Shown here: piece after piece, positions 1 through 64,000 of the stretch
Layout: every line of letters begins with the position of its first letter
Position numbering within the stretch: position 1 is the first letter of the stretch
NCBI RefSeq assembly: GCF_901827185.1
Contig: NZ_LR594672.1
Coordinates: 558,001-622,000, forward strand
Direction: 5' to 3'
Source of the DNA: Variovorax sp. PBL-E5
Lineage (GTDB): Bacteria > Pseudomonadota > Gammaproteobacteria > Burkholderiales > Burkholderiaceae_C
DNA: 64,000 nucleotides
Position numbers and translations under genes: made by a program
The notes under the pieces: generated by a model
Database searches by the model: none
What the model was told of the DNA's origin: nothing
Seen by the model: the letters and a program-made list of their open reading frames with translations, nothing else

Positions 1-186
1 GTACTTCCGGACGGTTTCGACCCCGCCGCGCGCTTTGACAAGTGGGGCAACATCGTCCTCGAGGACGGGATGCGCGAAGCGGGGCCGCTGGCCAAGGACG
101 ACGGCATGCGCCGGGCCCTGACGCAAGGGCGCTTCATTGGCCTGCTGCTACCCCTAACATCAAAGAACAAGTGCTTCGCGCCATGA
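1..186 (+). CDS. C-terminal end of an unrecognised protein (partial)
   Basis: Frame 1 is open from the first base to a TGA at 184-186, with strongly GC-biased third positions, so this is the tail of a gene whose start lies outside the window. The visible 61 residues include an acidic, glycine-containing stretch (DKWGNIVLEDGMREAG) that I cannot assign to a family. The stop overlaps an ATG (ATGA at 183-186), and the next gene begins at 210 with its own Shine-Dalgarno, so the two are probably co-transcribed. Its neighbour is an HD/polynucleotide-kinase protein, so an RNA ligase or other RNA-repair partner is conceivable, but nothing visible proves it. Confidence 0.55.
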   Translation, partial: VLPDGFDPAARFDKWGNIVLEDGMREAGPLAKDDGMRRALTQGRFIGLLLPLTSKNKCFAP

Positions 187-209
187 TTGGTCGAGGCGAG
201 GAGAACCAA

Positions 210-1370
210 ATGAACAAGTATGACGCCGCCATCCTCGCGGTCGGCCCTGCAGCTGGCCGAAGGGACATCGACTGGAAGGCAGTAGAGGACGCGTACCCCG
301 AGTGGCGCAGCCTAGCCGAAACCCCTCAAGACAGGCACTATCACGCCGAAGGCGATTGCTGGACGCACACCAAAATGGTCTGCGAGGAGCTCGTGAACCT
401 GGCGGATTTCCAGGCCTTGGACGCCCGGGGCCAGCAACGCATGTTTCTGGGTGCGCTGATGCACGACATTGCGAAGCCCGGCGTCACGAAGGTCGACGAG
501 AACGGCCGCATCTCGAGCAAAGGCCACAGCAAGCGAGGCGAGGTGGACGCCCGAATTCGCCTCTGGCGAGCCGGCTACGACTTCTCGGACCGCGAGGCCG
601 TTTGCCGCATGATTCGGTACCACCAGGAACCCTTCATCAGCTTGCGCAAGGCAAACGCCGCGTTCCTTGCTCACAAGTGGTCGCACGAAGTGAACCTGCG
701 GGAGCTGGCCCTCTTGGCGGAGGCTGACGCGCGCGGCCGGCGCACCGACCCCGCAAGCGATTGGCAGAACACCATCGACAACGTCGAGCTGTTCCGCCTG
801 CTCGCGCAAGAGCAGGAGTGCTACGGCCAACCACGGCACATGGCCGATGAGCACACTGCCGTCTCGTACTTCCGCAGGGAGGGCGAAATCAGCCCGGATT
901 ACCCTTTCTTCGCGCAGCCAGGCTCGGAAGTTATCGTGCTGTCTGGGCTTCCAGCGACCGGCAAGAACCACTGGCTCGACACGAACCACCCCGAGCTTCC
1001 TGTCGTCTCCTTCGACGACGCGCGCGAGGAGCTGGACTTGGCTCATGGCGAGAACGACGGCAAGGCCGCGCATTTCGCAGTCGACAAGGCGAAGGAGCTC
1101 TTGCGCCGGCGTGTTCCTTTCGCCTGGAACAGCACGCACTTAAGCGCCCAGATGCGGCAGAAGACCTTGGACCTGCTGTACGCGTACGACGCTCGTGTCC
1201 GCATTGTCTACCTCGAGCAGCCTGAGGACGTCCTGCTGAGCCGGAACAACAAGCGTGACTCGACACTGAGCAACAAGGCCCTGCTGGGCATGCTGTTTCG
1301 GTGGGAGGTGCCGCTGCCCACCGAGTCCCACCGGGTCGATTATCAACCAGGCACAGCAGCCCGCACCTAG
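210..1370 (+). CDS. HD-domain / P-loop polynucleotide-kinase-like protein
   Basis: A 386-residue two-domain protein. The N-terminal half is an HD phosphohydrolase domain of the tRNA-nucleotidyltransferase type: an early H near the WTH motif, the metal pair in LMHDIAKP, and a later H in RYHQEP. The C-terminal half starts with VIVLSGLPATGKNHW, a Walker A loop, followed by SFDDARE and a lid-like region with SRNNKR, as in AAA_33/T4-Pnkp-type 5'-kinases. HD plus kinase suggests removal of 2',3'-cyclic or 3'-phosphates and 5'-phosphorylation of nicked RNA, meaning RNA end healing; that role is inferred from domain content. ATG at 210 is chosen because GAGGAGA lies 7 bases upstream; ATG 183 lacks such a site. 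Confidence 0.8.
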   Translation: MNKYDAAILAVGPAAGRRDIDWKAVEDAYPEWRSLAETPQDRHYHAEGDCWTHTKMVCEELVNLADFQALDARGQQRMFLGALMHDIAKPGVTKVDENGRISSKGHSKRGEVDARIRLWRAGYDFSDREAVCRMIRYHQEPFISLRKANAAFLAHKWSHEVNLRELALLAEADARGRRTDPASDWQNTIDNVELFRLLAQEQECYGQPRHMADEHTAVSYFRREGEISPDYPFFAQPGSEVIVLSGLPATGKNHWLDTNHPELPVVSFDDAREELDLAHGENDGKAAHFAVDKAKELLRRRVPFAWNSTHLSAQMRQKTLDLLYAYDARVRIVYLEQPEDVLLSRNNKRDSTLSNKALLGMLFRWEVPLPTESHRVDYQPGTAART

Positions 1371-1378
1371 GGGAACAG

Positions 1379-1651
1379 ATGGGCCGTACAGTCATGAAGC
1401 TGAACGCCGCCTTTCACGTCACCGTGACGAACTGAGCACGATTCACAGCCGCTGGTCACTGACCGACGGCTTTCTCGTCGCGACAGGCACCACGGCAGTG
1501 CCCCGAGTACCGCTTCATCGGCTGCGAGCTGCGCGACGCGAACCGACTGGCAGCTGCTGGGGCCCTTCGCCCCGGGAGCAAGAAGGGACGCTTCCGTGTG
1601 ACGCTTACCGGCTACTGTCGCTATGACTGGGACACCGTCAGCCCACCGTGA
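1379..1651 (+). pseudogene. Small gene with two compensating frameshifts
   Basis: An ATG at 1379 follows a strong AGGGGA ribosome-binding site and lies 9 bases after the upstream stop. Coding-like sequence runs in one frame to a TGA at 1433, shifts frame (LSTIHSRWSLTDGFLVATG), then returns to the first frame near a CCCC run at 1501-1504 and ends at 1651 (YCRYDWDTVSPP). All three segments show high GC3, so a single protein of about 90 residues was probably encoded, with one base missing near 1433 and one extra near 1501. The product is not recognised. Either the gene is decaying or the sequence contains two indel errors. Confidence 0.5.
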
Positions 1652-1656
1652 TTTCG

Positions 1657-1684
1657 AAAGCCACCTTCGGGGCGGCTTTTTTTA
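1657..1684 (+). terminator. Intrinsic terminator
   Basis: AAAGCC pairs with GGCTTT around a short GC-rich loop and is followed by a T run. It closes the HD/kinase operon. Confidence 0.6.
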
Positions 1685-1730
1685 TTATGCGCTGCAGAGC
1701 AGCTGGCGACCGAGTCGATTGCGCAAAGAA

Positions 1731-1757
1731 AAGCACCGACCAAGGGGTCGGTGCTTT
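1731..1757 (-). terminator. Intrinsic terminator, 3' of exported protein gene
   Basis: A perfect 11-12 bp hairpin (AAGCACCGACC / GGTCGGTGCTT) is followed on the minus strand by TTTTCTTT. It terminates the minus-strand gene ending at 1767. Confidence 0.75.
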
Positions 1758-1766
1758 GAATGACGA

Positions 1767-2267
1767 TTACTGTTTAGGGTAATCGGTCCGATGCGCAACG
1801 GAAGCCGAGGGCGACCGCAGGAGCGCAACTACCTTGGCAACGTGCGGAGGCAGCGAAGGACCGGCCGTGGGAGTGGACGGGGACTCGCTGACAACTACGC
1901 CCTTCTCGACGGAATCGTTGGAACGACCCGAGGTGGAGGTTGCAGCCTGCGTTTGGCCGTTGTCTTGCGAAACGGCAGGGGTGGAGCTGGTCAAGGACGT
2001 GGCGCCCTTGACGAAACCTTCCTTGAAATCACCGGCAACCGACTTGATGCCATCAAGCGCGGTTGGGGCGACCGACTTGATGAGCGCGAACGGCGAAGTG
2101 ATGGCCAGGCCCACGAACTTCCCGGCTTTTTCCGAAACCGATGCAGCGGGAACTGCTTCGGACGCGGGGACGAGAGCTTTGGAGCTGGTGGTGTTGACAG
2201 CGTCAGCGTGGGCGGACACAGCAATCATCGACAGCGCAGCGAAAGCGGCAAACAGAAACTTCTTCAT
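1767..2267 (-). CDS. Small secreted Ser/Thr/Ala-rich protein
   Basis: A 166-residue protein with a clear Sec signal peptide: MKKFLFAAFAALSMIAVSAHA followed by DAVN, consistent with cleavage after AHA. The mature part has a hydrophobic/amphipathic stretch (AGKFVGLAITSPFALIKSV) and a long low-complexity tail rich in S, T and P. No catalytic motif was recognised. The start at 2267 is fixed by AAGGAG six bases upstream; the longer reading frame upstream lacks a signal sequence or ribosome-binding site. It is probably periplasmic or surface-exposed. Confidence 0.75.
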   Translation of the reverse strand: MKKFLFAAFAALSMIAVSAHADAVNTTSSKALVPASEAVPAASVSEKAGKFVGLAITSPFALIKSVAPTALDGIKSVAGDFKEGFVKGATSLTSSTPAVSQDNGQTQAATSTSGRSNDSVEKGVVVSESPSTPTAGPSLPPHVAKVVALLRSPSASVAHRTDYPKQ

Positions 2268-2406
2268 AGGAGACTCCTTGTGGTGCTTGAGCACAGTTGA
2301 ACTACCTTCTATAGCAAGCGCGGCCCGAGCGCGCTGCCCCAAAAAGAAAGAGCGCTCCGCAAAGGAGCGCCCGAATGAGGGGACAAGGGGAGAAGGAGAA
2401 GGCTGT

Positions 2407-2991
2407 CTAGGCGGCAGCGGGGACCTGGTTGACCAGGAAATCCGCCGGGCAAAGCTTGACCGAGTACGAATTGCAATGCTCCCCGTTCCAGTCGGTGTAC
2501 GGCAAGCTGAAGCCTGCATCCTTCAACAGCTGGTTGAGGGCCAGCAGGTCCTGCGGCAAAAACAACAGGGTGATGTTGTCGTACTCTGCAAGCTGGAACA
2601 CGATGAGGTTCGGGGTGTTCATGTAGCCACAGCTGATGCTGAGCTGGCCGAACTTGAACAGGCCGCCGACCGACGACTCACGGAACTCAGTCAGGTGCCC
2701 GACGATGTCGTCGCGGAAAGCTGCAAGCGTCTCCAGCAGCGTTCGCACGGGCTGGTAGGTTGTCTCGACTTCGGTCAGCTGCCGTTTCCAGCCAGCGAGC
2801 AACTGTTCGGCACGGTGAATCCGGTTGATGATTCGACCGCGCACCTCGCGCCGCGCCTCGTCGAGCGACCTCAGCCGATGCCCGACCAATGGGGTTGCCT
2901 CGCAGGCCGATGCCGTGATTAGGAACTGGGGGCCAGCGTAGTGCGGGTAGCCGTTGCGCTCCTGAATGGTGAAGTTGGTGTATCCGTCCAT
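2407..2991 (-). CDS. Uncharacterised protein, 194 aa
   Basis: The reading frame is well supported by codon bias and ends with NQVPAAA. The central part (residues about 40-110) is charged and helical, possibly coiled coil; the C-terminal third is hydrophobic and compact with three cysteines (ISCGYM, EHCNSY, KLCPAD). No family recognised. The start is uncertain: ATG 2991 gives the most protein-like N-terminus, but ATG 3039 and ATG 3153 are in frame and none has a strong Shine-Dalgarno. A competing minus-strand frame at 3149-3066 encodes a short CPRC-containing peptide ending in a stop, which argues against the longest start. Confidence 0.6.
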   Translation of the reverse strand: MDGYTNFTIQERNGYPHYAGPQFLITASACEATPLVGHRLRSLDEARREVRGRIINRIHRAEQLLAGWKRQLTEVETTYQPVRTLLETLAAFRDDIVGHLTEFRESSVGGLFKFGQLSISCGYMNTPNLIVFQLAEYDNITLLFLPQDLLALNQLLKDAGFSLPYTDWNGEHCNSYSVKLCPADFLVNQVPAAA

Positions 2992-3166
2992 TGTGTCTGG
3001 TGTCTGATGCCCTGCGGCTGGTTGTGGAAGTCCTGACATCGAATAGCGACGCCTCGGCCCCGCGGCTAAAACCTCTCGATAGACAGTTCGTCGCCTTTCC
3101 AGACGATGTTGATGGAGCCTCGCGGCTCGCACCTTGGGCAGCCGAATATTCATCGGCACTCGCCCC

Positions 3167-3200
3167 GCCCCGGAACCCCGTGCGTCCGGGGCCTTTTTTT
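3167..3200 (+). terminator. Intrinsic terminator
   Basis: GCCCCGG / CCGGGGC stem followed by seven T residues. Confidence 0.7.
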
Positions 3201-3332
3201 GCCCATCCCCTGCTCAGCGCCGCGTATAAAAACGTCCCCTATACAGCTGTGTCATGGTTTCCTCCCTGACCCATCGGATGGTTCTGGACACCTCCGCTCT
3301 TGCAGCCGGCCCGGCAACAGGCATGGCGCCTC

Positions 3333-3366
3333 GCCCTGAGACTTCGTGAGCTCAGGGCGATTTTTT
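3333..3366 (+). terminator. Intrinsic terminator
   Basis: GCCCTGA / TCAGGGC stem followed by GATTTTTT. Confidence 0.7.
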
Positions 3367-3427
3367 CGTCCTGGGCTTGGCCGAGGTGGCTAGACTCTGC
3401 AGCAACCACGCTGAACAGGACATTGAA

Positions 3428-3763
3428 ATGGGAATGAACGCCACCGTCGTCGTGATGCACGACGCCTTGGGACAAATCGAATCCGACCCGCGCTTCGGCG
3501 CCAAGCTCGCCGAAGCCATCCGAACGGCTTCGGTCGTTCCGGACACGAGGCAGGACGTCGCCGCGGGCAACTACGCGAATGCCGCCCACGTCGTCGAGTG
3601 CCATCACGCGGACTTCTCCGTGGCCATCACTGTCGGTGAGAACCTCGGCAAGGTGCAAAGTCGAGCGTTTTGCAAGCACACGACGGATGAAGGCCAAGTG
3701 CGACTTCTCGAGACTTGGGCGGACCGCCTCGGCTATCGCCTAGTCGCAAAGCGAGCCTTTTAG
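3428..3763 (+). CDS. Uncharacterised protein, 111 aa
   Basis: A small soluble protein beginning MGMNATVVVMHDALG. ATG 3428 is preferred because a promoter-like GCTAGAC lies 33 bases upstream at 3389-3395 and the preceding in-frame codons (from 3377) overlap it. Two histidine-rich patches (ECHHADFSV and FCKHTTDEG) are notable but fit no known motif. The stop codon sits directly against the left end of the TnpB element, so the insertion may have trimmed or replaced the original terminator. No function can be assigned. Confidence 0.6.
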   Translation: MGMNATVVVMHDALGQIESDPRFGAKLAEAIRTASVVPDTRQDVAAGNYANAAHVVECHHADFSVAITVGENLGKVQSRAFCKHTTDEGQVRLLETWADRLGYRLVAKRAF

Positions 3764-3920
3764 CCAGCCAGCGCCGTAAACCCACGGTCTTCAGGCCGTG
3801 GATGTAAGGCGCGAGTATTGCAGGCTATCTGCGCTTTGCCGATATAGGTGAGCCGACTCGGACTAGGCTGAGTCAAAGCGGACCTCTATAGGCTATACTT
3901 TCCTAAAATCTAGCCTGACT

Positions 3921-5432
3921 TTGCTACCGACGTCTAAAGTTCGCGCCAAGCGGACCTCCTATCCCAAGCACGACGTGACCTACGAGGTCCGCGAAGGCGT
4001 GCTCGAGGTGTCGCCCGCGCTGGGTGCACGCCTGCACGGAACGCTCGACGTGCTGTGCGAGCTGCGCGAGCATCTGCGCCGGGAACGCGAGCACGACCGT
4101 GCCCTGGGCCGCGCCGCCCGGGCCACCGGGGGCAGCCACCGCTATCTCGCCAAGGCCGACCAGTACCAGACCGTGCGCGCTCTGGCGGCGCGCGACCATC
4201 GCTTCGCCGGCGTGCACTCCCAGGTCCTGCAGAACGTTGCCGACCGCCTCGACCACGCCACCAAGGCGTGGCTCAAGGGCGAGCGCGGGGCACCCACGGC
4301 CGTGCCGCGCAAGAACTACCGCAGCCTCACCTTCACGCAGTACGGCTTTGCGGTGAAGATTCAAGGCGGGCGCCTGCACATGAGCCGGCTCGGCGAGGCG
4401 CGGCTCATCGGCCTGCGCAAGCTGCCGGGCCGCGTCAAGAGTGTGACCCTCGTGTTCAAGCAGGGCCGCTGGTTCGCGCAATTCACCTGCGAGGTGCAGG
4501 TGCAGCACTGCGAGCGACGGCGTCGCCACGCCTCTCCCGAGGTGGCGCTGCTGCCGGATTCGGGGCTCGATACGGGCCTCGCGCGAATCGCTACGCTCGC
4601 CGACGGCACCACCCATACGCCGGCGAAGCCCCTGAAGCAAATGCTGCCGCGGCTCAAGGCCGAGCAGCGCAAGATGAGCCGACAGTTCGAGGCCCGCAAA
4701 CGCGAGCTCGCGGCATACAGGAAGGCGTTTCGGGCCCTGGGGCTCCATGGGCCGCTGCCGGAGCGTGACCACCGCCCGCTCAGCAATCGGCTCAAGCGCC
4801 AGATTCGGCGGGTCGCCATCCTGCACTCGCGCATCGAGTGCGTGCGCCGAGACCAGCTGCGCAAGGTCGCGCGCCAGCTCGAGCAGAAGTACCGCCTCAT
4901 CGCGGTCGAGGAGCACGGGGTCGAGTTCATGAAGCGGAACCGGCGCACCAGCCGCAGCGTCTCGGACGTCGCCCCTGCGATGTTCAAGGGACTGCTCAAG
5001 CACGCACTCGGAGAGCGCTACGTTCCGGTCGCCAGCCGGCGTCCCGGCATCGGAGGCAACAGCCAGACGTGCCTGTGCGGCGCATCGGTGCCCAAGACCC
5101 TCTCGGAGCGCTGGCACGTCTGTGCGGCCTGCGGCCTGTCGGCGGACCGCGACGCGGTCAGCGCCAACATCGCGATGGACATCGCGTTCGGATATTCAAA
5201 CCTCGGGGCGGTGAAGCCCCCGGAGCCCGGGCAGGGCCTCGTCAGACGTGGAGAAGGCAAGTGCCAAGCCGGGCGACCGGTGAAGGCCTCGCGCAAAGCG
5301 ACAGAGCCTCCTGTGAAGCGTCCATCCTCCACCGGCCGACGGCTGGCGTGTACCGCGGGTGCGCAAGCTACCGCGGGAGTCAAGAACCCGCAGCTCTTGC
5401 CAGGCGCTCTGGCGCCCAACTTGAGCGGCTGA
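3921..5432 (+). CDS. tnpB: TnpB RNA-guided nuclease (IS200/IS605 accessory protein)
   Basis: A 503-residue TnpB, longer than the usual 350-450 because of a C-terminal extension. The split RuvC site is visible: D217 in GLDTGLARIATLADG, E330/E331 in LIAVEEHGVEF, and D411 in SADRDAVSANIA. The zinc finger lies between the last two (C384 and C386, then C401 and C404); the first pair is CxC rather than the usual CxxC. TnpB cuts DNA matching the guide at the end of its omega RNA and helps retain the element at the donor site. The only start giving the complete N-terminus is TTG 3921. Long antisense open frames are shadows of its GC-rich codons. Confidence 0.85.
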   Translation: MLPTSKVRAKRTSYPKHDVTYEVREGVLEVSPALGARLHGTLDVLCELREHLRREREHDRALGRAARATGGSHRYLAKADQYQTVRALAARDHRFAGVHSQVLQNVADRLDHATKAWLKGERGAPTAVPRKNYRSLTFTQYGFAVKIQGGRLHMSRLGEARLIGLRKLPGRVKSVTLVFKQGRWFAQFTCEVQVQHCERRRRHASPEVALLPDSGLDTGLARIATLADGTTHTPAKPLKQMLPRLKAEQRKMSRQFEARKRELAAYRKAFRALGLHGPLPERDHRPLSNRLKRQIRRVAILHSRIECVRRDQLRKVARQLEQKYRLIAVEEHGVEFMKRNRRTSRSVSDVAPAMFKGLLKHALGERYVPVASRRPGIGGNSQTCLCGASVPKTLSERWHVCAACGLSADRDAVSANIAMDIAFGYSNLGAVKPPEPGQGLVRRGEGKCQAGRPVKASRKATEPPVKRPSSTGRRLACTAGAQATAGVKNPQLLPGALAPNLSG

Positions 5433-5518
5433 GACGAGCACCACGCCGGACAGGTCCGGGCTCAGCGCCTGACCTAAAACGTAGGAAGCCCCCGCCTTCA
5501 GGGGCGGGAGGAATGTCA
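5250..5518 (+). ncRNA. Putative omega RNA scaffold
   Basis: In this family the guide RNA scaffold overlaps the 3' end of tnpB and runs to the right end of the element, with the guide copied from flanking DNA just beyond it. The region ends in the right-end hairpin and GAGGAATGTCA, and the flanking guide would begin near 5519. Position is inferred from family architecture; the 5' limit is arbitrary. Confidence 0.4.
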
Positions 5519-5533
5519 CCCGCTGATTCCATG

Positions 5534-5572
5534 AAGCCCCCCTCCCGCGCGACTGCGAGGAGGGCTTTTCTT
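5534..5572 (+). terminator. Intrinsic terminator
   Basis: AAGCCC...CTCC pairs with GGAGGGCTT, followed by TTTC. It lies just beyond the TnpB element. Confidence 0.6.
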
Positions 5573-5648
5573 CGAAGCTTGCTCTGCCATGGTGGGGCAT
5601 CTCTCCGAGCAGCCACAGCCATGGCTAAGCCGTGCCGCTACACGCGAC

Positions 5649-5888
5649 ATGGCGAAAAACATTCAGTACCTGAAGAGGGTGGCACGTGCAGCGCATGCGG
5701 CAGACGCTACCGAAGAACTCTCGCCCGAGGCGCTCGAGGCCTTGTTGCTTCGCAGCGACCGGATGAGCGCTCCGGTCTTCAATGAGCTCACGACCAGGGG
5801 TTATTTGGTGGCAGAGCGCCGCGGGTGGTCCTTCTCGATGAAGGCAGAAGCATACCGTGCGGCAGCTCGTCGGCCAGCCGCGACCTAA
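5649..5888 (+). CDS. Uncharacterised small protein, 79 aa
   Basis: A short alpha-helical protein beginning MAKNIQYLKRVARAAHAAD. The segment SDRMSAPVFNELTTRGYLVAERRGW resembles a winged-helix tail, but the match is too short to call. The ATG at 5649 is chosen from the protein-like start; an upstream ATG at 5589 is also in frame. No good Shine-Dalgarno precedes either. Its stop is followed by AAACGC, a sequence also found after the stop of the gene ending at 6338. Confidence 0.45.
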   Translation: MAKNIQYLKRVARAAHAADATEELSPEALEALLLRSDRMSAPVFNELTTRGYLVAERRGWSFSMKAEAYRAAARRPAAT

Positions 5889-6023
5889 AACGCATCGAGG
5901 GGGAGAGTGGCTACACAGCAAACCGGCACTGCTGGATGTTGAATCATTTTAGCCAATGGTGCGCAGTTTGATTTTAGACTATAATGCGTCCATTCCCAAA
6001 GTGAGATATAAGGCTTTTACCCC

Positions 6024-6338
6024 ATGAAAGTGGACCAAAAAGCGCGCATGGACGAGGAGTTGCGAAAGCGCTTCCGCGGCATTGGCGAGGTACTTCGCTC
6101 GGCGCGCATGGACAGGAACATGACCCAAGAGGACGCGGCAGTTGCAAGCGCTTTGAGCAGGCAGACCGTGTCGCGCATCGAGCGAGGTCATCCTTCCGTT
6201 GCGTGGGGACAGGTTGGACGTCTCGCGCAGGTACTCGGGATGCCGCACCTCCTCGGAGGGGAAGACCCGTCGGCCCCTCACGTACACGGCCGCCGTGCTC
6301 GAGCACTGGCCACCAAAGATTCAAACAGCTCAACCTAA
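6024..6338 (+). CDS. XRE-family helix-turn-helix regulator
   Basis: A 104-residue DNA-binding protein with a Cro/C1-type helix-turn-helix at about residues 24-66: LRSARMDRNMTQEDAAVASALSRQTVSRIERG. A -10 box matching consensus (TATAAT at about 5979-5984) lies some 40 bases upstream. The C-terminal tail is short and disordered, so it probably acts as a small repressor or antitoxin-like protein. No toxin partner is adjacent; the next gene, 14 bases downstream, encodes a disulfide isomerase-like lipoprotein. Confidence 0.8.
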   Translation: MKVDQKARMDEELRKRFRGIGEVLRSARMDRNMTQEDAAVASALSRQTVSRIERGHPSVAWGQVGRLAQVLGMPHLLGGEDPSAPHVHGRRARALATKDSNSST

Positions 6339-6352
6339 AACGCTTCGCTTCC

Positions 6353-6949
6353 ATGAAACACCGCCTCAGCACCATCATCCTCGCCGCCGCAGCCTCCGTT
6401 TTCGCCCTGAGCGCCTGCGACACTTCCGTGGCGACGGCTGCCACCCCGGCCCCGGCGCCTTTCTCGACCACCGTCCAGGCCGCCTATGACTCCATCGCGG
6501 GCCAGACAACCGGCTTCACGCTGGGCGCGCCGCTGGCGGCCAAGGTGGCCTACGTGTTCTTCGACCCTCAGTGCCCGCATTGCGCCCACCTGTGGAACGC
6601 GGCCCAGCCGCTTGGCGCGAGCGCCCGTATCGTCTGGATTCCGATTGGCATGCTCTCGCGCGCCAGTGCACCGCAAGGCGCAACCATCCTCGGCGCGGCA
6701 GACCCGGCCAAGGCGATGACCGAGAACGAGACCAGCATCCTCAATCGCCAGGGCGGACTCACGGCAGACAGCGACGCCGTCGCGCGCTTCAAGGACAAGG
6801 TCGCGGCCAACACCGCACTGTTCAACAGCATGCGAGCGAAGGACGACGGCGTGCCGTTCATCGTCACCAAGGTCAATGGGGAGGTTCGCTCGCAGTCCGG
6901 CTCCCTGTCGACGCCTCAGCTCAAGCAGTTCCTCGGTCTTCCGAACTGA
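6353..6949 (+). CDS. DsbC/DsbG-like thioredoxin-fold lipoprotein
   Basis: A 198-residue exported thiol:disulfide protein. The N-terminus has a lipoprotein signal with lipobox LSAC, so it is likely lipid-anchored in the envelope. The thioredoxin-type active site CPHC sits in VFFDPQCPHCAHLWN, and the C-terminal region keeps the cis-proline segment (GVPFIVTKVNG). Proteins of this type reshuffle disulfides in conjugation pilus assembly of F-like and SXT-like systems, which fits a conjugative element, though no pilus genes lie nearby. ATG 6353 precedes the signal peptide. Confidence 0.8.
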   Translation: MKHRLSTIILAAAASVFALSACDTSVATAATPAPAPFSTTVQAAYDSIAGQTTGFTLGAPLAAKVAYVFFDPQCPHCAHLWNAAQPLGASARIVWIPIGMLSRASAPQGATILGAADPAKAMTENETSILNRQGGLTADSDAVARFKDKVAANTALFNSMRAKDDGVPFIVTKVNGEVRSQSGSLSTPQLKQFLGLPN

Positions 6950-6961
6950 GCACGCAACTGG

Positions 6962-7018
6962 CTCGGCGCTCGGCCGAGTCTTTGCAGATTTCGCCCTTCG
7001 GGGCCTTTTCTGTTTCTG
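6962..7018 (+). terminator. Probable terminator region
   Basis: Two adjacent hairpins (CTCGGC/GCCGAG, then a short GCCC/GGGC stem with TTTTCTGTTT). Confidence 0.45.
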
Positions 7019-7179
7019 CCTCGCCAAAGTAGCCCGTGAAGTAGTTCACGCAGGTAGCCCTTAAGTGCTACCCGCCACCGGAAAACGAATCCTTTAGACG
7101 GACACGAAGTCACCGCCCTTTACAGTCGCGCCCAAGGGCCGGCATCCGTTCGGCCCAATCAACCAAGAGGGCGGACTGG

Positions 7180-8553
7180 ATGATGCGTGCGATTCGATGT
7201 TTCGTAGCAGTGGCAATGGTCACGGCAATAGCAGCGTGCGGCGGAGGCGGGGGAGGGTCAAGCGGGGTTGGTGGCCTCATCGCGACGGGCCCCTCAGCGC
7301 CTGCGGCGAAGCTTACGACGGTCGTTGCAATCAACGGCGCGGAGGCTTCTGCGGCAAGTGACGGCCGATACCTTGTGCGCCCAGGCGACACCGTCGTCAT
7401 CACGCCCAGCCAGGGTGCGACATGGTCGACCAAGGCTGCCGACCCCGGGTTTGTCCAACTGCGAAACCCTACAGCTGTCGACAACCAATGGTCGGCGCAG
7501 GTAGTGAATACGAAGGCGCAGCAGACGACCTATACGGTTACTGCGAACGCTGCTGGCAGCGACCTGAGTTCAGAGGTCGTCCTGGCGGTCATGGCAGGTG
7601 ACGCACGCAACGGCGAGTTCCTCGTTTTTGCGACCAACGGTACGCAGCAAAAGCTATCCCTCAATCTCGACCTGAGCACCTACGAGCTGACAAACTCGGC
7701 CGGCTCGACCGTCACGGGCACGTTCAGCGCCCGCGCCGAGGAGCCCGGCACGTTTTCGTTCAAGAGCGCCCGGGTAGAAATCGCCGTGGACAACGCCCGC
7801 TTCCGGCTGACGGACGACGTGGTCGTCGGGTCCTTTCCCTTGGAGCTCGCGCAGGCGGGTCCATTCATCGCCTACTCCGTACAGCCGTTCGTTGCTGTTC
7901 GTAACCTCGTGACTGAGCAGGCCGGCCTGGAAGGGACGTACAACCGGTTCGGCATCGACCTGACGCCAACTGGACGGGATTCGACCATCCGTCAGGTCCA
8001 GGTCCTCCCCGGTGGCGCGGCCGTCCTGATGTGCGACGACATTGGCGTCAGGCGCATCGAGGCCTGCCCGCCCGCATCGGTTCTCACCTACGACGTGACG
8101 CCAGGCAACTCCGCTACGAGCTGGCGCATCACGAACAGGGCGAATCCCAACGACGTCGGCGCATTCGCTGTCGCTCGGGTGGGCAAGGAGAACGTGTACC
8201 TGGCAGCGGGCCTCAACAGCCAGGTCGCCAACATGTCGGTGTTCCGCATCGGGCTGCAAGACTCCGCGGCATGGCCGTACACGACGGCTCGAGGCGCCGA
8301 CACCGCGGCCGGCTGGGTCAAATTCGTACTTGACGCGACGACATACAGCGCAGCCGTGACTCGCTACGACGGGTCCCAAGAAGCGCTCGCCTACGGGCTT
8401 ATCGGCACCGGAACTGCCGGTCCGCAGGGCATGCGCATCGCCAACCAGGGGCCCGGTGGCCTCTGGGCTGTGCAAAGCGGCCAGCTGGCTGTTGTCGTCG
8501 GCGGGCGCGGCACCGCTCAGAAAGGCTTCATTCAGATTGGCCTGACCGACTGA
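7180..8553 (+). CDS. Large exported lipoprotein with poly-glycine linker
   Basis: A 457-residue protein with a lipoprotein signal: MMRAIRCFVAVAMVTAIAAC immediately followed by six glycines, a linker very common in Burkholderiales outer-membrane lipoproteins. The rest is rich in beta-strand-type sequence. The first domain (residues about 45-125) resembles a bacterial Ig-like fold (VRPGDTVVITPSQGATW, TTYTVTANAAGS). No enzymatic motif seen. It is likely surface- or periplasm-facing; adhesion or envelope association is only a guess. Between 7034 and 7070 upstream lie two small perfect hairpins of unknown role. Confidence 0.75.
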   Translation: MMRAIRCFVAVAMVTAIAACGGGGGGSSGVGGLIATGPSAPAAKLTTVVAINGAEASAASDGRYLVRPGDTVVITPSQGATWSTKAADPGFVQLRNPTAVDNQWSAQVVNTKAQQTTYTVTANAAGSDLSSEVVLAVMAGDARNGEFLVFATNGTQQKLSLNLDLSTYELTNSAGSTVTGTFSARAEEPGTFSFKSARVEIAVDNARFRLTDDVVVGSFPLELAQAGPFIAYSVQPFVAVRNLVTEQAGLEGTYNRFGIDLTPTGRDSTIRQVQVLPGGAAVLMCDDIGVRRIEACPPASVLTYDVTPGNSATSWRITNRANPNDVGAFAVARVGKENVYLAAGLNSQVANMSVFRIGLQDSAAWPYTTARGADTAAGWVKFVLDATTYSAAVTRYDGSQEALAYGLIGTGTAGPQGMRIANQGPGGLWAVQSGQLAVVVGGRGTAQKGFIQIGLTD

Positions 8554-8672
8554 AGCGCTTGTCTCGGAGAACGCCGCCGGACCTTCCTGGCGGCTTCATG
8601 CCGGTCGGAAGGGAAGGACGAGCCCGGCGTTCGCTACATGGGATAGGTCAACAACACAGAAAGCCTTATCCC

Positions 8673-9476
8673 ATGCGTCAAGACATGCAGAAAGTTCTCT
8701 CCGAACACGGCCGAAGCGCCTCTCGCTACCGCTACGCCCCGTCCCGGGTCCGCGTGATTGACGGAGAAGTTGTTTCCCTCTCGCGCGAACCGATGCAGCT
8801 GCGCTATCGCACCGGCTACGGTCGGGCCGCGAAGGAGAGCTACCTCTCCTTCAAGCCGCTTCATCGCTTCCTGGCGAGCCGCATCGGTCAGCCCTGGGAC
8901 GAGGTGCACTCGGAACTGCGCGGCCTCAAGGGCGCTCGTTCCGAGGAAGCCATTGCCCATGCCGTCGGCGACGTGGCCGTGAATACGTTCATCGACATCG
9001 ATGGCGTCGTGAAGGTCACCACGCCCTACTACGGGGTGCAAATCGCGGCCGACTGGTACGACTTCTACGTTCACCCGACGTCGCGCTGCTTGCATGGCGG
9101 CACTCCGCGCCAATCCGGTCGCAAGAGCTGGGCGGAGCGCGCGGCCGAGGAGGTCGCGGCTCGCCGCCGCGACATCGACGCGTCAACTCAGGCACACCTC
9201 GTCGACGGCATCTGGTATGCCGTCAAGCTGGCACCGTTGGCGCCGCTGGTGCGCTACAGCCACCTGACCCCGCTTCCTTTCGCAAGGCGCGGACGGGTGT
9301 ACGCAACGACGAGCATCGCCGACCCGAAGGTGTTTTGCGACGCTGTCCTTGGCCAGGCTGATGACTACCATCGCGGCAACCTCGAGAGGCTGTACGGCCG
9401 CAAGGACGTTTACGGTATCTCCAGGCGCCAGCTTGGCCACAAGGAGCTCGTGAAACTCGGCCTCGCCGCCGCGTAA
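8673..9476 (+). CDS. Uncharacterised protein, 267 aa
   Basis: A basic soluble protein beginning MRQDMQKVLSEHGR. An in-frame extension to 8559 exists but is poorly protein-like; the chosen ATG follows a -10-like GGATAGG about 30 bases upstream. Conserved-looking blocks include FIDIDGVVKVTTPYYG and FYVHPTSRCLHGG in the middle and a C-terminal basic segment (YGRKDVYGISRRQLGHKEL). No family recognised. A bidirectional terminator follows, shared with the convergent gene. Confidence 0.6.
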   Translation: MRQDMQKVLSEHGRSASRYRYAPSRVRVIDGEVVSLSREPMQLRYRTGYGRAAKESYLSFKPLHRFLASRIGQPWDEVHSELRGLKGARSEEAIAHAVGDVAVNTFIDIDGVVKVTTPYYGVQIAADWYDFYVHPTSRCLHGGTPRQSGRKSWAERAAEEVAARRRDIDASTQAHLVDGIWYAVKLAPLAPLVRYSHLTPLPFARRGRVYATTSIADPKVFCDAVLGQADDYHRGNLERLYGRKDVYGISRRQLGHKELVKLGLAAA

Positions 9477-9489
9477 CGCAGCGCAACAG

Positions 9490-9762
9490 CTACTTCCACA
9501 TGGACGGCTTCTTGCCGTCCATTTTTTCTGCGATGCAGTGGTAGTAGCAATCGGTACCTTCGACCGAGTCATAGCAGGCAATCACCTCGCAGCGGTCCCG
9601 GAATGCCGCCGGTGAATCTTCGGACAGGCCTAGCCGGTTCAGGAGTGCGGCCGCGACAAGCTTCTTTTCGTCCGCATCCAGGACCAAGGGGTCGGCCACG
9701 AGGGGAAGCTTGGATTCGTCTTCGACCATCATGAATCTGAGGGGTTTCTTCACGGAGGTCAA
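9490..9762 (-). CDS. Uncharacterised small protein, 90 aa
   Basis: An acidic small protein, MTSVKKPLRFMMVEDES at its start; ATG 9732 (MMVEDE) is an alternative. The C-terminal half has three cysteines in a short span (EVIACYDSVEGTDCYYHCIAEK) that could bind metal. The last codons lie inside the hairpin that terminates the convergent gene. No family recognised. Confidence 0.55.
   Translation of the reverse strand: MTSVKKPLRFMMVEDESKLPLVADPLVLDADEKKLVAAALLNRLGLSEDSPAAFRDRCEVIACYDSVEGTDCYYHCIAEKMDGKKPSMWK
9500..9528 (+). terminator. Intrinsic terminator for the 8673-9476 gene
   Basis: ATGGACGG / CCGTCCAT stem with a following T6 run. It overlaps the 3' end of the opposing gene. Confidence 0.75.
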
Positions 9763-9815
9763 CCTTCAAAAAGAGCCCGCAAAGGTAGCGCATCGCCCCG
9801 ACGATTGCAATGCGC

Positions 9816-10358
9816 TTACGCCGCGTCTGCGACGCCGCGCGCGTGCGGCTCATGCCATTCAACGCGTTCCCACTGGCCAGCCTGCACAACCAGCGTGCCA
9901 TCCTCGAGGCGCAGCGGCTGGTAGCTGGTGGTCACCCCGATAAACATCTTTTCCGGGCGGTCAAGCACAGCTTCGTCGGTGGCCCGCAACGCGACACCGC
10001 CGGCTTCGGGAAGCTTGCGCGAGTGCCGGCTGTTCGCCAATGCAAGGAAGGGGCAAACAGACATCGCGTAGCTTGCGCAGTCCGTGTGCATCGCCGCGTC
10101 CGTGAACACCCGATACTCATGGGACCGCGGTCCTCCGATGAATGCGAGGTGGCGGCCGAGAGGCTCACCGCACATCGCGCAAATGCGGCCAGTAACGACC
10201 CGGAGCCATCGCTTGACGTCGGTGACCCGGAAATCCGGAGCTCCATCAGGCTTGATGAGCACCGTCATCGGAATTGGGAAGCCTCTGGCATCCCGAGGAC
10301 GCTTGGCCAGGCGCGCCGGGATGGGCGCCTCGAGAAGGGTGGCTACAGAAACGCGCAT
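9816..10358 (-). CDS. Uncharacterised protein with Cys-rich metal-binding-like motif
   Basis: A 180-residue protein. The middle carries ICAMCGEPLGRH, then HTDCASYAMSVCP about 30 residues later: a spaced Cys/His set likely to bind zinc. The C-terminal half has a short beta-rich domain (FIGVTTSYQPLRLEDGTLVVQAG). A minus-strand -10-like TGCTAAAAT lies about 25 bases before ATG 10358, supporting this start, though ATG 10268 is also possible. The family is unnamed to me; a nucleic-acid or nucleotide role cannot be shown. Confidence 0.6.
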   Translation of the reverse strand: MRVSVATLLEAPIPARLAKRPRDARGFPIPMTVLIKPDGAPDFRVTDVKRWLRVVTGRICAMCGEPLGRHLAFIGGPRSHEYRVFTDAAMHTDCASYAMSVCPFLALANSRHSRKLPEAGGVALRATDEAVLDRPEKMFIGVTTSYQPLRLEDGTLVVQAGQWERVEWHEPHARGVADAA

Positions 10359-10386
10359 GCGAACTTTTTGGCTATAGGGCGCCGCA

Positions 10387-10421
10387 TTTTAGCAACCCAG
10401 CGCCGTAAACCCGCGGCCTGC
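10387..10421 (+). repeat. Partial copy of the TnpB element left end
   Basis: 30 of 35 bases match 3758-3792, including an exact 16-base run (CCAGCGCCGTAAACCC) that begins the left end of the TnpB element. Downstream sequence no longer matches the element. It may be a relic of an earlier insertion or excision. Confidence 0.4.
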
Positions 10422-10534
10422 TTTTGACTGCGGAGCGGCCCGGGATGGGCGAGCACTTCCTGCCAGCACCAAACCCGTGCGTCGCGAGCGAGTTTGCGGT
10501 TTGTGACGTTGCGCACACCGGCCCGCAAAAGAGA

Positions 10535-10557
10535 CACCGCGCCCATTTGGCGCGGTG
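10535..10557 (-). terminator. Intrinsic terminator for the DUF4326 gene
   Basis: CACCGCGCC / GGCGCGGTG perfect stem, followed on the minus strand by TCTCTTTT. Confidence 0.65.
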
Positions 10558-10562
10558 AGGAA

Positions 10563-10955
10563 TCAAAACAAGGAATCTTGCACGGGCGGCGCACCTTGAC
10601 CGGCTTCGTCCCTAGGTGCGAGCTCGCGACCGAGAATGCGCCCCATTTGGGCCCGAATCAGCTCAGCGTGACAGCGGCGCGGGGCACACCAGCACTGGAG
10701 AGCAACGGCCTGGCCGCTTTGAACAAGCAGGGCCAAGCGTCGAATTTCTCGGGTCATGGGTCCTTCGCGCTCTTCGTCCAGGGCTCTCTCTCGCTCGAAA
10801 CTCGCGATGGCCGCATCCCGGCCAGCGGCATCCAGGTGGTCCTTCAAAACCGCTTTGTTGCCAAGTACTGCGTTCGTGCGGTCCACAGCAACAACCAGTT
10901 CCCCATCTCGTGGGGGCGTGCCGCCTTTCCGCTTGCTGACAATGCGTACGTACAT
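10563..10955 (-). CDS. DUF4326-family protein
   Basis: A 130-residue protein with the hallmarks of DUF4326: an N-terminal YVRIVSKRKGG block, an internal charged helix, and the C-terminal signature LQCWCAPRRCHAELI. The two Cys (CWC) plus the RRCH motif suggest metal or nucleic-acid binding; the family's biochemical role is unknown and it is frequent in phages and plasmids. ATG 10955 is used; ATG 10958 lies immediately upstream in frame. Confidence 0.75.
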   Translation of the reverse strand: MYVRIVSKRKGGTPPRDGELVVAVDRTNAVLGNKAVLKDHLDAAGRDAAIASFERERALDEEREGPMTREIRRLALLVQSGQAVALQCWCAPRRCHAELIRAQMGRILGRELAPRDEAGQGAPPVQDSLF

Positions 10956-11236
10956 CAAACCTCCAATATTAAGCCTGACTCGTATAGAGATTGCCCTTTC
11001 GTGACGAAAGAGCGCAGCTGCCGGCCCGGACGTTCAGCGGGTGGTGGATAGGTCAGGTTTGCTGCGTTAGACTCTCCTCGCCCACCCTGAAAGGGATAGC
11101 TTTTTACAGGTTCCCGGGCGCCCCTCTGCGGTCACAGACGCTCGTTACGCTAGGGGAGCTTTTGCTCGGATGTCCGCGAACCAGGCTCCGTGCGCAACGA
11201 TGCAGCGGCATGGGCCGCACGGAACGGAGGCACGGA

Positions 11237-11956
11237 TTGTCCAAAGCGCTCTTGGGGCTACCCCAGGCCTTCTCGAATTTACCGGACCATGCACGCCAGA
11301 AGCTGGCAGAGAGCGCAACGGTCCGCACGTTCGCCAGGAACGAGGTCGTCATTCCGCCCGGACAGCTGTCTCCACCGGTGGTCGCCCTGCGCTCCGGACT
11401 TTTAGTCCTTTCCTTTACTGGCGATGTCGAGGGAGGCATCGCAAGCGACTTCGTCAGGCCGCTTGACGTATTCAGCGGGTCGACGCGATTGAGAATTTTT
11501 TCGTCCGGCACGTTGTCGGCTGTCAGCGCTTCAGCCGCAGTGCTGTGGCCCGTCGAAGCTTTCCGTGAGGCTCTTCTGTCCAGCGCCGACTTTGCGGTCT
11601 GGTATCTCGACGGCTTGGAGCGCCGCTTGGCCCATCACTATCTTCACCGCGCCCGCGTGGTCCATCTTTCAGGGGAAGCTCAGTACGCTTACTTCCTCTG
11701 GGCCATGTCAGAGCCGACGACGGACGGCCGCCGGCTCATGAAGGTGAAAATTCCCCAGCAACTCGTGGCGTCGTACCTGGGAGTCGGGCGAGAAGAAGTC
11801 AGTCGAAGAAAGACACTGCTCGAAAAGACCGGGCATATCAGTCAAACGAGTGCCGGCCTCGAGTTAATGGACTCCATCGTTCACTTGTTCTCGCTGGAGG
11901 ACGCGGGGTCCCGGATGCCTGGGGAACTGCCATTCGTCACTGGCCTTGACGCATAA
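11237..11956 (+). CDS. CRP/FNR-superfamily transcriptional regulator
   Basis: A 239-residue regulator. An N-terminal cyclic-nucleotide-binding-type beta barrel (about residues 20-120, with ARNEVVIPPGQLSPPVVALRSGLLVLSF) is followed by a long dimerisation helix and a C-terminal winged helix (PQQLVASYLGVGREEVSRRKTLLE). The cAMP-binding arginine/serine signature is not evident and no FNR cysteine cluster is present, so the effector is unknown. TTG 11237 is preferred because GGAGG sits six bases upstream; ATG 11210 lacks a ribosome site. An HDOD-domain gene follows 113 bases later on the same strand. Confidence 0.75.
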   Translation: MSKALLGLPQAFSNLPDHARQKLAESATVRTFARNEVVIPPGQLSPPVVALRSGLLVLSFTGDVEGGIASDFVRPLDVFSGSTRLRIFSSGTLSAVSASAAVLWPVEAFREALLSSADFAVWYLDGLERRLAHHYLHRARVVHLSGEAQYAYFLWAMSEPTTDGRRLMKVKIPQQLVASYLGVGREEVSRRKTLLEKTGHISQTSAGLELMDSIVHLFSLEDAGSRMPGELPFVTGLDA

Positions 11957-12069
11957 AGAGGCGAGTTACGTTTTAGATGCCATGCCCTGTAAGTAAATTG
12001 TGGGTGGGGCACACTACAGTTTTCCTTACCTCCTGCCGATATCCCCCGTGAGACACCGAGTTACCCGCC

Positions 12070-12909
12070 TTGACTGACCAGATGCCTGCCACAAGCCAGC
12101 CTATTCCCCTTCAAACCTCGGATTCCCGGATTCCTCCTCTGTCGGACGCCCTCTCTCGGCTGATGGGGCTCACGTCAACTGAGCGGACGAACCCTCGCAC
12201 CTTCGAGCTGCTGACCCTGAAGGACCCGGCTGCAGTCGCGCGGCTCATTTCGCTGTCAAACGCCGCGGGGTACCACCGCAGCGGCAACTCAGTGAAGTCC
12301 GTTCGGGATGCGGTGAGAGTGATTGGCACGCGCGCCTCGTACGACGCGCTGCTGGCCATCTTCACACTCGACCTGGTCACATTCCCAACGCACCTGCAGC
12401 CGTTGCGAAACTTCCTGACCCGGCACATTTTCTCAGTCCTCGCGACCGCCCGACGCATCGCGCCCTACGCGTCGCCGGAGCACGTCGTGGCGGACCAGAC
12501 GCACCTTGCGTTCGTGGCCATCGTGGACAAGCTGGGCATCGCCCTCGCCATGGGCCGCATGCACGGCGCGACGATGCCGGCGATGATGGCAGTTGCATCG
12601 GACTCCCGCCACTGGCTCCACGGCATGCCCGAGTTCGACGAGGCCTTCGAACTCAGCGCGCAGGTTGCCCGCAGTTGGGATATGTCAGAAGAAGTGCCTC
12701 AGGACCTGGAGCACCTTGCTCGGTGGGCGGAACACATGCCGGTCATGTCCAGCGCGTGCCATCACGTGCTCGCAGCGGAAGCGCTACTTGACGCCAAGAA
12801 GGGCATGGGCAATGACGCACTACTGGAAGCACCTTTCCGGGACTGGCCTGTCATTCAGAACCTGTTTACGCGCGGCGTCGACCCGATGTCCCTCGTAGCG
12901 GACTGGTAG
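12070..12909 (+). CDS. HDOD-domain signalling protein
   Basis: A 279-residue protein with the HDOD signature: PPLSDALSRLMGL, then NPRTFELLTLKDPAAVARLISLSNAAGYHR and VRDAVRVIGTRASYDALL. HDOD domains are HD-related, usually lack the metal pair, and act as protein-interaction platforms in signalling. No attached output domain is present. Start is TTG 12070 (TTGACTGACCAGATG) or ATG 12082. It follows the CRP/FNR-type regulator in the same orientation, so the two may form a signalling pair. Confidence 0.75.
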   Translation: MTDQMPATSQPIPLQTSDSRIPPLSDALSRLMGLTSTERTNPRTFELLTLKDPAAVARLISLSNAAGYHRSGNSVKSVRDAVRVIGTRASYDALLAIFTLDLVTFPTHLQPLRNFLTRHIFSVLATARRIAPYASPEHVVADQTHLAFVAIVDKLGIALAMGRMHGATMPAMMAVASDSRHWLHGMPEFDEAFELSAQVARSWDMSEEVPQDLEHLARWAEHMPVMSSACHHVLAAEALLDAKKGMGNDALLEAPFRDWPVIQNLFTRGVDPMSLVADW

Positions 12910-12992
12910 CTTCGCGCCGGCGGCTGCCCACGCGCCCGGCTGGACGTGATGGCCAGCGGCAAGCACTAAGGCAACCTCCGGCTGCCTGCTGT

Positions 12993-15215
12993 TCAGACGA
13001 CAGTCGTGCGGGGTGCCCCAGGCTGAGCCTGGGCCCTGGACTTGACTTGGCACTCGAGCTGAAGCTGGCCAATCCACTCGTCTGGCGACAGGCTCTCCCC
13101 GAGCAGGACACACTGGCGTTTGACGGTCGCAAAGTCGCCGGCACAGAGGTTTGGCATGAAGATGAGCTCCTCGCTCCACCGAGCCTTGTCCGCTTCGCTG
13201 ATACCTTCCTGGGTCTCTCGCAGGCTGGCTTCGTTGAGGAACATCTCCCAGCGTTGCTCCGCCGTCAGGGCGAGGAACTGCAGTTTGAAAGTGAAGCGGC
13301 GCAGCGCGGCGGTGTCCAAGCCCTCGAAAAGGTTGGTTCCGAGTACAAAAATCCCAGTGAAGCGCTCCATGGCGGCGAGAAGTTCGTTCACCTTGGACAC
13401 GTCGTGCGAGGCGTGAGCCTTGTTGCGGTCGCCCAAGAGCGAGTCGCCTTCGTCGAGGAAGAGAATTGCGTCTTCGCTTTCCGCCTCTTCGAACATCGCT
13501 GCAATGTTCTTTTCGGTCTCTCCAACCCACTTGCTCATGATATCGGACCCGCGCTTGGCCAGCAGCCGCTTGCCCAGCGTCTGGGCCAAGTACTCGACGT
13601 ACTGGGTCTTCCCGGTGCCCGGTATCCCGTACAGGCAGATGGACCCCTTCGGAGTACGGGTCAGCGCGGTGAGAATCTGCTTCGGACCGAAGCGCCCCGC
13701 GCAGTTCAGGAAATCAAGGGAGTACTGCGTCACGCACTCCTTCGCCTTGGGCGAGGTGCCGCGCTCCAGGGCCTTCAGGCTGCGCTTGACGGCCTGCAGA
13801 AGCGCCGCTTCATACTCCGACGGTGTCTGCACTCCGAAAAGGCGTGCGGCGCGCATGCCGGCCTCCAGCTGGACGCCTGACACGTCCTCCAGCCGCAGCA
13901 GGGCTTCCTCGGTCTCGCGCGAAAGGTCCAGGCCTTTCACCGTGCGCTCCAGCTGGGCGCGCCGGTCTTCACGCCGCGCCTTCTGCAGGCCCGCGTGAAA
14001 CACGAAACGGGACACCGTGTCTGGTGACAAGCTACTGACATTCGCCGACAGCCAGACCGTGGGCAAAGGATTTGACGTCAGTATCAGCTCATCGAAGGGC
14101 GCGACCTGCCCGGGGTCGACCTCGAGCCCGAACATCTTGGCCATGTAACCTGAAGGCTGCGCCTCCAGGATGGCATCCGGCCGGTCGAGCACGAGGAGGG
14201 CGGCCTTGTCGACCGTCGGCAGGCAGCGCTGGGCGATGTACGCAATGGTTGGCTCCTCGCCGTACGAGCTCTCCAGCTTGGCGAGACGATGGGCGTTCCT
14301 GTTGGTTCGCTCCACCAGCTCCCGCAGGACCCCCTGCTTGTCCAGGCCGCCGGCCCCGTACAACATCAGGTTGACGCCAGGCTCGGATGCATTCGCGACC
14401 AGCGCCGCGGCCAGGTCGAGGTCGTCGGAGGGCAAGCGGGCAGGGACGCCGGAGGTCGGGCGAAAGACGATGGGCTCGGTCAGCGTGCGGGCCAGCCCCT
14501 CGGGGGACTCGGCGAGGACGCGAATCCAGAACTCCGAGACGACTGGGTAGCGGTTCAAGGTGCCACGGGTGCGAAGCAGCCCCGAAAGGCGCAGCGGCGA
14601 CGTTTCCGCCAGGGCACCTGCCAGTTCTGCGACGGACACACCAAAAATCCCTGCGAACACCTCAGGGGCGAGACGGTTGGACTGGTCCAGTCTCGACAGG
14701 ATGGTGCGCAATTCGTCGCTAACGGCGGACGCAACGCCGAAGACGAGCAAATCGCGCTCGAGGTCAGTTAGCTCAAGGCAGTCCACCAGCTCCTGCACCC
14801 GATGGGAAAAGTTGTTCTTTGCCTTGTCGAGGATGAAATCGTAGTGCTTGCTGAACTTCCGCAGCGCCGCGTTCACGAGTTCCAGGAAGGCCTGTGGCTC
14901 GGCTGCGACCCAGTCGTGCACGGCAAGACCTTCCAGGATGCTGCGCATGTACTCGACGTCCCGGGATGAGGAATCCGTCGCGTAGTTCACCTGCTTGAGG
15001 AGGCTGCTCATGCGTTCCAGGTTCATCTTCTTGCCCCGTTGGGCCGTCTGGATGGCCACGACGTCAGCCGGCCACTCGAGCGCGGCAGCAATCGGTGCGT
15101 ACCAGGCTGCGAAGACGACCGGATTGTGGACAAAGCGAGGCAGAAGGTCCGGTTGAGCTGCCATTCGCAGCAGCCAGAAGGGGAGCTGGGGAAGGTCGAT
15201 GTGAGCTTGTGACAC
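12993..15215 (-). CDS. AAA+ ATPase with a degenerate first module
   Basis: A 740-residue AAA+ protein. The active C-terminal module (about residues 525-690) has Walker A GIPGTGKT, a pore-like SKWVGETEKN segment, Walker B ILFLDEGD, sensor-1 VLGTN and arginine-finger-like ALRRFTFK. A second, upstream module (about 280-400) looks decayed: its loop reads LYGAGGLDKQ without the GKT lysine pattern and its Walker B is LLVLDRPD. The N-terminal 250 residues are helical and unknown. Such ATPases remodel or unfold protein complexes; the substrate is not evident. The start is GTG 15215 (VSQAHIDLPQ). Confidence 0.8.
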   Translation of the reverse strand: MSQAHIDLPQLPFWLLRMAAQPDLLPRFVHNPVVFAAWYAPIAAALEWPADVVAIQTAQRGKKMNLERMSSLLKQVNYATDSSSRDVEYMRSILEGLAVHDWVAAEPQAFLELVNAALRKFSKHYDFILDKAKNNFSHRVQELVDCLELTDLERDLLVFGVASAVSDELRTILSRLDQSNRLAPEVFAGIFGVSVAELAGALAETSPLRLSGLLRTRGTLNRYPVVSEFWIRVLAESPEGLARTLTEPIVFRPTSGVPARLPSDDLDLAAALVANASEPGVNLMLYGAGGLDKQGVLRELVERTNRNAHRLAKLESSYGEEPTIAYIAQRCLPTVDKAALLVLDRPDAILEAQPSGYMAKMFGLEVDPGQVAPFDELILTSNPLPTVWLSANVSSLSPDTVSRFVFHAGLQKARREDRRAQLERTVKGLDLSRETEEALLRLEDVSGVQLEAGMRAARLFGVQTPSEYEAALLQAVKRSLKALERGTSPKAKECVTQYSLDFLNCAGRFGPKQILTALTRTPKGSICLYGIPGTGKTQYVEYLAQTLGKRLLAKRGSDIMSKWVGETEKNIAAMFEEAESEDAILFLDEGDSLLGDRNKAHASHDVSKVNELLAAMERFTGIFVLGTNLFEGLDTAALRRFTFKLQFLALTAEQRWEMFLNEASLRETQEGISEADKARWSEELIFMPNLCAGDFATVKRQCVLLGESLSPDEWIGQLQLECQVKSRAQAQPGAPRTTVV

Positions 15216-15359
15216 GAGGTGGCCTGTGAAAACGTGGTCAGGGAGATGCCGGCTGTGTAAGGCCAGCGTTTATCCGGCCGCCTCCCTAAAGGCCTCGTCG
15301 TTTAAGCGTCGTAGCTACAGGTGCCAGGAACAACTTTTCTCGTACCAAGGAAGAACAAC

Positions 15360-17438
15360 ATGACCACAATGACTTCGTCGAAGCGCGCTCACGCCTGGGT
15401 CGACGCTGCCTACGCGGCACTCTCCCGCGACCGCACCTTCCTGCTGCGCGACCAGCAAGTGGACCTCTCGAAGGCCGTCGCTGACGCATTTCTCACCGCG
15501 GTGCCCCTGGCTGCGGAGGCCCCCACCGGCACCGGCAAGACCATCGCTTACCTCATCGGCGCACTCGCGGCGTCCGATGTGCTGGGCGAAAACCCGGTCC
15601 AGCCCCTCGTGGTCTCCACCGCAACCAAGGCGCTGCAGTCGCAGCTGTTTGAAAAGGACCTGCCCGCACTCGTGCGCGCAGGGCTCGTCATGGCGAACGA
15701 CGTCGCCCTCGCAAAGGGCAAGGGGAACTACCTTTGCCTTACGCAGGCGGAGGAAATCCGGGACCTGCTGAACGCGGATGGCCAGGAGACCTTCATCGAC
15801 GACGCTGCCGCGGCGGTCGACCCCGACCAGCTCGACTTCATGGTCGACCAAGCCAACGCTCGTCGCTGGGATGGTGACTTTGACACCTGGACGCACGGCC
15901 GCCCGAAAAACGTACGGTCGATTGCAGTGTCCTCGGACACTTGCACCGGCAAGAAATGCAGCCGCTACAAGGATTGCACCTACTTCCGCGCTCGCGGCCG
16001 CCTTGGAGGCGCACGCATCATCGTTGCCAACCACGACCTCGTCCTTCGCGACCTGCTGCTCGCGGTGGACGGCGAAACGTCGGCGCTGCCGGTGGCCAAC
16101 TACTACATCATCTTCGACGAGGGGCACCACCTCCCGGAAAAGGCGATTGCAGTGGGCGCGCGCGAAGCGGACCTGGCCTCGTTCCTGCGGGTTCTGCCCA
16201 AGCTGAGCGGGATTCAAGCCATCCTCAAAGGTAGCCCGGAGCTCACGAAACAGCTGGGCGCGTACAACGTGCACATCGACGACTTCGACCGCAAGCCCAT
16301 TGGGGGCCCGCTGGACGAGCTCACGACGCTGCTCAACGACATCGAAGTGGACCCCGACACGGCGCAGCGTCGCTTCATGAAGGGCGAATTGCCTCCGAAC
16401 GTGGAGCTGCAGATGAAGGTGCTGCTTGCAGCCATGATGCCAGCCATGCTGGTGACGGCGGGTACGCTGGCCGCGCTGCGCGAGCTCACCGGCCTGCCCA
16501 AGCCAGTGGAAGACAAGGCCACCGACCTCGGTCGGCGCGCCCTGGACGTTCACCGAGCGTTCAAGGAGCTTTCCGAGTGCATCAGCATGATGGTCGCCCC
16601 TGGGCGGCGTGTGAAGTGGCTGTTCCGCAAGGACAAGGCACTCTCGCTGCACTGCTCGCCGCTGGAAGGCGCTGACGTGCTCGGCCCGCTGCTCTGGCAG
16701 AGCGCCCGCACAAAGGGGGTCGCTATCGTTTCCGCAACGCTGCGCGACATCGGCGGGTTCTCTCGCTTCAAGTCGCGCGCCGGCATGCCGGACAAGTCCA
16801 AGACGATGGTGCTGCCGTACACGTTCCCCTACAGGAACAGCACGCTCACCGTCGCCGGAATGAACGCAACGCCGAAGATGGCGGAGCGCAAGATGTTCAT
16901 GGGCGAGCTGGCCCTGAAGCTGCCGACGGCCATCGACCGCAAGGAAGCGACTCTCATCTTGTTTCCAAGCTGGGCGATGCTCAAGGAGTTCGTGCCGAAG
17001 CTGCGCTATCAGTTCGGCGAGGACGCAGTGCTGGTGCAGGGCGACAATGTGGTCCCTGTGCTGCGCAAGATGCACACCGACCGCGTTGAGGCGGGCAAGG
17101 GAAGCATCTTGGTTGGCACGGCAACGTTGGCGGAAGGTCTCGACCTCCCTGGCAAGCTGTGCGAGCACGTCATCATTGTGTCACTGCCGTTCGCGGTGCC
17201 GACCAATCCGGTGGAACAGGAACTGTCCGACCTGCTCGGAAAGGAATACTTCTCGAAGCGCAGCTTGCCGGACGCCATGGTGAAGCTCGTACAGATGGTG
17301 GGTCGCCTCCTGCGTCGTGAAACCGACCGCGGCCGCGTGACCGTCTTCGACCGCCGGCTGGCATCCACCAGCTACGGCCGCCAGATGCTGGAACAGCTTC
17401 CACCGTTCCAGAAAATCATTGAAAAACTGGCCGCCTAA
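15360..17438 (+). CDS. dinG: DinG/XPD-type ATP-dependent DNA helicase
   Basis: A 692-residue superfamily-2 helicase. Walker A is APTGTGKT (about residues 54-61), followed by VVSTATKALQSQ (Ia) and the DEGH box in IIFDEGHHL. Between I and II are four cysteines (YLCLTQ, then DTCTGKKCSRYKDC), the 4Fe-4S cluster of DinG/XPD proteins. C-terminal motifs include GTATLAEGLDLPG and QMVGRLLRR. DinG unwinds 5'-tailed and R-loop DNA and aids replication through transcription. Start ATG 15360 follows AAGAACAAC, the same leader as the gene at 18461. It diverges from the AAA+ ATPase gene and ends in a strong terminator. Confidence 0.85.
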   Translation: MTTMTSSKRAHAWVDAAYAALSRDRTFLLRDQQVDLSKAVADAFLTAVPLAAEAPTGTGKTIAYLIGALAASDVLGENPVQPLVVSTATKALQSQLFEKDLPALVRAGLVMANDVALAKGKGNYLCLTQAEEIRDLLNADGQETFIDDAAAAVDPDQLDFMVDQANARRWDGDFDTWTHGRPKNVRSIAVSSDTCTGKKCSRYKDCTYFRARGRLGGARIIVANHDLVLRDLLLAVDGETSALPVANYYIIFDEGHHLPEKAIAVGAREADLASFLRVLPKLSGIQAILKGSPELTKQLGAYNVHIDDFDRKPIGGPLDELTTLLNDIEVDPDTAQRRFMKGELPPNVELQMKVLLAAMMPAMLVTAGTLAALRELTGLPKPVEDKATDLGRRALDVHRAFKELSECISMMVAPGRRVKWLFRKDKALSLHCSPLEGADVLGPLLWQSARTKGVAIVSATLRDIGGFSRFKSRAGMPDKSKTMVLPYTFPYRNSTLTVAGMNATPKMAERKMFMGELALKLPTAIDRKEATLILFPSWAMLKEFVPKLRYQFGEDAVLVQGDNVVPVLRKMHTDRVEAGKGSILVGTATLAEGLDLPGKLCEHVIIVSLPFAVPTNPVEQELSDLLGKEYFSKRSLPDAMVKLVQMVGRLLRRETDRGRVTVFDRRLASTSYGRQMLEQLPPFQKIIEKLAA

Positions 17439-17449
17439 AGGCTTTCTTC

Positions 17450-17478
17450 AACCGCCCGAGACATCTCGGGCGGTTTTT
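17450..17478 (+). terminator. Intrinsic terminator after dinG-like gene
   Basis: AACCGCCCGAG / CTCGGGCGGTT perfect stem around ACAT, followed by TTTTTC. Confidence 0.85.
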
Positions 17479-17533
17479 CTTTGCGCAAGTGTCTTACACG
17501 CAGCGGATGAATTCCCGCCATAAACAGCGGCGA

Positions 17534-17697
17534 ATGAACATCTATGTCATCGATGACCATCCGATGATGCGCGAGGAATCACGATGGTCCTGCGGCGCCT
17601 GCGCCCTGGCGAGAGCATCGTCGAGTTGGACCGTTTGGACCAGCTAGCCCCTGCAGTCAGCGCCAAAGGCCAGCCGGACAGCCTGAAATCGCTCTGA
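17534..17697 (+). pseudogene. Truncated response-regulator receiver domain
   Basis: The first residues, MNIYVIDDHPMMREE, are the start of a LuxR/NarL-type receiver domain, with the DD acidic pair. Reading shifts by one frame near 17570 and continues with TMVLRRLRPGESIVELDRLDQLAP, as expected for the receiver's first helix and second strand. It stops after about 54 residues, before the phospho-accepting aspartate and the DNA-binding domain. The gene is therefore both frameshifted and truncated, and abuts the 3' end of the convergent H-NS-like gene. Confidence 0.75.
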
Positions 17698-17702
17698 GGC
17701 CA

Positions 17703-18197
17703 TCAGGCCTTCTGCGCGAAATCGTCCAGGGACTTGCCTGCTTCCAAAGCTTCGCGCAACCAACGGGGGCGCGGGCCCATACCCGACCAATTGTTGCCTG
17801 CATTGTCGCTGTAGCTGACCTTCGCCTGGCGCTTCTTGCCTGCTTTTGACAACTTCAAAGAAGCTGCCTTCTTTGGCGCACCGGCAGTAGCAAAGTCCGC
17901 AAGCGACTTCCCCGAGAGAAGGGCCTTTTTCAGCCAATCAGGGCGCTTACCCATTCCTCCCCAGGTGTTGCCGTTCTCGTCCGCAAACTTCGCCACTCGA
18001 GCGCCAGTGCGCCCCTTGACTGCCTTCGTCGACTTAACGCCTTTGCCGCCAAACAACTGTTCCGCAGTAAGTCCATAGTGTTCAATTGCTTCCCGGATGC
18101 GGGCAACAACGCCCCCGACTTCCTTCTCGCGAACGCTGTCGGCTTGTCGTTGAAGCGCAGCAATTTGCTTTTGGAGTTGGCTGTACGTTTGAGTCAT
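17703..18197 (-). CDS. H-NS-family protein with two C-terminal DNA-binding domains
   Basis: A 164-residue nucleoid protein. The N-terminus (about 1-45) is the coiled-coil oligomerisation region (TYSQLQKQIAALQRQADSVREKE). Two copies of the H-NS C-terminal DNA-binding motif follow: residues about 69-102 (DENGNTWGGMGKRPDWLKKAL) and about 127-160 (DNAGNNWSGMGPRPRWLREAL), joined by a lysine-rich linker. Usual family members have one. Such plasmid proteins silence AT-rich DNA and limit the fitness cost of the plasmid. ATG 18197 gives the canonical N-terminus. The 18200-18300 region upstream is notably AT-rich, possibly an autoregulatory site. Confidence 0.85.
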   Translation of the reverse strand: MTQTYSQLQKQIAALQRQADSVREKEVGGVVARIREAIEHYGLTAEQLFGGKGVKSTKAVKGRTGARVAKFADENGNTWGGMGKRPDWLKKALLSGKSLADFATAGAPKKAASLKLSKAGKKRQAKVSYSDNAGNNWSGMGPRPRWLREALEAGKSLDDFAQKA

Positions 18198-18460
18198 TGG
18201 TGTGAAGAATCGATATTTCAGAGTCTTAGACTCTATCGCGATTTTTGGTTCGATGTTCAGGGGAGCGTAGTAAAGCTGTCGTGGAGTCGTTCTAGCACCA
18301 GCAAGTAATGAATTTGCGACGGCGCTAGGAGAGTTGGGGAGCTGCAAGACGCGCAAATCGCAATGACCGGAACGTAAGTTGCGCTTTAGCCTCTGGTAAC
18401 GTATAATTGACCCCACACACTTAAACGACAGCCGAGGTGTTCGGCACCAAGAAGAACAAC

Positions 18461-18835
18461 ATGCCCCGCATTCGCAATCTCGCCCAACTTGATGACGAGA
18501 GCCTGAACCTGGAAGTTGTCCTCGAAGAGGCGCCCACCTTGTGGGAAGACCTGCTTCGCAAGGGCTACGAAGTCACGATGCCCGATATGCTCGGCTTCAG
18601 TGCGCCGCATGACATCAGCTGGTTCATCGAAGTGGGCGAGTCGAGAACCACCGCCTACATGTGGAGCCAGCGCGCCCGCGCTCGTGTCGGCAATCGCTTC
18701 ATCGTGGACGGTGCCCCGGCAGCTGCTGTCGCCGAAGCGCAGCGGCTTCTCGAAGGGGTGGCGATGGAGGAATCCCTGTCGGGCGCGCCGCTGTATGCCG
18801 GCGTACCGGTCGATGAACATGTCACCGTCGCCTGA
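18461..18835 (+). CDS. Uncharacterised protein, 124 aa, coupled to an XRE gene
   Basis: An acidic soluble protein starting MPRIRNLAQLDDES. Its centre, DISWFIEVGESRTTAYMWSQRARARVGNRFIV, looks like a compact alpha/beta fold, but no family is recognised. AAGAAGAACAAC just before the ATG serves as the leader, nearly identical to that of the dinG-like gene. Its 3' end overlaps the start of the XRE gene by 17 bases, so the two are translationally coupled. That arrangement resembles toxin-antitoxin pairs, but no toxin fold is evident. Confidence 0.65.
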   Translation: MPRIRNLAQLDDESLNLEVVLEEAPTLWEDLLRKGYEVTMPDMLGFSAPHDISWFIEVGESRTTAYMWSQRARARVGNRFIVDGAPAAAVAEAQRLLEGVAMEESLSGAPLYAGVPVDEHVTVA

Positions 18836-19079
18836 GCACACTGCCCGGCTCGCATCGTTGGGTAGCCACCTGCGCGACCTGCGCCAGCAGAGCTCGCTTC
18901 GGCGCCTGGCCGAAAGCACGGGCGTCTCCAAGCCTACGCTTATCGCCGCGGAACGGGGAGGGGACCTGCAGCTATCCACCCTCCTCCGGCTCCTTCAGGC
19001 GCATGGCCGGCTCGCCGAATTCGACCGGTTCGTCGCTACCCTGGCAGTTGGTGAGCACCAAATCGGCGAGCCTGCCTGA
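18819..19079 (+). CDS. Small XRE-family helix-turn-helix protein
   Basis: An 86-residue protein that is almost entirely one Cro/C1 helix-turn-helix domain: LGSHLRDLRQQSSLRRLAESTGVSKPTLIAAERGGDLQLSTLLRLL. The start is ATG 18819 (or ATG 18813 two codons earlier), inside the end of the preceding gene. Being tiny and coupled, it probably regulates its own operon. Its C-terminus (FDRFVATLAVG) resembles HipB-type regulators. No independent promoter is seen. Confidence 0.75.
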   Translation: MSPSPEHTARLASLGSHLRDLRQQSSLRRLAESTGVSKPTLIAAERGGDLQLSTLLRLLQAHGRLAEFDRFVATLAVGEHQIGEPA

Positions 19080-19143
19080 TACAGCATCCTGAGCGCGCGC
19101 TTTCGCTATAGGGGAGGTAGCAACTCTCAAGGAAAGCTCGAGC

Positions 19144-20013
19144 ATGCGAAAAGGAAACAAGCCTCGTTTGGTCGTGAACAGCTCCGGGGCCTTGGTGGCA
19201 GTCGCCACAGGTTCTGACGCAACGACCGAGCATCAAGGCGGCATGGATGCCCTGAGTGCGGCCCTGACGGAAGGGCCCGGCGTATCCCGTCTGGCGCTTG
19301 CTCAAAGGCTTCGCAAGGATGGGCGGCTCCACTGCCCAGACCTGATGGCAACCAAGCGCATTGTCCGGGACCTGGCCAATGTCGTCTACGAAGAGCGCCT
19401 GGTACAGGGCGAGCCGGCGGCTGCCCTGGTGTACATCGCTGGCAAGCGCGCGGCAGCCTTCGGCAATTCGTTCATCGATGCGGAGCTTAGGCTCAATGTC
19501 GTGGGCGATTCGACCGGCCTGGGCGGGGCGTGGGATGAACGCAGCTTTGGCATCAAGGTGAAGGGGCAGGAGCGCGTGAAGCAGCTGCGTGCTTTCGCGC
19601 AGGCCGTGAAGGCTGGCAGAGCCATCTTCGCGGGGACGTTCCTCGAAGGGGAGGGTCTCCTCGGCCTGAGCGGCGTCATCATCGCGATTGAGGACCTCTT
19701 GGAGCCGCGGCACAGGGAAGCCATGGCGAAGGCCCAGGCCGCGTTTGAATCCGATGTGCGGCTGCATGCCAACGGCCGAGCAGATGAGCTGCTTGCAAAA
19801 GCTCGCACCCTGCAGCACCGCAGCATCTTGCATATCTGGCCCATCTGGAAGGACGGCGTGGTTGACGGGGAGGTCATTTACGCCATGAACCCTGGGTTCA
19901 ATGTGGACGCGGACTACTGGGGGCCCTACAGCTTCGACCAGCTGAACCAATGGCTGGAGGCCGGCGCTGTAGCACCATTGCGCGCGAACAAAGTCCAGCT
20001 GGCTGCTGCGTAA
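19144..20013 (+). CDS. Uncharacterised protein, 289 aa
   Basis: A soluble protein beginning MRKGNKPRLVVNSSGALVAV. A -10-like CTATAG at 19107-19112 lies 32 bases upstream and AAGGAAAGCTCG forms the ribosome site. The middle contains AFGNSFIDAELRLNVVGDSTGLGG and a helix-rich stretch; the C-terminus (WGPYSFDQLNQWLEAGAVAPL) resembles a small interaction module. No family recognised. A strong terminator follows, so it is a single-gene transcript. Confidence 0.65.
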   Translation: MRKGNKPRLVVNSSGALVAVATGSDATTEHQGGMDALSAALTEGPGVSRLALAQRLRKDGRLHCPDLMATKRIVRDLANVVYEERLVQGEPAAALVYIAGKRAAAFGNSFIDAELRLNVVGDSTGLGGAWDERSFGIKVKGQERVKQLRAFAQAVKAGRAIFAGTFLEGEGLLGLSGVIIAIEDLLEPRHREAMAKAQAAFESDVRLHANGRADELLAKARTLQHRSILHIWPIWKDGVVDGEVIYAMNPGFNVDADYWGPYSFDQLNQWLEAGAVAPLRANKVQLAAA

Positions 20014-20019
20014 TTCGAA

Positions 20020-20057
20020 ACGACCCAAGAGCACCTTGCTCTTGGGTCGTCTTCTTT
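20020..20057 (+). terminator. Intrinsic terminator
   Basis: ACGACCCAAGAG / CTCTTGGGTCGT perfect stem, then CTTCTTT. Confidence 0.8.
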
Positions 20058-20068
20058 CGTCTCAAAAC

Positions 20069-20245
20069 AGCCGGCTCATATTGGGGACCAATAAGAGCCG
20101 GCTCTGCCTAACCTCGCCGGCAAGAAGACCTCGCCGAGGCTAGGCATCTCAGTGTTGCCATTGCTGAATGGGCCAGTGTAGTAGGCAGCGCTGCCGACCA
20201 CAAGCCCGAGCAGAGAACAAAAAAGCAGCCCCTGAGAGGGGCTGC
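20069..20245. other. Structured non-coding region with three stable inverted repeats
   Basis: This part of the 364-base gap at 20014-20378 holds no gene I can support. It carries three inverted repeats: 20069-20103 (AGCCGGCTC..GAGCCGGCT with an inner ATTGG/CCAAT pairing), 20106-20145 (GCCTAACCTCG / CGAGGCTAGGC, one mismatch) and 20225-20245 (GCAGCCCCT / AGGGGCTGC). The third has the form of a minus-strand terminator. Confidence 0.6.
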
Positions 20246-20315
20246 GGGAATGATGCTTTCAAGCCGAGACGAGCGGTCACCTCGGTCTCCAGAAGCCTCC
20301 GGCCCTGACGTGGGC
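20216..20315 (-). ncRNA. Candidate small RNA antisense to the intergenic region
   Basis: On the minus strand a palindromic CTATAG at about 20318-20323 could serve as a -10, and the hairpin at 20225-20245 is followed by TTTTTTG. Together they could yield an RNA of about 100 nt. No open reading frame with a ribosome site fits between them. Supported only by promoter- and terminator-like sequence. Confidence 0.25.
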
Positions 20316-20378
20316 CCTATAGGGCGAATGGACGGTCCCTAGACCTAGAAGGCACCCAATCCCTTTGAAGGAACCTAG

Positions 20379-21002
20379 ATGACTGAAAACAATGTGCTCG
20401 CCATCGACTGTGATGGCGTCAAGCTGGACTACAACGCCACCTACCCGCGTGTCTGGCGCGCAGCGTTCGGAAGCGACTTGCCCCGTGTGCGAGACAACTG
20501 CTACCACGCTTCCAATGAATACGGCGTGGCCTTCCGTGACCAAGCTCAAAAGGAGCAGTTTTTCGATGCGTTCGACGACCGATTCTGGTCGACGATGGAG
20601 CCTCTCGAGGGCGCCGTTGAAGGCGCCAAGCTGCTCTCGGCCGCGAGCTGGCGCATTGTCTGCGTAAGCTCGATGCCCAAGAAGTACGCCGGCGCGCGAC
20701 ACCAAAACCTCCAGAAGTTGGGGTTTCCTGTGGAGCGCGTCATTGCCACCGGCCGCGGTGATGACCACCGGAATCCCAAGCTCGACGCCATCGCCGACTT
20801 GCAGCCCGCTGCATTCGTCGACGACCTGCTCGAGAACTTCGACGGCATCTCAGAACGCGTGCATCGCGCCTGGGTCGACTACCAGAACGTCGATTCTCCC
20901 AACAGGGGCCTTGAGGGCAAGTACCCTCACGATAGCGTCCATCGCTCGCTCTTCGAGTTCGCCGCATGGTGGACGCAGCATCGCAGATTGCCAGCCTTCT
21001 GA
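20379..21002 (+). CDS. HAD-superfamily hydrolase
   Basis: A 207-residue haloacid-dehalogenase-like phosphatase. Motif I is AIDCDGVKLD with nucleophile D10 and acid D12; motif II is probably IVCVSSMP; the lysine of motif III falls in RNPKLDAIADL; motif IV is AFVDDLLEN. The cap region is helical and small. The substrate is unknown, likely a phosphorylated metabolite or nucleotide. ATG 20379 has GAAGGAAC upstream and a CTAGAC -10-like element 35 bases before it. Confidence 0.8.
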   Translation: MTENNVLAIDCDGVKLDYNATYPRVWRAAFGSDLPRVRDNCYHASNEYGVAFRDQAQKEQFFDAFDDRFWSTMEPLEGAVEGAKLLSAASWRIVCVSSMPKKYAGARHQNLQKLGFPVERVIATGRGDDHRNPKLDAIADLQPAAFVDDLLENFDGISERVHRAWVDYQNVDSPNRGLEGKYPHDSVHRSLFEFAAWWTQHRRLPAF

Positions 21003-21100
21003 TTCACGGCCGCCTCGTCTTCGAGGCGGCCGTTCCTTTCTTCCGCAATAGCCGAGGGACCCGATGTCCCTATAGGCGACAGGACAACATCAACCTCATC

Positions 21101-21664
21101 ATGAGCTACATCGATACCATCCCTCACAAACGCGTCGGCACGCTCGCGGGCTATCCGGTCTACCACTCCAACGCCACCGTCAAGGCGGCGCGCGGAGCAT
21201 CCGATTTCGGTTGCACCCCCTCCAACCTGGTGCTGGGCGGCGGCTCAGGCGAGCACCCAGGTCTCGTCGTCCACAACTTCGACTACCTGGTTTCGCAGTA
21301 CCTGCTCCTTCGAATGGAGCAGCTCGGAAATCCGCCGCATCCGAATGGCTTCAGCCCCGCGGAGGACTACTTCGGCAGCAAGCTCGACACGAATCTCGCG
21401 AATTGCTTCGAGTTCTGCGGCTGGGGTGTCGAGCAAGTTGCGGAGTTTCTCCGACGTTGCTCAGGCCACTTGGTAGCACGGCCATACGCGGCAGAGCTCG
21501 ACACAAGCTTCGAGCATTGGCTTGCTTACAGCTTCGGTGAATACGCCTGGTCTCGCCAGCCGAATTTAATGTCAGGCATGTTCGAGCGCCAAGCCACCCA
21601 GCTGCTGTTTACGTACAAGAAGCTCTTCGCCGGGGAACAGTTCTCCAACTTGGTTCCAGCGTAG
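21101..21664 (+). CDS. Uncharacterised protein, 187 aa
   Basis: Begins MSYIDTIPHKRVGTLAGYPVYHSN. A -10-like CTATAG (21070-21075) lies 26 bases upstream, preceded by a GGGAC/GTCCC inverted repeat. Aromatic-rich segments (FEFCGWGVEQVAEFLRRC, FEHWLAYSFGEYAWSRQ) suggest a folded helical domain, but no family was recognised. Two terminators follow. Confidence 0.6.
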   Translation: MSYIDTIPHKRVGTLAGYPVYHSNATVKAARGASDFGCTPSNLVLGGGSGEHPGLVVHNFDYLVSQYLLLRMEQLGNPPHPNGFSPAEDYFGSKLDTNLANCFEFCGWGVEQVAEFLRRCSGHLVARPYAAELDTSFEHWLAYSFGEYAWSRQPNLMSGMFERQATQLLFTYKKLFAGEQFSNLVPA

Positions 21665-21680
21665 GGCTCGCCCTTCATTA

Positions 21681-21706
21681 AGCACCCCTCCGCGGGTGCT
21701 TTTTCT
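21681..21706 (+). terminator. Intrinsic terminator
   Basis: AGCACCC / GGGTGCT stem followed by TTTTTC. Confidence 0.7.
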
Positions 21707-21751
21707 TGGCCGGCGCATCCGGCGGGATGGCCACGACGCCCGCCAAATGCA

Positions 21752-21785
21752 AAAACCCCTGTCGGTGAGGACAGGGGTTTTGCGC
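21752..21785 (+). terminator. Second intrinsic terminator
   Basis: AAAACCCCTGTC / GACAGGGGTTTT perfect stem; usable on either strand. Confidence 0.65.
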
Positions 21786-21936
21786 CCAGGACAGTTCGAA
21801 AGTGGGCTGCGTATTCCACAGCGTGAAAGCATTATAGCACGGCAAGGCTGAAACGCCAAAAGATGCGTTTTAGACGTTCAATCTAGGGTCAGGCAGACAA
21901 CGAGGGACCTGGGGAAAAGGGTTAAAGCCGGTCGCT

Positions 21937-21961
21937 TTACGTGGAATTGGATTCCACGTAA
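21937..21961. promoter_or_regulatory. Perfect palindrome touching the PPP phosphatase start
   Basis: TTACGTGGAAT and ATTCCACGTAA form 11-bp arms around TGG; the last A is the A of the start codon at 21961. No Shine-Dalgarno is visible, so the palindrome could be a protein operator or a hairpin that controls translation. Confidence 0.6.
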
Positions 21962-22815
21962 TGACCGACAAATACCGCATCTTCCCTGGCGCCCCATTTG
22001 CCGCCATCGGCACAAATAGCCGAGCGGGTGGCAGGGACTTCATCGTCTCAGACATCCACGGCCGTTACGCGGAGCTGGTTGCAGAGCTGGTCGCCGTGCG
22101 ATTCAATCCGTCGCGCGACCGGCTGTTCTCGGTAGGGGACCTGGTCGACCGCGGGCCGCAGAACCTGGACTGCCTCGGGCTGCTGCGCCAGCCTTGGTTC
22201 AAGGCCGTTCTCGGAAATCACGAGGGCTTGCTTCTGACTCGCCGGGCAGGGCGACCATCCCGCTACCACAGCATCCTCGATGCCTACAACCCGCGGAACG
22301 GAACGGGCTGGCTCGACGGGCTGTCCCTCGCCGACGAAGTCGAGCTGAACTCGCTCATTCCGTTGCTCGAAGCCTGCCCCTTGGTCATGCGCGTCGCCCA
22401 CGAAGCAGGGGAATTCAATGTGACACACGCGCAGCTGACTCGCGACCGCACCTCCGGCTTCATCAGAGAGGAGCACCTGCTGGATGAGCAGTTGCTCGAG
22501 TACGCCGAACCCTTCCTCACATGGGGTCGCGCCCTTTGCGGAGAGGGCCGGCGCGCACACAAAGCGCTGACGGTGGACCTTGGCGACGGCGAGGTCCTCG
22601 AGGTCACAGGTAACCCCTTTGAGCCCGGCGTTGCGCTCACTTACTGCGGACACAACCGGCTCAAGCGCAGCCTGCTCCACCGCTCCCACTTCCACTTTGA
22701 CCGTGGTGCGGCCTACATGGGCCCGGGCGAACGGGTGCTGGTGCTGGAACACGCGGATGTGATGCGGCGTCTTGAGCTGGCGGGCGTCAAGGCCTGGCCA
22801 AAACACACGCCCTGA
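21961..22815 (+). CDS. PPP-family serine/threonine protein phosphatase
   Basis: A 284-residue metallophosphatase of the PrpA/lambda-phosphatase type. The family motifs are in order: DIHGRYAEL (D31, H33), VGDLVDRGPQN (about 59-68) and VLGNHE (about 85-88), with later metal ligands likely in FNVTHAQL and TYCGHNRL. The two-metal centre hydrolyses phosphoserine, phosphothreonine or dinucleotide polyphosphates. The length is slightly above lambda phosphatase. Its start codon abuts a perfect palindrome, implying tight control. Confidence 0.85.
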   Translation: MTDKYRIFPGAPFAAIGTNSRAGGRDFIVSDIHGRYAELVAELVAVRFNPSRDRLFSVGDLVDRGPQNLDCLGLLRQPWFKAVLGNHEGLLLTRRAGRPSRYHSILDAYNPRNGTGWLDGLSLADEVELNSLIPLLEACPLVMRVAHEAGEFNVTHAQLTRDRTSGFIREEHLLDEQLLEYAEPFLTWGRALCGEGRRAHKALTVDLGDGEVLEVTGNPFEPGVALTYCGHNRLKRSLLHRSHFHFDRGAAYMGPGERVLVLEHADVMRRLELAGVKAWPKHTP

Positions 22816-22882
22816 ACGCCAAAGTCGCCCCCGGAGCTGGGGCCAGGTTGCTGCTGCCGATGTTGGCCGGCGGCAATAGAAA

Positions 22883-22922
22883 AGCCCCTCGCTCGCCGGG
22901 CCGTAGCTGGGGAGGAGGGGCT
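22883..22922 (-). terminator. Intrinsic terminator for DHH gene
   Basis: AGCCCCTC / GAGGGGCT stem; the minus strand continues with TTTTC. Confidence 0.55.
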
Positions 22923-22927
22923 CAAAA

Positions 22928-23863
22928 TCAGCTTGCCGGCGTAGGGTTCAGTACGCCTGCAACCAGGTCGGTGATGCGGGTAGCCGGAAGGCGCAGCGCC
23001 GCAGCCTCCTTGTGACCACCGCCGCCGAAAGCCTCCGCCAGCGCCCGAACGTCGAAGCCGCGGACGCCCCGCAGCGAGAGCTTCAGCTGGCCGGTGTTCT
23101 CGAGTGTCCAGACGGCTGCGAAAGTGCCCGCTTGCTTGGCAAGCAGCGCGCCAACATCGCTGGCGAGTTCCCGCGGCCCGCACACCATCAGTCCCTGGTG
23201 CCCCATGACGCTGACCGGCACGGCCTCCTTGGCGATGGTCGCGACAATGGCGTCAAATTTCTGGCACATTGCCTGGCCGGCCGCCATGAACGTTGCGCGC
23301 TCGCCCTCGTTCATCTGCAGCACCCGATTCCACGTCGGAAAATCCATGGGAAGCGAGTCGAGCTTGGCGAGGAAGTGCCGCGTGTGGTCCCCGAAGTGCC
23401 AGAGCCACAGGTCACGGTCTTCGACGAACTGAACAAGTTCAGGCACATCGAACTGACCGTGAAAGTACTCCCACGCGAGGCGGGCGCCCGACTTCGAGAT
23501 GTCAAGCGCCGTGTGACTGCTGTGCCGGTGCACGGTCGCAGGCTCGGATGCACCAGCCTTGGCGTCGCGCACGAGGCGGACCTTCCCGCAGGTGCACTTG
23601 TAGCCCGCAAGCTTGTCGATGGCGGTCTGGTGGTGGTCGAGAAGCACGACGCGTGTTGCGACAGCCTCCAGGGCCTCGACCTGTTCGCGCGGGAACGAGA
23701 AGTCGACGATGTACACGGCCTTGCCGGTGACATCCGGGGGCGCCATGCCGTATTGGTACGGCAGGTAGTCGGCGGTATCCCGTAGCTTCAGCCAGGCAGC
23801 AAGCGCTGCGGCGAAACCATCTGGACAGTCCGCGTGGTAGATGACGATGTTTTGTTTGCTCAT
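22928..23863 (-). CDS. DHH/DHHA1-family phosphoesterase
   Basis: A 311-residue phosphoesterase. The N-terminal motif HADCPDGFAAALA (residues about 10-22), the middle YIVDFSFP, and the DHH signature LLDHHQ (D76-H78) mark the metal-dependent DHH domain. The C-terminal DHHA1 domain ends in GGGGHKEAAALRL. Relatives include NrnA-type oligoribonucleases and cyclic-dinucleotide or pAp phosphodiesterases, so it likely degrades short RNAs or nucleotide signals. A -10-like CTATAC on the minus strand lies 27 bases before ATG 23863. Confidence 0.85.
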   Translation of the reverse strand: MSKQNIVIYHADCPDGFAAALAAWLKLRDTADYLPYQYGMAPPDVTGKAVYIVDFSFPREQVEALEAVATRVVLLDHHQTAIDKLAGYKCTCGKVRLVRDAKAGASEPATVHRHSSHTALDISKSGARLAWEYFHGQFDVPELVQFVEDRDLWLWHFGDHTRHFLAKLDSLPMDFPTWNRVLQMNEGERATFMAAGQAMCQKFDAIVATIAKEAVPVSVMGHQGLMVCGPRELASDVGALLAKQAGTFAAVWTLENTGQLKLSLRGVRGFDVRALAEAFGGGGHKEAAALRLPATRITDLVAGVLNPTPAS

Positions 23864-23915
23864 GAGTTCCTTTGAGGGTTGCCTTCTTCGTATAGGGCAG
23901 GCCCCCGCGGACCGC

Positions 23916-25025
23916 CTAAATCGCGGCTGCCTCCAGCCGGTCGTAAGGCACCGGGTGCTCTAGCGGGTCCGCGTACTGCGTCATAAGCTCTTCGAAGTCG
24001 TATATGCCCGAAGCAAGGAGGTGCTCGCTCTGGTAGTGCACTCTGAGGTTGATGCCAGGCACCTTGGCAGCCTCGTCCTTCCAGACGAGCTGCGAGTGAA
24101 AGCGCTGCTGAATGCCCTGCTTGTTCAAGCCCCGCAGCAGGCGGATGGACCACTCGCGGGCAGCGGGCTGCTCCTCGTACACCGTCAGCTCCGGATGGGC
24201 CCGCACCGGGCCGGTGCCAGCAATCCATGCGTCAAGGTCAGCGACCGTGTACCAGCCGTAGCGCGCTTTGTGGGAGTAGTGAGGGGACATGAAGAAGACC
24301 ACCCCCTGCTTGCGTTCGTCGGCCCAATCCGCACGAATGCTGTCAACCCGCATGCCCGCGGCCTTGAGCCGAACTTCGATGCCGGTCGCCTCGGCCGCCA
24401 GGGACAAGGCCTTCGCGTCTGCGTAGCGCGTGGCCGCAGCGGCTTTGTCGTCAGCGGTGAGCGCCCCGAGAATGGCAAAGCTCAGGCCACCGCGCAGGAA
24501 CGAGTGAGACCAGGGCATCGCCAGGACAACGTCCTTTCGCTGAATTGCTTCGTGAAGCTCGCGCAACCGTGCGATGTTCTCGGCGCCGCGTACATGGATG
24601 GCAAACCCATTCCGATTCCAGGCGGTCATGAGGTCATCGCGAGCCTTGGCGCCGAGCTTCTGCGGGTGGTCGGGCCAGAATTCGGTGTGCGTCTCGCGAA
24701 CGAGCTCCATTGCCTGGGTGCGGGGCCGACCCGGCGGCAGAGCGGCCAAGTCGCAGCTGTACATCAGCAGCGCGGCAGGATAGGGCTTGAACCGCTTGTC
24801 CTTGGACCGACCCTCATACTCGATGTACGCCAGTAGGTCGGGAACGACCTGGATTCGGTGGTCTTCGACTCCCTGCGGAAACTGCGGCAGGGCGATGCCC
24901 AGCGCGGCCATCAACGGCTTGACGCCACAGCCGTGCTCAGCGCAGTGGTCGAAACCGAGGCTCAAGCCCTGAAGGGTTCCGCCCTCCGAGAGCAGCCAAT
25001 TCTTTGAGGTATACGCAACACGCAT
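23916..25025 (-). CDS. Uncharacterised protein, 369 aa
   Basis: A soluble protein starting MRVAYTSKNWLLSEGGTLQG. The N-terminal part has FDHCAEHGCGVKP, where Cys/His residues could bind metal. Another block, AMPWSHSFLRGGLSFAILGALTADDK, resembles the EAL/phage 'restriction alleviation'-like style but is not assignable. No family is recognised. It sits between the DHH phosphoesterase and RNase R genes on the same strand. An inverted repeat, GCGTCA/TGACGC around ATAAAC at about 25052-25069, lies upstream and could be an operator. Confidence 0.6.
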   Translation of the reverse strand: MRVAYTSKNWLLSEGGTLQGLSLGFDHCAEHGCGVKPLMAALGIALPQFPQGVEDHRIQVVPDLLAYIEYEGRSKDKRFKPYPAALLMYSCDLAALPPGRPRTQAMELVRETHTEFWPDHPQKLGAKARDDLMTAWNRNGFAIHVRGAENIARLRELHEAIQRKDVVLAMPWSHSFLRGGLSFAILGALTADDKAAAATRYADAKALSLAAEATGIEVRLKAAGMRVDSIRADWADERKQGVVFFMSPHYSHKARYGWYTVADLDAWIAGTGPVRAHPELTVYEEQPAAREWSIRLLRGLNKQGIQQRFHSQLVWKDEAAKVPGINLRVHYQSEHLLASGIYDFEELMTQYADPLEHPVPYDRLEAAAI

Positions 25026-25124
25026 GATTCAATGCCTTCATTCAGGTCAGCGCGTCAATAAACTGACGCATATCCGGCTTTATCGCCAATTTATTGCCAA
25101 TTCGGGCGGGGCTCGCCCAAAGAA

Positions 25125-25154
25125 AAGCCCCCGCCGGATAACCGATAGGGGCTT
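25125..25154 (-). terminator. Intrinsic terminator for the RNase R gene
   Basis: AAGCCCC pairs with GGGGCTT; the minus strand continues with TTTTCTTT. Confidence 0.6.
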
Positions 25155-25162
25155 GAAATCAC

Positions 25163-27058
25163 TTAGTACAGACGCGGGCGGACCGCCTCCGGAATCGCGT
25201 AGAGCTCGGTGCGGCCGTCCGCGTCCTCGAGGTCCACCCAGCTGACGCTGAGCTTGTGGCCAGGTTCCCAGACGGCGCCGTTGACCCAGTGGCCGGCCTC
25301 GGCATCGTACTCACAGCCGTGGGCCTGCAGCACATCCGACTCCAACAGCGCAGAGCACTGCCAGGCTGGAATCACCACCCGCAATCCGCGCCGGCTGGAG
25401 CTGACCACGTGGGCGTTGAGCAGGTCGCTCTTCGCGACGTCGCGTGCGAGCAGCCGCTTCTTGATGCGGTCCCAGACATAGCGTTCGGCCATTCGCGAAC
25501 CGTGCGCGCGTCGCGAGCACTGCTCACCTAGCGAAACCACGGACTCGCCGAGGTCCTCGCCCAGCAGGAGCCGGTGCACCAGCAGGTCAACCAGCCGACG
25601 AATCGGACTCGTGAAGTGCGTGTACGCCGCATAGCCCAGGGAGAAGTGGCTGGCGGTGCCCGGTTGGTACACAGCGGACTGCATGACGCCCCGAACTGCC
25701 AACTCAGCCTTGAGGCCGCTGCCGCCTTCATGCGCGCTCTTGATGAGCTGAGCGAGAGCGGGCAGAGCGGGCGTTTCACCCTCGAGCGTCAGGCCGTGCG
25801 CGGTAGCCCAGTCCTTGAGCTCCGTCCAATCTTCCATTTCGGGGGTTGCCTGGTGCCGGAAGAGGCCGGCGGGCAGCTTGTCCTTCAGGTGTTGGCCGAC
25901 GGCATTGTTTGCCAGCAGCATCAGCTCTTCGACGAGCTTGTGGGCGTCCGTGCGTTGTTCGAATTCCAGGCTGTACTCGCCATCCTCGCGGATGACCAGC
26001 TTTGCCTCCTTGTCATCAAAGGACAGCTGGCCGCGGACCTCGCGTGCTGCGAGCAATTTGCGGAAGACCGCCGTCAACGCCGTCAGCGACGTTTCGATGC
26101 TGTGCGGAAGGTGCGTCGCGTTGTCAAACCAGGCCTGAACCTGGTTGTACGTGAGGCGCGCTGCCGAGCGCATTACAGCGCGATAGAACTTCTTGCTCAG
26201 CACGCGAGCGTCGGCGTCCAGCTCCAGCTCGGCGACCACCACGAGGCGGTCTTCGCCCGGAACCAAGGAGCAGACCCCGTTGGAGAGCTTCTCGGGAAGC
26301 ATCGGAACCGTCTTGCCCGGCAAGTAGACCGAGGTGCCACGCTCGCGCGCCGCACGGTCCAGAGCACTGCCCGGCTTGACGTAGTGAGAGACGTCGGCGA
26401 TGGCCACGTAGACCTTCGCGCCCCCAGAAGTCAAAGGCAGGCCGTAAACGGCGTCATCGAAATCCCGGGTGGACTCACCATCGATGGTAACAAAGGGAAT
26501 CTGGCGTAGGTCCGCGCGACCCTTGAGGTCGTCAGCCGACAAGCTCAGCGGGATGCGAACCGCTTCCTCGTGGGCGCGCCGGTCGAAGTGCGGGGGAAAA
26601 TCGTGCAGCGCAAGTGCGTAGTCCTGGTCGAAGCCGCGGCGGTCGCGCGCCCCCAGGATGCGCTCGAGGCGAGTCCGGAGAACCGGTGCCTTCAAGTCGA
26701 TGGCCTCGGTTCGAACCGAAACCACGCCAGCGGCGGCGAACGTCAGCCCTCGCACCTCGATGGGCATGAAGCACGGCGCATCGGGAACCAGCATCAGCCG
26801 GCCGTCAACGACGTTGATGGTGCCCTGCCAGGTAGAAGGCTTGCGCTCCAGAACGCGGATGTCGCCCGCCTGGAATTGGCCGGGCTTCTTGGGCGACTCG
26901 ACGATGCTGCAGAGAACGGTGTCTCCGGGGACCACCTTGCGCATGAGTGGCGGCGGAACGAAGAATTCTTCGCCGGCAGCCGTGGTCAGGAAGCCGAAGC
27001 CTTTTGGATGGGCGGTGACGACACCTTCCTGGGTGTTGTGTTTGTTGTTGTTGGTCAT
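25163..27058 (-). CDS. rnr: RNase R / RNase II-family 3'-5' exoribonuclease
   Basis: A 631-residue RNB-domain exonuclease. An N-terminal cold-shock/OB region (GVVTAHPKGFGFLTT) is followed by the RNB core with the metal-binding signature FVTIDGESTRDFDDAVYGLP, then IADVSHYVKPGSALD and a C-terminal S1-like domain (LRVVIPAWQCSALLE). It is shorter than E. coli RNase R (about 810), lacking the basic tail. RNase R degrades structured RNA processively. A -10-like CTATAC on the minus strand lies 36 bases before ATG 27058. Finding it on an accessory element suggests a role in RNA turnover. Confidence 0.85.
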   Translation of the reverse strand: MTNNNKHNTQEGVVTAHPKGFGFLTTAAGEEFFVPPPLMRKVVPGDTVLCSIVESPKKPGQFQAGDIRVLERKPSTWQGTINVVDGRLMLVPDAPCFMPIEVRGLTFAAAGVVSVRTEAIDLKAPVLRTRLERILGARDRRGFDQDYALALHDFPPHFDRRAHEEAVRIPLSLSADDLKGRADLRQIPFVTIDGESTRDFDDAVYGLPLTSGGAKVYVAIADVSHYVKPGSALDRAARERGTSVYLPGKTVPMLPEKLSNGVCSLVPGEDRLVVVAELELDADARVLSKKFYRAVMRSAARLTYNQVQAWFDNATHLPHSIETSLTALTAVFRKLLAAREVRGQLSFDDKEAKLVIREDGEYSLEFEQRTDAHKLVEELMLLANNAVGQHLKDKLPAGLFRHQATPEMEDWTELKDWATAHGLTLEGETPALPALAQLIKSAHEGGSGLKAELAVRGVMQSAVYQPGTASHFSLGYAAYTHFTSPIRRLVDLLVHRLLLGEDLGESVVSLGEQCSRRAHGSRMAERYVWDRIKKRLLARDVAKSDLLNAHVVSSSRRGLRVVIPAWQCSALLESDVLQAHGCEYDAEAGHWVNGAVWEPGHKLSVSWVDLEDADGRTELYAIPEAVRPRLY

Positions 27059-27207
27059 TGGATTGGTCTTTATGTTGAGTGTCCTTGTCTGGCGTATAGC
27101 GCAGAGAGGGCCACGCCGCCCTTGCGCCGCTTGGTGCGGGTTTAGGCAGGCTGTAAGAGATAGAGGCAGTGCTTAGGCGTTGCATCTATTTTAGCAGCTT
27201 AAGGTCT

Positions 27208-27229
27208 GAAGCTAAACCAGTTTAGCTTC
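27208..27229. promoter_or_regulatory. Perfect 22-bp palindrome
   Basis: GAAGCTAAAC and GTTTAGCTTC form 10-bp arms around CA. It lies between the RNase R gene and a fragment leading toward the conjugation genes. It could be an operator or part of a transfer-origin region. Confidence 0.55.
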
Positions 27230-27250
27230 TTCGCCGGCAGTTTAGACGCA

Positions 27251-27617
27251 TCATTTGGCGTTACTTCGGAGCTCTCGGGAGCGGCAGAGCTGTCGAACAC
27301 CATTCAAGGACTGGACAGCCTGGCGGACCCCGCCTACAACAAGCAGATGGACACCGTCCGTGACCGGTTCGACCAGGAGTCTCGCGGCAAGCCCGACGTC
27401 GAGGTAGCCAAGGCCGTGGACTTCGAGCAAGCCGCCCGGGTTTCGGGGGCAGGAGACCAAGCCACACGACCTGGCGGAAACCTTCAGGAAGTTCGGCGAG
27501 GAGACTGCCACCAGTTCGCCTGATGAGCCAGACTTCAGGGAAACAGCAGGCGAACAGGAACGCGCCTCGGAAGCGCCTGAAGCAGCCGAGGCGGAAGAGA
27601 TGTCCATGGCCGAGTAA
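27251..27617 (+). pseudogene. Frameshifted gene fragment of unknown identity
   Basis: Coding-like plus-strand sequence with high GC3 but no usable start codon. The first frame reads ELSGAAELSNTIQGLDSL and RDRFDQESRGKPDVEVAKAV; near 27438-27455, in a CCCGGGTTTCGGGGG stretch, it shifts frame and continues HDLAETFRKFGEE to a glutamate-rich tail ending MSMAE at 27617. It therefore looks 5'-truncated and frameshifted. It lies near the conjugation genes, so it may be a remnant of a transfer gene, but its family is not recognised. Confidence 0.55.
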
Positions 27618-27637
27618 TCCCAGGCTCCGCAAAGCAA

Positions 27638-27662
27638 AGGCCCCGCATCGCGGGGCTTTTCT
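27638..27662. terminator. Bidirectional terminator
   Basis: GCCCCG / CGGGGC stem with T-rich flanks on both strands, between the fragment above and the convergent TraD-operon partner. Confidence 0.7.
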
Positions 27663-27675
27663 CGTAGCGCATCGT

Positions 27676-29931
27676 TTACGAGCCGCCGCCCAGCTTGAAG
27701 ACCTTGACCCTCTCTAGCTCCCTCGCAGCCGGTTCCTCCCGCTTGAGCTCCTCGCGGGAAATCGCAGGCGCCTCATGATGGCTCTCGCTGACCTGCCTTG
27801 TGCGGTCACGCATCTCCTGGATGCGCCTCTTGAGGGTGTCATCGCCCAATTCAGCCGCCGCAGGCGCCGCTGCAGGCTGTGCGCTTGCGGCGGCCCGCGG
27901 TTGCGCCGCATCCCGGGGTTGCACGCTACGGTCCGCTCGCTCAAGGAAGTCCCGACCGGCGCGGTCGGCCACTTCAAGATTGGTCGTCCCCACAGGGAGG
28001 TTGGGCGCAGCGGCACGCAGGTTCCTGACCGTTTCAAGGTTCAGGCCTTTCTCTGCGATGTGCTCCAGCGTCTTTGCAAACACGACGGTGTCGCCCTGCC
28101 TCGCCACCTGGGCAGCGCTGCGCTCGGTGGTCGCCGTGGCAAGGGCCTCGCCGGACTTGTGCAGCACGACAACGCTCTGCCCTTCGGGCCGCACATTGGC
28201 ATTCGCGCGCACAGCAGCCGCAATCTCTCCAACTTTGGACACCGCCTCGCGGTCGAAGCCCTGGCTGCGCATGTGCTCTGCGAGCGTTTGTTCCAGGGTC
28301 GCGCGAGGCACGGCCGCTGGCGCAGGGGAGGGCGCTGCGAGAGCCTTCTCCAGGTCCCGCGATGGCTCAAGCTTGCCAACAGCAGGACTGTTTTTGTCAG
28401 CGACGACAGTAGCCGGCAGGCCGGGTTCGCGCGCGACCACCGGCTTGGCTTCGGACATCTCCTTCGTTGGTGCACCGGACTGCGGGTGGGCGAGGCCACC
28501 TGAAGCACGAACCTCCGACGGCTGAACAACTTCGATACGCTTGGTGTCGACGGGCCTTTCGGCAGGTGCGGCCTCCCCGCGGCTTGGACCTTGGGATGAG
28601 TTTCGCAATCCAGATGGTTCGGGTTCGGCACCGGGGCGCTCACCGGCTGGATTGGACCGCAGGGGCGCCGCAGATTCCGGAGCTTCTGCGCTTCCGCGCC
28701 CACGCTCGGCAGCCACCCTGGCCTGCTCGCCCTGCCCGTCAACCTGCCTGGGCCCTGGAGCGGAGCCCTGCTGCGGTGTTGGTGCTTCAGCGGCGCGAGT
28801 CACATCCTTGGCCTGTTGCCCCGCCCCTTGGACGGTCGTGGGTCGGGCAGGATGCGAGGCGCTCTTTGCCGGCTGCGGCGGCCCTTGCTTCACTGCCGCA
28901 GGTTCTTCTCGCTGAGCCTTCGCGACGGACGCTGTGCTGGCCCCTTCTATCGTGGCAGTAGCCTGAGCTGTGACCACCTCCCGCGCCGCGGCGGCGTCAG
29001 GCTGTTCCGCGCGTTGGGACGAAGCATCAATCTGGCGGTCTGAAGCTTCGAGCACAAGCTCGCGATTTGCCTCCAAGGCCGTCAGTGGCTTGACTTGTGC
29101 GGTCGAGGTGCTGGGCGCGGCACTCGCACCTGCAGCCCCTTCGGGTGCTCGCTGCTCGGCGACCGCGGCGTCCAACGCCTTCAGCAAGCCTGGGTGCTGG
29201 GCCACCCCCTTGTTGTGCGCAAATGAAATGGCGTCGCCAGGGGCGTCGCCTCGGTCAGCGGCACGCTGCAGCGCGCCAGCGACCTTGTTGAGTGCGCCGA
29301 CCTTTTCCTTGATGAGCTCCAGGGACTCCGAATCTGCAAGCAAGTCGGAGACATGAGCCAGAGGCGGCCCGGTAAGTCGGCTTTGGGCAGCGACCAGCAT
29401 CTCCTCGCGAGCCTTACCTTGCTGAAGCGCCGAGTTCAGGAAGTTCGCAGCTCGGTTGAGTTCCTTCGATTCGGCCTTGAACTGGTCGCGCCAGGCAGCA
29501 GAAGCCGCGACTTTAGAATTCGCCTGCTCCACGCCTGCGAGACCCACAGCGGCGGTGACCGCCCCCTTGACCGCGCCGCCAAGGCTCAGCGGCGCCGCGT
29601 CAGGCGCGCGCTTGGCTTCTTTCCTCTCAGTTTCCCTGCTCTGCTCGCCCTGTGCACTAGCCGCTGCGCCGGTCTGAGCCGTCGACGCAGCTGTGCGTGG
29701 CTTTCCCTTCACTCCGACAGGCTGTGAAGGCGTAGCAGCTGACGGCCCCCTTGAAACGGAAGCCGCAGGGGCTTTCTGCGCGCCGGGCCCGCCGGCAGGG
29801 CGGGAACCGCCAGTTCCCAGGAAGGAGAACACGTTTTCCGCGGCGTGAGCGCCACTGCGCGGCCGCTTTCCCTTTGGACGGGGCCCTCCCCCGGAATTCG
29901 ACTGCGATGGGGACGAGTGAGGTGTCGACAT
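27676..29931 (-). CDS. Large Ala/Pro-rich disordered protein co-transcribed with traD
   Basis: A 751-residue, low-complexity protein rich in A, P, S, Q and E. The first 110 residues look disordered; about 120-260 has more helical sequence (KAESKELNRAANFLNSALQQGKAREE); a long repetitive linker follows; the last 250 residues regain structure (TLEQTLAEHMRSQGFDREAVSK). ATG 29931 lies two bases after the traD stop, so translation is coupled. That suggests a conjugation accessory or relaxosome-associated role. The composition recalls C-terminal parts of large relaxases, but no relaxase histidine motif is present. Confidence 0.7.
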   Translation of the reverse strand: MSTPHSSPSQSNSGGGPRPKGKRPRSGAHAAENVFSFLGTGGSRPAGGPGAQKAPAASVSRGPSAATPSQPVGVKGKPRTAASTAQTGAAASAQGEQSRETERKEAKRAPDAAPLSLGGAVKGAVTAAVGLAGVEQANSKVAASAAWRDQFKAESKELNRAANFLNSALQQGKAREEMLVAAQSRLTGPPLAHVSDLLADSESLELIKEKVGALNKVAGALQRAADRGDAPGDAISFAHNKGVAQHPGLLKALDAAVAEQRAPEGAAGASAAPSTSTAQVKPLTALEANRELVLEASDRQIDASSQRAEQPDAAAAREVVTAQATATIEGASTASVAKAQREEPAAVKQGPPQPAKSASHPARPTTVQGAGQQAKDVTRAAEAPTPQQGSAPGPRQVDGQGEQARVAAERGRGSAEAPESAAPLRSNPAGERPGAEPEPSGLRNSSQGPSRGEAAPAERPVDTKRIEVVQPSEVRASGGLAHPQSGAPTKEMSEAKPVVAREPGLPATVVADKNSPAVGKLEPSRDLEKALAAPSPAPAAVPRATLEQTLAEHMRSQGFDREAVSKVGEIAAAVRANANVRPEGQSVVVLHKSGEALATATTERSAAQVARQGDTVVFAKTLEHIAEKGLNLETVRNLRAAAPNLPVGTTNLEVADRAGRDFLERADRSVQPRDAAQPRAAASAQPAAAPAAAELGDDTLKRRIQEMRDRTRQVSESHHEAPAISREELKREEPAARELERVKVFKLGGGS

Positions 29932-29933
29932 GG

Positions 29934-31772
29934 TCAGCGGCTGGAATCAGATTGCGGAGCTCGGCGCAGCAGGTCGAGGCCGGGAAGCTTGACGGCAGGG
30001 CCAGCTCGGGAAACAAGGAGCTTCGAATCCGCCGGAAGTAGTCCGACCTCGGCCTTGGCAGGCGCCGTCGCTTGTGGATGGACTGGCAGAAGTGGCGCGC
30101 CGCCTAGCGGTAGGACGGGCGCCTTCGGCTTCGCCGCGGCCCCCACCTCAGGGCGTGGGGGCGTCGAGGCGTCGGCGGCCGGGACGTCAGCCACGAGCTT
30201 CAGCATCGGGCGCTTCGTGAAGTCCCGGCCCACAAAAGCGGCGGCAGTAGTGGGGCGGCGCTTGGCAGGCAGCTCGAGCTTCACCTGGCAGATGGGGTAG
30301 TTTCCGGTCAGCTTCAGAAACCCTTGCAGGTTGGGAAGTCCCTGAATCTGCGACGGCAGCAAGGCCCGTTGGGTGGCCTGCTGCTCGTTCTGGCTCGTCG
30401 AGTCGCCGGTGTCGGATGTGCTGCTGCTGCGGTTCTTCCGCAAAAGCTCAACGTCGCCGATATAGCGCGACATGTATTCCGAGGTGTCTGCGTCAGCGCA
30501 CCGCAACACCAGCCAGCTGGACAAGCACGATAGGATGGTCTGCGCCCCGAACTCGCCGTATCGGTCCCGAAGCTGCGAGACGGACTGAACGCCCAGCAGC
30601 AAGCAACCTCCCGCCTTGCGAGCCTTCGTGGCCACAGCCTCGATGGACTGCACGCGGCCGATAGAGGCGAACTCGTCCAGCACCAGCCAAATTCGACGGT
30701 TCTCGTCGGGGGGCATCGAAAGAATGGTTCGCGCGGCCACGTCCAGCACGCAGGCGATTAGCGCTCGAAGGCTGTCGAGCTGGTCGTCCCTGTAGGTGAC
30801 ATAGAGAAAGCCTGAGTGTTCCTGTCGAATCATCTCCGACACGGAAAACGGCTCACCGGCATTCGGCAGGTATGCGTAGGGGGTCAGGTAGTTCGCGGCG
30901 ATGGTCCGGATGGAGCCGAACGTCTTCTCCGACGAGAGCTGCGCCATCGCAGCTGTGCCTTGAAGCAGCTCCTTGAGCTCAGGGACCGTGGCCGCCTGGA
31001 CGTAGTAGAGGAAGTCCCGCAACGTCATCTTGTTCTTTGACCACAGCTGCCGCAGCACGCACGACACCAGTGTCTGAGCGTATCCATTCCATTCCTTACT
31101 GTCACCGACACCATCGGGAACGATGGAGCGCGCCATGGCTTCGGCATCCCATTCACCCTGCATCTCGAGAACGGGCGACCAGTTGACGCACCGGGCGTCG
31201 AATGGGTTGAAGACAAAATCGGTGTCGGCACGGTAGTGCTTCTCCATGAAGCCGCCGCCGCTGTCGACAAGAATCACCGTGTCATTGGCTGCACGGAGCT
31301 GGTCCAGGACCTGGTTGATGGCGACCGACTTGCCTGTGCCGGTTGAACCGGCGAAAAGCAGGTGGTACGGCTCGGAGTCGAAGGGAATCGGCACGCCCCC
31401 GATTTCGAGCCGGGTGGGCTTGCGATTCGCTTTGACCTGACGCTTGACGACAGCAGCGGTTGCGACGTTCGTCCCGCGTTTGACTTCATCCTTACCGCCT
31501 TGACGCGACTTCAGGAGGTTGTAGATGGCTGGAACGGCGAAGCCGGTCAAGCCTGCAACGAGCGCGAGCTTGAAGTCCGGCGCATGCCCGACGGCGTAGA
31601 GGAACCAACCCGCGGATGCTATGGCCCAGGCCCACAGCGAGAGCTCCAACGCCTTCTTGACCAACGGGAAGGCGTTGTTCCACCGGGATGCGCACTTTCG
31701 CCACATCCACAGGAGCGCAGCGCCGCTGAGTCCGGCGCAGAAGGCTGGCGCCAATTGAGAAACGAAGTCCAT
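29934..31772 (-). CDS. traD: TraD/TrwB-type type IV coupling protein
   Basis: A 612-residue membrane ATPase. Two N-terminal transmembrane segments lie at about residues 44-62 and 68-88, followed by Walker A AGSTGTGKS (about 141-149), a VLVDSGG-like segment and Walker B IWLVLDEFASIG. The signature QSVSQLRDRYG and the late IQGLPNLQGFLKLTGNYP fit the TraD/VirD4 family. It couples the relaxosome to the type IV secretion channel and drives DNA transfer. ATG 31772 is used; GTG 31778 is an alternative. The partner gene overlaps its stop almost directly. Confidence 0.9.
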   Translation of the reverse strand: MDFVSQLAPAFCAGLSGAALLWMWRKCASRWNNAFPLVKKALELSLWAWAIASAGWFLYAVGHAPDFKLALVAGLTGFAVPAIYNLLKSRQGGKDEVKRGTNVATAAVVKRQVKANRKPTRLEIGGVPIPFDSEPYHLLFAGSTGTGKSVAINQVLDQLRAANDTVILVDSGGGFMEKHYRADTDFVFNPFDARCVNWSPVLEMQGEWDAEAMARSIVPDGVGDSKEWNGYAQTLVSCVLRQLWSKNKMTLRDFLYYVQAATVPELKELLQGTAAMAQLSSEKTFGSIRTIAANYLTPYAYLPNAGEPFSVSEMIRQEHSGFLYVTYRDDQLDSLRALIACVLDVAARTILSMPPDENRRIWLVLDEFASIGRVQSIEAVATKARKAGGCLLLGVQSVSQLRDRYGEFGAQTILSCLSSWLVLRCADADTSEYMSRYIGDVELLRKNRSSSTSDTGDSTSQNEQQATQRALLPSQIQGLPNLQGFLKLTGNYPICQVKLELPAKRRPTTAAAFVGRDFTKRPMLKLVADVPAADASTPPRPEVGAAAKPKAPVLPLGGAPLLPVHPQATAPAKAEVGLLPADSKLLVSRAGPAVKLPGLDLLRRAPQSDSSR

Positions 31773-31844
31773 GACCACGGAAGTCCAAAAATGGGGTACT
31801 AGCCGTGTAGGGAGGGGACTTATCCCGCGCGCACGCGCGGCACT

Positions 31845-32522
31845 TCAACGGAACGACGAGGCGAGAGCCTGAACCTGTTCGCGAAACTGATTGATACCTG
31901 CCATCGCCGGGTGGCGAACGTAGGGCGCTTCGACGCCCTGGACCTGCAGTTGCCGTTGGGCCACTCGGCCGACCGCAACAACACGGGCCGTACCTAGCAA
32001 GGTCAGCATGTCACGAAGCACGTCCGCGCAGGCAGCCACCTCTTTCGGCGTTGGGGCACGGTTCGACAGCGGTTCACCGGGCTTGTGCGGGTGACACGGA
32101 AAGGCGTTCCAGAGAACGAATTCTTCCGGGGCCAGTCCGAGGGAGAGCAGCAAGCCCCATACGGTGCTGGCAGTCTGCTCGTTGGCCCCCTTTTTGTGCA
32201 GCTCCGGGAGGCTGGTCTGCTGCTTCGGTCCCTCGAAGACCGCGTGGTGTGGAATCACCGGGTGGTGCCCGAGCATGATGCGCTCCGACGTCATTGCAAT
32301 GCCACTGACGCGGCAACCTCTGTGGCCGGGTGCCTCTGCTACCAACAGCAGGCGGGCCTTGCCCACCCGCGCGGCCAGGTAACGCTCCAGATTGGCTGCC
32401 CGGATGCTGGGGCCCAGTTCGTTCTGGTCGTTCACCGGGTCGTGGTCTCGCCATGGATTGAAGACATCCGGGAAGGCTGGGAGCGCCCTCAGGGATTCCA
32501 CGAATTGGAGAGGGGTGGTCAT
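31845..32522 (-). CDS. Uracil-DNA-glycosylase-superfamily protein
   Basis: A 225-residue UDG-like protein. Motif 1 appears as LLVAEAPGHRGCRVSGIAMTSE; the strand WNAFPCHPHKPGEP precedes a helical region; motif 2 is YVRHPAMAG, with the HPA signature of family 4/5-type UDGs. Such enzymes remove deaminated or damaged bases. The four cysteines for the Fe-S cluster of family 4/5 are not seen in the usual spacing, so the exact subfamily is unsure. It lies directly upstream of traD, and may repair DNA entering by conjugation (inferred). Confidence 0.75.
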   Translation of the reverse strand: MTTPLQFVESLRALPAFPDVFNPWRDHDPVNDQNELGPSIRAANLERYLAARVGKARLLLVAEAPGHRGCRVSGIAMTSERIMLGHHPVIPHHAVFEGPKQQTSLPELHKKGANEQTASTVWGLLLSLGLAPEEFVLWNAFPCHPHKPGEPLSNRAPTPKEVAACADVLRDMLTLLGTARVVAVGRVAQRQLQVQGVEAPYVRHPAMAGINQFREQVQALASSFR

Positions 32523-32558
32523 ATGCTGCGTCGATTTCCGGGCCTGAACGGACTGCGG

Positions 32559-32966
32559 TTAGCGACCGGGCGCCTGCCCGGCCGAGCCGGCGCGCGAGCC
32601 CAGCGGCAGACCTCGCAGCGGTGCGCCGGGGTCTTTGCCACCTTGCGCTGCCTGGATGAGAAGGCGCTTGGCCTTGAGCTCCTCGAAGTCCGCCTTCAGC
32701 TTCTGCTTGACGGCCGCCATCGAGTCGATGTCGCCTTGCGTTTTCGCCTTACCCAGTCGCTCGAAGGTGGCGTTGATGCGAGCTTCGATGGCGTCTGTTT
32801 CCGCATTGGCAGGAATTGCGTGAGCGCCACCGGGGACGCTGGCGGGGTCCAGCCAGATTTGGCGGGCGCCCGAGCTCGGCGCGCCGGCCAGCGACGGGGA
32901 CTGCGCCAGGCACACGGATGCTGCAACGCACAGGGCGGTAGCAACAGAGATGCGGTTGAATGTCAT
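32559..32966 (-). CDS. Small exported helical protein (paralogue of 33117-33692)
   Basis: A 135-residue protein with a Sec signal (MTFNRISVATALCVAASVCLAQS). The mature part contains a helix with AKTQGDIDSMAAVKQKLKADFEEL. This matches the adjacent exported protein's ERTGDQAATLAMKHRLKRDHAAL in pattern, so the two are tandem paralogues. The function is unknown; a periplasmic chaperone or structural role is a guess. A -10-like GCTAGAC on the minus strand lies 32 bases before ATG 32966. Confidence 0.7.
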   Translation of the reverse strand: MTFNRISVATALCVAASVCLAQSPSLAGAPSSGARQIWLDPASVPGGAHAIPANAETDAIEARINATFERLGKAKTQGDIDSMAAVKQKLKADFEELKAKRLLIQAAQGGKDPGAPLRGLPLGSRAGSAGQAPGR

Positions 32967-33065
32967 TCGGAATCCTTCGTGTTGGGGAAGCTGACCCGTC
33001 TAGCCAATGGGTCAGACGGAGCGCTATAGCAATTGCGTGCAGCTACCTGGTTTAGCCGCGGCCCA

Positions 33066-33103
33066 TGAAAAAGCCCCGCGCTGCACGAAGCAGGGCGGGG
33101 CTT
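33066..33103 (-). terminator. Intrinsic terminator
   Basis: AAGCCCCGC / GCGGGGCTT stem, with TTTTTC following on the minus strand. Confidence 0.65.
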
Positions 33104-33116
33104 GGGGCCTGTCGGT

Positions 33117-33692
33117 TCAGCGCGCAGGTTGCGGAGCTGGCCGGGCGGGCGGCGGGCCGAAGCCGTCGCGCGGGGGAGGCGGATGGCGTCCTTCGGCATC
33201 AGGGCCTGGTGGTCGGCCGCCTCGGAACTCGGAATGCCGGAATTCGGCGTCCGCGCGCTGCTTCAGCTCGGCACGTGCTGCACGCAGCGCGGCGTGGTCC
33301 CGCTTGAGCCTGTGCTTCATGGCCAGGGTAGCGGCTTGGTCGCCCGTACGCTCGGCCTCTGCCAGGTTGGCGTGGCTCTCGGCAATCGCGGCGTGGAGCC
33401 GGTGCATCTCCGGGGTCGGCTTGAACTTCGCGCGCCTGGCATGCGCGTGCTCACCGCGTTGGACCTTCTCGGCGTGTGCACGCAACTCCGGGCGGGGGCC
33501 GAGCTCCGAATGGAGCGGCGGAGGGAGAGCCTTGAAGTCGTCTCGAGCCTGCGCAGGCGTGGACACTTGTCCCGGAGCGTGGTTCGTCGGGGGCTGCACG
33601 CGATTCACAAGCGGCGCGCCTTGCGCAAAGGCGCTCGCTCCGGCGAGTGTCATCGCGCTGGCGAGCAGCAGGCGGTTAATTTTCGTTCTCAT
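33117..33692 (-). CDS. Exported His/Arg-rich helical protein (paralogue of 32559-32966)
   Basis: A 191-residue protein with a clear Sec signal (MRTKINRLLLASAMTLAGASAFA). The mature part has helices rich in H, R and E (HAEKVQRGEHAHARRAKF, IAESHANLAEAERTG) and a Pro/Gly/Arg-rich tail (GGRPPGPDAEGRH). AAAGGATTT precedes ATG 33692. It recalls periplasmic metal-stress proteins of the CpxP/Spy style, but lacks the LTxxQ motif. The neighbouring paralogue shares its central helix. Confidence 0.7.
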   Translation of the reverse strand: MRTKINRLLLASAMTLAGASAFAQGAPLVNRVQPPTNHAPGQVSTPAQARDDFKALPPPLHSELGPRPELRAHAEKVQRGEHAHARRAKFKPTPEMHRLHAAIAESHANLAEAERTGDQAATLAMKHRLKRDHAALRAARAELKQRADAEFRHSEFRGGRPPGPDAEGRHPPPPRDGFGPPPARPAPQPAR

Positions 33693-33815
33693 CTAAATCC
33701 TTTCACTAACAAACGGCGAGGGACGCCGCCCTTAGTAAAGGCACCTCCCCTAGCGTGGGGCACGCGGAAACCTGGCCAGGGGGCCGGGCCTCGTTCATCT
33801 GCAATGCAAAGGGAA

Positions 33816-33841
33816 AGGCACCTGCGGGAGGTGCCTTTTTC
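33816..33841. terminator. Bidirectional terminator
   Basis: AGGCACCT / AGGTGCCT stem followed by TTTTTC on the plus strand. Confidence 0.6.
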
Positions 33842-33870
33842 TTAGAGCGAGTATTCGCCGCTTGCGTCGG

Positions 33871-34087
33871 TTATGCCGTCACTCTGCGACCGGACAAGCT
33901 GTAGGCGGCAGGCACCACGACCAGCCTCAGAAGAGTCGAGCTGACCATGCCGCCGATAATGGCGACTGCCAGAGGCTCGTTGTTCTCAGAGCCAGCTCCG
34001 AAACCCATCGCCGCCGGCAGCATGGAGAGAATGACCGTCAGCGAGGTCATAAGGACCGGGCGCAACCGTCCGCGCACGTAGGTCCGG
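33871..34087 (-). pseudogene. C-terminal fragment of an RND efflux transporter
   Basis: The minus strand encodes RLRPVLMTSLTVILSMLPAA, then GSENNEPLAVAIIGGMVSST and LLRLVVVPAAYSL to a stop at 33871. This is the last part of an RND pump (HAE1/HME type), with the final two transmembrane helices. Nothing else of the roughly 1000-residue gene is present; the homology ends near 34087 at a different sequence. It is therefore a deletion or rearrangement remnant and is non-functional. Confidence 0.85.
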
Positions 34088-34125
34088 GTAGAACTTGAGT
34101 AAGGCCGAGGCGCGGCAAAAGAAAA

Positions 34126-34152
34126 GAAGCTCGCCCGATACTGGCGAGCTTC
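34126..34152 (-). terminator. Intrinsic terminator
   Basis: GAAGCTCGCC / GGCGAGCTTC perfect stem; minus strand continues with TTTTCTTTTGCC. Confidence 0.7.
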
Positions 34153-34169
34153 ACGAAAATGAGACGGCG

Positions 34170-35108
34170 CTATGCCTTCGCGGGCTGCTGGAGCAGGCCT
34201 TGCGCAAACAAGGACCCGGCCTGGCGCCGAATGCCGTCGGCGGCCACTTCCCTCTTGTGCTGGGAAGCACCCGACATCAGGACCTGCACAACGACCATGC
34301 ACGCGACCAACGAGCAAAGGAAAACCACCGGCAGCCACCACAGGTACTTCGTACCATCCGTCGCGGCGAACTCGAGCGCCCCTGCGACTGTCCAATTGCG
34401 CTGGCGGGCCGCATTGAATTCGGATTCAACCTCCTTCAAGCGCCTTTGCGTCGCGCGGTATGCCGAATAGACCCGCTCGGTTTCTGCGTAACGACCAGGT
34501 GTCAGACGGAGGCGGTCGGCGCGTACAGTGACTTCCCTGGCCTTGGCCATCTCCGCGTATGCCACGTTGTACGGCGGATACTCGGCGAGCCAGCGAGGCG
34601 GCCGGTCGTTGGCATAGCTCGCGAGCAGGTAGAACATGGCGAACGCGGTGACGAGAAACGTGAGCACGTAAATCGTCTTCATCCAAATCACGTCGGCCAC
34701 CAAGCCGCCGCGCCGCACGAACGACCGGAACCCCTTCGGGTCTTCTCGCGACTCGCCGGTATCCAGGTTGCTCGCAAAGAGGTACGTGCCACTGCTACTT
34801 CCTTCTGGGCCACCCCACATAACCGAAACCCTGTTCCCCGGCCGTACGGGCAGGGACCAACTGTTCCAGCTGAAGGAATGCTCGACGCCGGCGTCATCTC
34901 GCACGAACAAGTCCTGATGCTCAACGGACTCCGAAGTGATGCGCGGGGGCGCCACGTAGCCCCCGGAGGGACCTACCGAGCCGCCGCCGCCACGCGACGA
35001 CACGAGCGTCTCAAAGGCACGTTCGGAGTGCAATACTTCGCCGGTGACTTGGCACGTCCAGGCCGCCTTGCCGCTTGGCCCAATCAGTTTTTGGTTCACG
35101 ACTGCCAT
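34170..35108 (-). CDS. Membrane protein with two transmembrane segments, 312 aa
   Basis: Begins MAVVNQKLIGPSGKAAWTCQ. Residues about 30-120 form a beta-rich soluble region (DAGVEHSFSWNSWSLPVRPGNRVSVMWGG). A transmembrane helix is near VIWMKTIYVLTFLVTAFAMFYLL, then about 100 residues with a coiled-coil-like helix (ATQRRLKEVESEFNAARQRN), then a second helix (YLWWLPVVFLCSLVACMVVV). It looks like an inner-membrane protein with a large intermembrane loop. No family was recognised. ATG 35108 is more credible than ATG 35141. Confidence 0.65.
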   Translation of the reverse strand: MAVVNQKLIGPSGKAAWTCQVTGEVLHSERAFETLVSSRGGGGSVGPSGGYVAPPRITSESVEHQDLFVRDDAGVEHSFSWNSWSLPVRPGNRVSVMWGGPEGSSSGTYLFASNLDTGESREDPKGFRSFVRRGGLVADVIWMKTIYVLTFLVTAFAMFYLLASYANDRPPRWLAEYPPYNVAYAEMAKAREVTVRADRLRLTPGRYAETERVYSAYRATQRRLKEVESEFNAARQRNWTVAGALEFAATDGTKYLWWLPVVFLCSLVACMVVVQVLMSGASQHKREVAADGIRRQAGSLFAQGLLQQPAKA

Positions 35109-35254
35109 TACATACTCTCCTCTGACACACGCGAGAGTCACCCTTGGGCGCCCGCGTGCTGCTAAAACTCATCTCTCGATGTCCTAATCGGTCTAGCGAC
35201 CATCGCCGCTGCGCCAAAGGACACCCCGGGCCAGCAGCGCCGGAGGAAATGAGG

Positions 35255-35608
35255 TCAAGCAACCATCTGGAAAGTCGGCAGGTCTTCGAACTGCTCGTTC
35301 TGCGCCGTCAGGAGGCCGAACAGCGTCTTGGCGGCCCAACTCTTGGCGGTCAGGGCCTCAGCAACCTTCTTCTCGACGGAGAACATGTAGCTCATCACGA
35401 GCGAAGTGCACTGGCGATACACCGACTTGTCCATCTCCAGGTCGCCACCGTCAACGCAATCCATGTACTCGCATGCAGCGAGGGCGTCACCAGCCTGCAC
35501 CGCATCCGCGGCAAGGGCGCGTTCAGCGTTGCGTTGAAGCTGGAAAAAATAGGCTTGCTCCGACTCTTCAATCTTCGTACTGGAAACAACCTTAAAATCG
35601 TAAACCAT
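35255..35608 (-). CDS. Uncharacterised protein, 117 aa
   Basis: A small acidic helical protein: MVYDFKVVSSTKIEESEQAYFF. It contains four cysteines in the middle third (AACEYMDCVDGG, YRQCTSL). The C-terminal half is predicted helix (EKKVAEALTAKSWAAKTLFGLL). No family was recognised and its promoter is not clear. Confidence 0.55.
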   Translation of the reverse strand: MVYDFKVVSSTKIEESEQAYFFQLQRNAERALAADAVQAGDALAACEYMDCVDGGDLEMDKSVYRQCTSLVMSYMFSVEKKVAEALTAKSWAAKTLFGLLTAQNEQFEDLPTFQMVA

Positions 35609-36046
35609 CTAAAAGCTCCGTAAACACCATTTAATCGATAGGCTGAAATGTACGCAGGTAGGACATTTCCTGCATCCGGTTTCAGAGCTCAAATGTGGGC
35701 ATCCTCACATTCGCGCTCACTTAAGCATTCAGCGAATACTTTAGACCTATCGAGGTGCCGCGCGGGGCAAATCAGCTGGCAGACGGGCATTCAAGACGCC
35801 CGTTGTCCCAATAGAACGGGACTCCAGGACGGCCGTCCCAACGCTGCCGGCCTCGCGGGCGGGGCGTTTCTCGGAGGGCGTGGTGGAGGCTGTTGCAGTG
35901 CTTTTCATCTGTCGGTCGATTCCTACATGTCTGCGTTGTTGGAGCCTACATTTTAGCTTGAGACCTATACCGTTGCAAGGCTAAATCGGCTGCTATTTAC
36001 GGTATAGACTAGAAAGTATCAGCTATTGCCTTGACACTATCACTTT
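35609..36046. other. Gene-free intergenic region
   Basis: I see no supportable gene in this 438-base stretch. A plus-strand open frame from 35648 has no ribosome site and poor codon bias. Notable elements are an ACGGGC/GCCCGT inverted repeat near 35785-35806 and a locally AT-rich end. That end contains GGTATAGAC near 36002 and TTGACA near 36030, plausibly the promoter for the HNH gene. Confidence 0.5.
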
Positions 36047-36670
36047 ATGCTTACAGCTAACGCAATTCCCCTATGCGTTCCACGTTGGGATGAACGCGCC
36101 GCCCTGAAGGAAGGGGCGGAATACAGCCGAGAGTTGGGCTTCCACGTGCCCGCGGAGGCCTACCTTGACAACGTCTGGAACTGGCTTCCGCTGCGGTGGA
36201 AGTACCCTGACAAGCCTGCGCTGCTCCCCGAGATGCTCCCTTCCTCCAGTTGGGAACAGAATCTGCGAACGGCCCTCACTCCAGCCAAGTGGGATGCCTT
36301 GCGTCGCCACTGCTACGCGGCGGCAGGAAACCGCTGCGAAATCTGCGGGGAAGCAGGGCGGGTCGAATGCCACGAAAAGTGGGCCTTTGACGACCTGATG
36401 TGCGTCCAGTCTCTCGGGGGGCTCATCAGCCTTTGCGGTATTTGTCACAAGGCGCACCATCTAGGGTTTGCGAGACGCCTTGGCGTCTATGGGCAGGTGC
36501 TCGAGAAGATGATGGACGTGAACAGCTGGTCCCACGCACAGCTTGGGCAGGCCATGGAGCAGGCCGAAAAGCTTGCCCAGGAGCGAGACCGCTACTACTG
36601 GCACGTGGACCTGTCCTGGCTCGAAACGGGCCGATATAACCTTATCTACCAGCTCGACGGCAAGCGCTAA
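36047..36670 (+). CDS. HNH-like zinc-binding protein with DUF5710-like N-terminus
   Basis: A 207-residue protein. Residues about 7-45 (IPLCVPRWDERAALKEGAEY) resemble DUF5710, a small domain common in plasmid primase/replication proteins. Residues 97-140 form an HNH-type zinc site: CEIC, VECHEKW, then LCGICHKAHH. The HNH histidine at 109 and the two CxxC/H pairs are intact, so nuclease activity is possible but not certain. The C-terminus is helical. It may process or protect plasmid DNA. The window does not show a partner methylase. Confidence 0.7.
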   Translation: MLTANAIPLCVPRWDERAALKEGAEYSRELGFHVPAEAYLDNVWNWLPLRWKYPDKPALLPEMLPSSSWEQNLRTALTPAKWDALRRHCYAAAGNRCEICGEAGRVECHEKWAFDDLMCVQSLGGLISLCGICHKAHHLGFARRLGVYGQVLEKMMDVNSWSHAQLGQAMEQAEKLAQERDRYYWHVDLSWLETGRYNLIYQLDGKR

Positions 36671-36749
36671 GGGCGTGACGCGCGACGGCTAAACAGCGCT
36701 CGCTAAATGGGTGACATCCCCCGCGGCCGCTTCCCGGCCCTTGTCACCT

Positions 36750-37229
36750 ATGCAACAATACGTTTTAGGGTTTGCGTTTGAGCAGGCCAGCGCCCAGGTC
36801 GCTCTCATCATCAAAGCTCGCCCCGCTTGGCAGGCGGGGCGGCTCAACGGCATTGGGGGGAAGGTAGAGCCGGGCGAGACGGCGCTCCAGGCGATGGTTC
36901 GCGAGTTCAGAGAAGAGGCCGACGTGAGCACGGAAGTGGGCGAATGGGACTTGTATGCGGTGCTCCGCGGTGACGGCTTCGAGGTTTTCACGTTCCGAGC
37001 CACTCTGGACAGCGCCCGGTTCGCACAGCTGCGTTCTTGCACGGATGAGGCCGTTGTCGCGATTCCGGTCTTCTCCGAGCAGTTGGCCAAGCATGCCCTA
37101 TCGAATGTGCCCTGGCTCATCGCCGCGGCGCAGGACCCTGACTGCGGGCGCATTGTCCTGACCGTCGACTACGCCGGCGGAGCCAAGGAGCGCGCGCGGC
37201 AGGCGCTCGAGGCGACGGGGGCGCCATGA
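36750..37229 (+). CDS. Nudix hydrolase
   Basis: A 159-residue Nudix protein with an intact box: GGKVEPGETALQAMVREFREE (about residues 31-51), all metal-binding E/R positions present. It hydrolyses a nucleoside diphosphate linked to another moiety; the specific substrate cannot be read from sequence. It lacks the winged helix of NrtR-type NAD regulators. The start is ATG 36750; GTG 36711 is an alternative. Its stop overlaps the next ATG (ATGA), making it the first gene of a nucleotide-hydrolase operon. Confidence 0.85.
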   Translation: MQQYVLGFAFEQASAQVALIIKARPAWQAGRLNGIGGKVEPGETALQAMVREFREEADVSTEVGEWDLYAVLRGDGFEVFTFRATLDSARFAQLRSCTDEAVVAIPVFSEQLAKHALSNVPWLIAAAQDPDCGRIVLTVDYAGGAKERARQALEATGAP

Positions 37230-37534
37230 AGGAATCGTGGGAGCACACCAAGTTCGGTGGCCGGGCTCGGCCGCACCTCCCGGTGACGGTCGATTCGGTC
37301 AAGGGCCAGCCGTATACAGGGCCGCGCGAAGAGCTCCGCCCCGACGGCTTCTACATCGCCAAGCCAAAGGGCTCCTACGGACCGTTTTGGCTACGCGCGT
37401 ACCACGCTTGGCTGATTCTGACCAACCGCGCGATGGCCTTCCAATTCACGGTCGACCACCTCCGGCTCGCGGGGCTGCCAACAAACCCGGCGGAATACGA
37501 ACGAGTGGCCAAGACCACCCAGGGGAACTCATGA
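37226..37534 (+). CDS. Uncharacterised protein, 102 aa
   Basis: A small basic protein, MKESWEHTKFGGRARPHLPV, with an aromatic-rich stretch (GSYGPFWLRAYHAWLILTN). It overlaps both neighbours by ATGA-type junctions, so it is translationally coupled between a Nudix hydrolase and a metallophosphoesterase. The context suggests a role linked to nucleotide turnover, but no fold was recognised. Confidence 0.65.
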   Translation: MKESWEHTKFGGRARPHLPVTVDSVKGQPYTGPREELRPDGFYIAKPKGSYGPFWLRAYHAWLILTNRAMAFQFTVDHLRLAGLPTNPAEYERVAKTTQGNS

Positions 37535-38337
37535 AGCTGCATGTCCTGTCGGACCTCCATTTGGAGTTCTACGCCTCCGGCCCACTGCCTGTCCTCGCGG
37601 ATGCGCTCGTTCTCGCGGGCGACATCGTCCTGACGCGCGACCTAGGCCCGCTGCGCGAACTGGTGTCGAACTACGCCGCCGCCGGCCGGCCAGTTTTGTT
37701 CGTCCCTGGCAATCATGAATTTTATTCTGCGGTCATGAGCGACGCCTTGCGCCAACTGAGCCGTGAGCTGCCGAAGGCCGGCGTCACGCTGCTGCACAAC
37801 CGCTTGGTGCAGTTTGGGGGTGTACGCTTCTTCGGCGCCACGTTGTGGACCAACTACCTGCTGGGCACAAACGGTGGTTCTGCCGCCTACAGCATGCACG
37901 CCGCGCGTTCGATGCTGGTGGACCACCGCGCGATTGCGCTGCGCCGCAAGGGGGAGCTCAGGCACTTCGACCCTTCCGACGCTGCAGCGGCGCACCGGAA
38001 GTCGTTGCGGCTGCTCAGAACCAAGCTGAGCACGCCGTTTGCCGGCCGTACGGTCGTCATCACGCACCATGGCGTTCACCCTGGAAGCATCGCGCCGCGC
38101 TATGCGGGGGACTCCATCACCCCTGCCTTCATCAGCGACCTGCGGCCCCTCATAGAATTGCTCCAGCCCGCCCTGTGGGTTCACGGCCACGTTCACGACT
38201 CCTTTTCCTACGAGCATGGGCAGACGCGCTTCGTCGTGAATCCACGCGGATACCCGCGCTCCAAGTACCCTCCCAAGGGCGAACCGATGCGCTTCGAAAA
38301 CTCGTCCTTCAATCCAGCGCTGGTCGTCGAGGTTTGA
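37531..38337 (+). CDS. Calcineurin-type metallophosphoesterase
   Basis: A 268-residue metallophosphoesterase. The motifs are in order: LSDLHLEF (about 6-13), LAGDIV (about 28-33), VPGNHEFY (about 55-62), ITHHGVHPG and VHGHVHDSF near the C-terminus. It is a two-metal hydrolase for phosphomonoesters or phosphodiesters, possibly nucleotides. ATG 37531 overlaps the upstream stop. Genes to either side are a coupled unknown and a MESH1-like hydrolase, so it likely belongs to the same pathway. Confidence 0.85.
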   Translation: MKLHVLSDLHLEFYASGPLPVLADALVLAGDIVLTRDLGPLRELVSNYAAAGRPVLFVPGNHEFYSAVMSDALRQLSRELPKAGVTLLHNRLVQFGGVRFFGATLWTNYLLGTNGGSAAYSMHAARSMLVDHRAIALRRKGELRHFDPSDAAAAHRKSLRLLRTKLSTPFAGRTVVITHHGVHPGSIAPRYAGDSITPAFISDLRPLIELLQPALWVHGHVHDSFSYEHGQTRFVVNPRGYPRSKYPPKGEPMRFENSSFNPALVVEV

Positions 38338-38365
38338 CGACACCTGACAATTTCCGAGCTAAACG

Positions 38366-38896
38366 ATGACTTCAGATGCTGGTAAAGTGATGCGGGCCGC
38401 GCTCTTCTCGGCGGAGAAGCATCGCAGGCAGCGCCGCAAGGACGCGCAGGCGGACCCGTACATCAACCACCCGCTCGCCCTGGCCGCGGTGCTGGCGGAT
38501 GAGGCGGGCATCGATGACGGGGTTATCCTGGCCGCTGCGCTTCTCCATGACACGCTGGAGGACACGGACGCCACGGAAGCTGAGCTGCTGGAGCTGTTCG
38601 GCGCTGAGGTCCTTCAGGTCGTTCTCGAGATGACCGACGACAAGAGCCTACCGAAGGCACTGCGAAAACAGTTCCAAATCGACCATGCGCCTCATGCCTC
38701 CCGAAGGGCGAAGGCCGCCAAGCTTGCTGACAAGATTTGCAACCTGAGGGACATGGCCAAAAGCCCGCCTGTGGGATGGCCGGACGAGCGGGTGGCGGCG
38801 TATTTCGCTTGGGCGAAAGCCGTGGTTGACGGCCTGCGGGGCGAGTGGCCCCTGCTCGAGCGCCTGTTCGACGAGGCCCACGCCCTCCGCAGCTGA
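38366..38896 (+). CDS. MESH1-like small alarmone hydrolase (HD domain)
   Basis: A 176-residue single-domain HD hydrolase resembling eukaryotic and bacterial MESH1. It has KHRRQRRKD (19-26), PYINHPL, ALLHDTLEDT (HD at 61-62), VTDDK-like MTDDKSLPKALRK, and KLADKICNLRDM. The synthetase domain of RelA/SpoT is absent. MESH1 proteins hydrolyse ppGpp, and the human enzyme also dephosphorylates NADPH, which is interesting given the NAD genes in this window. The gene starts 28 bases after the metallophosphoesterase, so it is probably in the same operon. Confidence 0.85.
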   Translation: MTSDAGKVMRAALFSAEKHRRQRRKDAQADPYINHPLALAAVLADEAGIDDGVILAAALLHDTLEDTDATEAELLELFGAEVLQVVLEMTDDKSLPKALRKQFQIDHAPHASRRAKAAKLADKICNLRDMAKSPPVGWPDERVAAYFAWAKAVVDGLRGEWPLLERLFDEAHALRS

Positions 38897-38917
38897 GACC
38901 GAGCGGAGGCGCCCTGA

Positions 38918-39745
38918 CTATGCGCCAGCCCCTTGCAGGCATGGCTGCCCTATGGCCGTGGTCAGCATCGAAAGCGTTAGCTCAGGCGCCAGCGCTTCAG
39001 TCACGACCCGCTGAGCATCCTGGACACTTTGCCACGCCAGCGTTCCTTCAAGTGCTTTAGCCTGGCGAAAAGCACTGAGCGCGGTGTAGGCAGAGCCTCC
39101 ATCCAGCGGATGCGCCTCAAAATAGGCCGTCAGTGCCATCTCGTCGACCGCCACTCGAACTCGCTGTTCGTAGGATGGGAGGGCTTTGAACACCTCCGCG
39201 GCCGTCAACCAGGCGGGCTCAGGCACCTCCACGGTGAAGCTCGGCCCAGACCGGCCATCCAGGCACTCATCCCAGGCGAGCCGGCGCTTGCTCCACTGCA
39301 GCACCGACACATCGTCCGGCTTGTCCGTGTTGTTCCAATAGCCGTATGCCCGTGCGACGCCCAAGCCAAGAACCCGGTTCAGGGCCCCGGGAAGTTCCGA
39401 TTGGAGCAGGCCGAGGTAGCTGTCCTGGCGACGGCAGTGCCACAACACGAACTTGGCTTCAAAGTCGACCGCAGGGTCGCGTCGATTTGTGCGGCGAATC
39501 GCTGCCTGCCGAGCCTCAAGTTCGGCCTGCGCCGCCTCCAGCGGGCTCTGCCCCGCTCCCGCCCCTGCCGAAGCCTTGCCAAGTGCTACAGCGTCGACGA
39601 ATGAAGCCGCTCGCAGCGCCAGGAACTGGTTCTGCTGGCGCTCGGCCAAGTCAGCCAGCTGAGCAGAGGCCCTCCCGAGGCTCGAAAGCACCTCAGGAAA
39701 GTGCTTGGCCGTCATTCGAAAGCCGGTATAGACCTTGGTACTCAT
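38918..39745 (-). CDS. Uncharacterised protein, 275 aa
   Basis: Starts MSTKVYTGFRMTAKHFPEVLSS. An N-terminal coiled-coil-like helix (LGRASAQLADLAERQQNQFLALRAASF) leads to a conserved-looking core (FEAKFVLWHCRRQDSYLGLLQSE and GYWNNTDKPDDVSVLQW). Its tight aromatic and charged spacing suggests a real fold, but I do not recognise it. The gene is convergent with the alarmone hydrolase and is preceded by a strong terminator for its upstream neighbour. Confidence 0.65.
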   Translation of the reverse strand: MSTKVYTGFRMTAKHFPEVLSSLGRASAQLADLAERQQNQFLALRAASFVDAVALGKASAGAGAGQSPLEAAQAELEARQAAIRRTNRRDPAVDFEAKFVLWHCRRQDSYLGLLQSELPGALNRVLGLGVARAYGYWNNTDKPDDVSVLQWSKRRLAWDECLDGRSGPSFTVEVPEPAWLTAAEVFKALPSYEQRVRVAVDEMALTAYFEAHPLDGGSAYTALSAFRQAKALEGTLAWQSVQDAQRVVTEALAPELTLSMLTTAIGQPCLQGAGA

Positions 39746-39762
39746 TGATGCGCCAGATGTAG

Positions 39763-39793
39763 AAAGGCCGCGCCGGGCGAGGGCGCGGCCTTT
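39763..39793 (-). terminator. Intrinsic terminator for lipoprotein gene
   Basis: AAAGGCCGCGCC / GGCGCGGCCTTT stem of 12 bp. Confidence 0.6.
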
Positions 39794-39815
39794 AGGTAAC
39801 GGGGGCCCGGATGCC

Positions 39816-40433
39816 TCAGCGGATTGCCTTGCCGTCTTTGTCGTACTTCGGCGTGAACGTAAAACCGTACTCCTGAACGCTTGCCGGGTAGAGCGTTCCC
39901 GTCTCGCCGAAGCCGGGGAACTTCCCGATGCGCGGGAGCTTCTTCAAGCAGTCGTCGTATCCAGGGTCACCCTTGCTGCACAGGACGCCTACGACGATGT
40001 TGCCTTCACCCTTGGCCACAAAGTCCTTGTTCACGTCGTACATGCCAGTCTGCCGCACCTCCACGCGGTCGCCCGCCTTCAGGGCCCGAAGGTGGTCAGG
40101 AACCATGGCCGACGTCGGCCATACCTTCTGCCCCGTGCTCACCCACGCGCCGTACTCGGGTTGCCGGATGTTCAGTCGAACTACGCGCATGTCGTACTCC
40201 GGAGAGCCAGACTCGATTCCGAAGGTGTAGAGAATATTGCGATTGGCAAAGGGGTAGTTGCCGGGCCAAGCCTCGTCGAGCACGACTTCAGCCGCGATAT
40301 TCCGATGCTGCATGTTCGCAGGAAGCCCCGTCCCAGCGTTGAGCGTCTTGTTGATTCCATGGATGATGGGAGTTTGACATGCCGACAGCATCACTGCCGT
40401 GATGGCCACGGCGAATCGGGAAACAATCTTCAC
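39816..40433 (-). CDS. Small lipoprotein
   Basis: A 205-residue protein with a lipoprotein signal ending LSAC: the signal begins VKIVSRFAVAITAVM, so the start is GTG 40433, with AAAGAA just upstream. A longer reading frame to 40553 has no signal. Mature sequence is beta-rich (EYDMRVVRLNIRQPEYGAW, DRVEVRQTGMYDVNKDF) with a cysteine pair. It is likely attached to the envelope; the function is unknown. A minus-strand -10-like TAAAAT lies about 65 bases upstream. Confidence 0.65.
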   Translation of the reverse strand: MKIVSRFAVAITAVMLSACQTPIIHGINKTLNAGTGLPANMQHRNIAAEVVLDEAWPGNYPFANRNILYTFGIESGSPEYDMRVVRLNIRQPEYGAWVSTGQKVWPTSAMVPDHLRALKAGDRVEVRQTGMYDVNKDFVAKGEGNIVVGVLCSKGDPGYDDCLKKLPRIGKFPGFGETGTLYPASVQEYGFTFTPKYDKDGKAIR

Positions 40434-40612
40434 TTCTTTGCCTTGATATAGGTGGAATCTTTGCGCCGACCGTTGTCGGAATTCTTTCGTACTTAGTGCG
40501 CCTATTTTAGCACACAAAGGCGGCCTATACCATATGCCATCCCTATAAGCCAACGGTCCCCGACGATTTTAGATGTCGGCGCCGTTGTGTGGCATGAGAA
40601 GGATGGGCCCCT

Positions 40613-42190
40613 TTACTGGCCGAACCCGCCACCCGCGTCGTTGCGAACAATCTTTCCGCCGTTATCCCGCAAGAATTGAACCTGATTTTGCTCGATATAT
40701 TGGTCCGCGTGCTGGATGACGCCAGTCGCACCGGCGCAGTTGGCCAAGGCCGCTCCAGGAGGGCAGGTCCCCTGAAAGGTGGTTGCGAAGCCAGTCAGCG
40801 CGTTCCCGTACGCGTTTCCGGTGATTTCGTTGTGCGTCAGGGGGACGACCTTCATGTTCAGCAGCTGGTTGTTCTTGTCGTAGTTAGGGGGGTCGTTGTA
40901 TCCCTTGACGTTCTCCACCTGGCCATAAATGGCGTTGTAGCCGAACTTCAAGGGGCCACTGAGGTCGGCCCCCCCTAGCATCATCGCGCCCCCGATAAGC
41001 GCAGCCTCCACCGCCACGGACATGGCGAGGCTACCCATGGTGACGCCAGCAGCCGCAAGGTAGCCGCCCATGACGCCTGTCGCAACGCCGGACGTCACCG
41101 CGCCGGTCGCGGCCGCGGCATTCAGACCGACGGCTGCACCAATGCCTGCAACGGTAAAGCTGAGCACCACCGCGACGACCAGCACAGCGAGCCAGCCAAG
41201 GCCGGACTTCGTCCATTGGTCGATAAGCCAGGCGTCCTCATACGCGGAGAGCGAGCCGCCTTCGTACTGCTCAAACATGACGCCGGCACTTGCCGTCTGG
41301 TACAGGGCACAGGTTGTGGCGCGAGGGTCATTGGCGCAGTATGCGGCCATGGGGATGGTGCTCGAGCGCGCTTGGAACTGGGCGGGATAGCCAATCAGCC
41401 ATGCGGGTTTTGCCATCCCGTAGACCTTGGTGGTCACCTTTTTCTTAAAGGCGTTGCCACTCTTGGTCTGCGTCTGGTCGAACCGAGTTTGAGCAACCGC
41501 AAGGACGCTCAGCGGAGCTCCGACATATCGCATTGCATGTCCCACAACCACTTGCGCTCCCGACACGCTCAGGTTGCAGAACGTCGTGCTAGCCGGGCAG
41601 GTGAAGGCCTCGAAGGGGTTCAGTCCCGGAGTGTCCCCTGCGATACGGCGCTGAGGGTCGAGATAGGCGCCGGACGCCTTCCAGAAGTTGCCGTGGCTCG
41701 GCGCGAACTTCGCATGGTAGAGGCCCGATGTCACACTGTTGCCGCTACCACCCTTTTCGAGCTTGAAGATGTCGACCGACATCGTGTTGTCCAGCGGGTT
41801 GTAGCGCGCGAACACGAAAGGCACGTTGGACGGAAACATCTGGACGGCGCTCGTGACCTCGCTGGAGGGAACGCCGAGCGCGATTGCAGCACGATTGGCC
41901 ATGGCCAACGATTCGGTCGAGGGCGGCAAGACGCCTCCGCCGGTTGTCACCGTGGGGGCTGGGACCTCGGCAATGCGCTCCCACTGGAGCTTGGGATAGG
42001 CGACGACCTGGCTGCCGAAGCGCTTCGCACTGCAGGCGGGGTCCATGCCCTGGTCGGCTGCGAGGACGTTGGCGCAGTTGCTGATAGGCGCGGCTTGCGC
42101 GAAGGCCTTGGGCATGGGCGCAGGCATGCCCGTGAACAGCAAGCTTGCCATCACGAGATAGGAGACGGAGCGCAGAAATGGCTTAAGCAT
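40613..42190 (-). CDS. Exported Ala/Gly-rich protein with hydrophobic segment, 525 aa
   Basis: Signal peptide MLKPFLRSVSYLVMASLLFTG. The region about 60-330 is a soluble, cysteine-containing domain (ISNCANVLAADQGMDPAC, FTCPASTTFCNLS). About 345-430 is a strongly hydrophobic Ala/Gly stretch (WLAVLVVAVVLSFTVAGIGA) and the C-terminal tail is hydrophilic. It diverges from the exported gene at 42308, with promoter-like elements (CTAGAC 28 bases before the start) between them. The pair might be surface or mating-related proteins; no known conjugation family is matched. Confidence 0.65.
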   Translation of the reverse strand: MLKPFLRSVSYLVMASLLFTGMPAPMPKAFAQAAPISNCANVLAADQGMDPACSAKRFGSQVVAYPKLQWERIAEVPAPTVTTGGGVLPPSTESLAMANRAAIALGVPSSEVTSAVQMFPSNVPFVFARYNPLDNTMSVDIFKLEKGGSGNSVTSGLYHAKFAPSHGNFWKASGAYLDPQRRIAGDTPGLNPFEAFTCPASTTFCNLSVSGAQVVVGHAMRYVGAPLSVLAVAQTRFDQTQTKSGNAFKKKVTTKVYGMAKPAWLIGYPAQFQARSSTIPMAAYCANDPRATTCALYQTASAGVMFEQYEGGSLSAYEDAWLIDQWTKSGLGWLAVLVVAVVLSFTVAGIGAAVGLNAAAATGAVTSGVATGVMGGYLAAAGVTMGSLAMSVAVEAALIGGAMMLGGADLSGPLKFGYNAIYGQVENVKGYNDPPNYDKNNQLLNMKVVPLTHNEITGNAYGNALTGFATTFQGTCPPGAALANCAGATGVIQHADQYIEQNQVQFLRDNGGKIVRNDAGGGFGQ

Positions 42191-42307
42191 TTTCAGCTTT
42201 CATTGAGACGTTACGCCGTCTAGCTACCGGCGGTTTAGACAGGCCGAACCGGCGTGGCTAAACCCTCGTTCCCTATACCGCGTACACCACAACCCGGCCT
42301 CACCTCA

Positions 42308-44392
42308 ATGAAACGCCTGTTCATCATCCTTGCCGCGCTGCTTGTCGGCACAAGCAGCCTCGCGCAGACGCCGCGGGCGCGTCCTCTGACGTCCTCTCCC
42401 TTCAAGACCGTCCTGTACAGCAGCCAGGAGGTCAATATCAAGGGCGAGAGCGTGGCGCATGCTCGGGTTGCCCCGTTGGCGGTAGCGTCGGGGGGGCTCG
42501 CTGCCGACAGGCTTGTGACGGAGGTTTCAGGCTATGACGTCGGGACGCTCCCGAACATCCCGATTGGAAATCCGAGCACCCAGCAAGCAGCCCTGATGGC
42601 CGCAGAGATGTGGATGCAGATGAACCAGAACGCGTTCACAACGAAGGTGGGGCGGTACATCAAGAAGGAAGGCATCTCGAATGCTTTCTTCTCCTTTACC
42701 CAGGAATTCAACCTGGCCACGGCGACCGGTGTGCGCAAGAAGGCCATGGCCTGGAATGCAAACATCGACACCAGCGGCCGCGCTGTGTACGGCAGCCCCA
42801 AAATCATCGACAGCGACCCTGTCTTCATCCTTGCCCAATACACGCCCAAGACCATGGTGGATGGCCTCCCTCAGAGCTGGGCAAATAGCCCCCTCGCCGG
42901 GATGCTCTCATACGAAGTGCGCAACAAGAAGTGGGAGCCCATCACCAGCCGTGTCACGGTGGACACAGGCGGCGCCTATGACCAGGACCAGTCCGGCTCG
43001 GACAAGTTGGCTTGCCTGATGGACCACGGCTACTACCCGGGCATCTGCTACGGGCCGACGACTATCCGGCAGCTGCTCAACGATTATGGGGCAACGGCGG
43101 CCTTCGTCGACTACGTGCGCCAGCTCGAGCCGGTGTACGTAGAAGACGCGAACGGCGACATGGTCGCACAGGGCGCGATTTCCTATGACGCACGCATTGT
43201 CAGCTGCGGCTCGCTCAAGAACTCCGGCTTTTTCGGCTACGCGTTGAGCTTAACCGCCGAGCGGTACCTGGCTACGCCGTCCACCGGTCTGGTTCAGTAC
43301 CAAGCGATTCAGCAGTTCCAAGGGAAGATGGCCTCTCCGACTGAGCCGTTCTCGAAGGAAATCCCTATCGGCGAGCTTCAAGGGCTTAGCCCCGATACGT
43401 ACGTGATTTCACCGCATCCGGGCGACAACAGCCTGATGCGCCACGACAGCACGCCTAACATCCTGTACGTAGCGCCCCTGCGCTCGGACGCTGCAGGAAG
43501 CGGCAACTTCGACAACATTGCAGCCTCACCTGACATGGCGGTGAATCAAGTGTCGCAAGTCGGACCGGTGCGCGAGTTCTACATCGGCACGATTGGCGAC
43601 AACTACTGGCCCTCGGGCGTCTACGACCGAGCTGTCGGGTTCACGACAGGCAACCCAAAAGCGACGGATGAATTCGCCATGATTGCCGAGGGCTTCGACG
43701 ACTGGATGATGGTCAAGGTGAACGAGCACATCGTTTTCCTTGGGCCCGCCCCAGGCATGGAGACACTGGAGCTCAGCACGACGCCAGGGACCGGTCTCCC
43801 CGCTAGTGCCGGCTGCACCCTTGGTGCGACCGGGAAGTACGAGTGTGCAGGAGGGGCCATCGTCGACTCAACCCCCGCCAGCTGCTTCGGGGGCCGGTTG
43901 AATTGCCAGTGCCCCGAGGGGTACACCCTGGAAGAGCAAACCTGCGTGATTCGCGCGCCCCAGTCCTTCGACTATTGCGACGCTCAGATGTCCGGCGTAG
44001 GTGGCGATGCATCGAATCCGACCGTGGAAGGGTACACCTGTGGGCAGGGCTGCAGGCCCTTCATGGTCAAGTACCTGCACAACATCAACAACCTCAACCC
44101 CAACCCGTTAACAGGCACTGGCTGCGGGTACCCCGAACTCAACCAAAGCTGGTTCTTCAACGCTTATGTTGACCTTCGCCCCTTCCTGGTCGCGGGGTAC
44201 AACACCCTCTCCTTCCGCGTCATCGTTGCCGGCAACGGGGAAGGCTGGATTCGCGTGCGTACCCAATCGTGCGCGATGGCAGACATCGCCCCGGGCGGTG
44301 AGCCTCCGCCGGTGCCGGCAAATGGGGGGAACGGCGGCGTTGGAAATACCGTAGGTGGCATCGTCAACGAGCCCGTGCTTCCAGGCCAGTGA
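42308..44392 (+). CDS. Large exported cysteine-rich protein, 694 aa
   Basis: Signal peptide MKRLFIILAALLVGTSSLAQ, with CTCAATGAAACG at the start. The first 480 residues are soluble and largely beta-type; residues about 500-680 are cysteine-rich (CTLGATGKYEC, FGGRLNCQCPEGYTLEEQTC, CGQGCRP, TGCGYP). This fits a disulfide-stabilised secreted or outer-membrane protein, perhaps stabilised by the DsbC/G-like protein encoded at 6353. Conjugation TraN proteins are similarly Cys-rich, but no TraN-specific motif is evident. It is divergent from the 525-residue exported gene. Confidence 0.65.
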   Translation: MKRLFIILAALLVGTSSLAQTPRARPLTSSPFKTVLYSSQEVNIKGESVAHARVAPLAVASGGLAADRLVTEVSGYDVGTLPNIPIGNPSTQQAALMAAEMWMQMNQNAFTTKVGRYIKKEGISNAFFSFTQEFNLATATGVRKKAMAWNANIDTSGRAVYGSPKIIDSDPVFILAQYTPKTMVDGLPQSWANSPLAGMLSYEVRNKKWEPITSRVTVDTGGAYDQDQSGSDKLACLMDHGYYPGICYGPTTIRQLLNDYGATAAFVDYVRQLEPVYVEDANGDMVAQGAISYDARIVSCGSLKNSGFFGYALSLTAERYLATPSTGLVQYQAIQQFQGKMASPTEPFSKEIPIGELQGLSPDTYVISPHPGDNSLMRHDSTPNILYVAPLRSDAAGSGNFDNIAASPDMAVNQVSQVGPVREFYIGTIGDNYWPSGVYDRAVGFTTGNPKATDEFAMIAEGFDDWMMVKVNEHIVFLGPAPGMETLELSTTPGTGLPASAGCTLGATGKYECAGGAIVDSTPASCFGGRLNCQCPEGYTLEEQTCVIRAPQSFDYCDAQMSGVGGDASNPTVEGYTCGQGCRPFMVKYLHNINNLNPNPLTGTGCGYPELNQSWFFNAYVDLRPFLVAGYNTLSFRVIVAGNGEGWIRVRTQSCAMADIAPGGEPPPVPANGGNGGVGNTVGGIVNEPVLPGQ

Positions 44393-44415
44393 TGAGCTGC
44401 TAGCTCCTCTACATA

Positions 44416-44440
44416 GAGCCCGCTTCGGCGGGCTTTTTCT
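44416..44440 (+). terminator. Intrinsic terminator
   Basis: AGCCCGC / GCGGGCT stem with TTTTTCTTTT. Confidence 0.75.
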
Positions 44441-44522
44441 TTTAGCAGGGCGTGTCCCGGTTGCTAGACATGTCGTTACCCCTCCGATACGGGGCTCACC
44501 AGAAGGACAGGACACCATCACC

Positions 44523-44900
44523 ATGACCAAGAAGACCACGGCCAAGGCCAAAAAGAGGACCGCATCCAGCAAGGCCGCTGCGGCGACTGGCACGGCAAAA
44601 AAGCCGGCCACGAAGAAGGCTCCTGCGGCCAAAAAGCCTGCTGTCAAGAAGGCTCCCGCCAAGCGGGCAACGCCGAAGAAGGCTGCTGCGAGTAAGTCTG
44701 CACCATCGGCCTCGGGGCTGTACCTTGGCAAGGAACTCTACAAGCAGACCATCGATGGCCTGCGCGCCCAAGGGCTGGACCAGCAGGACGCGGTGGACAC
44801 CCTGCGCGTTGGCCTCCGCGAAGCGAATGGCCGGCCCGTCCCGGTCCAGCTGCGCGGCACCCACGCCTCGAACGAACCGAACATGCAGCTCGCTGCCTGA
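44523..44900 (+). CDS. Histone-H1-like Lys/Ala-rich nucleoid protein
   Basis: A 125-residue protein. Residues 1-65 are a K/A/P/T-rich H1-like tail with KKPA/KKAP repeats (KKPATKKAPAAKKPAVKKAP). Residues about 70-125 form a short globular part (LYLGKELYKQTIDGLRAQGL). H1-like proteins in proteobacteria compact DNA and affect expression; plasmid-coded copies may package plasmid DNA. A -10-like GCTAGAC at 44463-44469 and a good ribosome site (AGGACAGG) lie upstream of ATG 44523. It complements the H-NS-like protein. Confidence 0.8.
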   Translation: MTKKTTAKAKKRTASSKAAAATGTAKKPATKKAPAAKKPAVKKAPAKRATPKKAAASKSAPSASGLYLGKELYKQTIDGLRAQGLDQQDAVDTLRVGLREANGRPVPVQLRGTHASNEPNMQLAA

Positions 44901-44904
44901 TTCA

Positions 44905-44934
44905 AGAGCCTACCAACCTGGTAGGCTCTTTTTT
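44905..44934 (+). terminator. Intrinsic terminator
   Basis: AGAGCCTACC / GGTAGGCTCT stem followed by T5. Confidence 0.8.
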
Positions 44935-44988
44935 GGGGGCTGCGGGCCGTTCGTGTCTAGACGGGCAATAGAACCCCAAGGAAATTGC

Positions 44989-45699
44989 ATGACGATTCAC
45001 TTTGACATCCCCGCCGAGCTCGCCTGGCTAACTGCCCCAGCCCCTCATGAGGAGTTGGCTCGTCTTCGCGCGAGCGGTGAGCTCAGACGATTCCTGCCAG
45101 AGGTCGACGCGCTTTACGGCATCCCGCAAAGCCCGGAGCACCACCCCGAAATCGACACAGGAAGGCACATCGAGCTGACCCTGGAGGCCGCAGCGATGCT
45201 GTCCTCAGACCCCAAGGTGCGCTACGCCGCTCTCGTCCATGACCTGGGCAAGGCGCTGACGCCACAGGGCGAGCTGCCCCAGCACATCAACCACGAGCAC
45301 GCCGGCCTCGCTCCGGTCGCTGAGGTGAGCGACAGGCTCGGCGTCCCGAACGACTGGAAGACCCTGGCGTTGCTCGTCTGCGAGCATCATCTCAACGTGC
45401 ACCGCGCGTTTGAGATGAACCCACGGGGCGTGATTCGGCTGTTCGAGCGGCTTCCGCTCGTTGCCCAGCCCGAGTTGCTCGAGCCTTTCCTGATAGCCGT
45501 CGAGGCTGACAAGCGAGGCCGGGCCGGGCAGCTGCATCGCGACTATCGGCAGGGAATCTTCCTGCGCGAGGCGTTCCGCTTCCTGCTTGAGAACCCCATC
45601 CCTCCCTACGAGACCATTGACACGCCCGCCGGCGTCGCCGTTCACAGAACGCGCCTCACTGCCCTGGCGGAAGCCCGTAGGGCTGTCCTGGCCGCATAG
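44989..45699 (+). CDS. Free-standing HD domain of the CCA-adding enzyme type
   Basis: A 236-residue protein equivalent to the C-terminal half of bacterial tRNA nucleotidyltransferase, with no nucleotidyltransferase domain. Signature blocks are LPEVDALYGIPQSPEHHPEID, YAALVHDLGKALTP (HD pair), INHEHAGL and LALLVCEHHLNVHRAFEM. In the parent enzyme this HD domain hydrolyses 2',3'-cyclic phosphates and has 2'-nucleotidase activity. The free form may act on damaged tRNA or RNA ends, echoing the HD/kinase protein at the left edge. ATG 44989 has AAGGAAATT upstream and a CTAGAC element 27 bases before it. Confidence 0.85.
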   Translation: MTIHFDIPAELAWLTAPAPHEELARLRASGELRRFLPEVDALYGIPQSPEHHPEIDTGRHIELTLEAAAMLSSDPKVRYAALVHDLGKALTPQGELPQHINHEHAGLAPVAEVSDRLGVPNDWKTLALLVCEHHLNVHRAFEMNPRGVIRLFERLPLVAQPELLEPFLIAVEADKRGRAGQLHRDYRQGIFLREAFRFLLENPIPPYETIDTPAGVAVHRTRLTALAEARRAVLAA

Positions 45700-45719
45700 C
45701 CTGCGGTAATTCTCCCAAG

Positions 45720-45750
45720 CGCCCCTCACATCCAGGGGCGTTTTTTTTTA
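45720..45750 (+). terminator. Intrinsic terminator
   Basis: CGCCCCT / AGGGGCG stem followed by a T9 run. Confidence 0.8.
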
Positions 45751-45788
45751 TGCTCGATACCTAGACGCGAGAACTACTTCTGCGCTGC

Positions 45789-46136
45789 ATGTCCGACATC
45801 GAGCTTGTCATCACCTGGTCCCGCCGGCTGGAAAAACTGCTGGCCACACGCTATGGTGCCCGAGGAAAGGGGCTTCACGCGCTCACGACTGCCGCGCGCC
45901 ACCGATTGCCTCCAAACACCGAACCGGGCCTGCGCTGGATTGCCACCATGAGGAACAAGGTCCTGCACGACGACGGTTTTCGGCTCGGAAGCCGCCGCGA
46001 TTTCGCCAAGGAGTCGCGGCGACTGCAGCGCGCGTTGGGCTCGGCGGGCACCGGCCTCCTGGCGAAGGCTCGTGCAGTTGTGGTGCTTGGGCTGTTTTTG
46101 GCCGGAATCTGGGGATTTTCCCGCGGTTTTTATTAA
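45789..46136 (+). CDS. HEPN-like protein with a C-terminal transmembrane helix
   Basis: A 115-residue protein. Residues 50-65 (WIATMRNKVLHDDGF) contain RNKVLH, an RX4H motif typical of HEPN RNase and toxin proteins. The C-terminus ends in one hydrophobic helix (ARAVVVLGLFLAGIWGF), so it would be membrane-tethered. HEPN proteins often cleave RNA in toxin-antitoxin or antiphage systems. No antitoxin (MNT or other) is adjacent, so that link is inferred from a short motif. A CTAGAC element 23 bases upstream and a compact leader precede ATG 45789. Confidence 0.6.
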   Translation: MSDIELVITWSRRLEKLLATRYGARGKGLHALTTAARHRLPPNTEPGLRWIATMRNKVLHDDGFRLGSRRDFAKESRRLQRALGSAGTGLLAKARAVVVLGLFLAGIWGFSRGFY

Positions 46137-46197
46137 GCGCGAGCCAATTTTATGCACGAGGTTGCTAGACGTTTTATATACCAATCATTAGCACCCC

Positions 46198-47031
46198 ATG
46201 CAAACACAACGAAAGGCGCTCCTTGCTGCCATCGCGCTCACCGCGATGCAGCTATCCACAAGTGCCCTAGCTGCCAAAGAGCAGTGCCTGGTCTTCAACC
46301 GGGAACTTCAGAAAATTGAGCACAAGCTCTGTGACGTCCCGGACAAGCTGGTCGACGCCGCCGTTCAGGAAGCCAGCCAAAGCGGGCAGGCATGCGCTTT
46401 ACCGGACCCCGCGCTAGCCAGTTCACCTGAGCCGGGCGCGCCGCTTCCAGCCGCCGCTTCCCCAGCGCCGCCCGACGTGCTCTCGACGGTTGAATGGCGG
46501 CAAGCGCAGCCCGAAGGTGGAAGCCCGCCGACATACCAAGGCTTCAGCGCGGGGGTTTCCGCTTCAGGCATGGGCAGCCCCGCGACGCCTACCACGAGCG
46601 CGGTAAAGGCAACGCGCGAATCGTATGCCGCTAGCCGCCCTGGCGAGTGGAGTCCGAGCGTGAAACGCGAGACTTCGAGCAGTTGGACGCCACCGGACGT
46701 GCTCAAGCCGAACCCGAGAGGCAAAGCAGCGTGGAACGCCTTCGAGTGCCTGCTCGTGCTCGCGGTCATCGCGACCTTGATGGCCTTCGCGGTCAACTGG
46801 AGCGATGCGGACGACCGGCGTCGCGCAGAGGCCCGGCCCCGGACATCGCCGCCGGGACCGCCGGCGGGCGGCCCAAAGGCCTCACGCAACACAGCCTTCC
46901 AACAGCCTGTCCGTACGCTCTCCATCCCGGACCGCAAGAAGTATGGTCTGAGTTGGCTCCCGGCTCCAGGCTCGCCGGGAGGTCCCTTGGCACGGTTGGT
47001 CAGCGGTTCCTCTGTGACACCAAGGGCCTGA
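46198..47031 (+). CDS. Membrane-anchored Pro/Ser-rich envelope protein
   Basis: A 277-residue protein. It starts with a Sec signal (RKALLAAIALTAMQLSTSALA), followed by a short Cys-containing region (EQCLVFNRELQKIEHKLCD), a long P/S/A-rich low-complexity stretch, then one transmembrane helix (FECLLVLAVIATLMAFAVNW) and a basic tail. It looks like a periplasmic linker anchored in the membrane. No family recognised. A GCTAGAC element lies 28 bases upstream, and a strong hairpin follows. Confidence 0.65.
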   Translation: MQTQRKALLAAIALTAMQLSTSALAAKEQCLVFNRELQKIEHKLCDVPDKLVDAAVQEASQSGQACALPDPALASSPEPGAPLPAAASPAPPDVLSTVEWRQAQPEGGSPPTYQGFSAGVSASGMGSPATPTTSAVKATRESYAASRPGEWSPSVKRETSSSWTPPDVLKPNPRGKAAWNAFECLLVLAVIATLMAFAVNWSDADDRRRAEARPRTSPPGPPAGGPKASRNTAFQQPVRTLSIPDRKKYGLSWLPAPGSPGGPLARLVSGSSVTPRA

Positions 47032-47055
47032 ACACCGTCGCCTTCACAAATACCG

Positions 47056-47081
47056 AAAGCGGAGCACATGCTCCGCTTTTC
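47056..47081. terminator. Intrinsic terminator
   Basis: AAAGCGGAGC / GCTCCGCTTT perfect stem followed by TTTT on the plus strand; also usable by the convergent nadM gene. Confidence 0.8.
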
Positions 47082-47115
47082 CATGCGCTGCCAACCCTCC
47101 CGGCCGGGGAGGGCG

Positions 47116-48228
47116 TTAGGCAATCGACAGTTTCTGTCGGGATGCACTCTTTTGACCAACGCCGAGCGGTCGCGACGTAATGCGCAGGAAGTGGTCAAGG
47201 ATGTGAAAGTGGTCTTCGAAGAACTGGTCTTCCATGCGTGCCAGGTCAGAGATTCGCACCCATCGCGCCTTCTTGGCACCTCCATCAGGGTCGAACTGCG
47301 CGTTGACCTCCGGGAGTCGCAGGTTTCCGAGATTGAACTTGAAGGCCTGAGAAATGATGCGGCCGCGCGGGCTGCGACCTGGGTGGTCGAAGACGGCCGA
47401 GTCCTCGAGCGCGTCCAGCAGCGTGGTATCCAGGAAGGCGAGCCCGGTCTCCTCCGCAAGCTCCCGCACCGCTGTCTCATAGAAGCGGTCGCCATCCTCC
47501 ATGAAGCCACCGGGCACGGCGTAGAGCCCCTTGCCCGCGCCTTCACCTCGCTGGATGAGCAGGACATGCCCACCGCAGATGACCACCGCGTCGCCGGCGT
47601 TGGAAGACTTGATATGCCCCCACTTTGCCTTGTAACCACGCAGCCACTCAGCCTCCCATGCGAGGGTCGACCGACAGGGCAGCGACCACCAGGCCGTCAG
47701 GTAGTCGTAGACGCCCGCGGGGACCATTGGCTTGAGCAACATGAAAATTGCTTCGCGCGGCTGGCCAGGGGTGTCGAACAGGACACTGCGAATCGCTGTT
47801 GCGTCCAGGTCCGAGAATCGGGGACGCTCTTGAAGCGCCCACCCAGGGAATCGGTTCAGGTAATAGCTCGTGTGGTCTTTGAAGTGTCCGACCAGCGCGA
47901 CCTTGCGGGCAGCGGGCACCACCTCGGCGACACCGGCACGCACTGCAGCAACCCAGTCAGCGTCCTCGTAGTAGTCCCGGACCGGCACGAAGAACACGCG
48001 CTCGCGGTCCGATTCGGGCAGCGCCAGCCGAATCATGTCGGCGCGCTCCTGCCAGGTGAAGGGATTCTTGGGGCTGCGCGCCTGGAAGGCGGAGCCCAGG
48101 ACGATGGCAACCTGCGGTGCGAGCGCCAGTGCGTCGAGGATGAGGGCCTGGTGGCCGAGGTGCATGCCCTGGAAGCGGCCGATATAGACAGCGAGGTCGA
48201 AGGAAGACGGTGGGAGCGGGGAAGTCAT
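47116..48228 (-). CDS. nadM: Bifunctional NMN adenylyltransferase / Nudix hydrolase
   Basis: A 370-residue two-domain protein. The N-terminal nucleotidyltransferase has VYIGRFQGMHLGHQA (about 14-28), the (H/T)xGH motif, and an ATAIR block for the ISSTxxR site. The C-terminal Nudix domain has GGFMEDGDRFYETAVRELAEETG, intact except that the first catalytic Glu position reads Asp (GD instead of GE). It resembles Synechocystis/Francisella NadM-Nudix enzymes, which join NMN to ATP to make NAD, with the Nudix part clearing ADP-ribose. The gene is preceded by the shared NAD operator at 48280-48304 and its own promoter. Confidence 0.9.
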   Translation of the reverse strand: MTSPLPPSSFDLAVYIGRFQGMHLGHQALILDALALAPQVAIVLGSAFQARSPKNPFTWQERADMIRLALPESDRERVFFVPVRDYYEDADWVAAVRAGVAEVVPAARKVALVGHFKDHTSYYLNRFPGWALQERPRFSDLDATAIRSVLFDTPGQPREAIFMLLKPMVPAGVYDYLTAWWSLPCRSTLAWEAEWLRGYKAKWGHIKSSNAGDAVVICGGHVLLIQRGEGAGKGLYAVPGGFMEDGDRFYETAVRELAEETGLAFLDTTLLDALEDSAVFDHPGRSPRGRIISQAFKFNLGNLRLPEVNAQFDPDGGAKKARWVRISDLARMEDQFFEDHFHILDHFLRITSRPLGVGQKSASRQKLSIA

Positions 48229-48269
48229 GCTTTATGGTGTGAAAAAGCGCAAGGCCTGCGCAGGCCTTT

Positions 48270-48298
48270 AGTATAGCATCGTTCGTTGCACTGCGCAA
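48270..48298 (-). promoter_or_regulatory. nadM promoter
   Basis: Minus-strand -35 TTGCGC (48298-48293), 17-base spacer, -10 TATACT (48275-48270). The transcript would start near 48263, about 35 bases before ATG 48228. The spacer and -35 are covered by the NAD operator. Confidence 0.75.
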
Positions 48299-48304
48299 CT
48301 AACG
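48280..48304. promoter_or_regulatory. NAD-regulon operator, site 1 (nadM)
   Basis: Inverted repeat CGTTCGTTGC-ACTGC-GCAACTAACG with outer arms CGTT(C/A) and core GTTGC/GCAAC. It overlaps the -35 and spacer, so a bound protein would block RNA polymerase. Confidence 0.75.
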
Positions 48305-48381
48305 AAAGCAATGTCGTTTGAGAGCCGTTTCCTCTTTTCTTCTTCACCAAACGGCGCCCAGTTGCTGCAACCAAGCGCCAT

Positions 48382-48407
48382 AAAAAAACGCCCCGTGATT
48401 GGGGCGT
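48382..48407 (-). terminator. Intrinsic terminator
   Basis: ACGCCCC / GGGGCGT stem followed on the minus strand by TTTTTTTA. It ends the nadE-operon region transcript before the nadM promoter. Confidence 0.7.
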
Positions 48408-48426
48408 CCTAAAATGAAAGTGGAGG

Positions 48427-49038
48427 TCAGATGCCGTCGGTCAGCCCAAGCTTTATCCGCGCATTGGCCACCGCGGTTGCGGCATCTCGTGCCTCGGCAA
48501 TGACGGCCCACGTCGAGTCGGTTGGCTGCACCACTGTCCAGCGACCGTCGCGTTCGCCAACAAAACAACCTGGGGGCAGTTGGTCAAGCGACGACGCCGC
48601 GGGGCCTTCGGGAACAAGGGCCACCTTAGGCTCCGCCGTGTGCTTCAGCAGATAGGGGTCCGTGAAATGCACGCCGTGTCCGCCCTCGGGTGTGTGCACC
48701 CAGGAAAGGCGATGGCGAATGGCCTTGTAAAGCTCGAACGCAATCTTCGCATCCGTAGGGGTGGATTCGCTGCCGATGGACTTGGAGCCTCCGAGGGTGT
48801 AGCCCGTCAGTACGGCCTTAAGCTGTTCGACCAGCTTGTCGCCCTCGAGCAGCGCGCCGTTGGCCAAGGGCTCGCCCTTCTGGCTCGTTATGCCGCCGTA
48901 GCGGACGAACTCCATCAGGTATTCGAGCTGGCCCATGCCCAGTCGCCCCACGAGCTCGAGTGCATCAGCCAGTACGTGGCTTTGCTTCTGGCTCAACCCG
49001 ATGAGGCTGTATCGGAGGTTGGCGTCAAGCTGTGTCAT
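48427..49038 (-). CDS. Uncharacterised protein, 203 aa, downstream of nadE operon
   Basis: Begins MTQLDANLRYSLIGLSQKQSHVLAD. The N-terminal helical part (ELVGRLGMGQLEYLMEFVRYGG) precedes a small beta-rich C-terminal domain (GCFVGERDGRWTVVQPTDSTWAVIAEARDA). No family recognised. The next gene upstream on this strand ends 125 bases away, and a terminator lies after its stop. It may be the last gene of the nadE transcript or have its own weak promoter. Confidence 0.6.
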   Translation of the reverse strand: MTQLDANLRYSLIGLSQKQSHVLADALELVGRLGMGQLEYLMEFVRYGGITSQKGEPLANGALLEGDKLVEQLKAVLTGYTLGGSKSIGSESTPTDAKIAFELYKAIRHRLSWVHTPEGGHGVHFTDPYLLKHTAEPKVALVPEGPAASSLDQLPPGCFVGERDGRWTVVQPTDSTWAVIAEARDAATAVANARIKLGLTDGI

Positions 49039-49162
49039 GAATGTCCTTTTGTTTGGTGGAGCGCGCGAAACGGCGGGCCCGGATTTGAGGTCTGTGCGGC
49101 GTGTAGCAATTTTGGCGCAACTACCGGCCCCGGCCGTTACAGCACCGTTGCGCCAACGGCGG

Positions 49163-49675
49163 TCAACGGGGAAGGGTCTCAAGCACCGTTTGAGGCAGCT
49201 CGCCGGCGTCAATCAGCTTCTGAAGTCTGCGCATCCGGTACTCGGCGCCGCCTTCCGTCACGATGAGCTCGTGCTCGAACCAGGGCCACGCCGTCTTGCT
49301 CATGTCGACGCCTCTGGCCACCTCCTGACCGTAGACAGCCCGAAACTTCTTGAGCAATTCCGTTAGGCTGTAGCGGATGCCGGCAGCCACCTGGTTGAAC
49401 TCCGAAAGAGCGGGCTGCTCCGTGGCAAGTTGAACCTTCAAGTCACGGTTCTGATTCCAAGCCGTATTGCTTCTCGCGGCGGCCGCCAGCCCCGCGTTCA
49501 AGGCGCGCAGTCCATTTTCCCGGTGCTCTCCCTCCGGAAGCTGCAGGACGGCGTCAAGGCCTTTCCTGTAGATGTCCAGGGCGGAGCCTGCCAAGCCGTC
49601 TGCGCTGTTCGACTCGAGCAGGCCCCTGAGGTAGTGGTGGCTGAGGGGGTCGTTGTAGTTCTTCTGTGAAGTCAT
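49163..49675 (-). CDS. Uncharacterised protein B of the nadE operon
   Basis: A 170-residue helical protein starting MTSQKNYNDPLSHHYLRGLLES. It is clearly paralogous to the preceding gene product: both share NYNDPxSHxYLxxLLES, a central GLDAVLQLPEGEHR-type block, and P(A/E)LSE(F/L)N. A WFEHELIVTEGGAEYR block near the end is also common to both. It is likely a subunit of a hetero-oligomer with its paralogue, but no known family is recognised. It lies 44 bases after that gene in the operon led by nadE. Confidence 0.7.
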   Translation of the reverse strand: MTSQKNYNDPLSHHYLRGLLESNSADGLAGSALDIYRKGLDAVLQLPEGEHRENGLRALNAGLAAAARSNTAWNQNRDLKVQLATEQPALSEFNQVAAGIRYSLTELLKKFRAVYGQEVARGVDMSKTAWPWFEHELIVTEGGAEYRMRRLQKLIDAGELPQTVLETLPR

Positions 49676-49719
49676 CGTGGTCCTTAAGGCAGCGGAGCAG
49701 GGCAGGCAAAACCGCGGGG

Positions 49720-50238
49720 TCAGGACGCGGGCGCGTCAGAAGGCGAGTCAGGAGCGGCGGGGCTGGCCAAGCTCGACTCGAACCGCCCAAAGATGTGGTT
49801 CACGTAATTCGCGGATACGGCCAACTCGTGCTCGAACCAGCACCAGCTTGTCTTCCAGATATCCACGCCTTTCGCCTCCTCCAGCTTCGCGGCCTCCCTG
49901 AACTTGCGCTCCACAGTCGCCATCTGGCCCCGGGCTTGCCTGGCGAGTTCATTGAGCTCGCTGAGCTCCGGACGCTCGAGCTTAAGCTGCTCCTTCAGGC
50001 GCACGTTCTCGCCGTAGAGCTCAGCTCGGCGTATGGCGGCGCTCACGCCGCTGTTGAAGGCAAACAGAGCCGCCTTGCGGCCCTCGCCGACCGGCAGCTC
50101 GAGCAGCCCGTCAAGGCCGGCGCTGAATGACTTCACCACATGGTCCGCCAGGCCCAGCTTCCCCGGGCTTTCGAGCAGGTCGGCCAAGTAGCCGTGGCTT
50201 TGAGGGTCGTTGTAGTCTTTTTTGGGTGCGTCGGGCAT
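49720..50238 (-). CDS. Uncharacterised protein A of the nadE operon
   Basis: A 172-residue helical protein starting MPDAPKKDYNDPQSHGYLADLLES, paralogous to the gene at 49163-49675. Shared blocks are DYNDPxSHxYLxxLLES, GLDGLLELPVGEG, ERPELSELN and CWFEHELAV. ATG 50238 overlaps the nadE stop (TGATG), so it is translationally coupled to NAD synthetase. That tight coupling suggests the paralogue pair works with NAD synthesis or its regulation, but the fold is unknown. Confidence 0.7.
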   Translation of the reverse strand: MPDAPKKDYNDPQSHGYLADLLESPGKLGLADHVVKSFSAGLDGLLELPVGEGRKAALFAFNSGVSAAIRRAELYGENVRLKEQLKLERPELSELNELARQARGQMATVERKFREAAKLEEAKGVDIWKTSWCWFEHELAVSANYVNHIFGRFESSLASPAAPDSPSDAPAS

Positions 50239-51947
50239 CAGACCACCTTGGCGGCAATGGGCATCTGACGGCCGCTACCGAACGCGCGCGCCCGGACACG
50301 GATGATGGGAGGTGCCTGACGACGCTTGTATTCGTTCCGTGCAATCATCGTTCGCACCCGCAGAACCAGCGCGCGGCCTTCCTCGGTTTCCATCAAATCG
50401 CTGACGCGGCGGATTGCGTTGGCCTTTTCGTCAGAAGCCAGGCGGCCGCCCTCGATGAGCATGCGAAGCACGTCGTCCAGCACTTCGTAGGGGGGCAGGC
50501 TGTCGGTGTCCTTCTGGTCGGGCGCCAGTTCCGCCGACGGGGGCTTTTCGATGATGGCCACAGGGATGATTTCGCGCTCGGCCGTCGCGTTGATGTGGCG
50601 GCACAGCTCGAACACCTCGGTCTTGTAGAGGTCCCCGATGAGGCCGAGGCCGCCATTCGTGTCGCCATAAAGCGTGCAGTAGCCGACCGAGATTTCGCTC
50701 TTGTTGCCGGTGGTCAGCAGCAAGTGACCGAACGCGTTCGAGTACTCCATCAGGATGGTCCCGCGGGCGCGGGCCTGGAGGTTCTCCAGGGGAAGCCCCT
50801 TCAGCGGCTGCCCGAAGGCTGCCTCGAAGCCCGCGCCGAAGGCGCTGACGACGTCCTTGATAGCGTGTGTGAGCAGTGGGATTCCCAAGTTTCGGCAAAG
50901 CGTCTCAGAGTCGCTGACAGAGCCCGTACTGGAGAACTTTGACGGCATCGTGATGGCCGACACGTTCTCTGGCCCGAGTGCTTCAACGGCCAGGGCGAGC
51001 GTTAGCGCGCTGTCAATGCCGCCCGACGAGCCGACCACGACTTGTTTGAACCCGCAACGGCGAGCGTAGTCACGCAAGCCCAGGACGATTTGCTGGCGGT
51101 AAAACTCCATCGTGGGCAGGCCTTCGACGGACACGACCGGTAGTTCCTTGTCATCGGTTGCGAAGAAGCGCCCGTTGTCGAACCCCAGCGTGCGCACCTC
51201 TTCCATGAAACGCGCCGCCTCGTATTGCACTGTGTATCCCTCGCGGGTCGGGACGACAGCAAACGAGCCGCCGTCGTAGACCAGTTGGTCGTGCCCGCCG
51301 ATGTGATTGACGTAGAAGATTGGGAGCTGGTTCACCGCGCTCGCCTGGCCGAACACGCGGTGGCGCACCTCACGTTTCCCGATGTCGCAGGGGCTCGCGT
51401 TCAGCGAAACAATAAGGTTCGGTGCTGCATCACGGAGGCGGTTGAAAGGGTTGACGATGTAGTCGGAGCCATCGTTGTTCCAGCCGTCCTCGCAGATGAG
51501 CAGGCCAACTCTCGTGCCTTGCACGTTGACCACGCAGGAACGGTCCGGGCCCGGCTCAAAATGGCGACGTTCGTCGAAGACACCGTAAGTCGGCAAGAGT
51601 TGTTTAGCGTACATCCCGCATTCCTTGCCGTCACGGATGACAGAAAGCGCGTTGTGCAGCTGTTTCCCCGGGCCGCTGCGCCGGCGCGGAAGGCCGAATA
51701 CCCAGGTGAGCTCCGGATGCGCCTTCGACGCGGTCAACAACTGGGCGAAGCCGAGTTCGACCCGGTCCAGGAACTCGGGCTCGTCCAGCAGGTCTCCGGG
51801 GTAGTAGCCGGTAAGCGCGAGCTCCGGAAAGACGACCAGGTCGGAACTGGCGGCCGCGGCCTGAGCCGCCGCCTCGGCCATCTTGGCAACGTTGCCGAAG
51901 ATGTCGCCGACGGTGAGGTTGAGCTGAGCGGAGGTGATGCGAATCAT
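50238..51947 (-). CDS. nadE: Glutamine-dependent NAD synthetase
   Basis: A 569-residue two-domain NadE. The N-terminal nitrilase-like glutaminase has its Glu-Lys-Cys triad: E42 (VVFPELALTGYY), K115 (GMYAKQLLPT), C152 (LLICEDGWN). The C-terminal synthetase has the ATP PP-loop SGGIDS (308-313) and GNKSEISVGYCTLYGD. It makes NAD from nicotinate adenine dinucleotide using glutamine. ATG 51947 is the start: the upstream ATG 51986 falls at the promoter -10. Transcription is from an operator-controlled promoter, and two unknown paralogues follow in the operon. Confidence 0.92.
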   Translation of the reverse strand: MIRITSAQLNLTVGDIFGNVAKMAEAAAQAAAASSDLVVFPELALTGYYPGDLLDEPEFLDRVELGFAQLLTASKAHPELTWVFGLPRRRSGPGKQLHNALSVIRDGKECGMYAKQLLPTYGVFDERRHFEPGPDRSCVVNVQGTRVGLLICEDGWNNDGSDYIVNPFNRLRDAAPNLIVSLNASPCDIGKREVRHRVFGQASAVNQLPIFYVNHIGGHDQLVYDGGSFAVVPTREGYTVQYEAARFMEEVRTLGFDNGRFFATDDKELPVVSVEGLPTMEFYRQQIVLGLRDYARRCGFKQVVVGSSGGIDSALTLALAVEALGPENVSAITMPSKFSSTGSVSDSETLCRNLGIPLLTHAIKDVVSAFGAGFEAAFGQPLKGLPLENLQARARGTILMEYSNAFGHLLLTTGNKSEISVGYCTLYGDTNGGLGLIGDLYKTEVFELCRHINATAEREIIPVAIIEKPPSAELAPDQKDTDSLPPYEVLDDVLRMLIEGGRLASDEKANAIRRVSDLMETEEGRALVLRVRTMIARNEYKRRQAPPIIRVRARAFGSGRQMPIAAKVV

Positions 51948-51986
51948 TGTGGTTTTATGCAGCTGTGTTGTCTGGGAAACATGCAC

Positions 51987-52015
51987 AGTATAGCATCGTT
52001 CGTTGCACGGTGCAA
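51987..52015 (-). promoter_or_regulatory. nadE promoter
   Basis: Minus-strand -35 TTGCAC (52015-52010), 17-base spacer, -10 TATACT (51992-51987). Transcription would start near 51980, about 33 bases before ATG 51947. Confidence 0.75.
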
Positions 52016-52021
52016 CTAACG
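51997..52021. promoter_or_regulatory. NAD-regulon operator, site 2 (nadE)
   Basis: CGTTCGTTGC-ACGGT-GCAACTAACG, the same inverted repeat and promoter register as site 1, overlapping -35 and spacer. Confidence 0.75.
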
Positions 52022-52030
52022 GCGGCTATA

Positions 52031-52056
52031 GAAAACCCACCGCAAATGCGGTGGGT
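52031..52056 (-). terminator. Intrinsic terminator for NADAR gene
   Basis: ACCCACCGC / GCGGTGGGT stem; minus strand continues with TTTTC. Confidence 0.7.
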
Positions 52057-52082
52057 GATTCGAAGTTTCGGACGGGTGGTGC

Positions 52083-52601
52083 CTAGAAGAGCGTCGGTGC
52101 CGGCGCTGCGCGCTGAGCCGAACGGATGGCGGAGCGAACACGCATCAGGAGGTATCCCAGGCGATTCGCGCCGCGCCAGGTCTCGGTGTCAAGAATGCGG
52201 GGGTCATAGGCCGCAAGACCCACGCCGTACAGCCGGTCGGTCGGGCTCGCTTCGATGATGAGCTTCTCCTCGCTCGCCATGAGCACGCCATGCGCAGACG
52301 CGACCTGCGTGAACTTGTCGAAGAGCCCCTCGAAAAGCACCGCTTCGCTTGCGGCGTCCCAAATCGGCTTGACAAAGCCTGACACGGCCCGGCCCAAGGC
52401 CTTTTGTTCGCGCGGGTCCGGCTCTACCAGGATGGCTGCCATGCTGGTGGCATCCCCGAACAGTTCGGCCTTCCGGTACATCATCAGCTGCTCGGAGCAG
52501 TTGAAGTCGATGCCGCGGCTGGTGAACTTTCCTATGTTCCAGTTCGAAAGGGGGCTTTGCGCGCCCCAAAAGGTGACGATTTCGGTGCGAAGAAGCTTCA
52601 T
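52083..52601 (-). CDS. NADAR-family protein (YbiA-like)
   Basis: A 172-residue NADAR protein. Family blocks are visible: FWGAQSPLSNW at the start, FNCSEQLMMYRKAELFGD, SGFVKPIWDAASEAVLFEG, LIIEASPTDRLYGVGL and NRLGYLLMRVR. NADAR proteins are linked to NAD and ADP-ribose; some remove ADP-ribose from DNA guanine as antitoxins to DarT-type enzymes. It lies just upstream of the nadE operon, but has its own GCTAGAC-type promoter (28 bases before ATG 52601) and no NAD operator. Its presence supports an ADP-ribose repair theme. Confidence 0.85.
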   Translation of the reverse strand: MKLLRTEIVTFWGAQSPLSNWNIGKFTSRGIDFNCSEQLMMYRKAELFGDATSMAAILVEPDPREQKALGRAVSGFVKPIWDAASEAVLFEGLFDKFTQVASAHGVLMASEEKLIIEASPTDRLYGVGLAAYDPRILDTETWRGANRLGYLLMRVRSAIRSAQRAAPAPTLF

Positions 52602-52659
52602 TGTGATGTCCTGTTGGTTTCCTATCCGGTCTAGCGACAGGACAGCGACCTATAGGACC

Positions 52660-53211
52660 TCAGCGGTCTTCGCCACTACCGTGCATCGTTCCGCGCGCCT
52701 TGCGGCCGAGAATCTTGTGCTGGTTCTCTCCCAGCACTTCGGACGGCGTGAAGCCATGCGCCCGGCAGAGCCGCGCCCAGTAATAGGCCACGTCACCCAG
52801 CTCCTTGCGCAAGTGAGCGCGGTCGAGCTTGCCGTCGCGAAGCCACTTTTTAAGCAGCTCCATGACCTCACCGGTCTCACCCGACAGGCCGAGCGACATG
52901 ACGGTGTGCTGGCGCAGGTCCAGCTTGTCGCCATCACCGCTCATCCAGAGGTCGACGGTGAACTGTGCGTACTCGTCGATGTCGGTGCACGGCTTCGCTT
53001 CAGCAGGCAGGGGCGGCGCCGGGGCCGGTTCTGCAGCGCGCGAGCTTTTGACCACCCAAAGGCCGAAGAGCAAGCCCACGATGACTGCAAGATGCTCCAT
53101 CCACAGCTCGAGCTCAGCGCCCAGATAGGCCGCGCTACGCACCAGGAGCACGCAGATGGCGATGGAGCCCAGTACCGTACGAGCAGCGGCGAACTGCCGG
53201 GCCGCGCTCAT
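52660..53211 (-). CDS. MazG-like nucleotide pyrophosphohydrolase with N-terminal membrane anchor
   Basis: A 183-residue protein. The first 50 residues hold two hydrophobic helices (TVLGSIAICVLLVRSAAYL, HLAVIVGLLFGLWVV). After a P/A-rich linker comes a MazG-type all-alpha domain: TVMSLGLSGETGEVMELLKKW with the ExxE pair, then LRKELGDVAYYWARLCRAHG with the ExxD. MazG enzymes hydrolyse NTPs, dNTPs or ppGpp-related nucleotides. ATG 53211 overlaps the StbB-like stop (ATGA), so they are coupled. A membrane-tethered MazG is unusual. Confidence 0.75.
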   Translation of the reverse strand: MSAARQFAAARTVLGSIAICVLLVRSAAYLGAELELWMEHLAVIVGLLFGLWVVKSSRAAEPAPAPPLPAEAKPCTDIDEYAQFTVDLWMSGDGDKLDLRQHTVMSLGLSGETGEVMELLKKWLRDGKLDRAHLRKELGDVAYYWARLCRAHGFTPSEVLGENQHKILGRKARGTMHGSGEDR

Positions 53212-53939
53212 GCGTCGACTGCCTCGATGCCGAGGTTGCTGAAGATTAGGTCCAGCTGCGTCTTGAGCTTCTTGGCGCTCGCGGCCGCCAGCACGTTGCG
53301 CACGCCGGCCTTCGGGTCGCCGCCGTCTGCCGCCAGCGCCTTCGAGTCGGCCAGGAGCTGCTTCGGGTCCATTGCGGCCAGTTCCTCGATGGTCTTGCCC
53401 AGCGACGCGGCCAGCTGAAACGTGTCGCTCTCCGGAATTTCGCCGTATGCCATCACGCCGAGGTTGGCTGCCTCCTCGACCAGCTTGCCGAACACCACTT
53501 CTGAGCCGCGACGCGGCGGCACCTTGTTCAGCACCAGCATGATTTTCCCCTCGTCGAAGCCAAGTTTCTCGATAAGGAAGTGCAGGGTGCTGATGGTGTC
53601 CGTCTGGACCTTCTCCGAAGGCTCGGTGGGCACCAGCACCTTGCCGATGAACTCGTGCATGCCGTCGTAGCTCGACAGAGCAGCAAAGAAGTTCGACACG
53701 TTCGAAGCGCCCACGTCGACGATGACGGGTGCGGACATGGCCGCTTCGATGGCTTGCTCGAGGATTGCGCTCGTCTGCTCGGCGGAGAGCTGCACGGCCT
53801 CCCCCTGGTTGTATCCAGCGTTGACGTCTTCCACAGCAAAGACCCGCACGTCCTTGAGCCGTGGCACAAGCAAGTTGCGCGTCAAAGTTGTTTTTCCGAC
53901 GTTGCCGCTGAAATTTGCGACCATCACGATTGGGTACAT
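53208..53939 (-). CDS. StbB/ParA-type plasmid stability ATPase
   Basis: A 243-residue P-loop ATPase of the ParA/MinD-like StbB type. The deviant Walker A is ANFSGNVGKTTL (about 8-19), followed by the Walker B-like VIVDVGASN and a later VLNKVPPRRGS. Plasmid StbB proteins help place and stabilise plasmids. MYPIVMVANFSG at ATG 53939 is preferred over an upstream start at 53966, which lacks family sequence. No cognate StbA/ParB is adjacent. The overlapping MazG-like gene is its only visible operon partner. Confidence 0.75.
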   Translation of the reverse strand: MYPIVMVANFSGNVGKTTLTRNLLVPRLKDVRVFAVEDVNAGYNQGEAVQLSAEQTSAILEQAIEAAMSAPVIVDVGASNVSNFFAALSSYDGMHEFIGKVLVPTEPSEKVQTDTISTLHFLIEKLGFDEGKIMLVLNKVPPRRGSEVVFGKLVEEAANLGVMAYGEIPESDTFQLAASLGKTIEELAAMDPKQLLADSKALAADGGDPKAGVRNVLAAASAKKLKTQLDLIFSNLGIEAVDA

Positions 53940-54153
53940 GCGCTCTCCGGAGGAAGTTGACGCCACGGCCTCTGATGGGCCACAGCACTTCCTCGTTTAG
54001 GGGAACGTTTTAGCCGGGGGGTGGGGCCTAAGCCGAGACGCTACTACCCGTTACCCCTTCGTTACGCTCGTCGACTGGGCCTCGGTTAAAATCCGCACTT
54101 CTCGAAACCGTCACTCCCCTGCGCTGGGACATCGACGGAACCTACAGAGCTCC

Positions 54154-54384
54154 ATGTCCAAAGCAGCACCCCAGACCTCCATCGACTCCGGCGGGCTTCG
54201 CTACCGCAACAAAACCCCCGGCTCGCCCTTTGCAGTGGGCGGCAACTTCGGAAGTTCGACCATGTCGTGCTTCAAGTGCGGCACTCACCGCAACCGCTCA
54301 CTGCTGCAATCCAAGCAGCTGCTGGGCCGGACACACTTCGTCTGCGCCCCGTCTTGCAAGGCGCTGGCAGAAGCCGCGAACTGA
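54154..54384 (+). CDS. Small zinc-binding protein, 76 aa
   Basis: A 76-residue protein with MSCFKCGTHRNRS and, 19 residues later, FVCAPSCKALAEAAN: a CxxC...CxxxC pattern of a small zinc ribbon. The N-terminus is a disordered Ser/Gly-rich tail. It may bind nucleic acid or serve as an adaptor. It stands alone between divergent operons on the minus strand. Confidence 0.65.
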   Translation: MSKAAPQTSIDSGGLRYRNKTPGSPFAVGGNFGSSTMSCFKCGTHRNRSLLQSKQLLGRTHFVCAPSCKALAEAAN

Positions 54385-54420
54385 CGCCAGCCCCGAGCGC
54401 GCGCTCGGGAGGCCCCGCTG

Positions 54421-54807
54421 CTAGCGGTTTCGAATCCGCAATTTCCAGCGAAATTCGGTCGAGCAGGGCTGCGCTCGGCGCCTCTGCGGGGTGAGCCTCG
54501 TTAGGGTGACGCCGTAGCCGTCGAATCCGAGGTCATACCGGATGTGCCGCTCAATCTCCCGCAGTGCTTCCTCTGTCCAAGTCACCCAAGACGGTGACTT
54601 CGTCGACACGCCCAGATAAACGATGCGGCTGGCACGCGGCCAATGTGCCATTAACCCGTCAGAGAGGTCGAAGCGGCGGTTTGTGCTCGTATGCAGCGGT
54701 CTGCCACGGCCATCTGTGAAGTTCAGCGTTGACCGGGATGGCCATAGGTTGGGCGCGCTCGGCCGCTGGTCGCGGGTCAGCAAATTGAGGTTCCGTGCTG
54801 TAGTCAT
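54421..54807 (-). CDS. Uncharacterised protein C of a three-gene operon, 128 aa
   Basis: A basic protein beginning MTTARNLNLLTRDQRPSAPNLW. Its middle has ADxGRGRPL-like and YLGVSTKSPSWVTWTEEALREIERHIRYDLGFDG, giving an alpha/beta look. Its ATG overlaps the stop of the preceding gene (ATGA), so it is the last gene of a tightly coupled operon. No family recognised. Confidence 0.6.
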   Translation of the reverse strand: MTTARNLNLLTRDQRPSAPNLWPSRSTLNFTDGRGRPLHTSTNRRFDLSDGLMAHWPRASRIVYLGVSTKSPSWVTWTEEALREIERHIRYDLGFDGYGVTLTRLTPQRRRAQPCSTEFRWKLRIRNR

Positions 54808-55661
54808 TTGTTCTCCAGAAACCCGTCCGTGTCCTGATGGACGGCGGCAGCATCAACCGGACGGCAGACGGCGACAGCCTCCCGGGGCTCACGAGCTGTG
54901 AAGTGCCCAGCAGTCAGGCTTGTCACCGTGTCCCGTGGCCACGCCGCGGAGTGAACAGCCTGTCGAGGGTCGCACCAGCAGGGGACGATGAGCGTGGCCG
55001 AACTCTGCAGGCAAGGCGTCGCCCCTCCTGGCCAAACCAAGCCGACGTCTGCATTCCATGCACCCGAAACAACGCTGCTGGGCGCGTTCGCGGGCCCAAA
55101 GAACTCACCCATTGCCGCCCCATCGAGCTCCTGCAGCGCCGACGCGGCCATCGTTGTCGAGGCTACCTTAAAGACGGCGCTAGCGGCATCAGCGACCTTG
55201 CCTGCCGGCCCGCACGCGAACGCCTTCACCGTCTTCAGGCTTGCCCATTCCCACGGCACACTCGCAACGCCTAGCACCAGCTCGAGTTGATGACGGCCGC
55301 TGGCACGAATTGCCATCACTGCGGCGTCAACCGCTTCGGCCTCCTTTATCCTCCGCGCCGGAAGCTGCGCTACCACAATCAGGCCTGATGGCCGGAACTG
55401 GGACAGCAGCTCGCTTAAGGTTCGCAACAGGTCCTTGGCAGACGCTCGCACCCAGTGCTCGGTCACACCCTGCAATTGCCCAGCCAACGCAGCGGCACTT
55501 GGCTGCATTCCGGCATCGAGGTTGAGCAGCACAACAAGCCGCGGGACTTCGGTGCGCTCGCCGTCAGGGAGGTCGAACGCATAGCCTCCGCTCGCAACGA
55601 AGATTTCGGCCCCGTCCTGCAAACAGGCCAAGGGTACCAAGGGGGCGGCGGCGCGCGACAC
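54804..55661 (-). CDS. Uncharacterised protein B of a three-gene operon, 285 aa
   Basis: A soluble protein: MSRAAAPLVPLACLQDGAEIF. The region LVVLLNLDAGMQPS with ASAKDLLRTLSELLSQFRPSGLIVVAQLP looks like alternating strands and helices of a Rossmann-type fold, but no nucleotide-binding signature is complete. It starts five bases after the upstream stop and overlaps the next gene. No family recognised. A regulatory or structural role within the operon is possible. Confidence 0.6.
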   Translation of the reverse strand: MSRAAAPLVPLACLQDGAEIFVASGGYAFDLPDGERTEVPRLVVLLNLDAGMQPSAAALAGQLQGVTEHWVRASAKDLLRTLSELLSQFRPSGLIVVAQLPARRIKEAEAVDAAVMAIRASGRHQLELVLGVASVPWEWASLKTVKAFACGPAGKVADAASAVFKVASTTMAASALQELDGAAMGEFFGPANAPSSVVSGAWNADVGLVWPGGATPCLQSSATLIVPCWCDPRQAVHSAAWPRDTVTSLTAGHFTAREPREAVAVCRPVDAAAVHQDTDGFLENK

Positions 55662-55666
55662 CGGCG

Positions 55667-56167
55667 TCAGGCCGGCAGCTGGGCGCTGTACTTCTCGCAG
55701 AACGACTGAATCTTGACCAGGTCTGCCCGGGTGACCGTCTCCGGGAACTGAATCCTCGCCTTACGGCGCGTGTCCAGCTGGATGGCCCATTCATGTACCA
55801 CGGTCGACGTGGCATTGCCCACGGACTTCATGATGAGGGCGGCCACCGGGTCGACATCCTTCGGCTCGTTCGGCTGAGCTGCCGGGAGGATGGTCGCGAA
55901 CTTGCGGAATCCCTCGTCCCAGACGAAGCGCGTGCTCATCCCGCGACGGCCAAGAACGAGTTTGCCCATCTGCAGGCCTTCCAGAGCGTTGAGTACCGTT
56001 CGGATTCGTCGGGGTCCAAGTTTAGTCAGCTTGACGAGCCGCTCAACCGTGACCGTTTCCATCTTGTTTTCATAGGACCGTAGGGCGTCGAATACGCGGC
56101 GGGCATCGCCGCTTTGGATGCGCATGGACTTCAGCTTCTTCTGCAGGTGCATCGTCACGGTGGTCAT
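55667..56167 (-). CDS. Uncharacterised protein A of a three-gene operon, possible winged helix
   Basis: A 166-residue basic protein. Residues about 20-80 (DARRVFDALRSYENKMETVTVERLVKLTKLGPRRIRTVLNALEGLQMGKLV) have the spacing of a winged-helix DNA-binding domain. The remainder is helical. It leads an operon of three unknown, translationally coupled genes, so it may be a regulator or DNA-binding component. A role as the repressor of the NAD operators cannot be tested here. Confidence 0.6.
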   Translation of the reverse strand: MTTVTMHLQKKLKSMRIQSGDARRVFDALRSYENKMETVTVERLVKLTKLGPRRIRTVLNALEGLQMGKLVLGRRGMSTRFVWDEGFRKFATILPAAQPNEPKDVDPVAALIMKSVGNATSTVVHEWAIQLDTRRKARIQFPETVTRADLVKIQSFCEKYSAQLPA

Positions 56168-56315
56168 TCTGGAAGCTCCTTCTATTGCAACCGAATGTAC
56201 CAGGTAAACAGCGTAAGCGTGCAGTCGCTTAGCCTTTTTAGGCTCTTAGCGTGAGACCGGTGAGCAGCCGAGCGACCGGAGCAGGGCGGCTGCCTGCTGG
56301 CAAAGCCCTTTCCGG

Positions 56316-56914
56316 CTATCGAAAGGTTCTGCGAAACGTAAGGTTCACCCGACTCGAATCGCCAGGCTCCTTGAAGATGCCGTGGCGCCATTCGTTCTGA
56401 CAATCGCCCTTCATCACCAAGAGCGAGCCCCCTGGGAGCGAGTTCTTGTGCCGCATGCCGGTCTTCTGTGCTCGAAGACGAAGGTTCGCGAATCCCCGAG
56501 AGAGATTGAGGCGATGACGGGCTGCGGGCCCAACTGGGTCTCGTCGTCCGAGTGCATGCCGATGGAGTCATTCCCGCTTCGATAGCGGTTCAGCAGGACG
56601 CTATTCAGGTCCGTCGGCACCCCATGGTCGCAAAGGTAGGCCTCTATGCGCTGACGGACGGCTTTCAAGGGGGCGGGCATCGCCACCGGTTGGTGAAGGA
56701 TGCCGGAGTAAGCGTAGGGCACGTCCCCGAACCAAGCCAGTTGGCGGGGGAACTCCACCAGGCGACCGCCCCAGCTGGCCATCTTGGTCTGCCACTGAAT
56801 CCCGTCCAGGCAGAACTCAAGCAGCTCCGCATGGTGTGCGGGAGTGAGGAAGGCGGGTTCCCACAGCACGTCAGGGAACGGGCCGATGAAATCTGAGAAG
56901 AACGAGTTGTCCAT
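56316..56914 (-). pseudogene. AlkB-type 2-oxoglutarate/Fe(II) dioxygenase, frameshifted
   Basis: The first 150 residues are AlkB-like: NSVLLNRYRSGNDSIGMHSDDETQLG carries the iron-binding HxD, and SLGDSRTFVFEHR precedes a shift near 56470. A one-base change then continues the family sequence in another frame: RHKNSLPGGSLLVMKG, QNEWRHGI (second iron His) and SSRVNLTFRRTF (2OG Arg) to a stop at 56316. If the shift is real the enzyme is truncated before the second His and inactive; if it is a sequencing error, this is an intact ALKBH2-like DNA repair gene. Confidence 0.75.
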
Positions 56915-57146
56915 AGGTCCTTGCAGCGGTCTCTTTCCCCAGGAGGCGGGCTTCGGTCCGATTACGCGACGGCGGTGGCAGCGAAGCCGATGACCGTCAT
57001 GCCCGCGCCGAACGCAAGCAGAACGGCCAGCTCGAAGTTGTCGAGGAATCGCGATTTGAGAGAGTAGGTTGCAGGCCTGTTCCTGGGCCTTTGAGGGTTG
57101 AACCTCGTGTAGGCAGGTGGTTTACTCGAGGCCGTCTCCGCGCCTG

Positions 57147-57365
57147 CTACGCATCCGCTGTGGCCAGGTCCAGCTCCGCGAGCTTCCATGCCTCTGTACC
57201 GGAACAGAACACGTCCTGAGGCCGGTTCGCGCGGTCCAGGCCAAAGTAGAGGCCAAGGTCCTCGCCATCGACGGACATCACCATTGCGTCCTTGCCCGCC
57301 CGACGACCGTCGGGGTGGTCCGCTCGAACCCGGACGAAACCGCCCCTGTTGAGAATGTGCGCCAT
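57147..57365 (-). CDS. Uncharacterised small protein after pncB, 72 aa
   Basis: A small protein MAHILNRGGFVRVRADHPDG with a GLYFGLDRANRP block. It starts 11 bases after the pncB stop and is probably co-transcribed with it. A short acidic C-terminus (WKLAELDLATADA) ends it. No family recognised. Its position suggests a role linked to nicotinate salvage, but nothing else supports that. Confidence 0.6.
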   Translation of the reverse strand: MAHILNRGGFVRVRADHPDGRRAGKDAMVMSVDGEDLGLYFGLDRANRPQDVFCSGTEAWKLAELDLATADA

Positions 57366-57376
57366 GCAGTGCCCCT

Positions 57377-58615
57377 TCAGACGGCGGGCGCCGTGTGGTT
57401 GAAAACCTGCCGGAGGTACGCCAGGAAGGTCTCGTCCTTGCACAGCGTCTTCCCCGCGGAATCGGACAGCTTGGCAGTAGGCTGACCATTGCAGCTCATG
57501 AGCTTCATGACGATGTTCAGCGCAGGGACGCCCATGTCGTTGGTCAAGTTCGTACCGACACCGAAGCCCACCTGCACGCGGTCGGCAAAGTGGCGATAGA
57601 GGTCGAGCGAACGCGGGATGTCGAGGCCATCCGAGAACACCAGACGCTTGGTCCCTGCGTCAACGCGCAGCTTGGCGTAGTGGGCCAGGGCCTTTTCGCC
57701 CCACACCTTCGGGTCACCTGAGTCGTGGCGCAGACCGTCGAACAGTTTTGCGAAGTACAGGTCGAAGTCCGCCAGGAACGCGTCCATGCCAACAACGTCC
57801 GTGAGCGCAATCCCGAGGTCACCGCGGTACTCCTGCACCCAATCCTCCAGGGCGGCCTTCTGGAAGTCGCGCAGGCGCACGCCAAACGATTGGTAGGACT
57901 GAAGGTATTCGTGCGCCATCGTGCCGATTGGCACCAGGCCGTGCTTGCGCGCCAGGTAGACGTTGGACGTGCCCTTGAAGTATTCCGGGACCTCCCGCGC
58001 GAGGGTGGCGACCACCTCGTCCTGCCATGCACCAGAGAAGCGTCGGCGCACGCCGAAATCGGAAAGGTCGAACGGAAAGCGCCGTGGCGCCTCCTTGCCG
58101 AAGGCCTTGAGCATTGCAATCTTCTCGGCGAGGCGCGCGCGGCCTTCTTCTAGCGCGAGAGCTTGGTCGACATTGCGGAAGTAAAGCTCGTTGACGATGG
58201 CGAGCACGAAAATCTCAAACATCATGACGTGAACCTGAGGTCCCGTCGCGACAATGTTCAGGGCATCCCCGCTCACGGAAACCTTGATGAACTTGCGCTG
58301 AAAGTGGAACAGCGCAAGGAAGTCGACAAAGTCCGATTTGATGTACCGCAGGCCGCGCAGATAGGTCAGTTCGTCTTCACTGAAGCGCAGGGTGCACAGG
58401 TCGTCCAACTGCTCGTTCACCTCCGCCTCGAGCTCTGCCAGCGGAAACTGCGGTTTGTTTCGACAGACAAACGCATACTCCGCGTGTGCACCAGGGTGCC
58501 GATGGAGCATCGCCTGCAACATCGAGAACTTGTAGAGGTCGGTTTCCAGCAGGGAGCGGATGACAGGAACGAAGGGCTCTCTTGCGGAGGCCTGGGTTGC
58601 GGTGAAAGCGGTCAT
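57377..58615 (-). CDS. pncB: Nicotinate phosphoribosyltransferase
   Basis: A 412-residue PncB. It aligns block by block with E. coli Pnc[17 protein letters not shown] near the N-terminus, [44 protein letters not shown] with the phospho-acceptor H235, [18 protein letters not shown] and [10 protein letters not shown]. It converts nicotinate and PRPP to nicotinate mononucleotide, the first Preiss-Handler step. Transcription starts from an operator-controlled promoter about 36-40 bases upstream. ATG 58615 (or 58633) is used; the longer frame is upstream of the promoter. Confidence 0.92.
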
Positions 58616-58657
58616 TTTTTGAGGTGGCGGCATTGCCGCGCGGGAAGGTGTACGTGC

Positions 58658-58686
58658 AGTATAGCACCGTTCGTTGCGCCGCGCAA
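58658..58686 (-). promoter_or_regulatory. pncB promoter
   Basis: Minus-strand -35 TTGCGC (58686-58681), 17-base spacer, -10 TATACT (58663-58658); start near 58651. Confidence 0.75.
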
Positions 58687-58692
58687 CTAACG
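58668..58692. promoter_or_regulatory. NAD-regulon operator, site 3 (pncB)
   Basis: CGTTCGTTGC-GCCGC-GCAACTAACG, identical half sites to sites 1 and 2 and the same promoter register. Confidence 0.75.
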
Positions 58693-58775
58693 AAAGAGGC
58701 GAGGCCGCGCCTGTCGTTCTCTTCCTCACCATGCTGTGCGTGCATCGAGGTGACGCCTACATGCATCCTGCCGAA

Positions 58776-60503
58776 CTAGCTCAAGCTGAGCTTCATCACC
58801 TCGCCGTCCTCGAAAGCTCCTATACCGGCGCCGAGCGAGAAGAGCCGCAGCTCGCCGGCCAACCCACTCCTGTCAATCTGCTTGCGGGCCGCCCCTTTGG
58901 CAACAACGAGAGCGTCCTCCTCGCGCAGCACCCCGACACCCGAGGAGCTGGCCGCCGCGTCAACCCCCAGCGTCGCAACAACCACCACCTCTTCAACCGC
59001 CCACCGCCCGGCCTTGAACGCAAGGGACAGTCGGACGGTCTCACCGTCGACGCGGCGGACAGCCGTAAGCCAGACATTCGACCGGTCAAGGCCAAACCCT
59101 TCGGCGACCTTGTAGCCCTTCAGGCCCTCGGCCGGCCCCTGCAGCACGCCGTCCCCTTCAAGCACCCCCACGAAAGGCATGCCCAGGCAGTCTTGCACGA
59201 AGCCTCCTCGGAAAAACGATGTCGAGAGGATGGCTGCCGGCCATTGCTGGCGCACAGCCAGCACCAGGCGCCCGCCCAGCTCAGCGGCGTCAACCTCGAC
59301 CAGACCGTTCGACACGCCAGGCGCAAGCGCGAACACGCGATTCCCGGACTGCCAGACTCGTAGAGCGGTCGAGGGGAGGTTGCTGCCCGACGGCCCGCCG
59401 AGCGCGCGACAGGAAAGCGACACCCCTGGCCGGAGCCGTAACACGACCCGGTAACCAGCCGTCCTGACGATGGCGGCCTCGTGCCGAAGGACTTCTTGCA
59501 GCTCGCCTTCAGTGACATCAGCTACGGGCGACTTGGCGAGCGCATCCCAAAGCACCAGGCCCGAGGGGCCACGCGCGACGACAAAGCCGTTGAAGGCGGC
59601 CAGAATCTTGTCGCCAGCGTGGCCAAGGCGCTCCAGCTTCAAGGAGCCTGCGAGCGTCTGCCGGACGCGCAGCCGCGGCGCGGTCTGTGTCGCAAGCGTG
59701 CTCGCAAAGGTTGACGGCGGTTCCGAGCGCTCTCCGGTAGCGAAGGTGAGTTCGTACCAAGCGCGCAAGGCGGGCGGGATGCCCGCCACGAGCCTCGCTG
59801 CGGGCGGTAGGCGAACCTTGCTGTCAAAGAGGGACGCGCGCGACCGCATACGCTCCTCGAGCGCCCCGCGACTGAAGTCCGGGTGGGTACCCTTGTAGGG
59901 ATGAATGCCGGTCCACAGCTGAAACGTGACCACGGCCCAGGCAAACCAGTCACTGCCTTCGGAAAACTCGTTCTGGGAATAGTCGCGGATGGAGGGCATG
60001 ATTGCCGTGGCAGGGAAGCCAGGCAGCTGCCAGGAGTCCACATCGATTGCCGTTGGCAGCAACCCGTGGACGAGCCAGTTCATCTCGTTGGCGTCGACCA
60101 TCAAGGCCTGGTGGTCATGAGCGGCGATGGTGATGCCTCGCATGGCCTCTACAACCTTCGCCGTCTCGGTAAGGCCAAACTGATGGGTGTCCCTCCAGCT
60201 GTTCGTGAATGCCTTGTAAAGGGCTTCTCCGGGCGCCTTCGGCAGCGACAGCCCAATGAAAAGTCCATTCTTGTCTCGAAGGATGGCTTGCGGAGCGGCG
60301 ATGCCGGGGTGCTTGATGGCCGCCAGGGCGGCGACCTTGCGCTCCATGCCCGCCCGGATTGCTTTGGCCGGCTCCAGGTAGACCTTGTACGCCGTGTCCC
60401 CCTTGACGTAGACCGAACCTTCGCCACCGGTGGCAAGGTGGTCGTTTCCCGTCAACACAAGGCTTCGGCCTCCTTCCGGGTAGACGGTGACGCGCTCACT
60501 CAT
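58776..60503 (-). CDS. Serine/threonine protein kinase-like protein
   Basis: A 575-residue protein with an N-terminal kinase domain: glycine loop ATGGEGSVY (24-32), invariant Lys K40 in AYKVYL, catalytic VDANEMNW (D137, N142), and an IDVDSW metal-binding segment near 153-158. A later WFAWAVVTFQLWTGIHPYKG matches kinase subdomain IX-like sequence. The C-terminal 280 residues are a beta-rich repeat-like region (RVWQSGNRVFALAPG, GLDRSNVWLTAVRRVDG). It overlaps the PP2C gene by 8 bases. Resembles kinases paired with PP2C in TerY-P-type triads, but no vWA gene is nearby. Confidence 0.8.
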   Translation of the reverse strand: MSERVTVYPEGGRSLVLTGNDHLATGGEGSVYVKGDTAYKVYLEPAKAIRAGMERKVAALAAIKHPGIAAPQAILRDKNGLFIGLSLPKAPGEALYKAFTNSWRDTHQFGLTETAKVVEAMRGITIAAHDHQALMVDANEMNWLVHGLLPTAIDVDSWQLPGFPATAIMPSIRDYSQNEFSEGSDWFAWAVVTFQLWTGIHPYKGTHPDFSRGALEERMRSRASLFDSKVRLPPAARLVAGIPPALRAWYELTFATGERSEPPSTFASTLATQTAPRLRVRQTLAGSLKLERLGHAGDKILAAFNGFVVARGPSGLVLWDALAKSPVADVTEGELQEVLRHEAAIVRTAGYRVVLRLRPGVSLSCRALGGPSGSNLPSTALRVWQSGNRVFALAPGVSNGLVEVDAAELGGRLVLAVRQQWPAAILSTSFFRGGFVQDCLGMPFVGVLEGDGVLQGPAEGLKGYKVAEGFGLDRSNVWLTAVRRVDGETVRLSLAFKAGRWAVEEVVVVATLGVDAAASSSGVGVLREEDALVVAKGAARKQIDRSGLAGELRLFSLGAGIGAFEDGEVMKLSLS

Positions 60504-61320
60504 CGCCCGGCTCCCGGTCAAGCCAGATGCCGGCGACCGCGAGGTCATCTGTCGGCATGCCCCCCGCCTTCAGCCAGTCTCGAGCAAGCTTGGCCACCCG
60601 CCTACGCACGAACTCCCCTGTGGAGTTCTTCACTGCGGCCACCGCGGCAGCCGTTGCCTCAAGGCCTTCCTTGGTCGTGCCGAGCCCGTCACTGCACACA
60701 AAGACGGCATCCAGGTCCTGGCGCTTCACGTCCAGGGTGAGCTCCCAAGCCGGCGCCTGCGAGCTCTGAGCACAAACGTCGCTGCCCAGGACGCCGCCGT
60801 TGGCATCGAGCCTGGTACGTACGCAGTTCCGCAGCTGGTCCCTGTATTGCTCGTCGTAGGCAGTCTCCAGGGCAGGGTCTCGGAGGTACTGAAGGTAGAA
60901 CGGGGCATTCGCAGAGTATTCGACCGACCAGACGGATAGGCCTCCGTCCCTGTGTCGGGCGATGACGACTCCGTCCCCGAACAGGCAGCAGCGCACAAGT
61001 GCACCATCGCTTTGGAGTACGCCGAGCGTCGAAAAGCCGTCCTCTGTGCTGAGGTTGGCCAATAGGGGCTCCGCCCTCTCAAGCACGCGGCGCTGCAGCT
61101 CGTAGGCGGGCAGCAGCTCCCCCGCAGCGCGAATGAGGACGCGTCGTGCGGCAAGCGCCCAGACACGGGCGCCGAGGTCCGAGGCCCCTCCACTAGAGCA
61201 CCCATCCGCGACCACTGCCCATGCGACTCCTTCGGCCGAGCCCGCAAGGCAATAGTCCTGGCACGCCGTCGCCGCTGCGGTATGGCTGCTCCCTGTCAAC
61301 ACGGCATGGTCTGTGTGCAT
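60496..61320 (-). CDS. PP2C-family protein phosphatase
   Basis: A 274-residue PPM phosphatase. Metal-binding blocks are CQDYCLAG at the start, VVADGCSSGG (D39-G40), a VFVCSDGL segment and a C-terminal TDDLAVAG. It would dephosphorylate targets of the adjacent kinase, forming a reversible switch. ATG 61320 has AAAAGGGG upstream; the longer frame begins upstream of the promoter. The NAD operator (site 4) and promoter lie directly before it, so the operon is in the same regulon as nadM, nadE and pncB. Confidence 0.85.
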   Translation of the reverse strand: MHTDHAVLTGSSHTAAATACQDYCLAGSAEGVAWAVVADGCSSGGASDLGARVWALAARRVLIRAAGELLPAYELQRRVLERAEPLLANLSTEDGFSTLGVLQSDGALVRCCLFGDGVVIARHRDGGLSVWSVEYSANAPFYLQYLRDPALETAYDEQYRDQLRNCVRTRLDANGGVLGSDVCAQSSQAPAWELTLDVKRQDLDAVFVCSDGLGTTKEGLEATAAAVAAVKNSTGEFVRRRVAKLARDWLKAGGMPTDDLAVAGIWLDREPGDE

Positions 61321-61347
61321 GCTCAACCCCTTTTGCTTGCGATGCTC

Positions 61348-61376
61348 AGTGTAGCTTCGTTCGTTGCTTGGTGCAA
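61348..61376 (-). promoter_or_regulatory. PP2C-kinase promoter
   Basis: Minus-strand -35 TTGCAC (61376-61371), 17-base spacer, -10 TACACT (61353-61348). Start near 61341. Confidence 0.7.
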
Positions 61377-61382
61377 CTATCG
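61358..61382. promoter_or_regulatory. NAD-regulon operator, site 4 (PP2C-kinase)
   Basis: CGTTCGTTGC-TTGGT-GCAACTATCG; one outer base differs (TATCG), but half sites and promoter register match sites 1-3. Confidence 0.7.
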
Positions 61383-61442
61383 AACCGCAGGAAAAGGCCA
61401 CCAAGGATTGATTCATCCCTGGCGGCCCGAATTAACGCTGTG

Positions 61443-62357
61443 CTACGCGATTGCAGGTTCCTGCTCTTCTTCGAAAGCGCGCACGATGTTGGCTCCGTGG
61501 AAGAGCCTGCCACCCCCGATGACCCCCGACGGCACCCATCCCGGTCCCTCGATGAACTTCATCCACGAGGTGAAATTGCCTTCATCACGGCGATGCCGAT
61601 ACTCCGTGACCATCCAGGCAGCGAGTTCCTTGGCAGTCGCGAACACCGGGGAAATGGGGCTGCCTTCGGTGGTGTGCTCCCAAATCTGGTAGCCCAACCC
61701 TGCCGGAGGCTCCACCTTAGTCCACTTCTCGGCCTTTTTCCTCAGCCGGTTGGTGCGCCAGATTTGACACTCGCCTTCACACGCGCTGCACGACATCGGG
61801 TGGCCCAACCGCTTGCATTCGGCTCTGATAACAGCCCAGGAGTTGATACTGTCGTGCCCCATGCCTCCGATGCTCCACGCGTTGACTTGCGCCGCAGTGG
61901 GCACGACCGCCGGCTCTTTCTTCACCCAACCGTCGCCGGGGCTGAACGTGGAAGTGAAGTCCCAGAGGCGGTCAGCCTCCAGCAGAGCTGCGACGTCGTC
62001 GTCGTTGAGGTGGTGGCTCCACTGCTGATTGAACAGGTCGCACAGCCGTTGCGCCTCACGATTCAGTGCGACGGGCCCTTGACCGTAGAACCCGGGTGCG
62101 CTCTCCAGGTTCCTCGACGCGAACGCGATGATGGGCGCGTCTTCGGTCGTCCAGGGCCTGCTGCCTCTGTCCTCCGGTCGAAAGGCCGAGTAGCCGTACC
62201 ACTGGTTATGCAGCTCGGTGAGCTGCGGCGATTCGCCTCGCCCGCCGCATTGCCGGCACGGTCGGGCATGCTTGCTGAACGGATTCAGGAAGCCCTTCCA
62301 GACCTTTTCCAGCGGCCACTTGAAGTCCAGTGCGACTCGCTTGAGTTCACGTCCCAT
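61443..62357 (-). CDS. Uncharacterised zinc-ribbon protein, 304 aa
   Basis: Begins MGRELKRVALDFKWPLEKVWKG. Two Cys clusters look like zinc binders: CRQCGG near residue 34 and CSACEGEC near residue 193. Many Trp residues (WGF-like, WDFTSTFSPGDGW) and AFASRNLESAPGFYGQGP suggest a globular fold. ATG 62357 has AAAGGAAC upstream. It resembles conserved phage/plasmid proteins of unknown function. It is upstream of the PP2C gene but the operator lies between. Confidence 0.65.
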   Translation of the reverse strand: MGRELKRVALDFKWPLEKVWKGFLNPFSKHARPCRQCGGRGESPQLTELHNQWYGYSAFRPEDRGSRPWTTEDAPIIAFASRNLESAPGFYGQGPVALNREAQRLCDLFNQQWSHHLNDDDVAALLEADRLWDFTSTFSPGDGWVKKEPAVVPTAAQVNAWSIGGMGHDSINSWAVIRAECKRLGHPMSCSACEGECQIWRTNRLRKKAEKWTKVEPPAGLGYQIWEHTTEGSPISPVFATAKELAAWMVTEYRHRRDEGNFTSWMKFIEGPGWVPSGVIGGGRLFHGANIVRAFEEEQEPAIA

Positions 62358-62489
62358 GGAAGTTCCTTTGACGCAGTGCGTCGTACTTGGGCTCGGGGCC
62401 CGTTGATAGAAATGCTCTGGGACGTGTAGAAACCGCGCGAGGGCCGCGCAAGCCCGCCTTAGGGCCAAGCGCGTGGACCCTGGCTATGG

Positions 62490-62828
62490 TCAGGTGAGCG
62501 ATTCCAGGTCTGCTATGACCTTGGTGCAGACCTCGAGCGGAGGCTTCCCGGGGAACTCGTTGTTGGCCCGGTCCACGGCAGCGTGGACCGCTTTACCCAG
62601 CGCCAGGCGGTCGGCACCGCTCTGGTCCGCCTCCGCGGCGACCACATCGGCCAGTGCGTCCGAGAGACGCTCGAGCGCGTCGGAGGGCATGCCGCACTTT
62701 TCGGCAACCCGAAGGCCGTAACCGATTTTTCCTGCCGTAGCCAAGAGGTCGTCATCGGCTGCGGTCGCTGCCAGCGGCAGCAGCAGGAGGGCGGCCGCGA
62801 GGCCGAAGGGGGCAAGTTTGCGAGTCAT
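62490..62828 (-). CDS. Small exported protein, 112 aa
   Basis: Signal peptide MTRKLAPFGLAAALLLLPLAATA, likely cut after ATA before ADDD. The mature part is helical with two cysteines (AEKCGMPSDALERLSDALADV, LEVCTKVIADLESLT), which could form a disulfide. No family recognised. ATG 62828 precedes the signal; the longer frame from 62864 is unlikely. Confidence 0.7.
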   Translation of the reverse strand: MTRKLAPFGLAAALLLLPLAATAADDDLLATAGKIGYGLRVAEKCGMPSDALERLSDALADVVAAEADQSGADRLALGKAVHAAVDRANNEFPGKPPLEVCTKVIADLESLT

Positions 62829-62920
62829 GTGCGTGAAGGAAGTGCGGTTGCGCAGTGCAGTCACCGCCTTTAGCCAGCCCTGCTGGGCCTAGGCGGCACG
62901 GCGGCGTGGCGACTTTTGGC

Positions 62921-62954
62921 AGAAAAAAAGAGCCCTCCGTCTAAGCGGAGGGCT
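62921..62954 (-). terminator. Intrinsic terminator
   Basis: AGCCCTCCG / CGGAGGGCT stem; minus strand continues with CTTTTTTTCTG. Confidence 0.75.
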
Positions 62955-62975
62955 GAGCGCGGCGAGCGCGCGAAT

Positions 62976-63617
62976 CTAGGCGGTTGCGGTGCCCTTGCGA
63001 GCTTTGCTGGCCTTGGTAGCAGAGGGCTTCGCGCTGCCATTCGACTTGGCTGCGCGAGTGACACGATAGAGGTCGAAAATCATCGTGGCCTCGAGCTGCG
63101 CAGGCGCCATGCGGGCATGGTGAGCCACGAATTCATGAGGACGGGTGAACACCGCCTCGTGGTCCGCAGGAAGCTTCAGCGCACCGGGCGCCGGCAGCTT
63201 GCAGCGGTTCGCCAGAAAGATGGCGTGACCTGCGCACTGTGCTGAGGTCTTCGCCTGCTCCTCCCAGTTCGGGCTTTCGTAGTCGATGCCTGCCGTGTGG
63301 CAGGGCATCCGGATACCCGAGTCAGCTTGTGCCAGAAACTCGCCAGGCTCCGAGGCTCCGAGCCAGCCAGGAGCGCTGTTGCGCCGCCATGGACACTCGA
63401 AACATGGTTTTTCGTGTTGGGCGCAGGGCGATGCGTCGGCAGGCTTGAACTCGGGATACTCCTCGTAGAGCGCTTGCTCGGGCGTTTGCCCGTCCTCGTA
63501 GGGGCCCATCCAGGCGTCCTCGTCGGCGACGGATACGCCATGCTTGCCCGCGAGCTTCTCGAGCTCGAGGTACCAGTGTTCCCAGATGACGCCCCGGGCC
63601 TTGTTGAATTCAGGCAT
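62976..63617 (-). CDS. Uncharacterised protein with conserved Cys/His cluster, 213 aa
   Basis: Starts MPEFNKARGVIWEHWYLELEK. A cluster CAQHEKPCFECPWRRNSAPGWLG, then MPCHTAG, resembles phage-type proteins of the DUF6283 kind (CxxCPWRR...PCH), possibly binding a metal. The C-terminal 30 residues are a basic Ser/Lys tail. No function is established. A strong terminator follows. Confidence 0.6.
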   Translation of the reverse strand: MPEFNKARGVIWEHWYLELEKLAGKHGVSVADEDAWMGPYEDGQTPEQALYEEYPEFKPADASPCAQHEKPCFECPWRRNSAPGWLGASEPGEFLAQADSGIRMPCHTAGIDYESPNWEEQAKTSAQCAGHAIFLANRCKLPAPGALKLPADHEAVFTRPHEFVAHHARMAPAQLEATMIFDLYRVTRAAKSNGSAKPSATKASKARKGTATA

Positions 63618-63705
63618 TTCGTTCCTTCGTAGTTGACCTACAGGCGTGTAGCGAAGGGCGAGGCGCCGAGCTTGCCGGACCGCCGGCGCGGTTTAGGCAA
63701 GAAAA

Positions 63706-63727
63706 TGGCGCCCGGTGAGGGGCGCCA
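63706..63727 (-). terminator. Probable intrinsic terminator
   Basis: TGGCGCC / GGCGCCA stem; minus strand continues ATTTTC. Confidence 0.55.
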
Positions 63728-63750
63728 GTTGTAAGCAGGGAGGGGTGCGC

Positions 63751-64000
63751 TTAGCTGGCGTCACAGGTGACGCGCCAGGCGAGAAGGCGGCTAGCTGTGG
63801 CAACGACCTGGTCCGCCCAGGCCTTGTCCGCCTCGAAGTCCTCGGTCGAAACGCCGAATCGCGCCGCGATGTCCGCCATCTCGGCGGCCGACGCGACCGT
63901 GGCGCCCAGGGGGAGCGAGAACAGATTGCCTTGGTGGTCGTAGCCGACGCCATCGACCTCCACCCAAGCGTGGGTGAAGCCGTCCGCACGGTAGCGGAGT
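63751..64000 (-). CDS. Uncharacterised protein, C-terminal part (partial)
   Basis: The minus-strand frame is open to the right edge, so the start lies outside the window. Visible residues include RYRADGFTHAWVEVDGVGYDHQGN and, later, MADIAARFGVSTEDFEADKAWADQ, giving an alpha/beta domain. A GTG at 63963 is an internal valine, not the start. No family recognised. Confidence 0.55.
   Translation of the reverse strand, partial: LRYRADGFTHAWVEVDGVGYDHQGNLFSLPLGATVASAAEMADIAARFGVSTEDFEADKAWADQVVATASRLLAWRVTCDAS

Follow-up and report, generated by a model that had tools for sequence, protein, structure and literature searches.

The NrtR regulons of NAD metabolism are the closest described counterparts of the locus reported here. 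They combine a Nudix and winged-helix protein with NAD salvage genes as targets and a palindrome that separates nrtR from NAD genes; nrtR has a site in front of it as well. Excerpts of PMC6800001 describe NrtR relatives that are released from DNA by ADP-ribose, and a Corynebacterium NrtR that binds DNA more strongly with NAD+. NrtR motifs vary between lineages, according to the excerpted parts of PMC5343134 and PMC6800001. A second counterpart is the TerY-P triad of a vWA protein, a PP2C phosphatase and a Ser/Thr kinase. According to the excerpts of PMC11090510, its vWA residues are DxSxS...T...D and its kinase C-terminus is a zinc ribbon or OB fold. Lastly, NAD synthesis can be supplied by phages, as by NARP1 and in NadV-NadM(-NadR) salvage.

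The locus of the soil bacterium Variovorax sp. PBL-E5, which lies in and beyond a window of 64 kb (the whole stretch of DNA analysed), can best be classed as an NrtR regulon to which a TerY-P-like triad is coupled. Unlike the described NrtR regulons, its operator has CGTTAGTTGC arms, its targets are spread over six separate promoters in place of one divergent operon, and a vWA/PP2C/kinase triad lies inside the regulon. The three kinds of protein equal those of TerY-P, and the vWA residues fit the published motif with T replacing the first S (DxTxS). However, the kinase ends in an all-beta domain of about 300 residues instead of a zinc ribbon or OB fold, and we therefore call the triad TerY-P-like and do not file it as a TerY-P member. 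Its partners also differ, being pncA and other NAD salvage genes, and PADLOC yields no defence model for the Variovorax vWA protein, PP2C or kinase, nor for pncA or NrtR. A neighbouring NADAR protein is the sole PADLOC match. The likeness to the phage systems lies in phage-supplied NAD synthesis, but the genes found here (PncA-like, PncB, NadE, NadM) point to the deamidating route and not to Adps/Namat or NadV. The main text of PMC9503650 contains no PncA, NadE, nicotinamidase, PP2C or TerY, and among the matches listed, which cover openly licensed PMC papers, there is no report of NrtR coupled to a TerY-P-like triad.

We propose, with a probability of roughly 0.87, that the palindromes in this window are operators of an NrtR-family protein encoded on the same megaplasmid, which would be released by ADP-ribose and would switch NAD salvage and the vWA/PP2C/kinase triad together (Table 1). 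An earlier note on this DNA had described four 25-bp inverted repeats, CGTT(C/A)GTTGC-N5-GCAACTA(A/T)CG, in a shared register over the -35 box and spacer of minus-strand promoters. All four repeats are recovered with 0 mismatches to the pattern, as is the layout in each case, while a shuffled window is expected to contain 0.01 matches at up to three mismatches. The -35 box is TTGC(G/A)C and the spacer 17 bases in 4/4 promoters; the -10 box is TATACT for nadM, nadE and pncB and TACACT for PP2C. Read by eye, three of the four have an extended -10 (TGC preceding the -10). Among the four, the PP2C promoter has the weakest -10 and the operator that departs most from the others.

Table 1. Predicted operators and genes of the putative regulon. 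Plain positions refer to the window; C2 positions refer to the 839-kb replicon.
Feature	Position	Strand	Details
Predicted NrtR operator of nadM	48280..48304	-	-35 48298-48293 TTGCGC; -10 48275-48270 TATACT
nadM, bifunctional NMN adenylyltransferase / Nudix	47116..48228	-	NCBIfam PRK05379 family, 6.2e-82
Predicted NrtR operator of nadE	51997..52021	-	-35 52015-52010 TTGCAC; -10 51992-51987 TATACT
nadE, NAD+ synthetase with amidase domain	50238..51947	-	profile match over cut-off; annotated start
Predicted NrtR operator of pncB	58668..58692	-	-35 58686-58681 TTGCGC; -10 58663-58658 TATACT
pncB, nicotinate phosphoribosyltransferase	57377..58615	-	profile match over cut-off; annotated start
Predicted NrtR operator of PP2C-kinase pair	61358..61382	-	-35 61376-61371 TTGCAC; -10 61353-61348 TACACT
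PP2C-type protein phosphatase	60496..61320	-	PP2C_2, 5.5e-14
Protein with kinase fold	58776..60503	-	residues ~1-265 kinase fold; ~278-575 all-beta C-terminal domain
NrtR-family regulator	C2:159096-159770		same megaplasmid, ~19 kb beyond window; Pfam NrtR_WHD + Nudix
Predicted operator, nrtR	C2:159819-159843		outside window, ~18.6 kb past right end
Predicted operator, pncA-like gene	C2:159930-159954		outside window, ~18.6 kb past right end

The genome scan covered 6,871,554 bases (6.87 Mb) in three contigs, including the chromosome (C1) and the megaplasmid (C2). At up to three mismatches, the 25-bp pattern returned the four window sites, a fifth on C2 and one on the chromosome (C1:5802657, 3 mismatches), with 0 matches for its backwards control. 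A looser outer-arm pattern gave six sites with 1-2 mismatches each, every one on C2, at nrtR, pncA, pncB, nadE, nadM and PP2C. The motif does not recur at many unrelated positions; all six sites of the outer-arm scan stand at NAD or signalling genes or at nrtR. At up to three mismatches the backwards control of the outer-arm pattern gives 13 matches per strand, so that this pattern alone would be non-specific at that threshold. The two sites beyond the window flank a divergent gene pair, a nicotinamidase-like pncA and the NrtR-family regulator. The four sites described in the window are real, but the set is incomplete, as there are six sites and a further partner, the vWA protein, is encoded outside the window.

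Being strong inverted repeats, the palindromes might also be structural or terminator-like elements and not operators. This reading can hardly be right, as the palindrome lies four bases from the -10 in all four window promoters and in pncA, the printed promoter sequences have no T run 3' of the palindromes, and relatives retain a related palindrome, with varying inner bases, in front of pncA.

Profile matches and the kinase fold agree with the targets that the earlier note had named (nadM, nadE, pncB and the PP2C-kinase pair), nadM scoring 275 bits against the PRK05379 family, under the cut-off of 409. For PP2C, the start proposed by eye is ATG 61320, which lies 3' of the promoter. The kinase protein has no Pfam match of its own, its all-beta C-terminal domain was matched to no identified fold, and the closest kinases listed are 57-67% identical and lie on metagenome contigs. 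The third partner, the vWA protein, is encoded behind pncA in a run that also carries a NAD kinase gene. The pncA product has only a sub-threshold isochorismatase-family match (0.051). A fold search with the predicted structure gave a vWA fold for the third partner, and its MIDAS residues D39, S43, T108 and D144 are invariant across 36 sequences; an alignment profile found nothing reliable among solved sequences. In PHROGs, the vWA protein falls in an unnamed family, and PP2C, kinase and pncA in none.

The likely repressor is the NrtR-family protein of the megaplasmid. It has an N-terminal Nudix domain and a C-terminal winged helix, both over the Pfam cut-off (NrtR_WHD, 3.6e-19), and matches the Shewanella entries 3gz5/3gz6 (8.4e-40), of which 3gz6 is an NrtR-DNA complex according to the excerpts of PMC6800001. 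It is the one match in the genome at E<=1e-20 among the 7 of 10 candidates scored. The canonical Nudix box is absent, and the protein scores 179 bits against the NCBIfam equivalog TransRepNtr, far under its 400-bit cut-off. As TransRepNtr represents one ADPR-responsive orthologue group, we claim membership of the NrtR family and not orthology to that group, and the effector is not certain.

NrtR homologues occur in 87/399 genomes of the family, and in 13 of 16 fetched loci nrtR is divergent from pncA-pncB-nadE-nadM. A scoring matrix built solely from the four window sites and then applied to other genomes detects a site ahead of nrtR in 25 of 29 close relatives at p<=0.05 (20 at p<=0.01), the four relatives without a site at p<=0.05 being L022, L023, L032 and L044. 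The palindrome is thus kept beside nrtR and NAD genes. The earlier note had judged the repeat to be unlike NrtR sites, which is not supported here, as most of the 29 relatives scanned have a similar site next to nrtR. Two distant NrtRs (G021 and G115, 37-41% identical) have a copy with 1-2 mismatches within ~200 bases. A strict-motif search of the family matched 29/399 genomes including our own, with mostly scattered matches, and its backwards control also matches many genomes; in 2 of the 28 others, those for which gene context was read, the match adjoins an NrtR homologue. Alternatively, a different regulator (NadQ, NadR, NiaR or a plasmid protein) might bind the sites, with nrtR as a mere target. 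The operator does precede nrtR, and NrtR binding is deduced from sequence. We consider this very unlikely, because the sites accompany nrtR from species to species and change as NrtR identity changes. According to the excerpts of PMC5343134, the NadQ operator is ttATRCTCannntGAGYATaa, unlike the window sites, and NadR, absent from Proteobacteria other than Enterobacteriales, was set aside on this range.

A kinase-only query revealed a recurring cassette, the kinase having PncA, vWA and PP2C in its vicinity in 67/76 loci (56/63 non-redundant). It is present in three huge-phage records, and a similar gene set is also found in bacterial bins. Of the 68 cassette loci scored with the matrix, all nine with an NrtR at least 45% identical score 12.7-20.7, and in 8/9 no other position in the locus outscores the nrtR/pncA site. 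The other 59 score at most 7.9 and have no operator of the Variovorax type ahead of pncA; p values of 0.03-0.05 occur in three, roughly as many as chance would give, and 46 have no NrtR match in the examined flank. The nine loci correspond to about six independent ones and all come from the genome collection; NrtR control is hence supported for these nine and not for the phage versions. In the nine, the NrtR operator is followed by the cassette genes in a single compact run; on the Variovorax plasmid these genes are scattered over promoters, each with an operator copy. PP2C and kinase are encoded with vWA in relatives, and the plasmid vWA gene lies behind pncA, not beside PP2C. The Variovorax layout has the appearance of a former operon, now dispersed, whose regulation was kept by a copied operator-promoter unit.

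One might instead assume ordinary NrtR control of NAD salvage, with the site at the PP2C/kinase pair arising by accidental promoter duplication and no link to NAD. The divergence of the PP2C site would fit this, as would the occurrence of the kinase in 1/399 family genomes (our own; at most three candidates per genome scored) and the lack of a vWA, PP2C or kinase match in 13 fetched nrtR/pncA-pncB-nadE-nadM loci. An accident is nevertheless unlikely, given the company that the kinase family keeps with PncA, vWA and PP2C and the nine loci in which the cassette run starts at an NrtR-type operator. With six sites, one NrtR homologue found and nine compact runs, nicotinate salvage and the phosphatase/kinase pair are very probably under the joint control of a single repressor, as the earlier note had suggested.

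In the mechanism we propose, NrtR probably sits at five promoters on the -35 box and spacer, which would block RNA polymerase, and at nrtR on a -10-like box, which would block its own gene. ADP-ribose, a NAD breakdown product, would release NrtR as in studied NrtR proteins, and deamidating salvage and the triad would be switched on together. PncA would convert nicotinamide to nicotinate, PncB nicotinate to NaMN, NadM NaMN to NaAD and NadE NaAD to NAD, and the NAD kinase of the pncA run may join this route. For the triad, we infer that it adjusts, by phosphorylation, how active NAD-related or other targets are. pncA and the triad would then be a recurring cassette that is split, on the plasmid, over promoters sharing one operator-promoter unit.

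More tentatively, and with the odds somewhat against it, the cassette may be an unnamed and widely mobile NAD-defence module of huge phages, megaplasmids and CPR bacteria, in which PncA/PncB/NadE reconstitution is joined to a vWA/PP2C/kinase switch. The triad might tune PncA or host NAD enzymes post-translationally and, where NrtR is present, ADP-ribose from NAD-destroying defences might serve as the alarm. If this is true, the ADP-ribose made by these defences would itself turn the module on.

Taken together, the regulon links reversible protein phosphorylation with NAD salvage, and the genes concerned are common to very distant bacteria and large phages. The kinase family thereby gains a functional context, and the named regulator and its likely effector can be tested at once.

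The earlier note had described four copies of one inverted repeat that share a register over minus-strand promoters, and both the repeats and the register are present as described (see table). The repeats match the noted pattern with 0 mismatches, where 0.01 matches would be expected by chance in the window. The motif scan suggested for the replicon was run genome-wide. With a looser outer-arm pattern (≤3 mismatches allowed), it returned six sites, each with 1-2 mismatches and all on the 839,194-base megaplasmid contig to which the window belongs (genome 6.87 Mb); the reversed pattern gave 13 matches per strand at ≤3 mismatches. The stricter original pattern found the five sites other than that at nrtR, plus one chromosomal match with 3 mismatches, and its reversed control gave 0. 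Of the two sites beyond the four, one lies at a pncA-like gene and the other before a divergent gene encoding Nudix and winged-helix domains.

Sites, promoters and neighbouring features.
Feature	Position	Description
nadM operator	48280-48304	-10 TATACT, 4 bases after palindrome end
nadE operator	51997-52021	-10 TATACT, 4 bases after palindrome end
pncB operator	58668-58692	-10 TATACT, 4 bases after palindrome end
PP2C operator	61358-61382	-10 TACACT, 4 bases after palindrome end
Promoters, all four sites		minus strand; palindrome overlaps TTGC(G/A)C -35 and 17-base spacer
PP2C start, public annotation	61416	upstream of operator and promoter
PP2C start, more likely	61320	ATG
NADAR-domain gene	52083-52601	minus strand; ends just short of nadE operator
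Hypothetical genes	49163-49675, 49720-50238	minus strand; adjacent, downstream of nadE
NAD/ADP-ribose island, by annotation	L014:36632-44268	plasmid around nrtR
Distant NrtR loci	L085 ~8074-9769; L086 ~9400-11236	nrtR and metallophosphatase-like gene

The NADAR gene also matches PDC-M42C, a candidate anti-phage defence model. The two hypothetical genes look like paralogues by eye and may share a transcript with nadE.

The Nudix and winged-helix protein matches Pfam NrtR_WHD above cut-off as well as the solved Shewanella protein 3gz5/3gz6, and, of seven candidates scored genome-wide, it alone matches NrtR at E≤1e-20. This NrtR is very probably the repressor that the earlier note had presumed and left unnamed. 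Its Nudix region has no canonical catalytic box; passages of PMC6800001 describe a degenerate Nudix box in M. smegmatis NrtR too.

Within the same bacterial family, 87 of 399 genomes carry an NrtR homologue at E≤1e-20. We examined ~20 kb around NrtR in 16 of these (14 high-identity, 2 chosen for an adjoining motif), and in 13 of the 16 nrtR is divergent from pncA-pncB-nadE-nadM in the same order (exceptions L085, L086 and L087). Using a matrix built solely from the four window sites, we scanned the 300 bases preceding nrtR in the best 29 of 86 non-own genomes. Against Markov shuffles, the matrix finds a site at p≤0.01 in 20/29 and at p≤0.05 in 25/29. Among four genomes with no site at p≤0.05 in these 300 bases (L022, L023, L032, L044), L044 has a diverged copy visible by eye. 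Two genomes whose NrtR is distant (37-41%) have a copy with 1-2 mismatches within ~200 bases, between nrtR and, by eye, a metallophosphatase-like gene. In L085 and L086, near-identical palindromes separate distant NrtR homologues from a divergent metallophosphatase-like gene (by eye), perhaps a second NrtR regulon.

The kinase has at least 376 homologues by protein search, with an organism named for 3 of the 120 listed; with up to three candidates scored per genome, only its own of the 399 family genomes contains it. A kinase-only alignment query recovered 43 viral-collection and 33 genome-collection loci (one, L140, is a 49-residue match missed by a separate tblastn). PncA is found in 68 of these 76 loci, vWA in 69, PP2C in 68, and all three in 67 (38/43 viral, 29/33 genome). 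The vWA gene follows pncA on the same strand within 1 kb in 67/76, with the kinase no more than 1.6 kb behind PP2C in 68/76. When loci with kinases ≥90% identical are merged, 56 of 63 retain all three, and 40 carry a further NAD gene or NrtR match. Some of the NrtR matches are probably cross-matches of other Nudix domains; that in L114, for example, overlaps a NadM match. The viral loci are IMG/VR contigs, viral by collection membership. Record titles include Rhodoferax, Bradyrhizobium, Desulfosudis and Candidatus Accumulibacter, besides several groups that we take to be CPR; most are metagenome bins, so organism labels may be wrong. Among 50,697 phage records, the kinase matched three, all uncultured phage assemblies (485, 595 and 462 kb), whose surrounding 40 kb contain PncA (3/3), vWA (3/3), PP2C (2/3) and NadE (1/3).

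Across the 68 cassette loci with PncA, the operator co-varies with the regulator. Applied upstream of pncA, the four-site matrix gives scores of 12.7-20.7 in the nine loci whose NrtR is ≥45% identical to that of Variovorax, -6.2 to 5.2 in 13 loci with a weaker NrtR match and -7.4 to 7.9 in 46 loci without one. All nine reach p = 0.010, the lowest attainable in the test; none of the other 59 does so upstream of pncA, and three lie at 0.03-0.05. This site is the best of the entire locus in 8/9; the ninth, L144, has a better copy 113 bases upstream of its pncB match. L163 has an additional copy upstream of pncB (score 14.0), and a candidate before pncB in L143 scores 5.5, not above the background of that locus. 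In all nine, the pncA, vWA, PP2C and kinase matches are consecutive with gaps ≤169 bases. Because L144 nearly duplicates L152 in its kinase, and the NrtRs of L143, L144, L145 and L152 are 85-95% identical, the nine amount to about six independent cases.

The kinase model (mean pLDDT 89.7, pTM 0.53) places a protein kinase fold at the N-terminus and an all-beta domain at the C-terminus, with domain placement uncertain given the pTM. Its alignment with a predicted myovirus kinase spans 604 columns but is loose (TM 0.41, rmsd 17.5). The vWA model (pLDDT 91.7, pTM 0.90) resembles vWA/integrin I domains.

Plasmid 2 of Variovorax sp. SRS16 is 100% identical over a 15.5-kb stretch, and querying the plasmid collection with the kinase matched SRS16 and not WDL1. 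In the 48 kb examined of the WDL1 sister plasmid, heavy-metal genes and an IS1071 transposase gene precede nrtR/pncA; both of their sites are kept, as is, by position, the vWA gene, and the other four sites are absent. The pncA run further includes, by annotation and Pfam, the vWA gene (annotated hypothetical), a second hypothetical gene, a deoxyribosyltransferase-like gene and NAD kinase. The chromosome has its own NAD_synthase and NAPRTase domain matches. In the island around nrtR, the annotation names NAD kinase, a nucleoside deoxyribosyltransferase-like gene, a macro-domain gene, a Nudix hydrolase, RecX and AlkB.

That NrtR controls NAD genes is already known, and passages of PMC5343134 describe taxon-specific NrtR motifs. 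TerY-P triads are likewise known: passages of PMC11090510 describe them with different kinase tails and as members of restriction or defence systems. Phage NAD synthesis is known with other enzymes (PMC9503650, PMC7824862 and PMC13232231, each in part). Among the matches listed from openly licensed PMC literature, no paper ties the vWA/PP2C/kinase triad to PncA or NrtR. As a first guess, the kinase would phosphorylate PncA, its usual neighbour. The sites, the promoter geometry, the single regulator gene, the cassette and the co-variation are all read directly from sequence. In relatives, according to passages of PMC6800001, NrtR is a repressor released by ADP-ribose. By analogy, NAD breakdown in the Variovorax plasmid host would raise ADP-ribose, NrtR would leave its operators, and the salvage enzymes would then be made together with the vWA/PP2C/kinase triad.
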